The notes below the pieces were generated by a model. It saw only the letters and a list, made by a program, of their open reading frames with translations. It was not told the DNA's origin and ran no database searches. DNA of 64,000 nt from Phaeodactylum tricornutum CCAP 1055/1 (taxonomy: Eukaryota > Bacillariophyta > Bacillariophyceae > Surirellales > Neidiaceae), in NCBI RefSeq assembly GCF_000150955.2, contig NC_011671.1, forward strand, positions 1,054,001-1,118,000. Reading direction: 5' to 3'. The position numbers and the translations under genes were made by a program. Positions 1 through 64,000 of this stretch are shown one piece after another (positions within the stretch are counted from its first letter, which is position 1; each line of letters opens with the position of its first letter).

Positions 1-38
1 TGTCACCTGCTGATTTTACAATCACAAATTTATGCACC

Positions 39-1163
39 ATGAAGCCTTTTAGCCTTTCCACTGTTGTACTCATTCTAAGCAGCCTCTCACTATCGGCTTC
101 TGCCGGCGTGTCTTTTTCCCAGAGTCTTGGAGTATCCCGGAGCGGCAGTGTTTTCGGGATCCCGCGTGGCGGCGGTTTGTTTGGAGGAAAAGATGAATCC
201 AAAAAGTACGTACTGAACTTGATTCTATCTGATATGAAATGGAGAACGCATAACTGACAATTTTTACAAAACCCGTGTCAAAGGGAAACTACTGTAGATG
301 AGGAGACAAAAAAGTATGCCGCCATGACACAAGAAGAGATTGAAGAATGGTTGGAGCATGTTCCTGTCTTCGCGGTTACCGATTCGAACGGAGCGGGTGT
401 TGTTCTCAAGCCCGAAAACGACACAAGTGTGTTCTATTTTTTCTTGAATCCTATGCAAGCTAATGCTACCTTGACGCAGCTCAAAGGTGCCAATGACGAA
501 ATGGATCTGAAGGTATCCGCTTTTTCTCTCGGAAAAATTTGGTTCAACCTTTTGAATGGCGACCCCGAACGGGAAGTCAAGCTCACCTCGCCTGGTGCCG
601 AGGACGGAGAAGGTGAGACCACAAAGGGAGTTGAGTACCGACTAGTACCTGATACCCGTGATTTGCTTGGAGCTCGAATGCTTCTTACCATGACGCCCGA
701 GGATGGAGAAGCTATGAAAGAGAGCGGAGGAATGACACCTGAGATGGCTCAGGCCGCTATTAAGAAGGCCATGGAAGACTCACCGAAATTTAAGTCGACA
801 TACAACGAAATCCCTGTTTTTACGATTGCGCAGATGCGTATGCAAAAACAGCCGTCTGAAGGTGAAGAAAGTGAGCCGATCACCCTCCTGCCCATGTATT
901 TTAGTATGCAAAACATGGTAGGAACCTGGCAGGAGTTCATGAAGCAAGCCCCTACGGATGTCCAGGGTGTGGAACCGGCCATCAACCTAATGTCGCTCAA
1001 AGATTTGGTAGAAATGATGCAAAAGGAGTCCGAAATTGATTGGCGCCATGTTGTGTTGGTCCCTCCAGCCCCTGTCGGTGCCGACAGCGAAACATCTGCA
1101 TCTACCGCCACAGTGGCAGATCCTATGGCCCAAATGGGCGGTGCCACCCTCGGCGACGAATAA
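39..1163 (+). CDS. Tic22-like plastid protein-import component (two exons)
   Basis: The first exon (from 39) encodes a signal peptide (MKPFSLSTVVLILSSLSLSA) and a short Gly/Ser-rich linker. The second runs from about 300 to the stop at 1163. The body matches the Tic22 pattern: an acidic helix (EEIEEWLEHV), then PVFAVTDSNGAGVVL, a segment equivalent to the FFF-P-A--L core (FYFFLNPMQANATL), and a V-AFSLGKIW strand. Tic22 proteins are soluble intermembrane-space factors of the TIC/TOC plastid import route; in diatoms they would act between plastid membranes. The splice sites are not settled. GTACGT at 206 is the best-looking donor, but its phase does not fit the acceptor ending at 297. GTACTG at 210 paired with the acceptor ending at 302 keeps the frame. 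The C-terminal Gln/Met/Ala tail is typical low complexity. Confidence 0.75.
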
Positions 1164-1220
1164 TGAAGCATAGATAGGACGATTCATTAATGTAAGGTTA
1201 CTCGATCAACAATTTGATTT

Positions 1221-4200
1221 TCAGTCGATCAATGCTGAGCGAAGAGCATCGCAGCTGTCTTTGGCGTCGCCGAGAAGAACATCGACATTGTCCTTGAATA
1301 GGATCGGATTCTGCATACCGGCATACCCAGTGTTGCCAATAGACCGCTTCAGGACAAAAACATGGCCACTCTTCCAAACTCGAAGGACGGGCATGCCATA
1401 GATGCTGCATTTGGGATCGTCCTCGGCGGCACTACTAACGGTATCCGAAGCGCCGATCACAAGAGTTACATCCGTTTCCGCAAATTCTTCATTGATGTCT
1501 TCCATTTCAAAAACCATATCGTACGGAACACCAGCTTCAGCAAGCAAAACATTCAATTGGCCAGGCATACGGCCGGCGACCGGGTGAATACCAAAACGCA
1601 CATTCTTTCCTTCTTCCTTCAATTTTTTGGCGATTTCAGCAATCGAAAACTGTGCACGAGCTACAGCAAGACCGTATCCAGGCGTGATCATAATGGTCCT
1701 TGCCTCTTTGAGAGCGTCAGCAACGTTGTCGATTGTGGTCGTAGTAATTTCACCTTCGAATGCAGTTGTTTCTGTAGATTCCGAGCTCGTAGCAGTTCCT
1801 GCTCCACCTAGTACAACGGATACAACATTTCTTCCCATGGCCTGTCAAAAGACACCACTTTGTAAGTCGAAATACTACAATATCAACTTTTAGAGAGAAG
1901 TCTAGTTGACATACCTCGCACATGATCCAAGTCACTGCCAATCAAATCAAAAACAAGAGGTTCGTAAGATTCAGAGTAGATCGGCGACGCCACCTAGCTT
2001 TGAGGAAACCAAGAACTCACGTATGGCTCCAGAAAATCCTATTAGGGCACCGACTTGTGCCAGAAGAGGATTGCCAAGCAGGAACCCCTCTGCACACAGT
2101 GCCCAACCGGAGTATGAATTCAAGATTGTAATGACAACCGGCATATCCGCACCACCAATGCTTGCTGGTAAAACATCAATGGAGGAGCAAGTAAGAGCAT
2201 GTTGAGAACGAAGCAAAACGTATAGAATAAGTTTGCCTGACCTGTAAGATGATAGCCGAGAATTGATGCGATGCTAGCTACTATTCCGAGGCTAACGAGC
2301 TGCACAGTTCCATGATCAATACTGACTAGATTTGTAGCCAAAGAGGGGTCAAGAAAAGCAGCGAAACCTAGAACACAAGTCGTAATCATTGCAAGGTTTA
2401 GTTGGTCGCGCCCAGGCAAGCGCAATGGGGACGAGCCCATGATACCGGCAAGTTTACTGAAGGCAACTATCGAACCAGTAAAGGTAACGCCTCCGATCAG
2501 GATGGCAAGATAAATCGCCGAGAGAGTACCTGTGGTCAGATCGTCACCGGCAAAGAATTCACCCGCGGCTCCAGCCATGGCTGCTAGACCGACAAGAGAA
2601 TGGAAGGCGGCAACGGTCTGGGGGAGCTCAGTCGGTCCGACACCTGATGCAAGCTTCAATCCCACCCCACCTCCAAGAGCTCCCAATAGCCCGACTTGCT
2701 GAAAAGCAGCAGGGGCAGCTTCGGCGACGGCCATTTCACCGGTTGCCGCCGCCAAGCCGAACGTTACACCTGCCATACCTAGAACATTTCCAGTCCTAGC
2801 AGTTTCTTGATTCGCAAGCCCTGCAATCGCAGCAATGCAGCAGATGGCCGAAGCAATGCCGACAGTGCCGGTCATGGTGTCTAGATTTCCCACTCCCGAG
2901 AAGCCAGCTATACCCAATCCTGCAAGAATAACACTCGTGGGGATTGCGTACAGTTCAAAGAAATCCTTCGGCTCATTCTGTCGGCGGAACAATTCCAGCA
3001 CTGTTACCAATTAAAAAGAGGACAGTTGGAAGTTAGCCGTCTCTAGTTGGACTGAAACATCAGAGCGAACTACCTGTAAGCTTACTTACTCTTTCCGGAA
3101 ACCAAAAATCCACCGGCAACATTTACGAACGACAGCGCTGTTGCAATAGCGCCCAGCCAATGTGCTGGGCTATCTGGAATTAAACCCTTGGTGTCCGTCG
3201 CATGACTTCCCAAAAGAAGCATGCCGCCAATTGCTGTCATCCCGGAAATGGCGTTGGTTACGGCCATCAGTGGAGAGTGCAGAGCCGGTGCAACGCCCCA
3301 GACTACTTGATACCCTGCGAGGCCAGCCAACGCAAAGGTGGCCAATAGAGATACACTCTCAGGAGAATCGGTAGTAAGACCAAAGGCAACCAAAATAATC
3401 GCAGCAAGACTCGAAATGCCAGTATTTTTTACGAACGACACTTTTTGCTTTTTATTGGCCGAGACGATAGGATCTTCTTCCGTCAATAGCACGTCTACCT
3501 GGGCTTTGGCTGGTAGTGGAGGAGGGCTAAAAGGCTTAATCTTGTCGGGCCAACGGGCCTCTCCTTTGTAAGCGATCAACATATTTTGCACTGCATCGTC
3601 ATCTAAATCGATTAGAAAGAGATTCTTTTCCTTGGTTGTCTGGGGACCGATACTTAAAATGAACTTGGCCACATTGTTTGCGAAAAGATTGCTGGCTGTC
3701 GCAGGTAGACGGGACGGAAGGTCGGTGTATCCGACAATTTTAACCCCGTTATCTGTTGTGACGATCTCGTCCGGTTTAGTTAGAGCTACGTTTCCGCCGT
3801 TCGCAGCGGCCAAATCCACACAGACGGATCCTGCCTTCATCTCCGACAACATCCCTTCATCTACTAACACAGGGGCTTTGCGGCCAGGAATCAAGGCCGT
3901 CGTAACAATTATATCCACGTCCTTGGCCTGCTCTAGCATGAGCTTGGCCTGTGCCGCTTTATAGGCGTCACTCATTTCCTTGGCGTATCCACCAGTACCA
4001 CTTCCGTCTTCTTGTACATCGACTTCCAAAAACGTAGCGCCCATAGATTCGACTTGTTCTTTGCAGATGGAACGTACGTCAAAGGCCCGGACAATTGCCC
4101 CCATATTTTTGGCGGTCTGCACCGCCGCCAATCCGGCCACGCCAGCCCCAAGCACCAGGATTTTGGCGGGAGGTACCTTACCAGCGGCTGTCATTTGACC

Positions 4201-5009
4201 CGCAAAGAAACGTGGAAATTGCTCCGCCGCTTCCACGATGGCGCGATAGCCTGCAATGTTGGCCTGAGAGGAAAGAATATCGTACGACTGCCCTCGACTG
4301 AGCATGCGAGGGACACAATCCAAGGCAAAGACGTTCGTCCCTTGCGCCACCAAAGCATGGTATAGATCACTGTTAATTGCGGGCTGGATTGTACTAATTA
4401 AAGTTTTCCCGGCAAATTTTGGTACATCCTCATCACTCGGCGGACGGACCTTGGTGAGAATGTCAGCATCCTGGTATATCTGGGTGGCTTTTAAGACAAT
4501 CGCGCCGGCTTCTAGGTATGCTGCATCGTTGAAAGAGGCCTTGTCGCCAGCTACAATCCAGAATATTTGTAAGATACCAGAAATGAAGCGACAAGGCAAA
4601 CTCTGGAATATTTAGATCAATACATACCTCCAGATTCGACGGCGACGGTAAATCCTTCTTTGACCAGTGTTCGGACCGAGTCAGGTGTTTGTGACACTCG
4701 ACACTCGCCTGGGAAAGATTCTTTCAGTACTCCTATAGTAAGACGCTCGTAAGGAATTCCTGCACCCGAATCGTGAGGTGATGGGGCCTCTTCATCGAAA
4801 AACGCTTGAGTCGTATCCTTTTTCGTCTTCTGTTGGATTTCCTTGTCGGGAATGATCGCAAAGCGGAAAGAAGGCGAAGGTCTACCATTGATACGGATTC
4901 GTGGAACAGACCGCAACGGAGGGGAAAAGGCCTGGCTGATACTACAAGCAGAAAGAACCAAGGCTGTCGCAGTCACGGCCCCAACGATGGAAAAGTTGGT
5001 GATTCTCAT
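1221..5009 (-). CDS. PNT: Proton-translocating NAD(P) transhydrogenase, single-chain alpha-beta form (six exons)
   Basis: Exons read on the minus strand are 5009-4628, 4550-3090, 3000-2242, 2164-2021, 1934-1915 and 1841-1221. They join in frame to about 1128 residues. The enzyme couples hydride transfer from NADH to NADP+ to proton movement across a membrane. Domain order is: signal peptide with an SQAFSP motif; NAD-binding domain I ([20 protein letters not shown] across the first junction, and [18 protein letters not shown]); membrane helices with [19 protein letters not shown]; a second membrane block ([14 protein letters not shown] across the third junction, NSYSGWA); and NADP-binding domain III ([41 protein letters not shown]). 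The usual GA-ND in domain III reads [10 protein letters not shown]. The A-F motif suggests a plastid rather than a mitochondrial membrane, which is inference. Every junction restores a family-conserved segment, so the model is well supported. Confidence 0.93.
1915..1934 (-). other. 20-nt coding microexon of the transhydrogenase gene
   Basis: On the minus strand the exon is preceded by TTGGCAG and followed by GTATGT, with flanking introns of 86 and 73 nt. It begins in phase 1. Joined to its neighbours it yields GAI-LTWIMCE-AMGRNVV, matching the bacterial beta-subunit segment that links the last membrane helix to domain III (ILSYIMCKAMNR). Skipping it would shift the frame. Confidence 0.85.
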
Positions 5010-5748
5010 TGTCGCTTACTGTCAGCAAATTCAAGGAAGAGTTCAATGGGCTGGATAGATCGTCTGTCCCATGGCTTGAAGAAATTTATGTCCTCCATCT
5101 CGATCGACAGTTCTCGGGAAGATCTGGAAGAGGGGAGGGGAAGGTGTGAACGCGAAGCGCTAATGTAAAAGGATGAGGAAGTAACTTTAGAATCCGAATC
5201 CAGACCACTTCTGATTTTGATGGGCCTCAGAGTCAGCCACATGAGATGCAGTCAGTCTTATCAGCTGAATGTCGTGTCTTTTCCAGGATACGAATTATGA
5301 TTGATTTTTTTTTCTGACAGCGGATGACTTATGGAAACGAAAGAAAACGAATGAACTTCGATGTCTGAATTGTAGCCGAGATGCTGGCTTCGGTTATCAT
5401 ATTATTATTAGCCAGGCAGATTTCTACACGAGCAGATACGACACGTAGAGAAAGTTTGTGAAGTTTGAAAGATCGTCCGATTTGACGACGTTTACAGGTA
5501 TACATACATGTCACGAAACTGGTCATTTCTCGTAACAAATATGTCAAGAGGGGATCGCAGTAAACTAGTCAACCATAAATTTCTGGGGCGATCCTTTTGG
5601 GGGACCAGACTCTTCACGGAAAATACCCAAATAGATTTGGTAACGATGGCCGTTTCCCGACTCAAAGGAGAGAGCAAAGGAGTCGATGCTTCAGACATCA
5701 AGAAGAAGCTGAAGAGAAAGAAGAAGATCGTGGTTTGGTCTAACCGGC
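5010..5748. other. Divergent intergenic region, transhydrogenase / SET gene
   Basis: This 740-bp stretch separates two divergently transcribed genes. It should contain both promoters. The only distinct signal is TTACTGTCAGCAA at 5016-5028, seven bases upstream of the transhydrogenase start codon. A short open frame from the ATG at 5646 encodes a Lys/Arg-rich N terminus that may belong to the SET gene. No RNA gene or repeat was seen. Confidence 0.6.
5016..5028. promoter_or_regulatory. TTACTGTCAGCAA motif, immediately upstream of a start codon
   Basis: The identical 13-mer occurs at 11667-11679, between another divergent gene pair. Both belong to a family of ACTGT-centred motifs seen in most intergenic regions here. 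An initiator or transcription-factor role is inference. Confidence 0.4.
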
Positions 5749-7485
5749 GTGTCTGAATCTACTTGGCAAGCTACCTTGGTGTTGTTTCTTGCAATGGCGA
5801 CAGCACTATTTTGGAATCACATCGCGAAAGATTGGGTAGACGAGACGGTGATTTCGCTTTTGAGATCGATCTGCGGAGAATTGGATACATCGTCGGACAC
5901 GAAGGCAGGTTGCAATCCCGTTCTTGCGGCTACCCGCAGAACTCACCAAGCATCCCACGATATTCGTAAAGGTACCATGCTTGTGACAATTCCACGAGAC
6001 AAGCAACTTTGGGATTTGGATGCCTTGCGCAGCAATCTAGGGCTCCAGCTTTTGAAAGCAAAAACAAAGACGAGCCCAGAGTTCATCGATGCCGGTGCTG
6101 TTTTAGCTGCTCGTTTGGCTCAAATCCAGGGACAAATTCGAAAGAACAACACGGATGATGTAGAAGCAATGGAGCACTACCGCGACTACATTAACGTGCT
6201 GCCGAAATACAGTGATTTTGCCGAGTTCCATCCTCTTCTCTGGTCCCAGAAAGAGCTGGAATTAGCGCTAACGGCTACATCAGCTTACGACACTATTAAA
6301 TCGATGCAGAACCAAATGGAATCGGAATATGAGGCTTTTAAGGAGGTTTCGGTCGACTTCACAGAGGGAGTGTCTCGCGAAGCCTATAAGACTGCCCGTT
6401 TGAATGTTTGGACTCGTAGCTTCGGCACTGGACCTCTCCCAGCGAACGAAGCGGCACCGAATCAGTCTCTTGATTCGGAACTCAAAATGTACGCGCAACA
6501 CGGCATCGACCTCTCCAAGGGCTCGCATGCAATGGTTCCGATTCTGGATCTTTACAACCACCATGCCCGTCCTAACGTAGGCTTTACGTACAATACAGAG
6601 GCCCGGGTTTTCGAAGTACGCGCATTAAAGACGATTCCTGTGGGAACCGAGATCATGGATTCTTACGGAAAACACACCGACTCACATTTGTTTGCCAAAT
6701 ACGGCTTTATAAATGGCGATGGCAGTGGATACATCCAAGGCAGTATTGCCATCTTCCACAGCCCGTTGAGTGCGAACGGTAACGATACACCACGTGGCAT
6801 CCAGGCGCTTCACTATTTGCAGTATGACGATGGATACCAGTCCTGCGTCGATCAGAATCAACAGGAAGCTTGGGCGTTCAAGCAACGCAAGCTTAGGCTA
6901 ATGATGAATTTGTTGAAGGTTCCTGAACGTTGGAATGTTTTCGTCCAGCCTCCGAGTCCGCTGTCTGAGCCTGCTCGAAATTCGGATCAGCCCATTACTA
7001 GCAAGATCCCAACGATGAACCCACGTACCGTGAAAATGGACACCCGTTTAATCTTTTCGACGTGTCGTTTGATCGTCATGACGCATACCGACTACAATGG
7101 CACCGCGGCGGATCAACTAGAGGCTCATATTGGCAATGCAAGCTATGTTCTGCCGGAATCCAACGAAGCCCTTGAATTTCGCACAAGGTTCTGCGTTGCT
7201 CGCATGGCGTTGACGGCCACTCAACGTATTCGGGGATCTGCCGATGGCCACAAAAACATTCAAGAGAATCTTCGTGTTGAAAACTTCGGTAAACGCCTCT
7301 GGATGGTGGCGCATGTCAAATTTGGGGAATTGATGGCTCTAGAAGCAATCCAGAGCGAGGCATTCACCATGGCTAATGGTTTCAAAGACTTCCCAAAAGA
7401 TGATCCTGCGTACAAGATGCGGGATGACCCATGTGGAGTCGAGTACTTGCAGCCCTTGTTTGAGAGTTTGGACGACCAGGAATGA
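5749..7485 (+). CDS. SET-domain lysine methyltransferase, SETD3/Rubisco-LSMT-like
   Basis: This is a protein lysine N-methyltransferase of the split-SET, Rubisco-LSMT/SETD3 kind. An early segment (HYRDYINVLPKYSDFAEFHP, about residue 140) matches the family's INVLP-region. The catalytic half has VPILDLYNHHARPN (the NH motif that binds SAM) and, after a short spacer, DSYGKHTDSHLFAKYGF (the terminal Tyr-Gly motif). A C-terminal Rubis-subs-bind-like helical part follows. The frame opens without an ATG. The first in-frame ATG is at 5794 (MATALFWN), inside a hydrophobic segment WQATLVLFLAMATALFW. An ATG-led, Lys-rich peptide from 5646 ends in a neighbouring frame at 5756, so an unseen small intron or a frame shift may join them into a membrane-anchored N terminus. 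The substrate is unknown. Confidence 0.85.
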   Translation: MSESTWQATLVLFLAMATALFWNHIAKDWVDETVISLLRSICGELDTSSDTKAGCNPVLAATRRTHQASHDIRKGTMLVTIPRDKQLWDLDALRSNLGLQLLKAKTKTSPEFIDAGAVLAARLAQIQGQIRKNNTDDVEAMEHYRDYINVLPKYSDFAEFHPLLWSQKELELALTATSAYDTIKSMQNQMESEYEAFKEVSVDFTEGVSREAYKTARLNVWTRSFGTGPLPANEAAPNQSLDSELKMYAQHGIDLSKGSHAMVPILDLYNHHARPNVGFTYNTEARVFEVRALKTIPVGTEIMDSYGKHTDSHLFAKYGFINGDGSGYIQGSIAIFHSPLSANGNDTPRGIQALHYLQYDDGYQSCVDQNQQEAWAFKQRKLRLMMNLLKVPERWNVFVQPPSPLSEPARNSDQPITSKIPTMNPRTVKMDTRLIFSTCRLIVMTHTDYNGTAADQLEAHIGNASYVLPESNEALEFRTRFCVARMALTATQRIRGSADGHKNIQENLRVENFGKRLWMVAHVKFGELMALEAIQSEAFTMANGFKDFPKDDPAYKMRDDPCGVEYLQPLFESLDDQE

Positions 7486-7545
7486 TTTTGTATGCGCTCT
7501 AAACGCTTCAACGATTACAATACACAATAGTACGGTTTCTGCATG

Positions 7546-8661
7546 TCAACAAGCAGCCGGATAATTATTGTAAAGGACAGCGGAAGCAGAGATCAAGCCA
7601 AATAGGCAATGGAAGCCTTCGTGCATCTTGTGTCCGATCTGCTGTTGCCAGAGATCGATACCGGGATTGTTACTGAAGACCAAAACGTCACATACGCTCT
7701 TGGTGAGGGCCACAAACGAATCAAAGTGCTTCTCTCTGGCCTTCTCCAGACCCTTTTTAGTAAAATCTATTTCATCCGCTGTCTGGGTTTGCTCTCGGCG
7801 TTGCTGTAAGAAGTGGAGGGTTGTCTGCCGTTGATCAAGGTATCCTCGAACATTAACAATTAAGCCGGCGACCGCTCCTCCGAAATAAGCTCGATTCGCT
7901 ACTGCACTTGCTCGTCTAGCGTATCTATTCCGTCGTTCCAAGCGTTCTCGAGATCCTAGTCGGTAGTTGTCGAAAGTGCCGGAGGCTATGAGAAAGGAAA
8001 TATTGTCTGCTGCCCAGAAGCCCATTAAACCGAGGGTTTTCAGAGCTGTTCCTAACAATGCCCACAGTGGTGTGTCGGGGAGTTTGGGTTCAGTAAGCAA
8101 AAAAGTTGTCGCCATCTTCTGTTGCAATCGGTATGCTAAACCATTCAGAAGAGGGACCAGCGATTGTTGATTTTTACCGTATCCGCCTGTATCAAGACAT
8201 TTTCCAGCCGGTTCGTCTCTTGGTTTCCTATCCAAATTCTGTTGTAAGTAATAGCCGAGTGCTTCCAAAATCCCCATTTTCCGGAGGCGATGAAACTCGA
8301 TGACGCTTCGTCCCATGCGAAACGCTTTACGACTCGTTGTGAGGCTGTTTTTTAGAGACGCAAACCGCTGCGCTTGGTTGATTCTTCCCCGGCCCGCAAA
8401 CCACCAAGAAAGCAAACGAGCAACATACTGTAAAATTTTTGTGAGCTTATCCCTTCCGTCTAACGTCAACGCCAACGCGACCCAATTTTTCAATTCATAA
8501 GCGTTAGCTTTGTGACGCATGCCATGCGCTAAACATACAATTGGAAGTTTTGATATTGATGCAGGCAAATTCGCCGTCGTCGTCGTCGTGGGCGCTTCTA
8601 TAGTCTCATCCGGGACGGTTGAGGTCATGGTGTAGTTACAGATGCCGTTGCTTTCCACCAA
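7546..8661 (-). CDS. PEX11: PEX11-family peroxisome proliferation protein
   Basis: PEX11 proteins are peroxisomal membrane proteins that bend the membrane and drive peroxisome elongation and division. After a low-complexity Thr-rich N terminus and the segment HGMRHKANAYELKNWVALAL comes the family's hallmark start, TLDGRDKLTKILQYVARLLS. SLKNSLTTSRKAFRMGRSVI follows in the amphipathic-helix region. The C terminus has CDVLVFSNNPGIDLW and a final hydrophobic helix (FHCLFGLISASAVLYNN), as expected. At 371 residues it is longer than typical 230-280 residue PEX11, mainly through an insert around residues 120-190. An alternative start lies 30 bases downstream (MTSTVPDE). It is single-exon, and its 3' end faces the SET gene 60 bp away (convergent). 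Confidence 0.85.
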   Translation of the reverse strand: MVESNGICNYTMTSTVPDETIEAPTTTTTANLPASISKLPIVCLAHGMRHKANAYELKNWVALALTLDGRDKLTKILQYVARLLSWWFAGRGRINQAQRFASLKNSLTTSRKAFRMGRSVIEFHRLRKMGILEALGYYLQQNLDRKPRDEPAGKCLDTGGYGKNQQSLVPLLNGLAYRLQQKMATTFLLTEPKLPDTPLWALLGTALKTLGLMGFWAADNISFLIASGTFDNYRLGSRERLERRNRYARRASAVANRAYFGGAVAGLIVNVRGYLDQRQTTLHFLQQRREQTQTADEIDFTKKGLEKAREKHFDSFVALTKSVCDVLVFSNNPGIDLWQQQIGHKMHEGFHCLFGLISASAVLYNNYPAAC

Positions 8662-9160
8662 TCTTTGCTTGTCTTGGCCGGATCAAGCCTTTATGTACCA
8701 AGCAACGCGTCCAGAATCTCAATCTGTGGAACACTAAGCATCGAATAGCAAAGACACGCCGGAAGATCACTGTGCCTGTGATGGATGGCAGTCTACAAGT
8801 GCCCGTAAATTGTCTGTGGAGCAAAACTGTGACGAAAGAACCCGGATTTTGTCATCTCAAAATGACGCGCAGAACTGGTGGTAAATGATGGCAAGAGAAA
8901 ATCGATCTTACCTGCCAAGAATCAGGACGGGTCAGCTCACCGCCTAACGACATCACCAATGCATGATGGGATAGTTCATAAAACGACGAAATCAATTACC
9001 TGAGCTGACTTTCTACCGTAAACTAGTGAAAGAAATTGGAAAATGCTTATGGTAGTAATTGCCTCAATGAGGTCCGTACTCATTAAACCGTGGTAATAAG
9101 AATACATCACAGTTCAGTCCCTAAACAGACCAGCAGAAAGACATGTACACGTCAACAAGC
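8662..9160. other. Intergenic, no gene seen
   Basis: This 500-bp spacer lies between the PEX11 start and the 3' end of the cyclin gene. I found no convincing frame, tRNA or repeat in it. It probably holds the PEX11 promoter. Confidence 0.5.
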
Positions 9161-10338
9161 TTACAAAGCCGCCCCCGAAAGCATGTGATGATGTTGCGAG
9201 CCCTCGCGAGAATATGCTACAGATGTCTGCGAGTGAGGGGGGGCAAATGTCAATTGAGTCGGGTAAAACTGCGTTTCCATTGTCCCCAAGTATGACATTT
9301 CCGGGTAAGTCAAGTTCTGTGCGCAGCGTTGGATGGATACCTGGGGGTGATAGTAGCTCGTTTGATTCACTTTCCCTGGCACTGAGTCGGATCGAGGAAC
9401 CGGTCTAAAATCGGAGTCTTGTTGGAAGTAGTCTGCGGAGAAACTTGACTGCATGTTGTGGGAGGTCATAATGAGATTAGCCGTATCGTTCATGCGAGCA
9501 TCGGCTGGAGGCGACGGCGTGATATGGGAAGCAGCCCGCATCGTAGAATGGAGATGATGCTGAATGGAAGCGTTGGCATCCAAATCTACCGCAGTCGTTT
9601 GTGGTACATGCGGCACCTGGTGGACCATGTGCGATATCTGGTGCACTGTGGACAGGTCCGATACTGGGGACAATACCGGCGCAGAGTGCGACCAAAGTTG
9701 AGCACGGTACTTGTCAAACACATCAGGGGTCACGTGCAAACTAAAGTTGATCCGGAAGAGAAAATCCACTTCCAATCCATTGATCTCAGACACTAAAACA
9801 CCTCCGATCTTGGCGTAGTAAGCATTGTTGTAGTACGCATCGTCAAAAAACTTCGCTGCCAGTAATACGGCTGTGATCACCACACGGTGCACGTTCAAAT
9901 CCGTGAGAAGAAAGTTGTTTCGTTGAATCAACCGGTCGATGTAAATAAGAGCCAAGATGAAGCATTCGCTCGAGCACGAGGCATACTTGTGAATCCTTTC
10001 GAGTCCAAACAGAGGCATTAGAAAGGATCCCACATTCGTATGAAGTTTGATGTCAATGCAAAAACGTACCGTTCTAAATATTGAAGCACACCGATGCCGG
10101 GAGCTTTCATTGCGTGAAACTTCGTTACCTGTCCCGGATCGCCCATGGCGATCGAGGCATTCTGAATGACCAATCGGTCCAGAACAGCAGCAAGCACCTG
10201 AACGATGGCTAGCCCTTCCACGTTCTGTTCGTGTGTGGCTTCCATCCTTGCTACTTTGTTTGTCGCCGGAAGCACAACGTTTTCAATACAGGCCGCACAG
10301 GGCTTGCTTACTGGGATACCGACATGCTCGAAAAGCAC
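9161..10338 (-). CDS. PHO80-like (P/U-type) cyclin, two exons
   Basis: Exon 1 is 10338-10070 and exon 2 is 9995-9161, with a 74-nt intron (GTACGT donor, AAAG acceptor). Joining them gives 367 residues and restores the cyclin-box start [20 protein letters not shown], followed by [44 protein letters not shown] and [15 protein letters not shown]. These are the PHO80/cyclin-P motifs. Such cyclins bind PHO85/CDKA-type kinases and link nutrient state to cell-cycle entry. The region after about residue 190 is Ser/His/Gln-rich and unstructured. In fungi the partner pathway is phosphate signalling; here it is unknown. Confidence 0.88.
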
Positions 10339-10745
10339 TCAAGGCAACTCTGGTTCGTTCTTCAGTATATTCCTTTAAAAAGAGTCAACAACAAATGCGT
10401 TCAAACCTAAACTATGTCTAACAGTGGTATGAGTGACGTTTGCGATGCGACTGAAGTTCAAGAAATCTGGCAAGGGCGAAAGAGAAACAAATGGCAGAAA
10501 TTTTTGTGAGACTTCTTTAGAACTGGGGGAGTGCAAGAAATAGGCCAGGAGAGCGTATACGTTTTACGGCGCGCACGTATCCAACCTCCTTTCCGTCATG
10601 GTGAAGTTGCTGTATCCTCCGCTTCCACAAAGCGCATCACATGATCTCTGCAGAACTTCAAATTCGGCAGCAGCAGACATTCCAAAATGTACGAACGAAT
10701 ATCTAAATAATGCGGAATCCGTGAATCACAACAATCCAATCATGA
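10339..10745. other. Intergenic, no gene seen
   Basis: This 400-bp upstream region of the cyclin gene contains no supported frame, RNA or repeat. Confidence 0.5.
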
Positions 10746-11636
10746 TCAGAATAAACGAGAGGCTGTGTCCACCGTCCATCGGTTACCGGCAAATTCAAGC
10801 CCAAAATGGTCCCGTTGACGAACCACAACGCCGAAATCTACTCTGTACATACCTATCGAAGTAGAGTTGTAAGTGCAGAAAGAGTCGTCCTCCGCAGCGG
10901 TCAGAAGAAAGGGCTTTGAGGATGGTGTTTCTGGGACGGACAAGTAATGGGATGAAAAAGCCGGAAGGTCGGGCATTCGAAAAAAACGAACCTCGTTGTC
11001 GTGAACCCTCGCCGACCGGTTCTTCCGCGATGTTCTGCGGCGTCATCATGATCGTGCTGCAAGTTCACTGTCTGTCAGTTCACGGTTAGATCGTATCTCC
11101 TCGGCTCAACCATCACTTACGTAGGCAAGCATACTGACTGACCTTTGAGCAATCGTACCGAACCCACGGGAACTTCTCCGGAAACGAAAATTCGCAGATC
11201 GGAATTCTGACAGATCGTACTGGTGTATAGTTTTGATTGGTCGAGAACAACTGCTTGTCAGAAAAACGATTGCGAAGCTCACAGACGCACCAAGGACATA
11301 CGACATCGGGCTTCTCCGGTCATGGACTTCGCTTCCTTCTATTTCGGATGGCTCTGCGTGTAACGTGATGTATTTCGGATAACAGACAGGCACATACGTC
11401 AGGTATCGGCGTGCGGTCCTCCAGGATAGCGCGAACACATAATCAATCTGGCTGTTAAACTGTCCGCTGACATGTACATCGGAAACCTTGTACATTTTGG
11501 ATGCGAGGGTTTCTAACAGTAACACCAACGTCCATCCGGCTACCCGGAAGCTTTCTTCGTCAGATCTGCTGATGTTTTTATGAGTGATGTTAGGATGCAG
11601 CAGGCTATCGGGAGCATAGTCGTTCTTTCGGCTCAT
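10746..11636 (-). CDS. Doubtful hypothetical protein, two exons
   Basis: A 176-codon frame opens at 11636 (MSRKNDYAPDSLLHP). It ends at a good donor (GTAAGT at 11120-11115) after SMLAY. An acceptor at 11058-11057 (TTGCAG) continues in phase into HDHDDAAEHRGRTGRRG and then MPDLPAFSSHYLSVP, open to 10746. I recognise no family. There is a hydrophobic stretch, VAGWTLVLLLETLAS, and another, YVLGASVSFAIVFLTS, so a membrane protein is possible. The two exons have ordinary composition but no conservation I can judge. It may be spurious. Transcript data would settle it. Confidence 0.3.
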
Positions 11637-11666
11637 CTACCTTATCTGCTCTTGTTTTGACAGCGT

Positions 11667-11679
11667 TTACTGTCAGCAA
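11667..11679. promoter_or_regulatory. Second copy of TTACTGTCAGCAA
   Basis: It is identical to the copy at 5016-5028. It lies 31 bp upstream of the doubtful minus-strand gene and 115 bp upstream of the threonyl-tRNA synthetase start. Confidence 0.4.
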
Positions 11680-11793
11680 TTGTCGAACAGTGGACCCAGA
11701 ATCGCGGCGTACCTCAAAGCACTCGATTTTTGCAAAAGGCGTGGTCAGCTTCAATAATATTCAGGTTCTTTTTTTCTTAGGAGCAAGGAGACA

Positions 11794-13937
11794 ATGAAAG
11801 TTAGTATCATGTCGGTCTTTGCGGTCTTGGCTTCCACGAGCGCCCGGAGGGCGGCTGCCTTTATCCCAGGTCGATCGCGGTCGGCAGCTATCACAAAAGT
11901 ATTTGGTGGCCTTCCTCTTCAAAGATCACACTCGTTTCACTTTTTGGAACAAAAGCAATCGTCGCGTCTCTTCGCGACCATCGCTGACGAAGCTGCAACT
12001 GTCGAGGAAGAAGAGCTTGTGGAACTACCCACCAACGACAACGATGAAGAGTTATTACGTATCCGACATTCATCGGCTCATGTTATGGCAATGGCGGTTC
12101 AGCGGATTTTCCCGGAGGCCCAAGTGACAATTGGTCCCTGGATCGACAGCGGCTTCTACTACGACTTTTTCTTTCCCGAAAGGACCGATGAAGAATCGGG
12201 AGAAACTATTCCGGCACGGAAGCTTTCCGAGCAGGATTTGAAAGACGTTAAAAAGGCAATGGATAAGATCATCGGGAAAGACTATCCGATTTCTCGTGAG
12301 GATGTTAGTCGTGAAGAAGCGAGACGGCGCATTGAGAAAATCGGTGAACCCTTCAAGCTAGAAATTCTAGACAGTATCAAGACCGAACCTATCACGCTTT
12401 ATCACATTGGCGACGAATGGTGGGACCTGTGCGCTGGTCCGCACGTGGATTCAACGGGAAAGCTTCCCAAAAAAGCTATACAATTGCAAAGCGTGGCGGG
12501 AGCCTACTGGCGTGGCGACGAGAATCGCGAAATGCTCCAACGCATCTACGCCACGGCCTGGAAGGATCCGCAACAGCTCAAACAATACAAGAAAATGCTC
12601 GAAGAAGCGAAGAAACGCGATCATCGTATGCTGGGGAAGAAACTGGATCTATTCTCGATCCAAGAAGACGCCGGTGGAGGCCTCGTATTTTGGCATCCCA
12701 AGGGGTCCAAGGTTCGCAGGATGATTGAAGATTTCTGGAAAGACGCACATATCCAAGATGGCTACGACGTTGTCTATTCGCCACACATCGCAAATATTGA
12801 TTTGTGGAAAACTTCTGGCCATTTCGACTTTTACCGTGCGGACATGTTCGATCAAATGGATGTTGAGAATGAACAGTATCAGATCAAGCCAATGAACTGC
12901 CCGTTCCATTGTCTAATGTATAAGGATGAGCTTCGATCATATCGTGATCTGCCCTTTCGGTGGGCGGAGCTAGGAACGGTATATCGGTAAGTGTAGAAAA
13001 TTTGGGCACAGACATTTATCAAACTGTATAACTTCTGTGCTAACGTCTCTGGTGCATTAGGTACGAGCGTTCTGGAACTCTGCACGGCCTCATGCGTGTC
13101 CGTGGTTTCACTCAGGACGACGCGCATATTTTTTGTCTTCCGGAACAATTGCAGGATGAGATTGTTGGTGTTCTCGACTTGACTGAAACGATCTTGTCAC
13201 GTTTTGGCTTTGACAAGTACGATGTTATGCTCTCGACTCGTCCCGAAAAGTCGGTAGGTTCGGACGAGATTTGGGACGCAGCTACTGTTGCGTTAGAAGG
13301 AGCCCTCAAAGTCAAAGGCTGGGATTACAATGTTGACGAGGGAGGCGGCGCCTTTTATGGGCCAAAAATTGACCTCAAAATCCGAGATGCGATTGGCCGG
13401 CAGTGGCAGTGCTCTACAGTCCAATGCGATTTCAATTTGCCAGAACGCTTCGGACTCGAGTATGCAAGCGCCGATGGCACACGAGAACGCCCTATCATGG
13501 TGCATCGTGCTATTTTTGGTTCTATCGAGCGGTTTTTTGGAATCCTAATAGAGAATTGTTCAGGCGACTTCCCACTTTGGTTGGCTCCGACGCAATTAAA
13601 GCTGTTACCAGTCACGGATGCTGTGCATGAGTATTGTAATGAGATTGCAGCGAAGGCTCTAAAAATGGGACTCCGTATCGAAGTAGATCGCGGAAGCGAA
13701 CGATTGGCTAAGCAAATTCGCAACGCTGAACAGGCTCGTATTCCAGTTATGGCGGTGGTTGGTATGAAAGAGATGGAATCAAATTCTCTTGCTGTGCGTA
13801 GTCGGAAGCTGGGAGATCTCGGGTCTTTCGAAGTGGAAGATCTGTTGAGCGAATTGAAACGTTGCGCTGCAGCTGCAGAGGAGATGACTCTGGTCGGCGA
13901 AAAGGAAGGAAAGATTGACAGCGAGTCCGTCAACTAA
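11794..13937 (+). CDS. Threonyl-tRNA synthetase, organellar (two exons)
   Basis: This class II synthetase charges tRNA-Thr. Exons 11794-12986 and 13061-13937 are joined across a 74-nt intron (GTAAGT donor, ATTAG acceptor) and give 689 residues. The N terminus is a signal peptide ending in AAAFIPG, the diatom plastid motif; dual plastid/mitochondrial use is possible. The editing domain has HSSAHVMAMAV (HxxxH) and CAGPH. Catalytic motif 2 is rebuilt across the junction (YRYERSGTLHGLMRVRGFTQ, then DDAHIFC), and motif 3 is GSIERFFGILIEN. A C-terminal anticodon-binding domain follows (PVTDAVHEYC, SERLAKQIRNAEQARIPVMA). Unlike standard bacterial ThrRS there is no recognisable TGS domain between the transit peptide and the editing domain. 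Confidence 0.95.
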
Positions 13938-14237
13938 CTGTAAGCTAAGATAGTTTTTCGGCAGCATGCTCTTAAGATGCATAACAGGATACAGCAATCT
14001 ATGCTCGGGTGCTATTTACAGTTAGCGATTTCTCCAGAAACGGGCCAACTGTGAAGTTTCCTGCTTTTCCGTTAAGAGTGCTATTGTGTCGTAGAGTGAA
14101 AAATATACGTGCTGCTGCGACTAGCAGATCCATATTTTCCGGTTACAAGTGGCGTGTAAATTCAAAAAATCAAAATGAATAAGGGAAGGGTCAAAGTCGG
14201 AAGTTTCATGATTGCTGGCTTTCTAGTTTACATTTAG
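13938..14237. other. Convergent 3' spacer
   Basis: This 300-bp spacer lies between the convergent 3' ends of the ThrRS and L37 genes. It holds the 15-mer TTTACAGTTAGCGAT (14015-14029), which recurs exactly at 55063-55077. No gene was seen. Confidence 0.5.
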
Positions 14238-14743
14238 TTAGTTCGCAACCTGCTTCTTTGCCTGTGTGCCCTCTCTGAATCCGTTCTTGAATCGGCGTGT
14301 CATGGACTTCATGAAGCGCATACGGCCAGTTCCGGTTGTGCGACGACCCTTGGCTTTCAGTCCCCAGTTGTACTGTCGCATCTTCTTGCTGGGATACCCA
14401 CAAGACGAGCAAGTAGACTTTTGGATATGGAACGATACCTTTCCGCACCGGCGGCAGGTCGTGTGAGACTTGTTGTGTCTCTTTCCGAATGAAGTCGTAC
14501 CCTTAGTCTGCAATCATAGATAACAAGAAAACTATTAGCCCTGACCAACACAAAAATCCCCGCGCAGATGGTGGAACACGGTTGGAGCGCATCTATCAGC
14601 AGACATGGTGGCAGGAAACGGGCAGCGCTGGGAAAGATATTTCGACCTTTCTGGGTAAATCGCCTCGTTTCTTTTGACTACTCTCACAAACCTCTATAAT
14701 CACCGACTACACGAGAAATATTGTCATGTTTTTAACGCACCAT
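14238..14743 (-). CDS. RPL37: 60S ribosomal protein L37 (eL37)
   Basis: Exon 2 (14507-14238) encodes [16 protein letters not shown], the CxxC...CxxC zinc motif [20 protein letters not shown], and [19 protein letters not shown], an almost textbook eL37. The frame lacks its own ATG. On the minus strand, ATG at 14743-14741 is directly followed by GTGCGT, and an acceptor (TTGCAG) ends at 14508. The inferred first exon therefore codes only the initiator Met, with a 233-nt intron, giving 90 residues. A Met-only first coding exon is also known from animal RPL37 genes. The protein binds rRNA in the large cytosolic subunit. The exon 1 assignment is inference from the splice signals. Confidence 0.9.
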
Positions 14744-15227
14744 CTTGTTTCTAGTTTGGTCGTCCAACGATGAGTTCGGCCACAATGCTAGTTTAACGGT
14801 GTTGCTCCAACCTCGGTGCCGTAATTTGTTCCTGTGGTTTGTGAGCGCAGGTTTAGTAAGCCGGTAAAAGATAGCCCTTTAGGGTTACTAAAGGCTCATA
14901 GGTTGGTGCAAACCCGGAAAATAGTTTGAATCGGCACCATTCACCCTGTTTTTTCCGTCTGACTGACAGTGAGCGACAAGACTGACTCTGAGAGTGACCA
15001 AAGCCCCGTCGAAAGAGGCTCTCTCTAGTAGGTGGTGGTAGCGGTCACAATTGAATCTCACTGTTATTTCATCTATCACAAAACAGGATCGCAGAAGACT
15101 ACTAACTGTAAGCAAGTGATGTAAAATTGAATTTGGAATGCAACTAACAAATTTGTTCTGTAACTTACAGTAATTTCAATTGGATGTGAAGATAGGTGGG
15201 GGACGATAAAATGTACAATTTGAGCTA
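14744..15227. other. Intergenic, no gene seen
   Basis: This 480-bp stretch lies upstream of L37 and downstream of the first receptor. TAACTGTAAGCAA at 15103-15115 resembles the recurring ACTGT motif. No tRNA or snRNA fold was recognised by eye. Confidence 0.5.
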
Positions 15228-18200
15228 CTACATTCCCGGAGCAAAGCGCAATTTTTTCTCTGATAGCAAAAGAGATTCTTGGACATCAAAAGACTTGCTG
15301 GCGTCGCTTTTGATAGAAGCCTCTTGGACCACCGCTGGAATGACACTGTCTGCCAACCCACAAGCTGATTCATCTATGCTGGCATTGTCATCTCCAACGG
15401 AGGCGCGTTGAGAGAAAGAGTTGTGATTGGAAACAGCTTCGACGTCAATTTCCAGGTCGTCCTTCAGAATACGGTTGTTGCAAAGAATCGCCGAAGGGCC
15501 AGGAGCTGTAACACCGGACATATTTGATGATTTGGTTTCCTGTGACGATGCCTTTTTTTCTGACAAACTGTGCGACCTGGACACCAGTGACACACCGGAT
15601 ATTCCTGCCGACATGACACCCGAAATCTGAACCGAACTTCGCCGGCGACCACCGTCGCGTTTATCACGCCAGCTTTGTAGAGTCAAGGGCACAAAAATAA
15701 ACATCAGCATGGACATGCAGGTAGCGAACAAAATGACTGCCAAAAGGAAAAAGCGTGCAACCGGGTCGTTAGAGTTGATCAAGAATAGGACGGGACAACC
15801 TACAGCGAGTAGCTGGGCCCAGCAGAAGATTGCCATGCCAAGATTCTTGCTTTCGCTGAATTCATCACTAATTTTGCGAGCTCGGTATGCTTGCCAACAA
15901 GCTAGGGAAAAAGCACCGGCGTTCACCAAGCAAATAAGAACCAAGAAAAGTGTGGTTGTCGTTTTACTCGAACCACTGCACTCGCCATGCGTGTTCCAAA
16001 ACTCTCCATTAACGGGCGCTCGGCTCCACTTTAGAGGATCAACAACGGTCCAAGATACGAGAATCGTAAGATTAAGCGTAAAAAGGACGGCGAATGGTGC
16101 AAGAACATCCTTTTCTTCGACTTTGGTGCGGCGAAAGTGTTGGCATTGAAACAGCTTGTTGATTCGCCACAGCTTCGAAAACAAAGCAGAAAACGTTACC
16201 GTGAATCCAATACTAGCGAGCCACGGCATCGAGATGCATGCAATGTCGCACCCCTGGTTTGAAACTATCTCGTCGTCAATACTGAGTGGAACGAGAACGG
16301 CTCCCAAAACAAAAACACCACAGCAAATTGTGACAAGGAACAACGGTTGCATAGTCTTGACAATACGCGTCTCGCGAGAGCGTCTAACCCAAAGCGCAAA
16401 TCCAGCTGCCGTAAACAAGATGATAGCGGACAGCCCTAATCCGATGTACCTGATATTTCCTAGCTGATTGAGCTCCAGGGGTGGTGCTACACGAATCAAA
16501 ATGTCAAAGGTCGCTTCTTGGCCGTCGCACCCGGGATAGGCACCTCCAACGTGTACTCCAAAAGACACTGTACCCAACGCCGTCCCTGACGACAACCCCC
16601 GGGATCTAACCGTAAAGTCGATTGTAAGAGACCCGCCAGACTGCAAAACTGCCCTTTTTCCATTCGACGGAGGATCAATCGGAATCGTTGAGTTCAAGTA
16701 GAACCTCGTGAAAGAAACCCACGATGGTATCGAACTTGGTCCAACAGAAACTGCAAAGGGCGCTTCATTTAGTAATAGGACTCGACTTTCCAACGGTACA
16801 TTCATGCTATGAGGAATTTGGTATTGAAATTCTTTTTCCGAAAAAGCAACACGAGTCGAGTCCGGGCAGTCAAAACATGTTTGTCTCTCAGTAATCCAAT
16901 ACGTTCCAGTGGGGCATTCCTCGGCAACTTGAACCAGATTCAAAGTCTTCAGTGAGGACACATTATTGCGCAAGCGATTAAAAAGGGACGCTTCGTATGG
17001 TAAATCGAGCTGCGCCAGGTATTGACCAACAATGTTTTGCTGCGACTCATCTCCCACTGCGCCCTGAATCTCACCTTCTACAGCAAAATTCGGACCGAGG
17101 AAATTAGGGAAAGGATTCTTTTTCTGGCAAAGGTTACTATCGGTGGCAAATCGGTACATACGCAGCCGTTCCAGTGGCTCGTATCTAGCTACATTTTGGT
17201 CCCAGACTTCGATAGCAATCAGGCGAGACCCAGACAACTGTGGATTATAAGTGACACGCATACCCGAAGTCTGAAGAAATTCACCTCCGTCGATGTTGAA
17301 CCCATTCAGTGACGCCGAACTGGTCGAATAATTTAACAATTGAAACAAGGAGATACCGCTCATCGTTCCAGTACATTCCGTGTACGGGAAACGGGAAGCC
17401 TCCCAAAGGTCGGACACCCGAACAAATCCCTCCGGCCAGCCCGATCCACGGAAACCATCACCTGCGAGAAAAGCGACATCAGCTCCTGTGTACCAGCGAA
17501 GTGCGTCTGAAAATAGATTACCTAATTCACATTCTCCAACTATACATCGATAAAAGTCTCCTTCAACTGGGGCCGGCATGGATGTACTACTTCCCAGGAT
17601 AGGATTATTCGCGATGGCTTGTGCAGCAAGGTCTTCCAAATCGGTTACATGCTTCAGGTAAATCTCGTCTCTGAAATTTTCGGGAAGATCCAAAATGTTT
17701 TCGTTCTGGGTTGTAAAATTCAATATAGTTTTCCGGTCTTCATCGAGGACGAAGCTGTGAAGCGTGAAAAGCTGGGGGTCAGCCTTATAACTTAATACCC
17801 AGGTACCTTTGCTTCCGTATTGCCGCGGAGATAAAAACCCGGCACTGTTGCTCTCAGTATCCACAATAGCAGCAGGAGCGTATTCGCTTTCCGTAACTGT
17901 TTGTAAGAAAAATTCAAAATGAGCTGGGTCTGGATCGCAATACCAGACAACCGGAATCCAACAAGACGGTGCTTCCATAGCGACATGGCTGCGGTCCAAG
18001 TACGAGTCATACAAGCTCGTGGACGGGTTGCAACCCGACTCGCGACTAAGCTTCGCAACGTAGCGGAGAATGCCCAAGACCGAAGAAATTGAATCCACAC
18101 GCGAAGAAGATTCCGCTGAGGCCGGCACAATTGACAGGACGGCAAGTTTTGTTTCCGCGTCAAGATGAACTGCCCTTGAATATTCGTGCCATGAGCTTAT

Positions 18201-18563
18201 GGGAGATACAATCGCATTTGTCAACAGCAGCGGCATGCTTCTTGATTGCAAACTTCGAATGCCACTCTGTGTAGCGTCAAGCGATAGAAGAGAAGCTTTC
18301 GATAGGAAAACGCCCCACCCCAAAAGAACGTTGAACACATGCGTATTCACACTCAATTTAAGTGGATGCATCTCTACAAACTGTGTGTACCGATCCAGGA
18401 GGGGCAGTACTATAACGGGGCTTTCGGAGACAACATTGCGAGCCCAAGCTGAGACCGCCGCAACACCGTAACAGGCTCCGCACTCCGAGTTCTCTGTATT
18501 GAGTATAGTCGCGCTAGTCCCAATCAAATGGATCGTTGTGTTGCTTGTATTATTGGATTCCAT
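15228..18563 (-). CDS. Class C (GABA-B-like) receptor with a degenerate 5'-nucleotidase-like ectodomain, copy 1
   Basis: This is a 1111-residue single exon. Residues 1-330 or so follow the layout of the 5'-nucleotidase metallophosphatase domain, but its metal-binding boxes are unrecognisable: no NDxH, and VNTHVF sits where GNHEF would. Residues about 335-490 match the 5'-nucleotidase C-terminal domain (ECELGNLFSDALRW, ADVAFLAGDGFRGSGWPEG, GTMSGISLFQLLNYS). A short Cys motif (CPTGTYWITERQTCFDCPD, about 550) and a beta-rich linker follow. Residues about 700-965 are a class C seven-helix core, with FSALFSKLWRINKLF after helix 3, VSWTVVDPLKW in helix 4, and ACWQAYRARKISDEFSESKN then LGMAIF around helix 5. 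A Ser-rich cytosolic tail of about 150 residues ends it. I infer a G-protein-coupled sensor, perhaps of a nucleotide. No signal peptide is seen at this Met. Stops lie upstream in frame, and an acceptor-like CCAG precedes it, so a leader exon may be missing. Confidence 0.85.
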   Translation of the reverse strand: MESNNTSNTTIHLIGTSATILNTENSECGACYGVAAVSAWARNVVSESPVIVLPLLDRYTQFVEMHPLKLSVNTHVFNVLLGWGVFLSKASLLSLDATQSGIRSLQSRSMPLLLTNAIVSPISSWHEYSRAVHLDAETKLAVLSIVPASAESSSRVDSISSVLGILRYVAKLSRESGCNPSTSLYDSYLDRSHVAMEAPSCWIPVVWYCDPDPAHFEFFLQTVTESEYAPAAIVDTESNSAGFLSPRQYGSKGTWVLSYKADPQLFTLHSFVLDEDRKTILNFTTQNENILDLPENFRDEIYLKHVTDLEDLAAQAIANNPILGSSTSMPAPVEGDFYRCIVGECELGNLFSDALRWYTGADVAFLAGDGFRGSGWPEGFVRVSDLWEASRFPYTECTGTMSGISLFQLLNYSTSSASLNGFNIDGGEFLQTSGMRVTYNPQLSGSRLIAIEVWDQNVARYEPLERLRMYRFATDSNLCQKKNPFPNFLGPNFAVEGEIQGAVGDESQQNIVGQYLAQLDLPYEASLFNRLRNNVSSLKTLNLVQVAEECPTGTYWITERQTCFDCPDSTRVAFSEKEFQYQIPHSMNVPLESRVLLLNEAPFAVSVGPSSIPSWVSFTRFYLNSTIPIDPPSNGKRAVLQSGGSLTIDFTVRSRGLSSGTALGTVSFGVHVGGAYPGCDGQEATFDILIRVAPPLELNQLGNIRYIGLGLSAIILFTAAGFALWVRRSRETRIVKTMQPLFLVTICCGVFVLGAVLVPLSIDDEIVSNQGCDIACISMPWLASIGFTVTFSALFSKLWRINKLFQCQHFRRTKVEEKDVLAPFAVLFTLNLTILVSWTVVDPLKWSRAPVNGEFWNTHGECSGSSKTTTTLFLVLICLVNAGAFSLACWQAYRARKISDEFSESKNLGMAIFCWAQLLAVGCPVLFLINSNDPVARFFLLAVILFATCMSMLMFIFVPLTLQSWRDKRDGGRRRSSVQISGVMSAGISGVSLVSRSHSLSEKKASSQETKSSNMSGVTAPGPSAILCNNRILKDDLEIDVEAVSNHNSFSQRASVGDDNASIDESACGLADSVIPAVVQEASIKSDASKSFDVQESLLLSEKKLRFAPGM

Positions 18564-19183
18564 GCTGGATAACTCCTATTATGGAACTAAAATGCTAGAA
18601 GCATATAATTTTTCCATTGATGAGGCACAAGAAAGATCAGCTGATGCAAGATGCTTATGTAAACTCTCTCTCTCTCTGGACCACCATGTATGACAGTATT
18701 GACAGTGAGAGAGCGCGGTTCAATGTGTCTCTCTGGCTACTTGGTATTCTGGGCCGGCGACCTCTCTTTTTCTGTGATTCACCGAGATCGAAGCAAGAAT
18801 CTGCCGTAGAAAACCCCGAAATTTCAGATAAATGTAAATTTCGTTTATTACATAATGTCTGTCTGAAGGAAAGAACAGCAAATATAATTTGCCGTGACCC
18901 TTACCAACATTTCTTATACGGGATTATAGAAAATGCGTGACAGCCAAGCGCAATTGATTCAAATAACCTAACCTGATCGATGACCTCACAATTCTTTTTC
19001 TTTTCAGGCAACGGACGAAGTTCAGGTTTCTTAAACTGCTAGGTTAACATCCAATGTGCGCAACTCTGTTAATATTGACTGTGAGGACTGTGAGTAACTT
19101 TGCAGTCGGAAATCTTTGCTGTCGCAAAGTTATAGTCTACCATGATTCAGCACCTGGGCCTTCAAGCAGGGATGCCGAGCCCA
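18564..19183. other. Intergenic upstream of receptor copy 1
   Basis: This 620-bp stretch holds a (TC)n microsatellite near 18664-18677 and TGACTGTGA at 19076-19084, followed by a second ACTGTGAG. It may carry the promoter and a missing leader exon of receptor copy 1. No other gene was seen. Confidence 0.5.
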
Positions 19184-20344
19184 CTAAAGAATCTGAGCAC
19201 CAACCTTGGCCACCCCCTCAGCTCTCATAAATTCTTCACGAAGACTATAAATGTAACGCATTACTTCAATTTCATTTGGAGTCATGGACAACGTATTGAA
19301 AAAGTCCACATGCAGAACGACTCGTTCTTGCGAGGCGTGTTCGTTCATGGTTTCGTGTTCATACGTCGTGTCGTAGAGCAAACACTCACCAGCTTGCCAA
19401 CGTCGAGTTTCGGGACCGACCCGAATGTAGGCTGCTTGATCTTCTGGAACATGAACACCCATTTGACATGTCAGCCACATATTATTCCCGTCCGTGTGCT
19501 TTGGAATGCCCGATCTTGGCTGCTGTCGATTGAAGCCAGCAATTCGCCCAGCTAATGGGACGGTTTCCAATATTCGAGTGGTGGTTGGACAAAGGTGGTA
19601 AGGAAAGTTTGGAATGCGATGACCGTTGTAGAAGAGGACGAGAGTTTTCCAGCCGCTGTCGTAGTTCATGCTGGTAACCGACTGAAAACGATCTTTGCCA
19701 CCGTTCTCAATATCCAATACCAAAGCATCATACTCATTTCGGATAGTTTCGTAGTTTTCACTCATCAAACGGCACAATTCGAGAGAGTTTGGATCATGAA
19801 ATGGTTTTGTAGCTCCGAGTCCCGGCATGTATGCGTGTATTTCGTCCTCAGGACGCCACTCGTTCTGAATAATCTCGTCTTCCAAAGGCAAGTTCTTATT
19901 CAACGTGTGTCGCACAAATCCAGCTACCCGCTCAAGATTCTCGTCCGAAATTATGGGAAATCTTGAACTGATTAACGACGGCATAAGCTCCCAAAATGGG
20001 TCGGCGTCTACTGTGCCGGTCGCAGCTGATTCCGCCACCACGCGTCCAATAGCTGTGTTCGCAGCCACGGATGCCAACGACACGATTAAATCGTCATGTT
20101 CCCTCTTGACGTACGGCTTATTTTTGGATCGTTCGCGATTTGGATCCTTATCTTGCAACGAATCAATCAAGCGCATTGACTTCTTTTCTCTTTTGTCTAC
20201 CTTCTTTGCTTTGCTGGAGTCTTTGCCACCAAACCCTTTGGCGGCAGACAACACCATGTGGTCTACCGCGATTCGAGGTTGAATAGGGTGGAATGCCGCC
20301 GATTCCTGGTATAAAAGGACTAGCACAATTAATGGAACGGCCAT
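19184..20344 (-). CDS. Aspartyl/asparaginyl beta-hydroxylase-family 2OG-Fe(II) dioxygenase
   Basis: This 386-residue single exon starts with a signal peptide (MAVPLIVLVLLYQESAAFHP). The AAF motif suggests plastid or secretory routing. After a basic linker (KKVDKREKKSMRLIDSL) the catalytic part shows the family pattern: GWKTLVLFYNGHRIPNFPYH, RTLAG-like VPLAGRIAGFNRQQPRSGIP, iron ligand HTDGNN, LTCQMGVHVPED, then WQAGECLLYDTTYEHETMNE with the second His, and RVVLHVDFF with the 2OG-binding Arg. Animal relatives hydroxylate Asp/Asn in EGF-like domains in the ER; the substrate here is unknown. It sits between the two receptor paralogues, in the same direction as copy 1. Confidence 0.88.
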   Translation of the reverse strand: MAVPLIVLVLLYQESAAFHPIQPRIAVDHMVLSAAKGFGGKDSSKAKKVDKREKKSMRLIDSLQDKDPNRERSKNKPYVKREHDDLIVSLASVAANTAIGRVVAESAATGTVDADPFWELMPSLISSRFPIISDENLERVAGFVRHTLNKNLPLEDEIIQNEWRPEDEIHAYMPGLGATKPFHDPNSLELCRLMSENYETIRNEYDALVLDIENGGKDRFQSVTSMNYDSGWKTLVLFYNGHRIPNFPYHLCPTTTRILETVPLAGRIAGFNRQQPRSGIPKHTDGNNMWLTCQMGVHVPEDQAAYIRVGPETRRWQAGECLLYDTTYEHETMNEHASQERVVLHVDFFNTLSMTPNEIEVMRYIYSLREEFMRAEGVAKVGAQIL

Positions 20345-21233
20345 TTTGGGGTGTGTCTGCTCAAGGCAAACGATTCTTTTTTGTGCTGAACTCTAATGAC
20401 GGCGATCTCCTCGGATTCGGAATGTTTCCATCAATATACCGCCTTCGGAGCGCGGACAGGCGTCTTGGCTAAGCCTCCTTCACCTGCCGAGAGCTTTTAT
20501 TTCATATATTCAAATATTTACATTTAAATATTCATTTGAAATCATATCGACTCCGACTTGTGGAACCATCGACCGGGTCATTTTCTCTCAAATATTGCGA
20601 CACTTTCCAAGTAGACTATAGACAGCAGTCACAGCTAGACTACTAATGCAATTGTTTCACGTCCATAGTTATGACGTTATGACCTCGTTCAAAAGACGGA
20701 ATCACTACGCAGCATTTTAAAAAGCTATATATGGAATGCCTTAAGTGGCTTACTTATGGTATCGCGAATATCGTTCTTCAACTCAACTAATCCAACCACG
20801 CCAGAGGATGTGTTGTAATGTATTGTTGGCCAGAGCTTTGCCACGATTCCTGTTTTCTCCCTGTCAAATCTACGTGGCATTTCGAAAATACAAGCACGTT
20901 CGTCTCGCAGAATGGCTGATTAGGTGCACTTAATTGTAACCAACATAACCAGGGGCAAAAAGGGTGGGTAAGCGCCTCATCCAGCTGCGCCCGCCAGGCG
21001 ACGACCAACCACAAACACTTCCCTTTTCGCGATGACTTCCTAGACACAGCTTGGTGAGGGCACTACAACAGTAGTACGCTGTTTGGATGCGACCTAACAC
21101 TGACTGTAAGTAGTAGCCTAGATCTTACACAAGAGTTTCGCCCGTTGTGCCAGTCCTGTCTGTTAGGCACGACGGTGGGTCCTTAAATCCTCCCGTTTCC
21201 AAAGACTTCCAAGAGAGCGTATCGGCCTTCGTC
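20345..21233. other. Divergent intergenic region, hydroxylase / receptor copy 2
   Basis: This region of about 890 bp includes an AT-rich patch (about 20500-20546, ATATTCAAATATTTACA-like), a possible promoter element, and TGACTGTAAG at 21101-21110. The stretch 21147-21233 is open in frame with receptor copy 2 but lacks an ATG. No other gene was found. Confidence 0.5.
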
Positions 21234-24200
21234 ATGACAACAATCCACATTATTGATAGCTGGGCCGATCTTCTTGGAGGAATCACGCTATCGGATTGTC
21301 GCAACGTCACTGACCCATCCTGTGTCGGCGGGGTTGCGAATGTTGCCGCCTTTGCGCGGCACTTGACCCGGAGCGGGGCGAGCGTTACCGACAGTCCGAG
21401 CGGTGGGACTGCGGAAGATATTGAGGAACCGTACATAGTGACGCCGCGGCTCGATCGGTACTCGCCATTCGTGCAAATGCATCCACTTGGATGGAGTGTG
21501 AACCGGTTGATCTTTGTTGAAGTATTGCAATGGAAATTCTTTATCTCGAGTCCCGCCTTGTTGTATTTAAGCAGCACTGCTCGTGGGAGCACTAACGGTA
21601 GCAGCACGATTTCGACGAACTCCTCGTTGATGTCGGATTTGCAAACGGACGAGTTGCCCTTCTTACTGACTAACGTGGCTGTGCCGCCAGAGAACGACTG
21701 GTACCCCTACACAAAGGCGATATACTTTGACGAAACCACGCACCTGGCTTTTTTGTCGGTCGCGGATTCTGACGAGCCCTTAAATGCGCCGCAGATAGAA
21801 TCTGCAACGGGAGCCTTGAATTATATTGCACGTTTGAACAAAGAAAGTGACTGCGATGCATTTGTTGACGATGGGGGTGGAACTGCGGTAGCCCTGGGGA
21901 GTAGCTGGGACAATCGAACCTGTTGGATTCCAGTGGTTGCCTTTGGTGATTCGGAAAATCGATGGAACAATTTCCTATTGGCGATGACTGCATTAGAAAA
22001 CCCTCCGTCTCTAATAATGGATATTGAAGGACACGATGCGCGATTTTTTACACCGCAAAAGTACAACCAAACTTGGGTTTCTAGTTACAAAATGAATTCT
22101 ACGACGTATCGTCAACAAAGCATTGTTCTAGCAGAGGACAGCCGAACAATTGTGAGCGTGACGGCGACAGCCATACCCCTAAATGAGTTGCCCGACGAGT
22201 TCAAAGACAATATCTACACATCCCACGTAACCCGCATGTACGAGTTGGGGCAGGAAGCGGCAAACAAAGACCCAATTGTGGGAACAAGTACTTTCATGCC
22301 AATTGCTAGAATTGACCAGTATAGACGGTGTATGGGTGGTGAATGCGAGATCGGAAATCTCTTTACAGATGCTCTGCGATGGTATTCTAGCGCGGATGTG
22401 GCATTTGTTTCGAGTGGAGGATTGCGAGGCCAAGGATGGCCGGAAGGAGTTGTTCAAATGTCCAATTTATGGGAATCATTGCCGTTTCCGAATACCCTAT
22501 GCTCCGGAACCATGACTGGAGTATCGTTATTCAAGCTGTTCAACTATTCTACTAGTGTTGCAAACTTTGAAGTCAAAGAAACAGTTTCGGGGGGACAGCT
22601 GCTGCAGGTGTCTGGGGCGCGACTTCGATATAATACGAAACTCCCCCAAGGAGCGTCGCGAATGGTTAGGCTGGAGATTTGGGACAAAAACGCCAATCAG
22701 TATGCACCAGTGCAACGCCTCCAATTGTACAAGTTCGCAACCGATAATTTTTTATGCGAAACCAACATACCGTATCCTGAATTGTTGGGGCAAAATTTTT
22801 ACATCGATGGGGAAGTTCCGGGTGTTGTGCGTGACGATTTACATCAAAACATTGTTGCGGACTATCTTACACAATTGAACACAACTTACCAAGCGACTAT
22901 TGAGGGACGACTCATCAATGACACTACTGTTCTGGATGCAATGAATTTGGTACAGATCGAAGGAGGCTGTGGACAAGGAACTTATTGGGTTTTTACGCAA
23001 CAGAGTTGCAAGGTTTGTCCGAATACTGATCAAGTCTATTTTGGAAAGAAAGAGCTTGAATTTGCGAGTGAAAGCGGATCGTCGAAACCTGTTGAGGGGC
23101 GTTTCGAGATACTGAATAATGCGGGTTTCCCTGTATCGGTGGGTCCCAGATCGTTTCCATTCTGGGTGACTTTGACAGTTTTCTTGTGCAATGGTACGAT
23201 CCCAATTGATCCAATTCCAGCAGGTGTAACGCGCGTGTTGCAATCCGGCGAGAAATTGACGGTAGGTTTATCTATCTCGTCTGAGCAACTCGAAGCAGGA
23301 ACAGCGGTTGCGACTGGATCTTTTTCTGTGGTGGATGGCGGGAGCTTTCCTGGATGCATTGGCAATGAAATTTCTTTTGACATTCTCGTTCGTGTGGATC
23401 CCAGTCGGGAACTCAATCAGATAGGAGGAATTCGATGGGTTGGCTGGTCGCTATTCATGGTCCTTGTTTTTTCTGCGATGTTCTTTTACACTTGGGTATG
23501 CCAGCACGAGCGAATTGCAGTTGTCCGTGCTATGCACCGCTTGTTTCTCAACACGGTTTGCCTAGGCATTGTTGTTTTGGGCTCTGTGTTGATTCCAGTG
23601 GGTTTTGACGACGGTGCATTCTCGGAAAACATATGCAACAGCGCGTGTGCTTCAATCCCATGGATCAGCGCAGCAGGGTTGAGTACAATATTTGCAGCTA
23701 TGTATCGCAAGCTGGGATCGATTGTCGGAAAAAATGAAGATGCTCGTGAATTTCGTGGTCGCCGTGTTGTTTTAACATTTGCCGTTTTCTTTGGCCTAAA
23801 TGCGTCGATTCTAGTGCCTTGGAGTATTTTAGCCCCATTGCACTGGGATCGAACGCCACTCGTTCAAGAAGAATGGAAGAGCTACGGTCGTTGTTCAACG
23901 AGCGATACGTCAAGTTTGGCTTTTGTGGTTATGGCCGGTGTTCTGAATGTGTCGGGATTTGTCTTGATATGCCGGTTGGCTTATAAAGCCCAGCAAATAC
24001 AAGATAGAAGGGACCAATTCGACCAGGCCAAAAGCATTTCATTGGCCCTGTACAGCTGGATTCAATTAGCAGTCGTGGGAATTCCTGTTCTCTCTCTGAT
24101 TAGCGCGGAAACCACTCGTGCTCGATATTTTATGATCGTTGCGCTCATCTTCGCCTTGTGTATCTCCATGCTGCTTAGCTTGTTTATTCCGATGCAAATG

Positions 24201-24272
24201 CAGAAAACGATGCAAAGCGTGCGAACATTGAGTTTAGGCAGTCGCTTCCTGAGCTCATTTCGATCTAGATAA
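21234..24272 (+). CDS. Class C (GABA-B-like) receptor with a degenerate 5'-nucleotidase-like ectodomain, copy 2
   Basis: This is a full-length paralogue of the 15.2-18.6 kb receptor on the opposite strand: 1012 residues from the first in-frame ATG, though the frame is open from 21147. Shared features include GGVANVAAFARHL near the N terminus, ECEIGNLFTDALRWYSSADV, VSSGGLRGQGWPEG, GTMTGVSLFKLFNYST, the Cys motif CGQGTYWVFTQQSCKVCPN, and a seven-helix core from about residue 726. That core has IFAAMYRKLG (the WR after helix 3 is lost), VPWSILAPLHWDRTP, and RLAYKAQQIQDRRDQFDQ before helix 6. GNHEF and NDxH are absent here too (VNRLIFVEVL and IMDIEGHD stand at comparable places). The cytosolic tail is only about 25 residues, against about 150 in copy 1. 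No signal peptide is visible, so a leader exon is suspected. Confidence 0.85.
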   Translation: MTTIHIIDSWADLLGGITLSDCRNVTDPSCVGGVANVAAFARHLTRSGASVTDSPSGGTAEDIEEPYIVTPRLDRYSPFVQMHPLGWSVNRLIFVEVLQWKFFISSPALLYLSSTARGSTNGSSTISTNSSLMSDLQTDELPFLLTNVAVPPENDWYPYTKAIYFDETTHLAFLSVADSDEPLNAPQIESATGALNYIARLNKESDCDAFVDDGGGTAVALGSSWDNRTCWIPVVAFGDSENRWNNFLLAMTALENPPSLIMDIEGHDARFFTPQKYNQTWVSSYKMNSTTYRQQSIVLAEDSRTIVSVTATAIPLNELPDEFKDNIYTSHVTRMYELGQEAANKDPIVGTSTFMPIARIDQYRRCMGGECEIGNLFTDALRWYSSADVAFVSSGGLRGQGWPEGVVQMSNLWESLPFPNTLCSGTMTGVSLFKLFNYSTSVANFEVKETVSGGQLLQVSGARLRYNTKLPQGASRMVRLEIWDKNANQYAPVQRLQLYKFATDNFLCETNIPYPELLGQNFYIDGEVPGVVRDDLHQNIVADYLTQLNTTYQATIEGRLINDTTVLDAMNLVQIEGGCGQGTYWVFTQQSCKVCPNTDQVYFGKKELEFASESGSSKPVEGRFEILNNAGFPVSVGPRSFPFWVTLTVFLCNGTIPIDPIPAGVTRVLQSGEKLTVGLSISSEQLEAGTAVATGSFSVVDGGSFPGCIGNEISFDILVRVDPSRELNQIGGIRWVGWSLFMVLVFSAMFFYTWVCQHERIAVVRAMHRLFLNTVCLGIVVLGSVLIPVGFDDGAFSENICNSACASIPWISAAGLSTIFAAMYRKLGSIVGKNEDAREFRGRRVVLTFAVFFGLNASILVPWSILAPLHWDRTPLVQEEWKSYGRCSTSDTSSLAFVVMAGVLNVSGFVLICRLAYKAQQIQDRRDQFDQAKSISLALYSWIQLAVVGIPVLSLISAETTRARYFMIVALIFALCISMLLSLFIPMQMQKTMQSVRTLSLGSRFLSSFRSR

Positions 24273-25101
24273 TCTGCGACGACACAAGGAGGCGGGAAAC
24301 TCAACACACAGCATTAAGAATCAAACCGGTTTTACATACCTTCCTTCCGTGCATTGGGGCAACAACCTCGGAGCCGATTCGAATTAGATGACATAAGCGG
24401 CACCGTGGACGACGCAGTCATTCTGCAGTGTCCGGACCAAGTGCGATCAATTTTCGGACATGAGGTTCGCCCGTTGCAAGATACGCCAAATCGCGTTCGA
24501 GATGCCTGAAGGAAACGCGACCATAGTTTATTGTAAGCTTTCACTTTTAAGTCATTCCCATTGTCAGAATTTCACTTTCAATTCGATTCATTTATGGACC
24601 TTATTTATTAATGTAACCGTAAGTTAGAAAAAGGCAAGAACCGGGAATATGTAGATTTAATACCTGTCTGAAATTGCCTGAGCAATGTTGAGCAACGATT
24701 TCATTGGTTAGTGTCAATGAAATATGAACGAGAACCAAAGTATATGCATTTCGACTGACTGTGACAATGCAATAATATACAGTTAACTGCAATTACAGCA
24801 TTTCCTGTAACCACAAAACTAGCCCCAACTACTCCACTTTCAAAAACGCCCAGCTTTTCCTGGCGAACAGAGCCCGACGACAGCAATTCGCCACATTGTG
24901 CGACTGTGGCTTCGGGAGCAAGAGACTTCAACTCTTCAACTTCCTTGCTGCACTAATTAGGAGCGGAAGAGTCCGTAATTCGTAAAAAGTTGCAACACGA
25001 ATGAGTACCGTCCTTGTCTAGTATTCCCCAGCTAAACCGAAAAAAGGGCATAGAACCGATTCAAAAGTGCACGAAATAGATAAAAGATAAAGAGGAACAG
25101 G
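24273..25101. other. Intergenic with one doubtful exon-like frame
   Basis: TGACTGTGA lies at 24756-24764. On the minus strand an acceptor-like TTAG at about 24953 opens a frame reading CSKEVEELKSLAPEATVAQC and then GELLSSGSVRQEKLGVFESG, running to about 24705. It looks coding but has no start or partner exon that I can find, so it could be a relic. Nothing else was recognised. Confidence 0.35.
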
Positions 25102-27798
25102 ATGGTTGTAACAGTCGTGTTCGGCATCTTTAGAGCAGCGTTCGGCTTAATACTTCGACCCTTTCGAAAGCATGATGAAAGTGACGTTGCAATTCCTGAA
25201 GAACTCCGTTTCGAAAACGCGGTAGAAGCCACACAGGAAGCAATTAATCACTCGATACCCCAGGCTTTGAATCAAGTGACATCGCAAGGGCTCAATCAGG
25301 CGCCACAGATCATTGGGAATGCGCAGTACGTCAGCAAGCACGAGTTATATTATCGAGTCGCTTGAATACCGATATGTCCTCTAACTTGTTTTGTTTGGTG
25401 CTTCAGTATCCATACAGTGGTCCAAGAAATGGCGTTACAGGCTGCTCAACACGCTGCGGTGTCGATTTCGACAGCGACGACTACAGCAGTGGGTGCGGCA
25501 GCCACATCTGCTGGTATTTTTGGCTCTGTCACTGGAGCCATCGCGGGAGCTTCAACAGGCATACAGGTGGGTGTTTTTACTGGGATTGTTGCGATGGTTG
25601 CGATATCTACTTCCACTGGTGTTGTGATATCAAACAAGAGGGCTAGCACCCCTGTCCACTCTTTTGACAATTCTTCAGCCATGAGGTTCCCCACGGCGTC
25701 TCCAAGTCAACTTATACCGAGCACCGCGACAATCGCAGTCTGTAGCAATACCTTCGAGAGAAAACGTGGTCAATTCGCAATCGATGTCCCTGGTTTACTT
25801 GTAAATTCGATTAATGCTGAGGATATCCTGTTTCTCGAGACGCGGATTGTCAATATATACAATGAAGTTTCCGGTCGTTGCCGTGAGCTTTATGAGCGAC
25901 AGCTACTTGATGCAAAACTGATATCGTGGAAAACAGAGGAAGGCGTCTTTAGAAATTTTACAATCATGTCCTGGGATGCCCGCGTGAGGTGTACGGGATG
26001 CTTCGACATTGAACCACTGTTTTTTTCATGGATAGAGAGATACGATGTCCGAAAACTTGTTGATAGAGCTACAACAGAAAAAATACCTATATCTTACGAC
26101 AAGTTTTCGCAGCGAGCGATAGCAGAAGTAAAGAGCGTGATTAATTTTGATGACACAGGCCATGCCGACGGATTATTTGACGAACCGTCTCAAATGCCTA
26201 CAACTTACCCAACTGAGGCAAGTGAGCAGGTGCTTATCGCAACAACGCCATCCTCAAATCCGTTGTCGACTACTTCCATGTTTCCGTCTACGCCTTCTAG
26301 CATTCCCACATCAGTGCCGTCGGTTCTCCCGTCCTTGAGGCCTTCAAGGGTACCGTCGACGAGCCCTTCAACAGAATCCTCGTTTGCTCCTTCTAGCATT
26401 CCCACATCAACGCCGTCGGTTCTCCTGTCCTTAGAGCCTTCAAAGGCACCGTCGACGAGCCCTTCAATAGAACCCTCCTTTGCTCCTTCAAGCATTCCCA
26501 CATCAACACCGTCGGCTCTCCCGTCCTTGGAGCCTTCGAGGGCACCGTCGACGAGCCCTTCAACAGAATCCTCTTTTGCTCCTTCAAGCATTCCCACATC
26601 AACACCGTCGGCTCTCCCGTCCTTGGAGCCTTCGAGGGCACCGTCGACGAGCCCTTCAACAGAACCCTCCTTTGCTCCTTCAAGCATTCCCACATCAACA
26701 CCGTCGGCTCTCCCGTCCTTGGAGCCTTCGAGGGCACCGTCGACGAGCCCTTCAACAGAATCCTCTTTTGCTCCTTCTAGCATTCCCACATCAACACCGT
26801 CGGCTCTCCCGTCCTTGGAGCCTTCAAAGGCACCGTCGACGAGCCCTTCAACATCGCTTTCTGCTTTGCCATCAACAGATCCATCATCAATACTGTCTTC
26901 AGTACCCTCGGGTGAACCTTCGACTGCAATCTCACTTGTGTGGACAGCCCAAGATACCACAATCGACAATGCTTGGTACGGTATCGCCTACGGCAACAAT
27001 ACCTTTGTTGCCATTTCTGATTACGGCGCCGGTAGCATGATCAAATCCAGCATGGATGGAAATGGCTGGGTAACTCAAGCAAGTACATTGCAAAATGAGT
27101 GGCTTGCTGTCACTTACGGCAATGGAATCTTTGTAGCGGTTGGAGATCAGAGTGTGGTGACCAGTCCTGACAGCCAAACGTGGACAAATCGGGTGAGTCC
27201 AGCGCCTCTTCAATGGACCTCTGTTACGTATGGTATGAACACCTTTGTTGCGGTTTCCAATTCTGGCGACGGAAACCGTGTCATGACCAGCCCCGATGGC
27301 GATATCTGGACAAGTCGCGAGAGTGCATCAAACAACTGGTGGAGTAGTGTCGCCTTTGGAATGGGGACATTTGTTGCAGTTGCTAAAACTGGGTTTGGGA
27401 ACAGAGTCATGACTAGCACTAACGGCATTGACTGGGAAAGTCAAACAAGTGTACCAAATCATGAATGGAATTGCGTCACCTATGGTGGTGACCTGTTTGT
27501 CGCAGTTGCAACAAACCGTATAATGACAAGCCCTGATAGCGTATCTTGGACACTTCGAACAAGCCCAAACTTCAAAGCCTGGTCTAGTGTCACGTACGGT
27601 GATGGAGTGTTTGTGGCTGTTGCTGAAGCCCTTGGTGACGAAGCGATGTACAGTCGTGACGGCATTAATTGGAGGACGGGATCGACAGCAAAAGGTTATG
27701 CTTGGTCTAGTGTGACATTTGGCGACGGAATGTTTGTCGCGGTTTCTTCCACCGAGGCAATGGATAACGTCATGACGGGGATGGAAAGTTCGGGTTGA
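25102..27798 (+). CDS. Membrane-anchored P/S/T-repeat protein with seven-bladed Asp-box-like propeller
   Basis: Exons 25102-25325 and 25407-27798 join in frame (donor GTACGT, acceptor CTTCAG) to 871 residues. Order: a short hydrophobic start ([17 protein letters not shown]); an amphipathic linker; a long Ala/Gly/Ser/Thr hydrophobic segment (from [20 protein letters not shown] to about VVISNK), probably a membrane anchor; a domain of about 150 residues with Cys pairs ([19 protein letters not shown]); six 32-residue P/S/T units; then seven repeats of about 45 residues with W--V-YG-G-FVAV and S-D---W. The last pattern resembles Asp-box (BNR) beta-propeller blades. I infer an extracellular adhesive or carbohydrate-binding head on a glycosylated stalk. 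No enzyme residues are evident. A decayed relative lies at about 33.2-34.5 kb. Confidence 0.8.
26292..26856 (+). repeat. 96-bp coding minisatellite, about six units
   Basis: Each unit encodes 32 residues ([20 protein letters not shown] and then [11 protein letters not shown]). Units 3 to 5 are almost identical in DNA, while the first and last have diverged, as expected from recent unequal exchange or slippage in the centre. The repeat lacks stops on the opposite strand as well, which produces a misleading antisense frame. Confidence 0.9.
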
Positions 27799-28063
27799 AT
27801 GCAGCGCTAGCAAGCTTGTGCAGTTTTGTCCACTGCGGCAAGACCAGATTTGATGATATGCCAGCATGTACTCATTGTGAAAATTGACTTTGCTTGTTCT
27901 CGGTCGTCGCGTGACCTTACAAGACCCAGCTGGGAGAGTCACCTCCTTACAGTGAGAATCACAGATATGTCTACTTAGATTTAGAGTATTGTTTACTGTT
28001 GTTTTCGTCTGATGCCACTCTTTGTGCATCGGTGCACCCACCACAAAGCCAAACTAGATTATG

Positions 28064-28816
28064 TCACAAATCAGAAAGTGTCACCTGCAACACTGACGAC
28101 GCCGTCATTTCTACCAGGCCCTGATCCAGTGTTAACAATTCACGAGCATCAGGTTCGGCCGTGGCCAGACACGTTAAAATGTCGTCTACAGAATTGACAC
28201 TACACCGCGTCCAAGAGACCTCCAAAGGCAACGCGACAATGTGAAAGCCACCCGAGAGCTCTTCGGTGGCCTGTGACAAAAAGAGCCCCAATCTTTCCAG
28301 AGCATGTTGGATTAGATCGTGATCAGCCATCGCAACTCGGTCGTCGGTTCCATCCGAAGGTCCCATGTACACAGCGATACGAAAGCTTGGATCGACAGCC
28401 ATGGCAAATGTGGTCCATTGCTCCGCCGTCAAGGGAGGCTCCAGCGCTTGACTCGATTGATCCTCCTCGTCAGCCTTTTCGTGCCGCACTTGTAGACCAG
28501 CCATGACGTATGATGGCACACCGCTTTTCACTAGAACGTCCAGCGTGGGCCTAATTTGTATCCGCTGACCTTGCAAATCTCTTTTCGGGTTCGTCAAACC
28601 AGGGCTATTCGGCACTACAACCAAGTCGTTTCCCGAGTCATCGAGCGTCCATCGCCGGATCCCTTTAATGTATGATTCTGGTAGTAGCTGTGTCCCGGCA
28701 CCTGGTATCCCAACGATTCGGTAGCTGTTCTGGACAAGACCAAAAGAGCGAGATACGCAGGCCTTCGCCAGGACGACACTGAGAAGCAGGTAGTATCGAA
28801 AGGATCCGGTACCCAT
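28064..28816 (-). CDS. Hypothetical secreted or plastid-targeted protein
   Basis: The preferred start at 28816 gives a signal peptide (MGTGSFRYYLLLSVVLAKAC, then VSRSFGLVQ). Upstream codons are open to an ATG at 28912 but would bury this signal. The mature part (about 220 residues) begins RIVGIPGAGTQLLPESYIKG and contains GLQVRHEKADEEDQSSQAL and FRIAVYMGPSDGTDDR. I do not recognise the family, and no catalytic motif is visible. The SF motif could serve as a plastid cleavage site. It is single-exon, and its 3' end lies 265 bp from the propeller gene (convergent). Confidence 0.65.
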   Translation of the reverse strand: MGTGSFRYYLLLSVVLAKACVSRSFGLVQNSYRIVGIPGAGTQLLPESYIKGIRRWTLDDSGNDLVVVPNSPGLTNPKRDLQGQRIQIRPTLDVLVKSGVPSYVMAGLQVRHEKADEEDQSSQALEPPLTAEQWTTFAMAVDPSFRIAVYMGPSDGTDDRVAMADHDLIQHALERLGLFLSQATEELSGGFHIVALPLEVSWTRCSVNSVDDILTCLATAEPDARELLTLDQGLVEMTASSVLQVTLSDL

Positions 28817-29037
28817 GTGGTGGCGGGTAGGCGGGGAACACAGCTCGATGAAGGTAGAAGTTCTTACAAATGCGAAGACAGATGACTGAAGGGACAGTGA
28901 GCAACCTCGCAAAGTGCTGACAGTGAAGCCTCAGCCAGTACCGACTCGTCCCCAACGTTTTCTCACCATTGGTGTCGAGGCTTCACGTATCATGATGGTT
29001 TTGTCACACTATTTATTGATTGTGAAGGTTAGAAAAA

Positions 29038-29809
29038 GAGGAAATTCCCTATCAGGGCGACGCCTAGCCCGCAATTCCCCTATCCGGGCCAAATCTGATT
29101 TTTTTTTAAGTAATATTTTTTGAGCGCGAAGTACCTCTTAAGTAACAAAACCATTTAGCATTTTTTCCATTATATTTGTCTATGATCGTGTAGAGTATAA
29201 TCCTCGTGCATTGGCATCAATAGGTGTCGGTGGTAAAAATCAATGTTTCCCATCCATTTGTTGCCTTTGAAGCAGTTTGCTTGAAACTTGCTACCAACTC
29301 CTACGTGGTACAATTGCACAAAGATGCATGAGGGGTGTTGCGATTGCAGGGACGCCAAAGCCTGGAACACTGCCGGTTGCAAACAACACCGTCCTCCACC
29401 AGCGCTATTTTCGAATGACGCCACGCATTACCCGGGCAATCCTTTTGAAGCCGTCCACGCCAGCCGCCGCGGATACACACTGCCGCCTTGGCCGTTGTGG
29501 TCGGAGCCGCCGTACACGCCCTTTTCAATGCCGTCAAGTGCGCCGGGATTGGCGCCGATCCTGTACAGTGGAGACAACGATGGGCCGTTGAGGTGGTCAA
29601 CATTGCCAACGGCGTTGTGCATCCCAAAGATTACGCCCTCATCCAACCCAAGGAGCGTCACGATCATAGACAAATATAATGGAAAAATGCTAAATGGTTG
29701 TGTTACTTAATAGGTACTTCGCGCTCAAAAAATATTACTTATAAAAACTCGGATTTGGCCCGGATAGGGGAATTGCGGGCTAGGCGTCGCCCGGATAGGG
29801 AATTTCCTC
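29038..29809. mobile_element. Non-autonomous Mutator-like element (MITE) with 9-bp target duplication
   Basis: Terminal inverted repeats are 29038-29190 and 29659-29809 (about 152 bp, over 90% alike by eye). Both start GAGGAAATTCCCTATC and contain CGACGCCTAGCCCGCAATTC. The element is flanked by TTAGAAAAA at 29029-29037 and 29810-29818, an exact 9-bp direct repeat. Long inverted repeats with an 8-11 bp duplication are the Mutator (MULE) signature. The GC-rich core (29191-29658) encodes nothing recognisable, so a transposase would have to act in trans. The near-intact termini and perfect duplication point to a recent insertion. Confidence 0.88.
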
Positions 29810-30098
29810 TTAGAAAAATCTGAAAAGGGGGATGCGGTACGGATGCAGGGACGGACGCGTAGCTTCGGCAAACAGAAATTGACTGTGAGAGATTTCCGCG
29901 TGACCAATTTTTTACGCGATAGAGAGCGAAAGCCAACCATGAGCGCTGACTGCGAGACTACCAACGGAGAATAGAATTTCTACTGATTGTGAATTCAACA
30001 AATTCCTACCTCAGTTGTCTCAACAATCTTCCACTTGCGGCCAAACGAAATTCACTCAATAGAACGCAAACGTCCTACAGCTACAACGCAATATCAGT

Positions 30099-30460
30099 AT
30101 GGCGGATCTTGGAGCGCAACTGAACCAGCTATCGCCTGAACAGCGTCAAGCCATCATGGTGCGGGCAAAGCAGGAAGCTGATCAGCAAGTTATGCAAGAG
30201 ATGATGAAAAAGATGGTGACGGCTTGCTACGACAAGTGCGCAGGGACGTCGGTATGTAGTTACAAGGAATAAAACTCGTTTTACCGGAGATTTTCGCAAG
30301 AGACTCTCATTCCTCCACGTTTGTTGCTGGTATCGACGCTTCCCAGGGCGACAAACTCGACAACCGTGAACAGGCATGCCTCGCCATGTGTCAGGACAAG
30401 TATTTGGAGACGCGACAGCACGTACAAGAAGCTCTCTCGAAGCGTCAAAACGCCATGTAG
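30099..30460 (+). CDS. Small TIM chaperone, Tim8/Tim13 family (two exons)
   Basis: Exons 30099-30251 and 30347-30460 (GTATGT donor, CCCAG acceptor, 95-nt intron) give 88 residues. The protein shows the twin CX3C signature: CYDKC in exon 1 and CLAMC in exon 2, spaced as in small TIMs, with MMKKMVTACYDKCAGTSGDK reading through the junction and DKYLETRQHVQEAL at the C terminus. These hexameric chaperones carry hydrophobic precursors across the mitochondrial intermembrane space to the inner membrane. Its 88 residues match the family's 80-100. Assignment between Tim8 and Tim13 is uncertain. TGACTGTGA sits 219 bp upstream. Confidence 0.9.
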
Positions 30461-32456
30461 TTCGCAAATGATTGTGTTTCTGTGATTTCCCACGATTCTT
30501 GTTGACCGCTTTAAAAAATCGGCAATCACTGTACCACTGATGCAGTATTTTTTCAAAATCGAAAGCAGATGACAGAACCAATGGATATTAGTCGGTAATT
30601 AATCATAATGAGCCGGTTTGGCAATTTCCTCTTATCGAATCAGTCAAGTATTTCCATTGCGTTTCTCGCGAAGTATACTTGTATTGTCCCCAGCCGTCTA
30701 AACACTACGTCAGAGGACCGCAAACGCGGAACGGTGTTGCAGTTTTCATACGACCCAATCTCTTGGATGGAGAATTTCAAGGTGCTGTATCCCATTGATG
30801 TGTCTTCTCCTGGATTTGCATTTTTTGCTTTGAAATGATGATCATTTTCGCTCAGTAGATTAGAACTAACTGTAACCCAAAAAAGATCAGATCGGTTCCA
30901 TCAATTCACAGAAATGAGTTTGTTTCCAAAATAGCTGGAGGTGATGATTGTTTGTGCCTTGGCCAAGCAAGGCTGCAACATCATTTTAGTTGGTACTTTA
31001 CGCAGGGACGGCATAGAGAAAAGTAGCTCGGGGAAACTGAAACTGGAACCACATTTTTCGAAATGCATCATTATTTGGGTGGAATTATGAGTCATTTTCC
31101 AGCCTTCATCAATTGCGTTCACTGTTAGGCTCTACAGCATTGATAGCAGGTAAGCAACGATTTCATTTGACAAACTTCCGGATATCCCTTGCTGCTTTTC
31201 CTTTTATCAACAGAAAACTAAATTTGCCTTCTCTGCCAACATTTACATTAGCAAGATGAAAGCGTTTTTCGATTTCTCGGTGAAGCGTGTGGCGGAGCGC
31301 AAAAGGAGGCATGGTCATTGAAAAATTGTCATAGGGATCAGGAAAGCCATTTTCTGTCAATTCTCTACAGATTCGGACTGATCATGTAAACTGTGCTGAC
31401 TGCGAACTAGGAAAATCAGTCCGCTTGTCATACAACACTAGTAGCCAATTCAGTGGGATGGACAAGCTGGTGTTCCCTATAGTTGCATGCTTTGGCAGTC
31501 TTGAACTTTTTGATTTGCCTTCGAGAGACTGTTGCGAAAGCGTCCGCGCCTGCCGTAAAAGACTTAGGCGGAGCCTTGCGTTAAGGGAGGGGAAGAACTC
31601 CTCAAGGGAGTGAGTTGGTCGTGTCAAGCAATAGATTGTATCGGGACCAACTATCCTAGAGAAACAGACCTTTTGGTTTGTGTAGATCCTAAAATTATAA
31701 GGTTAGTTGATTAAGCTACTTTGAGGAATTCTAGTCATCACATAAAGTCAATGACTGCAAGGAGAGATTGGCTGTGGAACTTAACCATCGGAAGGTGGTT
31801 CCCTGGCAGAGAAAAATGCAACACCATACAAGATAGGAGGCTGTAGAAACGTGATGCATTTTAGGTCCTCTCTCACCCTCACATGGTGAGAGTGAGCCCA
31901 AATATATGGGATGATGTGTTACTTATTAACAAATTTAGGTGACAGAAGTGGAGAGACTTTTCATATGTAAACGAATTCATGTTTCGTCATACGTGGACAA
32001 CTCTTCCTTATGATCCAAGCGACGGATGAACCTAACCAAGAAACCCAAGTGTTGTAGTACATTAATGAAGGTCAATATGTGAAAGGAGCCTGAATCAAGA
32101 AGGGTTCACGAAAGCAGCATTTGCATTTCAAAAAGGGATAGAACGAATCTCTCTACACAGAATTACGTGAGATTGGCAAGAACTCCAATTCTAACATTGG
32201 ATCTCACCACATTCATTTTCATACGTCAAGTCCCACGGATTTAGTATGGTTTCCAACAAGCAGGAAACAGTATAGATTATATGCGCAATGTAAACTATAA
32301 TCTAGCGATTGAATGCACTCGAACGTTAGATTGTCGTAAACGCCCTAGTAAGTGGTGCAATACTACTGCTAAAGCAACATGGTGCAGTTTACAAAAAGGC
32401 TCTAGCATATATACTGCTAGTATACTTATTGAAAAAAATCGATAAATGGGTGATAT
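30461..32456. other. Gene-poor, CpG-poor stretch
   Basis: No supported gene lies in this 2 kb. Short frames are broken and unlike anything known. CpG is sparse on reading, especially 31600-32450. A hairpin-like CTCACCCTCACATGGTGAGA (31876-31895, arm completed by GTGAG) is the only local structure noted. It looks like old non-coding or decayed repeat DNA. Confidence 0.5.
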
Positions 32457-32691
32457 CCAGGCCTCCATAAATTCGGCCCTTGCCATAAATACCTGGAATA
32501 AGCCTATTTATGGCCAATTTCATCTTTTATTTATGGTGTGCAGAGTTTAACGACTGTTTGGGTGCAAAGCTTTGTATTGCTCAGCATGCAGGATGCCTTC
32601 AAGAGAGAAATCAGTACTGCTTGAGGAGAACTCATCCTTAGATCATTTCAGGACAGAGAAATTTGATTCAACACCTTATTTATAGGCCTGG
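32457..32691. repeat. Possible small MITE bounded by CCAGGCCT / AGGCCTGG
   Basis: The two ends are inverted (CCAGGCCTCCATAAA at 32457-32471 and TTTATAGGCCTGG at 32679-32691). Inside is a second palindrome, GCCATAAATA...TATTTATGGC, around 32482-32514. No clear target duplication is seen. It may be chance. Confidence 0.25.
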
Positions 32692-33174
32692 TGATTGGAC
32701 TCTGCCAAATCCACTAAATGGGTGCTTAACAGCTGCATGTGTCATTTTTGCTAAATAGATCTTATTTCTTAAAGCAAAAGTTGTATGGAAAATTAGATTG
32801 TGTATAAAATCATGTAGCTGAGTAATTGAGATGACAACTCACGGCAAAAGCTTGGGGAAAAATCGGAGGCTTTTGGTAAGTTCTCCATGTCCATTGGTTT
32901 TGTTCACTGTAGTTTCTGCTTCGGATGCTTTGAACAAAGCCAAAATAATTTGATCAGCATTTGCTGCCGGCCGGCTCATTAAAAAGCACCATATTTGACA
33001 ACTTGATTGCTTCTTTGAATTGGACCGCTTTGTCTCCCCGAGAAGATACAGGGAGCAAAAGCAACTTGACAACCAGTTGGAATATGAAAAGGTCACATTG
33101 CATGACAAGTATTTTTCAAGTTGACGGCAAACAATTAAAAGATACAGTACCTTATCAGGAATTTGACAAGGAGG

Positions 33175-34460
33175 CTACAGGAAACAAGAAATGGATGGGC
33201 ATGGGAGTTGTTGTTGGCATTGTTGCAGCAGCCTTTGGCTTAATACTACACCCTTTTGAAAGCACAATGACAGAGTCATTTTTGAAAACAAACACCCCTT
33301 GGTCGGAAAACTTTGCCAGCCGCTTAGAGAACCCCTCCGTAGAATCCATGCAAGAAACTGTAAATCATTCAATGTGTGATGTGTTTCATTAATCAGCATT
33401 GCAAGGGCTCAATCAGTCTTTGCAGAGCCTTGCAGGAGCGGGAGGAAACTTAATGTCAAGCGTCAATGTGCGGTACATAGGCAAGCATGTTCTATGTTGT
33501 TGAGTTTCTTGAACACCAATATGTTCTCTACTTTTTTCTATTTGGTGTTTTGATATCCACAGAGTGGTTCAAGAAATGGCGTTACAGGCTGCTCAACATG
33601 CTGTGGTGTCAGTTTTGACAGCAATGGCTACATCAGTGGGTGCGGGTATAGTTGGACCTGTCACTGAAGCCATTGCTAGGGATTTGACAGGGATGCAGAC
33701 GGGAATTGTTGTGGAAATTGTTGCCATGGCTAAGGTAATGGTTTCCATGGGTGTTGTGATTTCAAACAAGGCCACTCTTTTGACAATTTTTCAGCCGCAA
33801 CATTCCTAACGGCGTCACCAAGTGATATTGTTCCAAACTTTGAGCTGATAGAAACTTACAGCAACACTTTTGAGACAAAACATGATCGCTTGGCAATAGA
33901 TTTTGCTGGTGCACTTCAAAATTTGATTGTTGCTGGGAAATCCTATATACAATGGGTTATCCTCTTTCTCAGGAGGTAGTTTGTGGAGATATATAATCAG
34001 GATTCTGGTCTTTGCAATGACCTTTATGAGCAGCAGCTGCTTGATGCAATTGGTATTGTGGAAAACAGATGAACAAATGAAGTCATGGTTCCAAGTGAAA
34101 GTTTACCAGAAAGCTCAACAGAGACTCCAGTAGACAGCCCAATAAAAATGGAATACTTGAACCATTTTCAAACACAACATCACCACCGACTACTAGCTTT
34201 CCCCCAGAAGTTCCATTGCAAAATCCAAGTACTACCACACCAGCTCCAAACCGCTTACCAATGGAAGGCCTCCCATCTGAAGGAAACGCTACTCTGTTGG
34301 CATATCCTACACATAATTTGGTAGAAGCTAGTTTGACTCCGGCAAGTGTGGCACCACCATCTTCTGGGTTGGAATATCTTGGAAGACAAACTGCAGAAGT
34401 AACAAAACAGTATCTTTATTTGCTACAAGAAAACTCGCAGCGGAACCGACAAGTAGTTTG
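33175..34460 (+). pseudogene. Decayed partial copy of the 25.1-27.8 kb propeller gene
   Basis: Equivalent parts occur in the same order. GVVVGIVAAAFGLILHPFES matches exon 1 of the intact gene. The segment [16 protein letters not shown] and the Ala/Gly hydrophobic region match the start of exon 2, where about 40 bases are nearly identical (33563-33603). Then come NTFETKHDRLAIDFAGAL and, in other frames, DLYEQQLLDAIGIVENR. A Pro/Thr-rich stretch follows, but the 96-bp units and the propeller are absent. Frames shift and stop repeatedly, so it is non-functional. In a 60-base stretch shared with the intact gene (25441-25500), six of seven CpG sites have become TG or CA. It abuts the degenerate repeats downstream. 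Confidence 0.75.
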
Positions 34461-35069
34461 ACAAGGATTGTCATGGTATATACCAAGACAACATGTCTTT
34501 ACGACAAGTGACACCTAACATGGACAACGGAAGTGTGAATCAGGGTGGAGAGCATGGTGGAACCGTGGCATTTATGTCGGCCTTATTGCACAACACAATG
34601 TATTTGTGCCGTGATCAGAGACATCCTTTAATAATGATGTGGGAGCAAGATACAAGAATGAGGGTTAGGATACAGTCCCACAAATTGCAAGGCAAGTTGC
34701 AGGCAGGGTTGGATACTTGCTGAGTGATAGGGATTTATATTTAGAAGATATATACTCTATGTGGGAGTAAGATTATCTGGCACATGGTAAGAGGTCTTCT
34801 ATCTGAATAGAAGGACCGATTCTCATGGACTAGTGGTAGAACAATCTTCCTCTCATTGTTTAAGAAAGTCATTGATCCAAATATTGCATTAGCATAGGTC
34901 CTTGTATCCGCTGTCTAACCCGTGGGGAGCGTCGTAAGCAAGTTGAGTTTTACAGTCCCTAAGTCCGCTTACGTGTATTGCAGGTCGTTTGTAATAACGC
35001 CCACTTGCGTTTACCAGGTATTGTCAACACCGCGTTTTCCTGTCTTTTGTACGTACATTGGTTGTACTA

Positions 35070-35577
35070 TGTAACAAGGATCCTGGTAAAAAGTTCCATA
35101 TTGGATTTGGCCGGTAGCCGTCAACTGGAAAACCGCCTCGCGCGATTGCGCGCATGCCTTGAGTCATGACAACCAAGGCAAGCTGGCCAACACTAATTGT
35201 GTGTGTTTGGTCACAGATTGCAACACTGATTGTTTTTGATTGGTGACTAGACAGTTGAATGTCCAAATATATAATGTGACTGTTTTGGGTCTTGACATTT
35301 ACCACTTTCAGAAGCATGGTTACTATGACAAACTTGCCCATGGTAGCGTGTACAATACCATAGGATTGATGAAAATAGTCCACGGTGGTTTTGTCACCGT
35401 GGAACTTTATGAAACTGAATAGAGTTGGTTTTAGTTTAGAGCTTATAAATAAATCTTAACAGTGACTGTTTGAAAACCATATTAGTTAGTTTGCATCTCT
35501 TTGTTATGAGCGAGACAAGTCTTGATCAACTTGTGTTGTCTTCAGAAGCCGGGAGATGCTTGACCGTTGACATCACA
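35070..35577 (+). repeat. Module B, forward copy
   Basis: It shares GACAAGTCTTGATCA and GTCTTCAGAAGCC with the reverse complement of 36975-37450. Translated pieces such as YNVTVLGLDIYHFQKHGYYD correspond to HDVTVSGLDCCHAKEHGNYN of the inverted copy, so the module derives from coding sequence. The family is not recognised. Confidence 0.6.
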
Positions 35578-36974
35578 CCTGGATCTTTATTACAGACCGG
35601 TGACCTTCATCAGAGAGTTCTCAAAGCCAAACAATGCCATGCAACTTGGCAAGCCACATTACCAGTCTCAACCAATGCGCAAAAAACCTCAAGATTCATA
35701 GCCCACATTTGCAACTGAAAATTTAACGGAGGGCAAATTAGGCTCCCAAGGTTCTATTACAAGAAATCCCGGTTGGAAGCAACCCATTGAGATTTTTGAG
35801 AAAACTGAAAAGAACGTCACCAACCGTGTCACGGTACACTACCTTGCGACGTGTCCCTCGAATGTATGCCACTTAGTATGGAAAACGCAAGTGTGAGCCA
35901 ATCCGATGGGCGCGGCGTTTACGTGTCACGTGTGGAGTTTGTGTCGGCCTTATTGCGCAAATTCACCGTATTCGCGTTACATACGGAAGTCATTCGTATC
36001 CTGGAGTCATGAATACAGGATACATACAAATGGCAGTTAGGAAAAGACACAAAACCAGTCTCATGAATCACATGACAAGTAAGGAGCAAGATTCATTACT
36101 CACCATGGGATTCTGTATGGAATTTATATTTACAGGTTTTATGCACATGTGAGAAGATTCAAGATTAGCTATGTTTTTGGTAAGACTGTTCACTGGATTG
36201 AACAGACTTTGCAAGATTGACTAGTTTATAGAATGTAATCTTCTTCTCATTGTTTTAGAAATTCTTTGATCCAAATATTGCGTAATAGCATAGGTCCTCG
36301 TATCCGCTGTCTAACCCGCGGGGAGCGTCGTCAGCAAGGGAGTCCCTAGGTTCGCTTAGGTGTATTGCAGGTTGTTTGTCATAATGCCCAACCTGTGTTT
36401 ACCACGCACTGTCAAACAGCATTACTGTCCTACATACATACATTGAGTGTACTACGTGAGAAATCGTCCAAAGAAGCGTATCCAACCAACTAAGAGAATT
36501 GAGGATAGAGACAAAGTCTTCTCCCAAACAGTCATTTGGTCATACACATGTGGGTACCAAACAATTAACACATGCACAAATTCAAAGGAGTGTATGACAA
36601 TGAGACTATCCTTACAAAATTATTGGGCTAGAGTTTTGGAGGAAAACATTTAATTGCTAACAAGGTCCAAGGAAAAAGTAGAAGACTCATCTTTCTGTAA
36701 CTCAGGTACCAGATCAGAGGGTGGTTGTAAAAGTACAATTTCCAGCAAACAATGTGTTAGGGAAGAAGAACAATTCAATGAAGCTAGAGTGGTAGTTACA
36801 GGCTTCAAATGTGACCTAACAGACAAACAAATGAGAGTACATGCATTTTTTTTACTGCTGGCATGGATTGTGTCTCACACTATCCTTTTTTATCATAGAA
36901 ACTCAAGCTGGTAGGTGATACACAAATTGATGACCTGAGCATTGTGTTGTTGGCAATGCATGTTGTTGCTGGCA

Positions 36975-37450
36975 ATTGTCAATGTCAAGTATCTCCTGGC
37001 TTCTGAAGACAGCACAAGGTGATCAAGACTTGTCTGGCTTCTAACAAAGAGATACAAACAAACAAATATGGTTTTCACACAATTGTTGTTACAATTTATA
37101 AGCTCTAAACTAAGGCTAATCTGTTCACTTTCCATTTGGTCCCACAATTTGCCAAGCGCCATTGTGGTCCATTTCATTAGTCTCCATGGTGTTATACAAG
37201 GGACCGCAGGCACATTCATTATAGTTACCATGCTCCTTAGCATGGCAACAATCGAGTCCCGAAACAGTCACATCATGTTTCTGAATACTCAACTGGGACT
37301 GCACCTGTCCAAAACCATCCGTGTCAAGATTTGTGGGCAAACACTCAAGATTAGTTTTGATAGGCTTGCCTTGGGTGTCACAACCCAAGTAATGCATGCC
37401 ATTGTGTGAACCGGTACTCAAAACTGTCATTCCAGTTGACAGCAATGGTA
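36975..37450 (-). repeat. Module B, inverted copy
   Basis: This is the opposite-strand partner of 35070-35577. Its minus-strand frame is the better preserved, with a Cys/His-rich stretch (GLDCCHAKEHGNYNECACGP, then LYNTMETNEMDHNGAW). It could be the relic of a small Cys-rich secreted domain; that is inference. Confidence 0.6.
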
Positions 37451-38799
37451 GAGATATATTGAAACAGACTCCCAAGCTTATGGTGGGTCTTTGCCGCACT
37501 GCAAATATTGTCAACCAAAAATGACAGAGTCATTTGATTGAAGCTGGCCAACTGTTGCCATGTACAGACTTTTTGATTCTCAATGACAAGGTAGCGGAAA
37601 AGCAATACCGCTACAGGATGATTGACACTCACAAAGTAGTGTCAAATGTTGAAAGCGGGTGCCTGCTATTCAAAGAGTTGTTCATATTTGTATGCAAAGG
37701 AGTGGCTGGACGTAACATGCCCCCATGGGAAGTGCTTTGTGTTATTGCGGAAGCAACTGGGGGCACTTGGTTGCTGTCACGGTATAGTACCATGCAACAT
37801 GTCTTCTAAGGGTGTCCACCCCTTGGGATTCAACACGGTGAATGGCAGTTGGAGTGTTCATAAGAAAGAAGTGAGTCGTATGGAAGTTAACTTGGTCTTA
37901 TTGCATGGAGTCCCTAGATACGACAATGTACCGGGCGTTGGAGAGAATGCGCGGAACAGGCCGTGTTCTGACGGTGGCAACGGAGTGGGACAGACAATAC
38001 TTATTGCCTGTTTAACGTATGTAAGTGGATGCGCTCCATTTTCCGCTCCATGCATGTTATGAAAGGTATTTCCGGTTCCACTATAAGTATATGTGAGCGC
38101 GCGTAATGATATAAGGATACTATGACAGAAGAAAGATATTTGTGTACGGTTGAGTTTGTTCCTCGGGTTTTGTTGTATCTTTTCAAATTGGAGGATCAAC
38201 AAGAACTAGTTTATAGCACAAATTCTTCAATCATTGTTTTATAAGTTCTTTGATCCTTACTGCTAGGTTACGCATAGGTCCTTGTATCCGCTGCCTAACC
38301 CAAGGGGAGCATTGCCAATGAGTAAGTCCCTAGGTCCCTTAGGTGTATTGTTGTTGTTTGTAATAATGCCCTCTTCTGTTTACCAAGCTTTGTTCCTAAC
38401 AGCACTTCTGTCCATACGGTGTACACTGGTGTATATTGTAACAGTTGCGCTCCATTCCATCAACTAGATTTAATTTTTCTTGCCTGTTGGTCTTTACAAG
38501 CAAACCAGAGAACAAGGCTCAAACATCAGTAAAGATTATTGCATTGGCGCTCTTTAAAGGAGCACTGAAGCAATCTGTTCGATGGTTATTTGACAGCATC
38601 TTGACACAGCACATCTATGTCTAAGATTACTTTGGAGTATGACTTGGCAGACCGTTGATAGCTAGTAGTTTCTCCACGTTTGACAGTTGGACAGAGCATT
38701 CTTTTGGCTAAATTAATCATTTGTAAAGATGCTCCGTAAACATTTGCTTAAATTACTTTGATTCTTCTCCGGACCTTTCCTTGCTTTGCCGTCTCATTC

Positions 38800-39232
38800 A
38801 TATTTGATCACGTCCACCGACAACATTTTTTACAAACGCTTCAAAAAAGGCCCACACTAGCACTCACGACAATGCCAATGTTCGATCACATCCACCGACA
38901 GTTCTTTTGACAAAGGCCCACATTAGCACTCAAGACGATGCCAATGTTCTATCACGTTCGCCAACAATACTTTCAACATACACTTCGACAAAGACCCACA
39001 TTTGCATTTAATACAATGTCATTGTTTGATCCGGTCCACCGACAATACATTTGACAAAAGCGCTTCGAAAAAGGCCCACATTAGCACTCAAGACAATGCC
39101 AATGTTCGATCACATCCACCGACAGTTCTTTCGACAAACGCTTCGACAAAGACCAACATTAACTCCGACATAGGCCCACATTAGCACTCAAGCTGTTGCC
39201 ATTGCTTTGTCACGTCCACCGACATAAACTGT
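38800..39232. repeat. Minisatellite, roughly 75-80 bp period, five to six units
   Basis: Units contain GATCACATCCACCGACA and AAAGGCCCACATTAGCACTC (or AAGAC). Starts fall near 38805, 38884, 38950, 39028, 39108 and 39210, with substitutions and small length changes. There are no constant repeats with unique spacers, so it is not a CRISPR. It ends about 290 bp before the mTERF gene start. Confidence 0.8.
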
Positions 39233-39521
39233 GAGTTGCGTGCTTTCAATGCACAGAGAGACTGTAGCACAGCCATATAACACAAATGAGTAACGATGGC
39301 GTGCTTGCGTTCTTCGTTTGAATCGCAAACGGCCTGATCGAAAGCATTTCTGAGTATGACGTGGATGGAGTCGTGTAAGGAGTTTTCACTCCTGAGTAGT
39401 AGTGATTTTTTGCCATCCCCATACTGGCTCCAGAAGACGTCACCATATGACGTGAATGACTGTGAGAACCTTGGAAACAAATCTCTCATGAAAGAGCTTA
39501 TTTTTTTAGCGGATTCACGAG

Positions 39522-41306
39522 ATGACACGAAATTTGGAACCGCCTCGTGCTTCAAAACGAGCTACTATAAGATCAATCTTTCAGAAGGTTTCAGTTTGTA
39601 TTGCAGGCTGTCAACCGATCAATGGCTTAATTTCACATTATCAAGCGGGTCGGCTATTTTCGAGATTTGTTGGACCACCATCGATCTCGTTCACGTCGTC
39701 CGGACGATATCATCCAGGCGTTTTACACGATACGTTGTATTTTGATATCAGGAAGTCTGCCACATCCAGAAGCGACAGCGAAGAAAAGGGCCGACGCTCA
39801 TCCTCCAAACTCGAAAAGCAAAATGAAAATCAGGGCACTAGCCTTCCCTTCTACGAAATGGAAAGGCTCACAGAAGGCGACAGAAACGGTATGTTCTTGG
39901 CTGACGAGGATATCGCCAGAGGTGAAATTCTCGCTAGCGGATCTAATATTTCGATTACAGCACTTTCTTTGGAGGATTTGAGCTCGATTTCAACAAATGT
40001 TTCGTACTTCTACCTTAAGAACGAGCTCGGTCTCTCAGAAGAAGCCATGTGGAAAATCACATACGAGGCTGGCTCGGCGTTGGGAATGACGACAAATACA
40101 ATTCGGCGCAAAGTTGAAGTATTGCGTGATACGATGAGTCTCTCGGACGCCGAGATAATTTCTGTATTGGAGCGACACCCGACCATCTTACACCTATCTG
40201 CCGACAAAAATATATCTCCCACAATCCTCTTTCTACTTCGGATGTTAGAGCTGGGACGAGACGACCTGCGACGCTTATTTGTTTCAGAGCCATCGATTCT
40301 TAGCTACACAACTGCTAATCTCAACTCAAAGATCAACTTCTTTGTTCGCATCATGGGTTACTCGATTGGAGAATGCCGCAAAGTCTTACTGGCTGAACCC
40401 AAACTATTGCGTGTTAGCGTACGCACCGGTCTAGTGCCGCGAATGCGATTTTTGGTGCGCGACATGGAAATTCCAATGCAGAATCTGCGTGCTATAGTGA
40501 AAAAGCATCCTCGAATTTTGTTGTATAGCCTCGACGACAACTTGATACCCAAGCTTATCTTTTACCTTATCATGACTCTCCACATGGAACTCGACCAAGT
40601 CCAGAAGCTCCTTGTCACATACCCGACCATCCTCGAATATAATCTGGATCGTCACATCTTGCCAATAACAGAGTTTTTCGTGAAAGACTTGTCCTATCAA
40701 CCAGCGGAATTTCGCAGCATTCTTTTGAAGTTCCCTCGGCTCATGACACATTCGTTGCGCAAGATCAAACACTTGGTCGGTTACCTTCGCTTTGAGCTAG
40801 GGCTGACTGGGTCTCAAGTAAAGCGGGTTTTGTACCAGGCTCCCCAAATCATTGGACTCAATACCGACGTGAGCCTCAAGGCGAAGGTAGAGTTTTTGCG
40901 GGATTCCCTCAATCTTAGCGACCATGAGCTTCGCCGGGTGGTTTCGGGTATGCCAACCTTGCTCGTTCTCAGCATAGATGGAAACCTGCGTCCAAAAGCT
41001 GAATATTTACGCAACTGTTTTGACGGTAACGAGAAAGATCTACGAGAAACGATTCTGCGTCTGCCTACGCTTTTGGGGTATTCATTGGACAAGCGCATCC
41101 AACCTCGTATGACAGCAATCCTACAAAGTGAGCTAAAAGCAGGCTCCATTACGGTTGGAATTCCAATGAAGGAAGACAAATTTGATGCATGGTTAGTGGG
41201 ACGCAAGCGAGAAATGAAACAGGGGCTCGCTCGAGCGGAAGGGAAGGCGCTGCCTGCGATACCAGACCTGTCTGGCCGGATTGTTCACTGGACCCGAGAC
41301 CCGTAA
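39522..41306 (+). CDS. mTERF-family organellar transcription/translation factor
   Basis: This is a 594-residue single exon. From about residue 180 it consists of some nine mTERF helical repeats of about 35 residues, recognisable from the recurring pattern hP-hL-------P-h-FL (for example ERHPTILHLSADKNISPTIL, VSEPSILSYTTANLNSKINF, KKHPRILLYSLDDNLIPKLI, LYQAPQIIGLNTDVSLKAKV). mTERF proteins bind organellar nucleic acid and act in transcription termination, RNA splicing or ribosome assembly. The basic Ser/Arg-rich N terminus suits import into mitochondria or plastid, but no AxAF motif is obvious, so the compartment is open. TGACTGTGA lies 57-65 bp upstream of the ATG. A leader exon cannot be excluded. 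Confidence 0.88.
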   Translation: MTRNLEPPRASKRATIRSIFQKVSVCIAGCQPINGLISHYQAGRLFSRFVGPPSISFTSSGRYHPGVLHDTLYFDIRKSATSRSDSEEKGRRSSSKLEKQNENQGTSLPFYEMERLTEGDRNGMFLADEDIARGEILASGSNISITALSLEDLSSISTNVSYFYLKNELGLSEEAMWKITYEAGSALGMTTNTIRRKVEVLRDTMSLSDAEIISVLERHPTILHLSADKNISPTILFLLRMLELGRDDLRRLFVSEPSILSYTTANLNSKINFFVRIMGYSIGECRKVLLAEPKLLRVSVRTGLVPRMRFLVRDMEIPMQNLRAIVKKHPRILLYSLDDNLIPKLIFYLIMTLHMELDQVQKLLVTYPTILEYNLDRHILPITEFFVKDLSYQPAEFRSILLKFPRLMTHSLRKIKHLVGYLRFELGLTGSQVKRVLYQAPQIIGLNTDVSLKAKVEFLRDSLNLSDHELRRVVSGMPTLLVLSIDGNLRPKAEYLRNCFDGNEKDLRETILRLPTLLGYSLDKRIQPRMTAILQSELKAGSITVGIPMKEDKFDAWLVGRKREMKQGLARAEGKALPAIPDLSGRIVHWTRDP

Positions 41307-41457
41307 TTTATTTGACAGTGACACCTAAGATGTTTTCTATGTTACTGCGAATAGTATTTTTTTTCGCTTGCAAACTTGACGAAAATTTTAAGATAGCGTG
41401 TATCAAAACAGAATCGGAAAAAAGCTTACTCTTACATTAGTCCGTCGAATCCTGAAA

Positions 41458-42273
41458 CTACTTACACTCAACCTGCACCATCGGATGTTGCTGGCTGCAG
41501 GACGACTTGTGCACAATCCACCATTGTCCTTCAAGTTTGGCGCATGTCAAGAGATCTGTCCATAAGAAGGGCGGGTGTCCTACCATGAGCGTTACCATAG
41601 CTACATTAGGAGACGAAAATTCTATGGAATCCAACGAATCGAATTGACCAATTTCTTGATTGTCCCGGAAAGATGCAAAGGGTATGTGAGGTGTGTCCTC
41701 AGTGTACCGGTTGGCAACCTTTTTACAAAAGGCTGATTGTTCGAAAACTTGGACGTTTCCGTCATCATCACTGTAGGTGAGACGGCATGTACCGTGAAAG
41801 ACAGATGCCATCGCCTTGGCATCACACGCTCGATTGGCGGCACAATAGCCGTCCCAACTTAGAGTCGCGACATCTTGAAAATCCATAGGCAACACTTGCT
41901 GTTTTGGTGTAGGCGACCTTGAAAAGACAGCAGAAATGCATTTCCATTCGTGTTGAGTACATAACATGACCATCCATCCATTGACCGGGCCAACTGAGAC
42001 GTGTACGGCAGCCGCACTCTTGTTCCCAGCGTTCAAAATCTTGACGGATTGAAAATTCGATTCGAGCAGAACCTTCAACTCGAATTCGCTACAGAAGGTA
42101 AACAGTTTTGCTTGCTTGAGAGCCCAGGATGAATAATTTCCGCCGGGATACAATACTAACAGCGAGCACTTTTCGTGGATACAATCCACCGCTTGGACTT
42201 TTCCCTCGCCAGGCGGTTGCATCCAACTGTGAACGCAGGACCGAGCAGCCTTTCGCACAACATCTTCCGTCAT
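41458..42273 (-). CDS. NTF2-fold (SnoaL / putative lumazine-binding-like) protein
   Basis: The protein has 271 residues and one exon. The C-terminal half (from about residue 130) looks like an NTF2-like cone domain: VATLSWDGYCAANRACDAKA, then a small beta-rich segment (CRLTYSDDDGNVQVFEQSAF), VAMVTLMVGHPPFLWTDLLT and WWIVHKSS. The first half may be a second, more diverged copy (VHSWMQPPGEGKVQAVDCIH, then FQSVKILNAGNKSAAAVHVS). Such domains serve as small-molecule-binding folds or isomerases. No catalytic residues can be named. There is no signal peptide, so it is probably cytosolic. Confidence 0.6.
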   Translation of the reverse strand: MTEDVVRKAARSCVHSWMQPPGEGKVQAVDCIHEKCSLLVLYPGGNYSSWALKQAKLFTFCSEFELKVLLESNFQSVKILNAGNKSAAAVHVSVGPVNGWMVMLCTQHEWKCISAVFSRSPTPKQQVLPMDFQDVATLSWDGYCAANRACDAKAMASVFHGTCRLTYSDDDGNVQVFEQSAFCKKVANRYTEDTPHIPFASFRDNQEIGQFDSLDSIEFSSPNVAMVTLMVGHPPFLWTDLLTCAKLEGQWWIVHKSSCSQQHPMVQVECK

Positions 42274-42623
42274 GAGATATTTATTCTGCCGATATGGAAT
42301 AGATCAGTTTATTCCAGAGAACTTAAAGGAATCCGTTCGGATGTCCACTTGTGCTCAAGGTTGACGCTATTCAGCCCATCAAAAATCGGGCGCTTCGCAC
42401 AAATTGCACGGATGTACAAATGTCGACGAAATCGTACGGAATCTCGGACCGACATTCTTTATTTACTATTCGGGTTTCGTTTAGGCCGTAATGATCCTAT
42501 TTGGACCTTTTCGAAGATTTTTGCCATTTTTAAGTTACTGTAAATCAGCTTTAACGCTACAATCTTATCGCCGTACAAAAAGTAATGAGTAAAGTAGGTA
42601 ATTAATGTTCGACCTATTTTTTT
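42274..42623. other. Intergenic, no gene seen
   Basis: This is 350 bp of AT-rich sequence between the NTF2-fold gene start and the first Mutator-like terminus. Nothing was recognised. Confidence 0.5.
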
Positions 42624-43149
42624 GAGGAAATTCACAAAGGGGATAGGAAAAGGTGAAAAACTCCCATAAGGGGACAGAACGTGTTCAGTCTAAGTAGCAT
42701 CATTTGGCGCCCGTATATTATTAAGTATTCAAACTATTTGAACTAAACGCCAAAACTTTGTCCCGGATGCCAAACAAGCGTTGCCGAAAGCTACAGGAAG
42801 CAGCTAAACAATGCAGCTGAGCAAATGAATAGTGTCATTCGAGATCTACGGCACCAGTCAATCCCTGATCTACTTGTTGGTCTCTCCAGATGGATAATTG
42901 GAAAAAGTTTCGAGTGCAGGGAGATGTCCAAGAAATTGATTGAATTGGGGCACCTCAAAAAAACATTGGTATGAGTCAACTGCAGCTAACTCCATCCAAT
43001 GCAGAGTCTGTGGAGGACCTGGTCACAGCAGCAAACATGTCCAAAACCAAGTACTGAAGTAAGGTATTTAAATCACAGAGAGAAGGCAATGCAATATGCT
43101 CAGAACAAAGCAAAAATGTATGCAATATGACTTTTAATAGATTTACATT
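42624..43149 (+). mobile_element. Mutator-like element remnant with transposase C-terminal fragments
   Basis: It starts with GAGGAAATTC at 42624. Positions 42624-42771 repeat, in direct orientation, the left terminus of the element at 43150. Next comes a frame (about 42774-42975) reading QLNNAAEQMNSVIRDLRHQS and then IPDLLVGLSRW, the NN-AE--N--IR--R--PI--LL pattern found near the C terminus of MULE transposases. One frame later is CRVCGGPGHSSKHV, a CCHC-like zinc knuckle, also usual at MULE C termini. Most of the transposase is missing. It is a decayed, deleted autonomous element or the outer part of a nested pair. Confidence 0.6.
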
Positions 43150-44400
43150 GAGGAAATTCACTAAAGGGGATGGGAAAAGGTGAAAAACTCCCAAAAGGGG
43201 ACAGAATGTGTTCAGTCTAAGTAGCATTATTTGGCGCTCGTATATCGTTAAGTATTCTAAATATTTAAACTAAACGCCATAAATTTGTGCCGGATGCCGA
43301 CGTTTTCCTGCAAGATATTTATTGCAGGGTCTCCAATGAGAGATCTCAGGGCAGCCCACCTGCCACCGCAAAGGAAACACATTTGTTTTGGTAGAAACCT
43401 CTTTGGGAACTTCAAACGACAACCTGGAAGGCTGCAATGGTAGCTACTCTGGACTGGTTGGTCCTGGACCGTTGACGGAGTTGTAACGGAAGCGTATCAT
43501 TGCAGGGCGTTTCTGCTGGCTCCTGCGTCACTGGGTCCTTGTTGAAGGGCAACAAACAATTTGACTGGGTTTTGGATGGAGGTGGAGTCTTGTTGGTGTC
43601 ATTGTTGTCATCCTTCTTGGTCTTGTACCTGTCTCTGGTCTTAATGCTGTTGGTGGTGTAGTTGTCCCATCGACAAGATGGTACTCGTTGTTGTCATTGT
43701 CGTCATTGTTGGAAAGGATGCAACCACAGGGGGTGCCAAACAATCAACATACCTCGCACTCATTCATTGGACGACGTTGTGGCGGTTGTTGGAGAAATTT
43801 TGCGTTGCTGGCGCAAGGTCAGAATCTGTTTCCAATGCCAAGCGGCATCCTCTTCCATTTGTACCGCCCCGGAAGTGTTGGCCGCCAATCAGAATCGGCG
43901 GAAGACGGCCATTTTGAGAGTGTTCTGGTCCACCAAGTCGTGCTTGTTGTGACACTGGCATTACCAATGTTGCCAAAACCACCGCCGTCAGTGTGGCAGT
44001 TTGTAATGATTGCGCCAGAAGTCCTTGCAAAAGTCGAAAATAGGTTTGTTGATACCCGAGGCATTGTGCTAGGGACGGTAGAGATGACAACGTTGTTGAC
44101 GGCGGCATCTGGTTTGCTCCGAAAACTGGAGATGGATACAAATGCAGAGGCTTAAAAAGTTTTAAGCTTTGGGCACCGGAATTCGAAAAAAATGTTGTGG
44201 GGGCAGGTGGGTTGCCCTGAGATCTCTCATTGGATCATTGGAAACCCTGCAATAAATATCTTGGCAGTAAACATTGGTATCCGGGAAAAAAATGGGCGTT
44301 TAGTTCAAACAGTTTGAATACTTAACAATATACAAGCGCCAAATGATGCTACTTAGACTGAACACATTCCGTCCCCTTTTGGGAGTTTTTCACCTTTCCC
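43150..44400. mobile_element. Mutator-like element with about 200-bp terminal inverted repeats
   Basis: Left repeat 43150-43370 and right repeat 44202-44400 are inverted copies (shared blocks CAGTCTAAGTAGCAT, AAGATATTTATTGCAGGGT, TGAGAGATCTCAGGGC). The left end begins GAGGAAATTC, as in the MITE at 29.0 kb. The right end stops about 20 bases short of that terminus, and no target duplication is visible, so the right edge is probably truncated. The core (43371-44201) contains Val/Gly/Asn-rich open stretches on both strands but no recognisable domain. Confidence 0.7.
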
Positions 44401-44544
44401 ACCACACTACACTAACACCATACCCTCCCTTGGATAGAATGTGCATGTTTTCTGCTTGGGTTGGCAATTCAAAATGGAAATATTTGATGGTATTGGTGTA
44501 GTTGGTTCAATGGGCGAAGCAAATGTTACTTCACTTCAGTGTTT

Positions 44545-46399
44545 CTACGGATGAATAGGAGCTTCGCTGTATCCGTGGCGATGCGAATTCCAAACCCAAA
44601 GATTCGCTGCCATGTGAAGCAGCAATCTCAACTTGTCAGTAGGTAGACTCGAGTAATTAAGCACTTGTTCCTACCTCTCCCCAAGTACATACCTGCGTAT
44701 TTTTGGCCTGCCAACACTGGACAGCCACCGTGTAGCGACGTATAGTCAGGTTTTCCATTTGGGAGCTGCGAGTAGAACAAAACTGCCCGTCCGGGGTGCG
44801 GTTGCACCGCCAGCCGTGACCGACATTTCGCAACCTACCATGCAAAGAAGAAGTAAAAGAAGCTGAGAGAGAGGTCCACAGCGGTTAACTTAACATACCA
44901 CTTAATCATACCAGAGTTTCTTCCCAAGATCCTGTCTTCAACATGGACGCATCACCTGAGGCTCGCAAGGACTCGATGGCCTACATTAAAGCATGATATA
45001 GTGAGAATAACATGCCCAATATGCAGACGCAGACGAGAGGACGGATCTGTGCTCTTACATCTGGGAGCTCAACTCTCTTGCCTGGAGCGAGTTCAGTAGG
45101 CCAAGCTTCAGTAAAGACGGTTTCCCCACCGCCACGTTCACCGTGTTCCGTCATATAAAGTAAAATTGTCGCAAAACGGTCAGCACCAACTCCAGCAGAA
45201 TTGAAGTTGTGATGTCCCGTCACAGCTGAAATGTCACCGTAAAAGTCGTGATGAGCGTTGTATGCGGTTGTCAAATTGTAGCGAAGCATTTGTAATCCGT
45301 CAGCATAGGTTTCGATATAATCATCAAACCCGAGAGCCTGAAAGCCACGCATCTTTAGCTTCAACGCCGATTCACTGCTTGTGTCAAATCCGCTCTCTGA
45401 CGTGCGGCGTTTGTTAACATTCGAGGAGTCGGGTCCAGTCGTCGATCGCTTCAGACGCCATAGTTCGCGTTCTTCTTTCAAAACTCGAGCTACAAGATCC
45501 TGGCTTTCTTCGAGGCGGAAAAAGTTGACAATGTCGAATACACGTGGAGAAAGCGAGAGCGTTCTTAGATAAACAGGCTGTTCGGGATTGCCGCCCATAA
45601 CGTGAGGCAGCTCTATAATTTCGCCGACGGCTCCTGGAGCAAAAACAAAGTGACGACCTGCCTGAACCGCATACAGATGGAGGCAAAGAGCATCGGGACA
45701 AGGAGCTTCGTCTGTCAAACCACTTACGAGATCTTGTACCCCTTGGATCCGGCGACCTTGACGAGTATGAAAGTGGCAAGGCAGGTATTTTACTCCGCCA
45801 TATGCGATCGAAACTAGCTCATCGTGATCGGCTAATATGGGAGTCTTGTTGGTGCCCATATCGCAAAACCCATACAGTCCGTCCTCTTCAGTCCGATCCT
45901 TTTCACTTGAATAACACGTTTGTCCGACAAGATTTTGAAATGCTCTGGATAAAACGGCCTCGACAACATACTTGTCAAATATGAATGAACATTGATCCAT
46001 TTCGTTTGCGGCTTGATACAGAGTTTCTATGAGCTTGATTAAGCTCGTTTCTCCGCAATGCTTCGATTCTCCATTCAGATGTAAGGCAATGGACACATTC
46101 TCGAACGATTCCATTTCCTTTTCACCAAACTCACCCGCTTCGATTCCCAGGCTTTGGATAATGCTTCTGCGGCATAGATCCGAGGCTGAACTCCGAGCGG
46201 GAGAAGCGGATTCACCGATTCGAAATTTATTATCAGTAGAACGATTCAGTGCATTCTCTGACGCGTTTGAATAGAGACTATGAAAATACCAGGCCAGCAG
46301 GCAGGGGCAGGCAAAGACGAAAAGGGTTTTCTTGACCGTCGACAAGGATACCCACAATTTAGAAGTACCCTTGATCGGCCCATCCTGGCCGCTAGGCAT
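44545..46399 (-). CDS. Prolyl 4-hydroxylase alpha-subunit-like 2OG-Fe(II) dioxygenase (four exons)
   Basis: Exons are 46399-45059, 44980-44912, 44834-44693 and 44606-44545, giving about 537 residues. The frame is open to an ATG at 46588. I prefer 46399 because it puts a single type II membrane anchor (TVKKTLFVFACPCLLAWYFH) near the N terminus. The catalytic domain shows LQMLRYNLTTAYNAHHDFYG with the HxD iron ligands, TILLYMTEHGERGGGETVFT, the second His in TSLHGGCPVLAGQKYAANLW across the last junction with its 2OG-binding Lys, and the family end VWN. The junctions fit in phase and restore the conserved GRAVLFYSQLPNGKPDYTSL block. It probably hydroxylates Pro in ER/Golgi glycoproteins. It overlaps no other gene. 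Confidence 0.9.
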
Positions 46400-47007
46400 A
46401 TTGTAAAAAAAAGGATTGCTCAGAAACCGATAAATGGTGACAGGAGAACATAAACATGTGTTGGCCTTGATAGGTGTTGGTTTTGCACACACGAGTTTGG
46501 CAGTGCGGTGAGGACTACCATATGTAATGATGTGAAGCGGACGAAGAATGGTACGGCAACGTAAAAGAGGTAGTGCGAAGAAAAACAAAATTCTTCGAAT
46601 TTTGAAGGCATGTCGTATACGACATGTGCAAAATTTTTAAAAAAAGACGCCTGGTTCGACCAAGACTGACTGTGATCAAGGGTCACGGCTCTCTCTCCAG
46701 AGAGACGAAGTGAGAGCTAATATTATGTAAACTCAGAAAAAATAACAGATCTTCCTATTGAAAAGATGGTTCTACCCTATGAAAAACGATAGGTCACGGT
46801 CAGTAGTTTTAAAATTGATTGATTGACAATACAACCTCTACAAATATGATTCATAGTCAGAAACCAGCGATCAATGGTCTTCGCTTGGACGGTGTTGTTG
46901 GCCTATGATTCTTTTTATCCTAGCCCGCTAAAAACCAACTTGCTCGCGTCGGCGTTTGCTCCTCATCTATTGCGGGAGAAGCAGTCGCTTCTCAAAATCA
47001 GATGGTG
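46400..47007. other. Intergenic upstream of the prolyl hydroxylase
   Basis: This 600-bp stretch lies between the prolyl hydroxylase start and the ENY2 3' end. It contains TGACTGTGA at 46667-46675. No gene was seen besides the possible N-terminal extension to 46588. Confidence 0.5.
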
Positions 47008-47331
47008 TCACGGGGAACTACAATGTTTCTGTAGGGCGTCTCGGATTCGTTGGATGGCTGCAGTCTTGGCAGCTTTGGGCACAGCGATGCTTCCGCCTGG
47101 GACGATCCGAGCCACAATCTCTTCCAAGGTTAAGTCGACCAAGTCGCCGTTCTTGTCGTCACGCAAAATATTACCCAGGGTATTCTGTATAACTTCCAGC
47201 CATTCTGGATATCGAAGCAGCAGATCTGCTTCCAACGCCTGCTCTAAGTCATCAAGATCCCCATTTCTAATCAACGCTTCCATGTATTCCTCAGTAAGCG
47301 ATTGTGCAGCCTTTTGACCAGCTGCCACCAT
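47008..47331 (-). CDS. ENY2: ENY2/Sus1-like SAGA and TREX-2 subunit
   Basis: The protein has 107 residues from the ATG at 47331. Codons upstream are open to 47466 but Cys-rich and unlike the family. The C-terminal half, LTLEEIVARIVPGGSIAVPK and then AAKTAAIQRIRDAL, closely fits the ENY2 signature (L---I-P-G---VP---K--L---IR--L). The length suits the family (about 95-105). ENY2 belongs to the histone H2B deubiquitination module of SAGA and to the TREX-2 mRNA export complex at nuclear pores. The weaker conservation of the first half (GDLDDLEQALEADLLLRYPE) is normal for distant homologues. Confidence 0.75.
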   Translation of the reverse strand: MVAAGQKAAQSLTEEYMEALIRNGDLDDLEQALEADLLLRYPEWLEVIQNTLGNILRDDKNGDLVDLTLEEIVARIVPGGSIAVPKAAKTAAIQRIRDALQKHCSSP

Positions 47332-47904
47332 CGTATACGTTGGCGAGCAGCATTCACTGCAACTGCCGTATTGTTTGCAATATTCCGAAATATGCTGAAA
47401 TTCGAAAAACGGTTGGACCGACGACATACAGACACACCGCATTGCAGATATAACGAAACAAGACAAACCATATCATGATTGTTTACAGCTCACTGTCATT
47501 TCGAAACGATTTACAGGTAATGTTGGAAAAGCCCAACGTCGAGCGTCTGTATATTGTACGTTAACCCTAAGTGTATCAGACGATTACATAAAAGAGAAAA
47601 AGTACTATGTTGGATGAGCAAGTCGGAAAATTGCAGTATAGGCAGAAATTGAATGGATATTAAGTATCTTTAGTTCATGCGGTTATCGTAAATAATTTTC
47701 ACCCCTGCTCATTCCAATAGTGAATTTTCTCTTGTTTTGGACGAAAATTAACTACGGTACTTTTGGTCCCTTTTACATTACTACGATTCTAGAGAGACCG
47801 TTATCGTTGTAGTTCTCTAGATTCTCACGAGCCGCTTTCGCATAGTCGTACGGGTAATCAAGAATCCCTGCGACGAGATTGAAAGGGTGGGAAGGGAAAG
47901 AGAG
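47332..47904. other. Divergent intergenic region, ENY2 / RGP1
   Basis: This 570-bp region holds TCACTGTCA (about 47490-47498), a variant of the recurrent motif. No other feature was seen. Confidence 0.5.
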
Positions 47905-49365
47905 ATGAGCACGCGACGGAAGGCAGCGGAGCCGACCGTTGATGTAGAGCTTTCAAGAAAAGCGTATCGGCTCGGAGGAACGATAGTTGGAACGATACGC
48001 GTGATACTTCCGGATGATCGAGATCGACCCCGTGACACAGTGAATTCCATACAATTAGTATGCGCAGGTCGTTGTAGACTAGACCCAAGATGGCACAACG
48101 TCCCAGAGTATCAGAAAGTCTATGCAACACATCCATCATTAAGTGATCTTTCATACGATTCCAATTCGGTTTGCTTCTGGGCGACGGAGCCAATTGAGCT
48201 CTTAAACGTACAAGAGCGTCCATGGGGACGATGGGACGACATCAGGCCAAAACCGATCCAGCTTTCGGGCTACACATTGTCGCAAAAATTCTGTACCTTT
48301 CCAGACGAGCCGCGCATCTTGGAGGACGAACACTTGGCCTTTACTTTTCGAGTGGACCTTCCAGACGATCTTCCTCACTCAGTCTCGGCAACATCCTGCC
48401 GTTTGTATTACTCGGTGTTGTTCCGACTCATACTGCCAAATAAGCCGCGCGATCCTATGTGGATCCAGACTCCCTTTACTGTGTTGTCTGTCAGCGCAGA
48501 CGCCGTTGTAGAAAGACCTGCGACGAAGTCGACATCGGGCGCAGGCCGTGTTCAGGTTGGACAAACCGCCCACGTGATGGCCCATTCAGTGGGCCTCCCT
48601 TGCCACGTGACCGCTCCAGAGCTCTTTCGTTTATCAGGCCGTCTTACGGTGAACCAGAGAGGTGCTGGTATTTACCGCCACATGCGTAGACACGATGCGA
48701 AGCACATTCAAACAATGAGGGTAGCCGATTCAACTGGCAGAGCCGTAGGAGTTTTGACTACAATCGGTGTTTCTGTCCTGAATCCCGGCAGTCGATGTAT
48801 GCTCAAACTGTATTTTCCAAATTTGCAGGACGACGCGTCAAGGGCACCTTGCTATCAGTTTTGCGCTTGTTTGCAAGGCGAGGAAATTGCCATTCACAGA
48901 GACGGCACGCGCAAACGGGCAAGATCATTTCTTTTTGACACGGTACAAGAAACGATTGATCCCGATTGCACCGAGTGTGCTTGTCTGAATCTTTTGCTGC
49001 CGCTGGATGCACCTTGCTCGTTGCAGTCTGATCTGGTGGAAATAAATATTCGCTGTCTCGTGGATATTACTGTGGACAGCGTGGACGGGAAGGGCTATCA
49101 GAATTTAAGATTGGAAATTCCTTGCACCATTGTTCACGCTCTGTCTGCGTTTGAAGAAAACGAAGAGGATGGCAGTGAATTCAACCTTATTGCCATGGAA
49201 AAATTATTGAAACAGGACAGTGAGTTCACAGTCAAAGAAGACATAAACCATCCTCACAGTTTTGAAACAAGTGATATTGGCAAAGACCTAAAACTCCTAT
49301 CACTTGCGATGGCCAAAAAATGCAATTTAATACCAGATCCTCCCGTTCTTGCGAAAGAAGACTAG
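47905..49365 (+). CDS. RGP1: RGP1-like subunit of the RIC1-RGP1 Rab GEF
   Basis: The protein has 486 residues from the ATG at 47905 (MSTRRKAAEP). It has an arrestin-like beta-sandwich pattern: DVELSRKAYRLGGTIVGTIR at the N terminus, IQLVCAGRCRLDPRWHN, VSATSCRLYYSVLFRLILP in the middle, and LVEINIRCLVDITVDSVDGK with LRLEIPCTIVHAL near the C terminus. These match Rgp1 homologues. With RIC1, RGP1 activates Rab6/Ypt6 for endosome-to-Golgi retrograde traffic. The single exon is of typical length. RIC1 is not in this window. Confidence 0.75.
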   Translation: MSTRRKAAEPTVDVELSRKAYRLGGTIVGTIRVILPDDRDRPRDTVNSIQLVCAGRCRLDPRWHNVPEYQKVYATHPSLSDLSYDSNSVCFWATEPIELLNVQERPWGRWDDIRPKPIQLSGYTLSQKFCTFPDEPRILEDEHLAFTFRVDLPDDLPHSVSATSCRLYYSVLFRLILPNKPRDPMWIQTPFTVLSVSADAVVERPATKSTSGAGRVQVGQTAHVMAHSVGLPCHVTAPELFRLSGRLTVNQRGAGIYRHMRRHDAKHIQTMRVADSTGRAVGVLTTIGVSVLNPGSRCMLKLYFPNLQDDASRAPCYQFCACLQGEEIAIHRDGTRKRARSFLFDTVQETIDPDCTECACLNLLLPLDAPCSLQSDLVEINIRCLVDITVDSVDGKGYQNLRLEIPCTIVHALSAFEENEEDGSEFNLIAMEKLLKQDSEFTVKEDINHPHSFETSDIGKDLKLLSLAMAKKCNLIPDPPVLAKED

Positions 49366-49435
49366 CCTGTTGCGAAGTTAACATTCTTACTGTGAATAAT
49401 ATTCGAGCCGATATGAGAGAAATGGCAATTTATTA

Positions 49436-50091
49436 TTAGTAGGACCGCAATGCGGGAATAGTGAATTTGTAGGGCACGCCAGCATCTTTTACAGTTCGGA
49501 CGGCAAATGCAGGACTACTCCAACCGTTGGGCTGTTCAATCGGATATCCTAGAGAACCATGAGAGTGTAGCACAACTGTCAGGCTTTGAAGAAGAAACTA
49601 TATGTACACGGCGGTAATCAGTAAAACTCACCCTCTCCAATCCGAATCGGTGGTTTGCCTTTGAACGTTACGTAAGCAGCGTCACCACTCGGCGCCATGA
49701 ACTCCACAAATTCTACTTCCCCGGCCTTCAATCGTTGGACGAAGTCACTATAAGGAACCGATGGCTCGTTCAAATCTTCTGCTTTGAGCCCACCAAAATC
49801 GCTCCCTCGGTACTGAAAGGCAAGTCCATTGAATGGGGTAATTTCAGTGCCTCGGATTTCAGCACCAGTGTTGGCATGGGCGCTGAATGGAATTCCCCAG
49901 GAAGCCAATATGGTAGCAGCGGATCCAATGGTCAGCGACCGCCGCGTATCGGACTGCTGTCCATTGGTGTGTAGGAACGCTGACAAGTAAATGGGCCTAT
50001 TTTCCTGATGAAGAATAGCATGTGGAATAAACGCCGATGCCCCCAAGTAAATCAATGAGCACAAAGCAAAGCACTTCGTCGCTTTCAACAT
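49436..50091 (-). CDS. Thylakoid-lumen protein with tripartite targeting and a Tat signal (two exons)
   Basis: Exons 50091-49632 and 49548-49436 (GTGAGT donor, CTCTAG acceptor) give 190 residues. The leader has three parts: a signal peptide (MLKATKCFALCSLIYLG), the plastid motif ASAFIP with a short transit part, and a twin-arginine thylakoid signal, RRSLTIGSAATILASWG, ending near SAHA. The mature domain contains VPYSDFVQRLKAGEVEFVEF, GDAAYVTFKGKPPIRIGEGY (completed across the junction) and SSPAFAVRTVKDAGVPYKFT. It resembles FtsH-type lumenal segments (PYS-F---V--G-V--V), but no protease domain follows. The function is unknown. TCACAGTCA, the inverted TGACTGTGA, lies 99 bp upstream. Confidence 0.82.
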
Positions 50092-50415
50092 GATTGCCTC
50101 AGTCAGTCACTGCTCCGAGGGGCAAGTTTCGAGAGAAACTTTATGAAAAAGGTTGTAGTAAAGTGAGAAGCAAAGAATAGGTAGTCGATTCACAGTCAAC
50201 CATCTGCAACTGTAACACATGTAAGATCACGTGTACTTCAATCCTGACGTCACATGCGATGGATTCATAAACAAACGTGACCGGCGCTCGTTCATCGCAG
50301 AACTACTGATGTAATGTGGTTGTATCTTTACTCTAGCACAACTCACCCGAGAACGAGAAACAAAAGAAAGGGAGCAAATTACTCTGAGAAGCACATGTTC
50401 TATGTAAAATCTAAA
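50092..50415. other. Intergenic upstream of the lumen protein
   Basis: This stretch contains TCACAGTCA at 50190-50198 and is otherwise featureless. Confidence 0.5.
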
Positions 50416-51531
50416 TCACATCCTTTGACTCTGGTACTCAGCTTCACACATCGGTACATGAGGGTATTTGTGACAAATAATGAGAGCTGTATGCTCGCTG
50501 ACTGCCAGGAAGTGGCCGACAATTTCTGTTACGCGACGGTCTAGAAGGTTCATCGTCGACTGGCAAGTTTCGTGTGCGAATTCCTGCTTTACCACACTAT
50601 CAATCATAACATCGATGTCTTCGGCACTCTTTCGGTTTTTAGCCTGTAACTCAAGCACAAATTCGGTACACTGGTCGACACGCAGCATAGTCTCCATCGC
50701 CAAAGGATCCGTCTCCGCTCGTTTTTCTTTGGTGCCACTCTTCTCAATTGAAAACCCAAAGAAATTGTTTAGCTTGGTCTCTCCTTTGTTGGGAAAAGAT
50801 ACGGTAGGATCGAGCGATAGATTTTCAAGCGCAGTGTCGGTAGCGATGTCGGATAATCGGCAATGCCAGCGAATAAGTAAGCGGACAACACCCAGAATAT
50901 CATCCAGCGTAATTTGTTGTGCTAGAAAAGTATCGTCTACGGTCTGTAGCGCCAAATCAACCGCTTCCAGAAGTAGGGGTAGAACCGTGATGCGGATAAT
51001 TTTAGTGAATCGTCTTTCGCGGCTATCGATGTGACTTGTAGTAATGAGAACTACATCGGTAGTGTTCACATTTTGTGCTTTCATGTGCTCCAAAGTAAAC
51101 GTTTCGAGAGCTCTACCCAACACGCTGGGGGTGCGAAGGATTCCGACGCTTTTTTTTGACTCTCCGCTTCTTATCCGCTCCTTGCATTTCTTGTCACTCT
51201 CGAACTTTTCCGGTACGCATTTCCGCAGACTTTCGTAAAATTTGCCCTGTTGACCGTCTTCCGGCCAGATACTAGCACGTTGTGGAAATCCACCGAGAAT
51301 TTTTTCTAGCAATTTGTTCCTGTCCTTTGCTCTTCTTTCATGCGACATGTGGTCATGAACAGCCTGGTGCTTGATGCTGATCTTAAATCGGCTAGAAATC
51401 ATCAGTCCAAAGGCCCAGGCTGCCCCGATAATCAGCAAAGTTATCCCGACGAGCGTGACTGGTCCGAAAGGAATCATACTCCGTTTCCGTCTTTTTCGTT
51501 TCATCGATTCTAATGTGATTCTGCTATTCAT
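50416..51531 (-). CDS. Single-pass membrane protein of unknown function, tandem paralogue A
   Basis: The protein has 371 residues and one exon. A basic N terminus (SMKRKRRKRSMIP) precedes one membrane helix (VTLVGITLLIIGAAWAFGLM), suggesting a type II anchor, and the rest is soluble. The central part, TKIIRITVLPLLLEAVDLAL and then ITLDDILGVVRLLIRWHCRL, aligns with paralogue B next door. The C terminus has spaced cysteines (TALIICHKYPHVPMCEAE) that could form disulfides in the lumen or outside. I recognise no domain family. It is read in the same direction as B, 320 bp apart. Confidence 0.7.
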   Translation of the reverse strand: MNSRITLESMKRKRRKRSMIPFGPVTLVGITLLIIGAAWAFGLMISSRFKISIKHQAVHDHMSHERRAKDRNKLLEKILGGFPQRASIWPEDGQQGKFYESLRKCVPEKFESDKKCKERIRSGESKKSVGILRTPSVLGRALETFTLEHMKAQNVNTTDVVLITTSHIDSRERRFTKIIRITVLPLLLEAVDLALQTVDDTFLAQQITLDDILGVVRLLIRWHCRLSDIATDTALENLSLDPTVSFPNKGETKLNNFFGFSIEKSGTKEKRAETDPLAMETMLRVDQCTEFVLELQAKNRKSAEDIDVMIDSVVKQEFAHETCQSTMNLLDRRVTEIVGHFLAVSEHTALIICHKYPHVPMCEAEYQSQRM

Positions 51532-51851
51532 GGCTAGAGTTTGGAGTCGAAGCTAATGTCTGTCAGTGTGAAAGATGGCTAGGTTACAAGGAGACCCGGG
51601 CTGGATAGCTCGACAGCAGATCACAACAAGTTGTTGTAGACAAAACGACGGAGGAAATCTTAGAAATTCCGGGTGACGCTAACGTTTGATAGTGAGATAT
51701 GCATTTACACGGCCTAGTATAAAAAAGTCCTCTTAACATCAATTATATATCTGGCGATGCAAGGGTTGAGACGACTAATTTTTAATTCTAGCTATGTTTC
51801 TCTTTGGTAGGCGGTCTAAGCTAGAAACAACGACGCTCGCTTGCAATTGCA
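51532..51851. other. Intergenic between the tandem membrane paralogues
   Basis: This is a 320-bp spacer, probably the promoter of paralogue A. No gene or repeat was seen. Confidence 0.5.
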
Positions 51852-52988
51852 CTATCGCTTGTGTCCCTTGCACACTCCATTCCCAGAGGCTTCGCATATG
51901 TCCCTTGGCACAAAGCAAGAGACGAAAGGATCGCTGCACTCCGGTGAGAGCTCCTTGGCTATGTTTTGAGTGAATCTAGTGAGTTTCGATGGGTCTTCTC
52001 TTTCTCCAGCCGCCCAAAATGATAGACACGGCCAAACAGTCATGTTTCTGCTTAGATTCATCTCCTCTATCAGTACCTCGTCCAGCACCTTCAGGACATC
52101 CACATGCGCAACTGATTGAATATAAGTAAGCATTTGGGAACCGTAAAATTCTTGTGTCGCAGATACTGATCCACTGTCATCGTCGGCGTTCTCCACCCCG
52201 TCGTCATCCCCTCCCTTCATACGACCTACATCCCTGGAAACAAGAAAATCTTGGATGTGTCTGCTCACATTAGCCGAGTTGGCAATCAGATCCACCAAAG
52301 GAATCGATAAGAGAGCTGTATGAGCGGCAACGTGAGAAAGTCGGCAATGGAAGCGTAAGATTTGCCTCAGAGCAGCCTTGAGATCATCTAGAGTTAAATC
52401 CATGTGAGAATCGGAAGACAGCAATGAGCTTTGTAGTGCGTCCACCACTTCCAAGACCAATGCCCTTGGCACGAGCCGCACAATTTTCGTCCAACCGTGA
52501 GTCTTGCCATAACCATAAGGTGGAACATGCGATGTGGCGAATACTTCTATATCCGATTCTGTTTTGTTTTGTAGATTAGTGTGTTGATGTTGTATTCGTT
52601 CCAACTGATTCATCAGTATACTAGAGATATCTCCAGGGGGAGCGACCAACGCTACTCTTTGGATGGGATCCTCATCCTTTCCACTGGTTGGAGGTATGTA
52701 TTGTTTGCACTTTGGATTATGTGTAGGTAGACAGCTTTTGATCGTTAACCGGAAAATTTCTTCGTGCTTAAGATCCGCCACGCGAACCACTTTGCTCAGA
52801 CTCTCCAGACCAACACGGACATCCTTCGATTGGCTGTGATGTTGTTCGACCAGAAAAATTGTCGGTCCAAAAATGGAAAGAAGTGTTGTGAATGCGGCTC
52901 CTCCAGCAAGGAGAAGAATTGCGCCACCTCCACCTGGGGCTCGTTTTCGTTTGATGGGCCCATGCTTTCGGTCAGTAGGCGAATACAT
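51852..52988 (-). CDS. Single-pass membrane protein of unknown function, tandem paralogue B
   Basis: The start at 52988 (MYSPTDRKHGPIKRKRAPGG) is preferred because it reproduces paralogue A's short basic head before the helix (AILLLAGGAAFTTLLSIFGP). The frame is open to an ATG at 53075. The shared core is TKIVRLVPRALVLEVVDALQ followed by MDLTLDDLKAALRQILRFHC and RLSHVAAHTALLSI. An acidic insert (GGDDDGVENADDDSG) and a Cys-containing tail (CSDPFVSCFVPRDICEASGN) follow. Similarity to A in order and spacing of the anchor, core and Cys tail shows an old tandem duplication. The function is unknown. Confidence 0.7.
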   Translation of the reverse strand: MYSPTDRKHGPIKRKRAPGGGGAILLLAGGAAFTTLLSIFGPTIFLVEQHHSQSKDVRVGLESLSKVVRVADLKHEEIFRLTIKSCLPTHNPKCKQYIPPTSGKDEDPIQRVALVAPPGDISSILMNQLERIQHQHTNLQNKTESDIEVFATSHVPPYGYGKTHGWTKIVRLVPRALVLEVVDALQSSLLSSDSHMDLTLDDLKAALRQILRFHCRLSHVAAHTALLSIPLVDLIANSANVSRHIQDFLVSRDVGRMKGGDDDGVENADDDSGSVSATQEFYGSQMLTYIQSVAHVDVLKVLDEVLIEEMNLSRNMTVWPCLSFWAAGEREDPSKLTRFTQNIAKELSPECSDPFVSCFVPRDICEASGNGVCKGHKR

Positions 52989-53349
52989 CACTTCTATTTC
53001 TCCGACTGCGTAGTGGTTAGAAGTCTGGACGGAAATAGAATACGAGAACGTGAGGCTTCGGTGTTGTCCAGGCAAAGGCCACTAATTGACGAGTGCGCTT
53101 TGCCTGTGTGTATGTATGCATGTATATGTGTATGTGCCCAACCGCCATCGAGACATTGTTAGACATTTAGTGTTAGCGCCGTGCTACGACGCCTATACCC
53201 CACGGTATGTTGGATACCTAAATATCGTTGCTAGCCTCCGTATGCAAACCTAAAATCTGGAGTATTAGATGAAGGGTGTGTTCGGAACCGCATCAGCATC
53301 TGTAACACCCTTTGATTTTACATTCACTATCTGTAACATACTGTAAATA

Positions 53350-54538
53350 TTACAATTCATTCTCGAAGGCGCCTTCTTTCGGATTGAAAGGAAATCGTTC
53401 GAAGCTGGGTGCAATCCACTTACCAACTTCCCCCGGTCCACTCCACTTGACGCTATTGGCTGCTCGACACCAATCGGCATCGCAGTCGGGTTCTTTCATA
53501 GAGGTGCCCACCATCTCGAGTCGATTGTACTTTTTGACACCCGTCGGATCACTAGACCAACGTGGTGGAACGGCATAGTGCGCTTCTAATTCGTGATTTT
53601 GTTCGTACCAACCGTATTTGGGATAGTAATGGACAAAGATGGAGGAATACCAGGCGCCGTTGAAACGACGTGGTCGGCCGTGAAAGCACTTGGAAGATTC
53701 ATAAAACAGTATGTCGCCGGGAGTCAAGATTACTTCGTGAGTGTTCCCGTTAAAGTCCTGTAGAATGAAGACAAAAACCGGTTAATGAAAATACTCGTTC
53801 AAGACTACACGTCCTTTGATACGATTTCCGGCGCCGCACTTCAGTTTGACTTACTTCGATAAAGATTGGCCAGGGTTCGGCGTCGTCTGAGGAATCGATG
53901 TGCAAAATAAAACTAATAATGTGCGTTTGCATCTTATCCACATGCATCATCAGTTGCGAATCGTTTCGGTACAATCGGAAGCCATACGCACGATAAGGCG
54001 TCAGCTCGACCCCACTCCATTCTTCGGCGTAGTGGCGCAGCTCGTTCAAAACCCGTTGGCTCAGGTCGGGTCGGTCGATAAAGAGAGGCGTCGGGCCGCT
54101 AATCACATCGACATTCTGTTCGTAACGGGCATTAGGAAGGCCGTCGCGAATTCCCGCACGCAGAGCCTCTATAAGGTCTTCGGGGCACCGTGCTAGGCCA
54201 AAACCGTGTTCGGTAAAGTTGGGCACGAGGAAAGCAGAATGGATTGTTTGAATGTACGCTTCGTAACGTCGGCCACGGTCGTCGATCTCTTCGACCTGAT
54301 GGAAGCGATCCATCATCAAGGAAGCCCATCCAGGCGTGTTGGGGCTGTAGTTATTCAAAGGCCAAGTGTAGTTACGACTGCGGTACTCTTCGATCCGTTC
54401 CGACTCGACGAGCAGGATCTTTTGGGCGTCAGGATTCGACAGGTCGCCCTTGGTCGTCGCCCAGACCAAAGCGGGTGCCGCAAATAAAATCGTGCAAAGG
54501 CCACGAGAGAACATATTCCAAAGGAAGGGAAGCTGCAA
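53350..54538 (-). CDS. Secreted 2OG-Fe(II) dioxygenase (two exons)
   Basis: Exons 54538-53855 and 53757-53350 (GTAAGT donor, CTACAG acceptor, 97-nt intron) give 363 residues. The N-terminal signal peptide (FSRGLCTILFAAPALVWA) may start at 54538 or at the Met at 54514. The catalytic core has YRAYGFRLYRNDSQLMMHVD with the HxD ligands (HVDKMQTHIISFILHIDSS), WPIFIEDFNGNTHEVILTPG across the junction, and FYESSKCFHGRPRRFNGAWY with the second His and the 2OG-binding Arg. This is the prolyl-4-hydroxylase-like double-stranded beta-helix. The Trp/Lys-rich tail (DADWCRAANSVKWSGPG) resembles a ShKT-like end but has too few cysteines. The substrate is unknown. Confidence 0.82.
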
Positions 54539-54708
54539 TGGAGAGGGGCAGGTAGGTTACGAGGCTCCTTTCGATGTGGTGTTGGCGAATGATTTCTGAG
54601 GAGTTGGACGGCAAGTCTCTTCCTTGGTCGTGGCGACAACAGTCATCTTCACTTTGTAGGTCATCGCAATGTTTGTTCCCTGACATTAGCTGTTCGGATT
54701 AGTTTCCG

Positions 54709-55032
54709 ATGGGGGCCGCAGCAGAGACGACAACACCGGGACTCGTATACTCGAATGAAAACGACCCAATGTTATATCGTGATATACCTAGGACTGTTTT
54801 CCTCTCATACTTATATGTTACAGGGTTCGACATTGATGCCGATATACAGAAATTTTTATTACGGCTTCCGGTGGTAGCGTTTACAGTTACCCACGACGGC
54901 CTGGGACAATTGGATCCGTGGATTGCTGCTGTCGAGGCCGATCTCATTGATGATATGAATGAACGTATCCCATTGCGAAGCCGACGATATCGGCGTTCGC
55001 ACGAAAACGATGGATATGCCGCAGGCAAGTAA
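54709..55032 (+). CDS. Small hypothetical protein
   Basis: This 107-codon frame starts MGAAAETTTPGLVYSNENDP. It contains RTVFLSYLYVTGFDIDADIQ and DPWIAAVEADLIDDMNERIP, an acidic, helical-looking sequence that ends with a basic Arg cluster. No family is recognised. A longer frame covers the other strand (54699-55280), so coding on this strand is only weakly favoured. It begins 170 bp from the divergent oxygenase start. Confidence 0.35.
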   Translation: MGAAAETTTPGLVYSNENDPMLYRDIPRTVFLSYLYVTGFDIDADIQKFLLRLPVVAFTVTHDGLGQLDPWIAAVEADLIDDMNERIPLRSRRYRRSHENDGYAAGK

Positions 55033-56572
55033 ATGCGTATTGTGGCAAAAGATATACAAACGTTTACAGTTAGCGATGCAGGGTCAAGGAAGAATACCAA
55101 CCCCCGGGTGTACACGCAAAGATGACAACGACACGCATTCGACCTAAAGAATTGGCACGGCCGCCCTCGAGAGTCCAAAGAAAGGGAGAATAGGACCTTT
55201 GGGTGGAATTCGAACTTTCGGCGGGCAGCATTAACCCTAACGTTGGCTTTGCCTCGAAGCAGATTCTGCGTGACACTCAAATACGGATTTTTCGAAAGGG
55301 CTCTTGGACACGAGGCTTGTTGTACGAGGCAGAATACCGGCCAGATTGACGTCCTGCTGTGATTTTAGATTCCCTACAATAACATCACGTCGATGATTTG
55401 GAAGGATCGCTGTGGTAGTCTGGGACCATTCCGGTTTCGACTATCCCTCTGAGTCCTGAATGATTCTTATAAGAGAGTTACGTGCGATACGTTTCAACCC
55501 CGATCGATCTTTGATCATCTTGCACAACGACAAGTGCCCAGGCGGCAATGATTTAGGTGGATGCAGCGTGTAGCTTTCAGTGACTGGTGTGGCTTACATT
55601 CAGCTTTGCTGTTAGTGGCGGGATAGAGGTTGGCGTCTACTCGACGCCCGTTTGTTGGACGGCGGCTAGGTCCTTCGCCATGTAACGTTCTTTGCTCGGT
55701 CGCGGCTTAGACTTATCGTTTCGATAGCTGCCACGACAAACAGCCAGAGCGGAGCTGGAAAATGGCCAAGTTTCCTTCCCGAGAGCTGCGTGCTCGGCCT
55801 CATCTCCGTCTACTATATCCGTAAGCTCATCCGTGTACAAATCAATACTTGTCGTGACTCGAGGTATACACTGAGACTCGTCCGCTCCTTCGCGAAAGCG
55901 TCGCATTGATTTCTTTTCTATCTTCACATGTGAAACGCGCTTTCTGACCTCTGGACGTTTCTTATTTTAGGATACTTGGGCAAACGAAACGGCATTGATG
56001 GGCAACTGTTGTTCGGCTCTATCAGCGAATTCGGAGTAAGACCACTCTACTCGTATTTCTCTCGCTTTGTAAATGTTAGGATTGCTCCGTCACTTTCTAG
56101 TCGGAACGAAGTTATAGTTAGCAAGCGCAGCTTTTTCGAACCTTCGGGACAGACGAAGCTAGCCGTCCAGCTTCAGAACCGAAATCAATGTCGGGGCTAC
56201 ATGTATATACTTGGACCAGCATCAATGCAAGCTACCGTATCTTTGTAGGGAGATTTTTAGTGCATCAAATTCTAACGACATAAAAAATAAAGAGATATTT
56301 TAATCTTGTTCGTTCGTGATTGATGTTTCATAAATCTGGTCGATGTACTCCTGTTGTAAAACGAATACCGCATCCACAGAAATCAGCTGAAAGATGGAAC
56401 TCGTTTGAAGTCTGTGACGGCGGCAATGAGGATTGGAGCATATTCGCACCTGTAAGGTCATGGATTTGTTCGGTCCAGAAAGACGAAGAGAGCCTGTTTA
56501 CTGGCTTCGGTATTGTCGAAGATAGTCGGAAAGGCCATTACTCTTGCAAGCACAGAGCGTTGATTGTGCGCA
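55033..56572. other. Intergenic, 1.5 kb with weak frames only
   Basis: It holds TTTACAGTTAGCGAT at 55063-55077 and two short frames. The one at 55637-55927 on the minus strand (MRRFREGADESQCIPRVTTS) has protein-like composition but no known relative and is kept only as a candidate. No RNA gene was recognised. Confidence 0.4.
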
Positions 56573-58090
56573 ATGTCAGCGAAACGAGTCAAGAACCCTG
56601 GACTTCGTCGAGAGCGCAGAAGTGTTCCCGTTCCTATTTTTGGTGCGGCCGCGCCATTGATCTCAGAATCCGGCGCCATGATCGATGCAGCTTGGAACGT
56701 TGAATGGCTTGTACGCGTTGTGGGTGCCTTGGAAATGCAACATGTAACTCAGAAAGCAAACGCGTTACTGCCTTTCGAGGATTTCTATACACTGGTAAAA
56801 AAAGTGGGCCGAACATGGAACCCCAGTGTCTCGACAATAATCCAGCAATCCCCTACGCCCAGTCCTAAGAAGCTTTACGAATATTCCGAGCCAGAAAAAG
56901 TTTTGTATGATCTGGTTTGCGCTACCGACAACGTATTGTACAAACTTGGTTTTGAGTTGTCTAGTGTAGCTCGAACCTGGGAAGCTGCTTCCGATGAAAG
57001 GATTTGGTGTTTGGAGCGGCTGATGTTTGATGGAAATCGCCTGCAGGAGCTCCATAAGCTTGCCACAAAGACTAAGATAAGCAAGCTGACAAGTGACTCA
57101 GCGTCGCGTGCTATTCTCCAGCATCGCGAAGCGCAGCGAATTAAGAACGAGCAGAGTGTCACGACCTTTCATAGTGTTTCACAGCCCAAGCAGCTGGATG
57201 CAGTTATTCTAGCAGGAATGTCGCTGGAAGAGCGAGTACGCGCTCGGGCGGAAGCGAAACAAGTAAACCAAGCCGCAGTACAAGGTGCCGCGGTCGCTGA
57301 TGACTCAAAATCAGATCGTGAATGGTTGGTCCGATTGGCCGACGCCTTATGGGCGCATTCACAAAACTTTTTTCATAGTCACCTGCATACTCCTCTTCTA
57401 CTTAACAAGAGAAAGAAGGCCTCAAACTGCGTGATGACACTCAAAGATGCGGTGAATCTTTTAAGTCTATCCTCCGCAAAGAGCAGTGGTCTTATCGGTC
57501 GCGGTGGAAGCCTTTCCAAGCGGCAAGTTATGGATGCCGTACAAGACATGTGTCGGATGGCACCGGACTGGATTCACATTTCCGAAGGCTCCAACGGCTT
57601 ACTCTCGCCTGATTCGACCGTTTGGATAAAACCGGCTGACTTCGGTTCGGTACGAATTCGACTTGCGGGTAGGAACGCGAACAAGCAGCCCGCTACAGAT
57701 TTACCCGAAACCACCATATCTACCACACCGAATACAAGCAATTGTTTCAAGGATTCGACTGCTGCGAAACTGCCTGCATACACTAAGCTTACAAATTCCA
57801 CCCCGCATTCGTCTGTAGCCCAGGACGAATTAAACGGTGAGCTAGTTGCCACCGACGTCAGACTCAAACGGCCGACTGAATCGGTAGGTGAGAAACGAAT
57901 GAATTCACAAGAGGCTGAAGGCTTTTCCCTGCACCCAGCCAAGAAGCGAAAGATTCTACGCATTAATCCCAATTTAATCTTTACTGATGCTGATTATGAC
58001 GGAGGGGACGTTATCGACACATCTTCTTTCGAGAGTCCTCGCGGCCTGAAATATCTTTTTCTTCGCATGAACGCTGGAGAACGGATTTAA
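56573..58090 (+). CDS. CDT1-like DNA replication licensing factor
   Basis: The protein has 505 residues from the ATG at 56573 (MSAKRVKNPGLRRERRSVPV). The basic N terminus is followed by helical segments LLPFEDFYTLVKKVGRTWNP and EKVLYDLVCATDNVLYKLGF. In the second half, REWLVRLADALWAHSQNFFH leads to SLSKRQVMDAVQDMCRMAPD and WIHISEG, and then TVWIKPADFGSVRIRL. This fits the CDT1 C-terminal winged helix (---EV---L--L---AP-WI). CDT1 recruits the MCM helicase to origins. The C-terminal KKRKILRINPN could be a nuclear signal. The middle domain is too diverged to be certain, so this stays a moderate call. Confidence 0.5.
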   Translation: MSAKRVKNPGLRRERRSVPVPIFGAAAPLISESGAMIDAAWNVEWLVRVVGALEMQHVTQKANALLPFEDFYTLVKKVGRTWNPSVSTIIQQSPTPSPKKLYEYSEPEKVLYDLVCATDNVLYKLGFELSSVARTWEAASDERIWCLERLMFDGNRLQELHKLATKTKISKLTSDSASRAILQHREAQRIKNEQSVTTFHSVSQPKQLDAVILAGMSLEERVRARAEAKQVNQAAVQGAAVADDSKSDREWLVRLADALWAHSQNFFHSHLHTPLLLNKRKKASNCVMTLKDAVNLLSLSSAKSSGLIGRGGSLSKRQVMDAVQDMCRMAPDWIHISEGSNGLLSPDSTVWIKPADFGSVRIRLAGRNANKQPATDLPETTISTTPNTSNCFKDSTAAKLPAYTKLTNSTPHSSVAQDELNGELVATDVRLKRPTESVGEKRMNSQEAEGFSLHPAKKRKILRINPNLIFTDADYDGGDVIDTSSFESPRGLKYLFLRMNAGERI

Positions 58091-58316
58091 TCTATAAAAA
58101 GCCCCTTTGTCGTCAACATATTTTGGCATATTCTTATAGAGTGGATAGCAGTGCAAAACTGACCTCAAGCCATCTACCGTACAGGTGCTTCTCATTGCAA
58201 TGAGTGTTAGTATGAGTAGTAGCAGTTCAAAAATGAGGCTTCTACCAATTTGGGGGATCTAGGATAATAGCTGCCTTTCACAGTTCGTTCAAGGTGATCA
58301 GTTAGGAAGATGTTCA

Positions 58317-59692
58317 CTATTTAGCCAATATAGCCAGATGAGCCGCTTGCACAGCGCCCAGGATTTGCTCATATGTTAAAAAGGTAAACGAGGCCGTTAA
58401 GACAGTTTGCAGCATCTTTGCTCGCATACCAGTGAAAATCCCCTCGACTCCACCCCGTCGGTACAACTTGACTATACAGTCCCAAGTTCCAAGATACCGT
58501 GGAGCTGCAATTATTGTACGTCCATGGTCATTGGGGGGCGTGCTTTCGGCGGCGATGACACCGTCAATTTGTCCTTGCATACGCAAAACAGCCTGTGTGA
58601 GCTGCAACGGATACGTCGTGATGGTGGCAATCGTTTTCGCTACAGCACCCGTCCAAAATGCTTCTAGTGCTGTCAAGTTATCACCTAGCCGTCGGGATGC
58701 AACGCGGCGGTTTTTGAGCTGTTCGTAGACGAAAAACTGAATAACCGGGTTGGAAACGAGAAGAATTGAGGTGCTCGTTCCTTTCCACAAATGAGCGAGG
58801 CCATGATTTTTCACCGCATTGTACAACTCGACCAAGAGGGACTCGGAGAACGTATCCCCGGCAACAATGCGCAAATTCGTAACCCACAGCGGATTCGTCA
58901 ATAGGACGTTGACAACACCAGCCATACAGGATGCTATGAGTAACCGCAGGCGCTGTTGGCTACTCGTTCGCGATGTGTTGGGTGATACCATTAGTCGTTT
59001 CATCAACTCGTTGACGTAAAAGAAAATGAAATTGGAGATGGCTATTGTTGCTACGATCGGTGTCACTCCCCGGTACAATTCGCCTCGCTGCAGCAATCGA
59101 CGAAAGCAAGCGACGAGCTCAAGATTTTCCTGTGGCGAACCAGGCGTTGAGGCTTGTACGGAGTTTCCGACTTGAACTGTGTTTGACGAATCTTCGAAGC
59201 CTCCATCGTCTTCATCTCCAACTGCAGTAACCCAAGAATCCTGGCCGGTTGACGATGTAGCCCGCGGTCTGCTAGATTTTCTACTCGCCGTGTCGGAGTC
59301 TCCTTCTTCTTCGCTATCGCATGCGCTAGTTCTAGCCGAAAACTCGGATGAAGAGTTTTCGATCGACCTGGAGGCCAACTGCATTGGCAACGACTGCCGA
59401 CTCGCAGACATGGTAGTTGTCGAAGAAGAAACTACAGACTGCATTTCAATACGTGCTGGAAGAGGCAGCAATAATGGCGAAGCAAAAGGAAGAGTGCTGA
59501 GATGAGAACGAACGGAAGCTCTACGTCACTTCACTGGAAGCAAAGTATACAGTACACCATACGTGCTCTGAACGAACCTCTTTCCAAAGGGTAGAACAGC
59601 AGGAGCGATAGCGCGCTGCCGATGGAGCCGCCAATCGCGTGAGCTAAAGGAGGGATAGGTTCTGACATGGACACTACAACCTCCGCCGTCAT
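58317..59692 (-). CDS. Mitochondrial carrier family transporter, peroxisomal PMP34/PXN-like (two exons)
   Basis: Exons 59692-59578 and 59455-58317 join (GTTCGT donor, CTTCCAG acceptor) so that the first carrier motif reads LSLLLFYPLERARIEMQS. The second is LLTNPLWVTNLRIVAG and the third TITTYPLQLTQAVLRMQG, giving the three Px(D/E/L/Q)xx(K/R) repeats of a six-helix carrier of about 417 residues. NPLWV-N-R is typical of peroxisomal ATP/NAD/CoA carriers (PMP34, PXN, ANT1). A Ser/Asp-rich insert of about 110 residues (DSEEEGDSDTASRKSS) sits in the first matrix loop, which is unusual. The frame upstream stays open to 59890. I chose 59692 as the nearest Met before the first helix. Confidence 0.85.
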
Positions 59693-60074
59693 ACCAATAT
59701 CAGCGCCTCTTCGAAGTACGGGGATTGGAGTTTTGAGACGGCTGACGATACCCAAGTCTTTCTCACTGTCAATGCAGCTCACTGTGCCGCGGTGAGAAAC
59801 GGGCAAACGGGCTAGCTCGTTTTGAGCTTTGACGTCCGTGACGCTGAAACGTCTAGTGTGATTACAAGTCGCGGTGAGCCCTTTTTCCAAATTTGAGATA
59901 TGTCACCCCCATGTCCTGGTCTTGTCCCATAAGTGCAAAGGAATATGGTATCCGCTCTTTCGCCATTTTTCCTGAATTCGAGTGCACTGTCTGCTGGGTG
60001 CGTGCAAGTGCCGTTCGTTCCCACCCTCTCTTGACTGTGAGTTTGATACCGTATCTATAGCAAATGTGTTGTGT

Positions 60075-61295
60075 ATGCGTTCGATGGGGAAGACAGTACA
60101 AACTAGCGCAATATGGCTTTGGGCAATGAAAATCGCATCGGCCAATGGCTTACAAGCACAAAATCAGTCGAAAAGTCAATCATCAACAGAGAAGCCGTAT
60201 GCAACTTGTTCGAATCCAATATTCGCGTCTTTGGACGTAGACGGCCTCAAGGCCACTATTTGTGCGGGACAGGTATATCAGCAGCGCAATTTTCTTTCGG
60301 AACTGCAAGTATCCAGTCTTTTGCAAGAAGTAAAAGAACTGGAAGACGCCGGAGAATTTGTCAGATCTGGTCTTTCCAACACGGCCGAACGAGGAAACCA
60401 GCAATTTGGAGAATCCGACCGCAGTACCTGTATCGTTCCATGGTGGATGGATTTTATACATGGGAACGAACTACCCATAACGAACATTGTTGGGCCAAGT
60501 TTGCATCATCTGCGGCAAACGCTGGCTGAAATCTTTGATCGGCCCACCTTACTGGACTCATCACTAGCCCATGAGTGTTATTTTTCTACGTCAGGCGTGG
60601 GCTCGTTTCTCCCGCGACACATGGATGAGCGCCACGAAGAGCTAAAGGGCCCCAAAGGATGGATACAGCCGTCCCGACGATCATTTACTTGGCTCATTTA
60701 CTTAAGCGATGATAACTGGACATTGGAGGAAAATGGTGGTGCATTGCGAGCGTACCCCCAACAAAAGGTATTGCGGTCGCACAATCTAGGGTCTGCTCAC
60801 AACGGGAACTTGCAGATTGGATGGTTACAGAGCAAAAACGGTTCCCAGCCCGTGTACATGGATAGCTGGTGTACAATAGCAGGAGATTCGGAGCCTCACT
60901 GTCTTTTGTATAAAGTTTACGACGAAGAGCGCGTTGTTTTGACCAAACCTTGGAAGACAACGGCTATTCTACAGGGAATTTCCGTATCAGAATTCTTGCA
61001 AGAATGGGCGATCAAAGATTCCAACGGGATTGGCAAACCCGTTTTATTTCTGCATGAACAAGACGCGAAGCAGTTCAATCTCCTCGAGGATCGACGAAAC
61101 TGGAATTCAGGAAAGGATCCGCAGGGTTCGTTTCCCTTCGATGTGTCGCCCGAACGAGCGTTGCTACTAATTTTTGATTCGCTGTTGGTCCCTCATCAAG
61201 TGGAAGCGGTTCGAAAAGGTCGACGGGTAGCCCTTGCCGGCTGGTTTCACGAAGCCACTCAGCCCATTCCAGCAAGTTTGTACGTGGCGCAATAG
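60075..61295 (+). CDS. 2OG-Fe(II) dioxygenase with signal peptide
   Basis: The protein has about 406 residues. The frame is open from an ATG at 59982. The Met at 60075 or 60084 gives a plausible signal peptide (MGKTVQTSAIWLWAMKIASA) and lies just after TGACTGTGA (60032-60040). The catalytic core has CYFSTSGVGSFLPRHMDERH with the HxD ligands, RSFTWLIYLSDDNWTLEENG, GALRAYPQQ, and near the C terminus RALLLIFDSLLVPHQVEAVR with the second His and then RVALAGWFHEATQP. This fits the prolyl-hydroxylase/Ofd1-type family (GWFHE). An insert of about 150 residues between the strands is longer than usual. The substrate is unknown. Confidence 0.78.
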   Translation: MRSMGKTVQTSAIWLWAMKIASANGLQAQNQSKSQSSTEKPYATCSNPIFASLDVDGLKATICAGQVYQQRNFLSELQVSSLLQEVKELEDAGEFVRSGLSNTAERGNQQFGESDRSTCIVPWWMDFIHGNELPITNIVGPSLHHLRQTLAEIFDRPTLLDSSLAHECYFSTSGVGSFLPRHMDERHEELKGPKGWIQPSRRSFTWLIYLSDDNWTLEENGGALRAYPQQKVLRSHNLGSAHNGNLQIGWLQSKNGSQPVYMDSWCTIAGDSEPHCLLYKVYDEERVVLTKPWKTTAILQGISVSEFLQEWAIKDSNGIGKPVLFLHEQDAKQFNLLEDRRNWNSGKDPQGSFPFDVSPERALLLIFDSLLVPHQVEAVRKGRRVALAGWFHEATQPIPASLYVAQ

Positions 61296-61625
61296 CATTG
61301 AATGGAAGCTATATATTTTATAGAGTGGTGACCGGAGCTTCGTTGATTCGTGTACTAAAGGTAATATATATTGCGGGTTGCCATCGGTTACCAAACAAGA
61401 GAGGATGCATTGTAGACTCGGTGCATGTTAATTGTAAGGCATTCTGTTCTGTAAAAAGAGCGAACATCTTTCCTAGAAATCAAAGTAGCAATCGGATGGT
61501 TACTGGGTGTGCCGAATATAGTTCAGGCTAGTGAGAACATTTTCTCTAGTATATTCTGATTGACAACATTTACAGCGACGAACAGAAATGGGAAAATATG
61601 GGGGAAAAAAAAACCAGAATCGCAG
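61296..61625. other. Convergent 3' spacer
   Basis: This 330-bp spacer lies between two convergent gene ends. Nothing was recognised. Confidence 0.5.
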
Positions 61626-64000
61626 TTAGACTGCAAAACGAGTTATACTCTTCTCCATCTTTTTCAGGCGCTTCGTAAGCTTGTCGACCTCATTCTTCAA
61701 ATCATTGTTTCGCTCTCGAAGAGATTGAGCCGATTTCGATGCATAACGTTCGGACGACATCTGCTCTACTTTATCCTGTAGAAATCGGCGCTCGGCTGTA
61801 ACCTCCCGAATTGATTCCCGTAACTTCAGGTTGTCCGAACGAAATCGCTCCAGTTCTTGTTTATCCACCTGGTTCCTCTGGGCTTGGTGCCCGTCTGTGA
61901 TCTCATCTTCTAATTCTTGGATTCGCTCGCGCAACTTCTGCTCCGTAAGCCCCTTGCGCGTATCATGGTCCTCGATTTTCATTTTCAGGGTCTGAATCTC
62001 CCGAGATTGAGAAGCGAGCTTGGCTGTCATATCGATCAGCTCTCCCTGTAACTCGTCTACTTCATCCTTGCGATTGAAAGAAACATTATTCATGTTTGAG
62101 CAAAGCTGAGATTTTTCTTTTTCTAGACGAGAAATATCGGATTCTTTGTTCGCTAGATCTTGCTTCAGCATACTGATTTCTTTGTTCAGCGATTGCAGCT
62201 CTTCTTCCGCTTCGACTTCCAGCGCCTCCATCTCTGTTTCAACCTCTTTAATGCGATTCATCGACTCCATTTCCAAGTCAGCCTTTGACATTTGCGTTTC
62301 CGTCAACTGTATTTTTAGCTTGTTGATCACGGCGTCAAGCTTCTTCTGAGCCTTAGAACTGCTCATTGGTCCCTCGCAGTTGTCTTCTATTTCTTCAAGC
62401 TTTTTCTCAAGGTCGAGTGTTCGAAGTTGTTCCGCGTGAAGTGCCTTTTTGAGCTCTTCGCTTTCGTGTCGAACGGATTCAATTTCAGTCATTGTTTGGT
62501 TCAATTCGGGCTGCAGCGCCTCAATTTGAGATCGAAGACGTAGAACTTCGCGGTCTTCCTGTTCCGATTTTTTCTCATCCTCCATGGCGTTCATGGTGGA
62601 TACACAGTCCAGCTGAGCTTTGAGATCTCTGACAGCATCTTCTCCCTTCAAACAGCGGCGTTCCGCATCACGACGAGCAGCGTCGTTTGCTTCGTTCTCC
62701 GATCTCAGCATATTTAATCGTGTCTCTCGCTCACGAAGGGCATCTTCCAAGTCTGCTACTTTAACACGCAGATTTTCAATTTGAGCTTCTTTCTCGGCCA
62801 GCCTGGCTTTTAAAGTCGAATCCTTGCTCTCCCCAGCAATTGATGCCTCTGTTGTATTGGTCACATCTGCAAGGTCGGCTCGCAAAGATGCCACTGTTTG
62901 GCGTTCTGCATATAGTTCGTTTTCTAGTGAAAGGACTAGACTCCTTTCCTTCTCCAGCTCGCGTTTCATTTCCGTTAGTTCGATCGCCCCAACTTCCACT
63001 TCCGCGGCACCAACTATGGCTTCTCCGGACTTTGTTGTGTGTACGCGTCGCTCAAGCGACGCAACAAGACCGGAAATCTTGCCGCCATTAGCTGAGGATT
63101 CGACTGAAGAAGAACCGTCTACGCGAGCCAAAATACCCGTAGACGGGCTTGTATCTGGCCGTGCACTGTGATTCGATCCTGTCGGAATCGAAGATTTTGG
63201 GATATCTGACCGATCCCGAACTGTCACATTCTGGTAAACATCTGGCGACTGCGGCCTGACCGACGACAAAGATCCGTCAGCAGTCTGTCGGCGCAATTCC
63301 ATGACCTCGTCATTGAGCTTTCTGTTCTGCTTACGCAAAAGTATGACGTCGTCAGAAGCCTTGTCGTTATTGATCCCTGTGTCTCTTTCTTTGGCTTCTT
63401 CCAATGTTTTCAGTTGCTTCTTGAGAGATTGGTACTTGTTGTGCTCATCGGTGAGTGACTCCGAAAGGCCGGTGATGGTTTTTTCTTGCTCGGATGCCTT
63501 GGCCTGCAAAAGCTCTAGACGCTGTTCAAGCCTGTCAATTTCGTCCCCGAGAGATTGTCGTTCGGACGCCGTCACCGGAGTACTGTTTTGATTGGCCCGA
63601 TCAACCGTAAATTTGACCACTTGCTCTTTCAGAGCCGCATTTTCTATTGCGAGCGCTTCGCGTTGACCGTCCAGCTGAATTATAGCGTCATTGCGTTCTT
63701 CGACGACTCTATTAATTTCCCTTTCCTTCTTGGCGAATTCCTGGTTGCGGTCGAATCGGACCGCTTCAATTTCCTGCTTGGCATTGGTCAAATCTTGAAA
63801 GAGCGAATCCTTGTCTGTTTCAAGTTCCATGATCTGCTCGTGAAGATAGTCCATTTCTTGTCGCGATTCCACAATCTCGTGATCCGCCTGTGCCAAATTT
63901 TCCTGCAACTGTTTGATTTCGTTTCCGTGTGCCTCGCGTTCATCTGCCAAAACCTTCCGCAAGCGATGTACTTCCTTTTCCTGGTCCTGGTTCGACAACC
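61626..64000 (-). CDS. Long coiled-coil protein (5' end outside the window)
   Basis: At least 790 residues are open to the right edge with no ATG before it, so the start lies beyond. Nearly all of it is heptad-repeat coiled coil rich in E, K, L, R and Q (for example LEKKLEEIEDNCEGP and LEVEAEEELQSLNKEI). A Ser/Pro-rich hinge around SVRPQSPDVYQNVTVRDRSD and HSARPDTSPSTGILARVDG divides it into two rods. The C terminus is ERNNDLKNEVDKLTKRLKKM, then EKSITRFAV. It could be a golgin, centrosomal or myosin-tail-like scaffold. No defining domain is in view. Confidence 0.85.
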   Translation of the reverse strand, partial: LSNQDQEKEVHRLRKVLADEREAHGNEIKQLQENLAQADHEIVESRQEMDYLHEQIMELETDKDSLFQDLTNAKQEIEAVRFDRNQEFAKKEREINRVVEERNDAIIQLDGQREALAIENAALKEQVVKFTVDRANQNSTPVTASERQSLGDEIDRLEQRLELLQAKASEQEKTITGLSESLTDEHNKYQSLKKQLKTLEEAKERDTGINNDKASDDVILLRKQNRKLNDEVMELRRQTADGSLSSVRPQSPDVYQNVTVRDRSDIPKSSIPTGSNHSARPDTSPSTGILARVDGSSSVESSANGGKISGLVASLERRVHTTKSGEAIVGAAEVEVGAIELTEMKRELEKERSLVLSLENELYAERQTVASLRADLADVTNTTEASIAGESKDSTLKARLAEKEAQIENLRVKVADLEDALRERETRLNMLRSENEANDAARRDAERRCLKGEDAVRDLKAQLDCVSTMNAMEDEKKSEQEDREVLRLRSQIEALQPELNQTMTEIESVRHESEELKKALHAEQLRTLDLEKKLEEIEDNCEGPMSSSKAQKKLDAVINKLKIQLTETQMSKADLEMESMNRIKEVETEMEALEVEAEEELQSLNKEISMLKQDLANKESDISRLEKEKSQLCSNMNNVSFNRKDEVDELQGELIDMTAKLASQSREIQTLKMKIEDHDTRKGLTEQKLRERIQELEDEITDGHQAQRNQVDKQELERFRSDNLKLRESIREVTAERRFLQDKVEQMSSERYASKSAQSLRERNNDLKNEVDKLTKRLKKMEKSITRFAV

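Follow-up and report, generated by a model that had tools for sequence, protein, structure and literature searches.

Within the class C receptors the Venus-flytrap ectodomain is known to vary (PMC3727952; PMC12716839), and residues typical of the class are a Lys/Arg in TM3, an acidic residue in TM6 and a Pro-Lys in TM7 (PMC3727952). In Phaeodactylum tricornutum, two of the described receptors are GPCR3 and GPCR4, with lengths of 1111 and 1012 aa, respectively (Table 2 of PMC3727952), and with the gene numbers J44131 and J44133 (PMC7452957). EST coverage has been reported for residues 1-228 and 378-1111 of GPCR3 and for residues 1-125 and 366-986 of GPCR4 (PMC3727952). In a figure legend of the same paper, 5-nucleotide-C is one of the domains given for diatom receptors, and the text of that paper assigns PBP-like domains to three P. 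tricornutum receptor sequences. Growth on solid medium raises the expression of both GPCR3 and GPCR4, and GPCR4 transformants are oval, attach more strongly and form clumps, a shift that is also displayed by GPCR1A transformants (PMC7452957).

The pairing of 5_nucleotid_C with a class C receptor has also been described in choanoflagellates and other close relatives of the animals, where Ephrin-receptor-like domains occur as well (PMC12716839), and 5_nucleotid_C is present in a glutamate-family receptor of Capsaspora (PMC3251606). In CD73, a two-lobed 5'-nucleotidase, the lobes rotate by about 100 degrees between the open and closed forms, and a linker helix sits just ahead of the C-terminal domain. 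AMP is contacted by Phe417 and Phe500 (stacking on the base), Asn390 and Asp506 (ribose), and Arg354 and Arg395 (phosphate) (PMC8677862).

Two fused receptor genes and their published counterparts

The window, i.e., the whole stretch of 64,000 nt analysed here, contains two divergently oriented ORFs, A and B (Table 1), with an ORF for an aspartyl/asparaginyl beta-hydroxylase between them (19184-20344, minus strand; PF05118, E value 3.4e-39). In A and B alike, PF02872 is followed by PF00003 within one uninterrupted frame. Based on the Pfam search, PF02872 covers residues 335-485 of A (71.3 bits) and 378-538 of B (85.3 bits; cut-off 23.6), and PF00003 (7tm_3) covers residues 705-959 of A (107 bits) and 764-1015 of B (60.9 bits; curated cut-off 33.5). 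The earlier note had read from the letters alone a 5'-nucleotidase C-terminal domain joined to class C helices in both proteins, and these matches bear it out; the motifs that it cited and the Cys linker are likewise present in the sequences. The two proteins are identical in 417 of 1029 aligned columns (41%), ectodomain included, and so both parts have been retained together since the duplication. Three scans of viral contigs returned no relatives of A or B.

Table 1. Positions of the two receptor ORFs and their parts in the window.
Feature	Position	Strand	Length or basis
ORF A (GPCR3, Phatr3_J44131)	15228..18563	minus	1111 aa; length and place match
A, N-terminal half, probably diverged metallophosphatase-type without catalytic motifs	17562..18563	minus	z 4.02; motif scan
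A, 5'-nucleotidase C-terminal domain, PF02872	17109..17561	minus	E value 1.3e-19; model
A, short Cys-rich linker, CPTGTYW..CFDCP	16863..16916	minus	kept between A and B
A, unnamed conserved stretch, about 130 residues, ahead of the helices	16464..16862	minus	kept between A and B
A, seven-helix class C domain, PF00003	15687..16451	minus	E value 1.7e-30; GABA-B2 match; seven hydrophobic peaks
ORF B (GPCR4, Phatr3_J44133)	21147..24272	plus	1041 aa from GTG; 1012 aa from the first ATG (21234, codon 30)
B, N-terminal half, probably diverged metallophosphatase-type without catalytic motifs	21234..22277	plus	z 3.33; C.GGVA box
B, 5'-nucleotidase C-terminal domain, PF02872	22278..22760	plus	E value 6.3e-24; T. 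thermophilus 5'-nucleotidase, E value 9.2e-11
B, short Cys-rich linker	22968..23021	plus	kept between A and B
B, unnamed conserved stretch before the helices	23022..23432	plus	kept between A and B; model of very low confidence shows strands
B, seven-helix class C domain, PF00003	23436..24191	plus	E value 1.9e-16; GABA-B1 match; seven hydrophobic peaks

From their lengths, gene order and gene content, A and B are taken to be the published GPCR3 and GPCR4, with which they share the class C helices, the 5-nucleotide-C domain and adjacent gene numbers (PMC3727952; PMC7452957). The numbering J44131/J44133 is consistent with one gene in between, since the beta-hydroxylase ORF separates A and B. As PBP-like domains were assigned to three other receptor sequences, that assignment and the present Pfam result leave GPCR3 and GPCR4, by elimination, for the nucleotidase domain. 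In both genes the second EST stretch, which is summed over several ESTs, begins inside the nucleotidase C-terminal domain and reaches the helices. The receptor pair is real, is transcribed according to PMC3727952, and is already in print; an artefact of the gene models is ruled out by the single open frame of each gene together with the published ESTs.

The seven-helix part was proposed to be GABA-B-like, and among solved structures the helices are indeed closest to GABA-B receptors, to GABA-B2 for A (E value 3.9e-21) and to GABA-B1 for B (E value 6.8e-8). Towards the C-terminus of both proteins, hydropathy analysis gives seven strong peaks, and each N-terminal half has a single weak one (1.45 and 1.46). 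Like GABA-B2, A has a Lys and an Arg where TM3 ends, as well as an acidic residue in TM6, by alignment, and its TM7, by reading, has Pro-Leu. B has the TM3 Lys without the Arg, no acidic residue at the aligned TM6 place (an Asp lies one residue earlier), and Pro-Met in TM7. Both proteins differ from the GABA-B receptors in the replacement, by this reading, of the TM7 Pro-Lys and in that no Venus flytrap was detected: no ANF_receptor or PBP family matched A or B in Pfam at E values up to 1. In both proteins the nucleotidase domain is separated from the helices by the Cys linker and by some 130 more conserved residues, a stretch that the earlier note did not mention. Pfam returned no match over the linker and the stretch of A, and for the linker of B only a sub-threshold match to Opy2 (E value 0.05).

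Other features of the window are recorded here as observations. A large ORF at 25417-27798 (plus strand) includes 5.8 copies of a 96-base tandem unit (26293-26853) encoding Pro-Ser-rich repeats, which are followed by repeats of the W.SVTYG.G.FVAVA kind and by an EPTP match (E value 6e-9); it looks like a repeat-rich surface protein. A small intron-split gene at 30100-30460 (plus strand) resembles, by eye, a small mitochondrial TIM chaperone with CX3C pairs, and a proton-translocating transhydrogenase at 1221-4599 (minus strand) has its alpha and beta parts in adjacent exon-like ORFs, perhaps of one fused gene. The GC content drops to 0.41-0.44 between 30001 and 40000; no listed ORF of at least 150 aa lies within 30581-39522, and a 78-base tandem repeat occupies 38909-39161. 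A coiled-coil-like ORF of 790 aa with many Glu, Lys and Gln residues and no Pfam match reaches the end of the window (61626-63998, minus strand) and may account for the strong AT skew in that part. The window also encodes a Tic22-like protein, a threonyl-tRNA synthetase and the ribosomal protein L37e; with the transhydrogenase, this gene content is consistent with an algal origin.

The nucleotidase C-terminal domain and its pocket

The nearest solved relatives of the B ectodomain in the PDB search are 5'-nucleotidases, among them the T. thermophilus enzyme (E value 9.2e-11). When A was searched alone, the nucleotidase rows (E values 0.14-0.37) were not significant and stood below unrelated enteropeptidase rows (E value 0.05); its C-terminal domain is nonetheless significant in Pfam. 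At the places of CD73 residues Arg354, Asn390, Arg395, Phe417, Phe500 and Asp506, the alignment gives I, A, R, F, N and N in A and M, S, R, F, F and I in B. Two of the six AMP contacts are kept in A and three in B, with both nucleobase-stacking aromatics retained in B and one in A, and the ribose contacts and one of the two phosphate contacts are lost in both copies. Neither protein has the intact six-residue pocket of the 5'-nucleotidases, in which, among 36 bacterial rows, five of the positions are invariant (36 of 36) and the Phe500 position is Tyr in 31 and Phe in 5. Because the loop near Phe500 and Asp506 is altered in both copies, these two assignments are the most alignment-dependent; they agree with the alignment from the PDB profile search. 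The loss of four of the six contacts in A and three in B weakens the case for nucleotide sensing. Judged from these residues, B could have a nucleotide as its ligand, and A less probably so.

A structure predicted with AlphaFold2 from A and B alone had a mean pLDDT of 30.6. A second model, built from the A ectodomain with B and 36 bacterial nucleotidases (picked for spread from 80 fetched loci), reached a mean of 58.4 and is good only in the C-terminal domain, with block values of 63-96 over residues 321-530 and of 24-57 over residues 1-290. With this model as the query, Foldseek placed CD73, UshA and NadN structures on top. Among the best 50 of 514 matches, 48 are titled nucleotidases, 6vc9 is CD73, and the remaining row, 9a7h, is YunD, which we take to be a nucleotidase relative; in 49 of these 50 the alignment runs over 528-606 columns including gaps, approximately the whole length. 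The corresponding TM-scores by query length are 0.34-0.56 and the rmsd values 8-14 Å. Since the 36 bacterial nucleotidases were part of the alignment, the Foldseek result is not independent and is stronger support for the C-terminal domain than for the N-terminal half.

Probable catalytic loss and the origin of the N-terminal half

The absence of NDxH and GNHEF boxes from both copies had been noticed before, and it stood up to a motif scan, which found no DxH, GNH[ED] or GHx[HN] in the N-terminal half of A or B. His residues number 9 in that half of A and 6 in that of B, with 3 in shared columns of the A/B alignment. In the bacterial comparison set, 79 of the 80 fetched loci gave an ORF of more than 400 residues with GNHEF; as this was the selection rule, GNHEF is found in all 79 by construction. 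NDxH and GH[ST][HN] were found in 79 of 79. The nucleotidase profile also took in four of five plasmid proteins, the one left out (L005) being 100% identical to that of L006. Might the ectodomain be an active ectonucleotidase tethered to the helices? Its C-terminal domain is clearly homologous to that of the enzymes, and the motifs do vary in the wider family, where, as far as bacterial sequences go, L001 has NDVY, and L004 has GQHEF and no GHxH box. Against this stand the scarcity of His and the joint loss of all motifs, which makes a two-metal active site very unlikely despite the family variation. Of the metallophosphatase N-terminal domain with two-metal motifs that is a trait of the 5'-nucleotidases, neither protein shows the motifs or a Metallophos match in Pfam. 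Assignment of single metal ligands was dropped, as strand 1 and the region following it shift between alignments, and the argument for catalytic loss rests for that reason on the absence of the motifs. An active enzyme, which would be most improbable, was rejected on account of these missing motifs, and the reading that the ectodomains of A and B are catalytically dead is well supported by their sequences.

A further alternative is that nucleotidase ancestry is confined to the C-terminal domain and that the N-terminal half is unrelated or newly evolved, in which case there would be no two-lobed dead nucleotidase. Pfam finds no metallophosphatase match in the N-terminal half of either protein, which favours this alternative, as does a local search with an HMM of the nucleotidase N-terminal domain, where neither A nor B is significant and both have scores resembling those of shuffles (B ranks 26 and A 473 among 1002 sequences listed of 2098 searched, mostly shuffles). 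With hhalign, the N-terminal halves match bacterial nucleotidases with an E value of 0.14 across 11 columns, as opposed to 7e-13 for the C-terminal domain in the same comparison, and the C-terminal domain is the best stretch in 26 of the 26 rows of the PDB profile search. The global profile alignment points the other way, with z values of 3.8-4.4 for A and 3.1-3.4 for B at three gap settings. At the setting used for decoys, A (4.02) lies, narrowly, above all 79 decoys and B (3.33) is exceeded by two of them (mean of the 79, 0.48; highest values, 3.88 and 3.63); the decoys are, for each bacterial locus, the longest remaining ORF with 300 residues or more, of unchecked gene status and partly neighbours of the same kind. 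Column shuffles reached the joint score of A and B in 1, 1 and 2 of 500 cases at the three gap settings. The box SCVGGVANVA of B pairs with the bacterial ECFGGVARLA (C.GGVA), and less exactly so in A; the N-terminal halves, 364 and 331 residues, are similar in length to the 324 of the nucleotidase comparison; and both models, of which the one from A and B alone has very low confidence, predict a long helix immediately ahead of the C-terminal domain, at the place of the CD73 linker helix (PMC8677862). The balance of these results makes an unrelated N-terminal half unlikely, and a diverged metallophosphatase-type lobe is suggested by the sequence comparisons, at the level of the suggestive only. 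The earlier statement that this half keeps its layout has in its favour the global z values of about 3 to 4, with A above all decoys, and against it the failure of Pfam, the shuffle-like HMM scores and the two decoys above B. As a whole, catalytic loss has good support and the two-lobed fold moderate support.

It might also be argued that, without sensing a ligand, the ectodomain has a structural or adhesive function in surface attachment. The stronger attachment and clumping of GPCR4 transformants (PMC7452957) would fit such a role, as would the loss of most pocket residues in A; the three pocket residues retained in B and the two in A speak against it. GPCR1A, to which a PBP-like ectodomain falls by elimination (PMC3727952), brings about the same shift when transformed (PMC7452957), and so the phenotype does not point to the nucleotidase-like ectodomain. 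We regard an adhesive module as distinctly unlikely.

A possible hinge-type ectodomain

The reading that we consider probable is that the outer part of A and B, i.e., of GPCR3 and GPCR4, has a two-lobed 5'-nucleotidase resembling CD73 and UshA as its ancestor, no longer hydrolyses nucleotides, and serves as a hinge sensor for the helices. In this proposal the C-terminal lobe would have kept its fold well and the N-terminal lobe would have lost the metal site, and with it the hydrolysis of nucleotides. A ligand that occupies the cleft or binds to the C-terminal lobe would change the angle between the lobes, and the movement would be passed through the Cys linker and the stretch following it to the seven helices, in the manner of Venus flytrap closure in other class C receptors. 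By analogy with the lobe rotation of CD73 (PMC8677862), an inactive enzyme built in this way could supply the hinge that the flytrap provides in other receptors of the class. A and B resemble CD73, UshA and NadN in the C-terminal domain, by sequence and by model, and in the equivalents of Arg395 and Phe417, with that of Phe500 in B; they differ in lacking the catalytic N-terminal motifs, in the replacement of the equivalents of Arg354, Asn390 and Asp506, and in their fusion to seven helices.

That the N-terminus lies outside the cell is an assumption based on the class of receptor, since the search for a signal peptide exon was not convincing for either gene. For A, no exon with a hydrophobic start was found with GT-AG borders, nor again under relaxed rules with GC donors. 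For B there was one weak GT-AG candidate, and 22 under relaxed rules, the most hydrophobic of the seven listed having a GC donor and lying antisense within the hydroxylase ORF. None of the candidates upstream of B was taken as real.

The fusion is already known, as are the genes and the domain pair, and cannot count as a new type of sensor. In the receptors of Capsaspora (PMC3251606) and of choanoflagellates (PMC12716839), the outer part of a class C receptor likewise contains 5_nucleotid_C; those organisms are opisthokonts, whereas A and B belong to a stramenopile, and the likeness noted here is one of domain description. Of the different sensor design put forward in the earlier note, the dead nucleotidase is supported, with the motifs and part of the CD73 contacts gone, and the newness is not, GPCR3 and GPCR4 being published and the pair known in holozoans. 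The accessible parts of PMC3727952 and PMC7452957 hold no discussion of a dead catalytic half or of a two-lobed sensor. In the open-licence literature searched we found no account of a dead nucleotidase ectodomain on such receptors, which does not prove its absence.

The contrast between the GABA-B2-like residues of A and the Lys-only pattern of B, together with the joint up-regulation of the two genes, allows, and does not show, that A and B form a receptor pair. More broadly, we speculate that a dead two-lobed nucleotidase replaced the Venus flytrap, with the hinge kept and the chemistry lost, that the diatom senses nucleotides or other phosphorylated or aromatic cues which trigger settling on surfaces, and that GPCR3, the more GABA-B2-like, and GPCR4, the more GABA-B1-like, might pair; taken in full, this scenario is rather doubtful. 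Given the clear phenotype of the transformants (oval form, adhesion), the ligand of GPCR4 could be sought directly. To the published record the present analysis adds the reading of the enzyme half as dead, by which an odd domain label becomes a testable idea, that of a second hinge-type ectodomain for the class C receptors.
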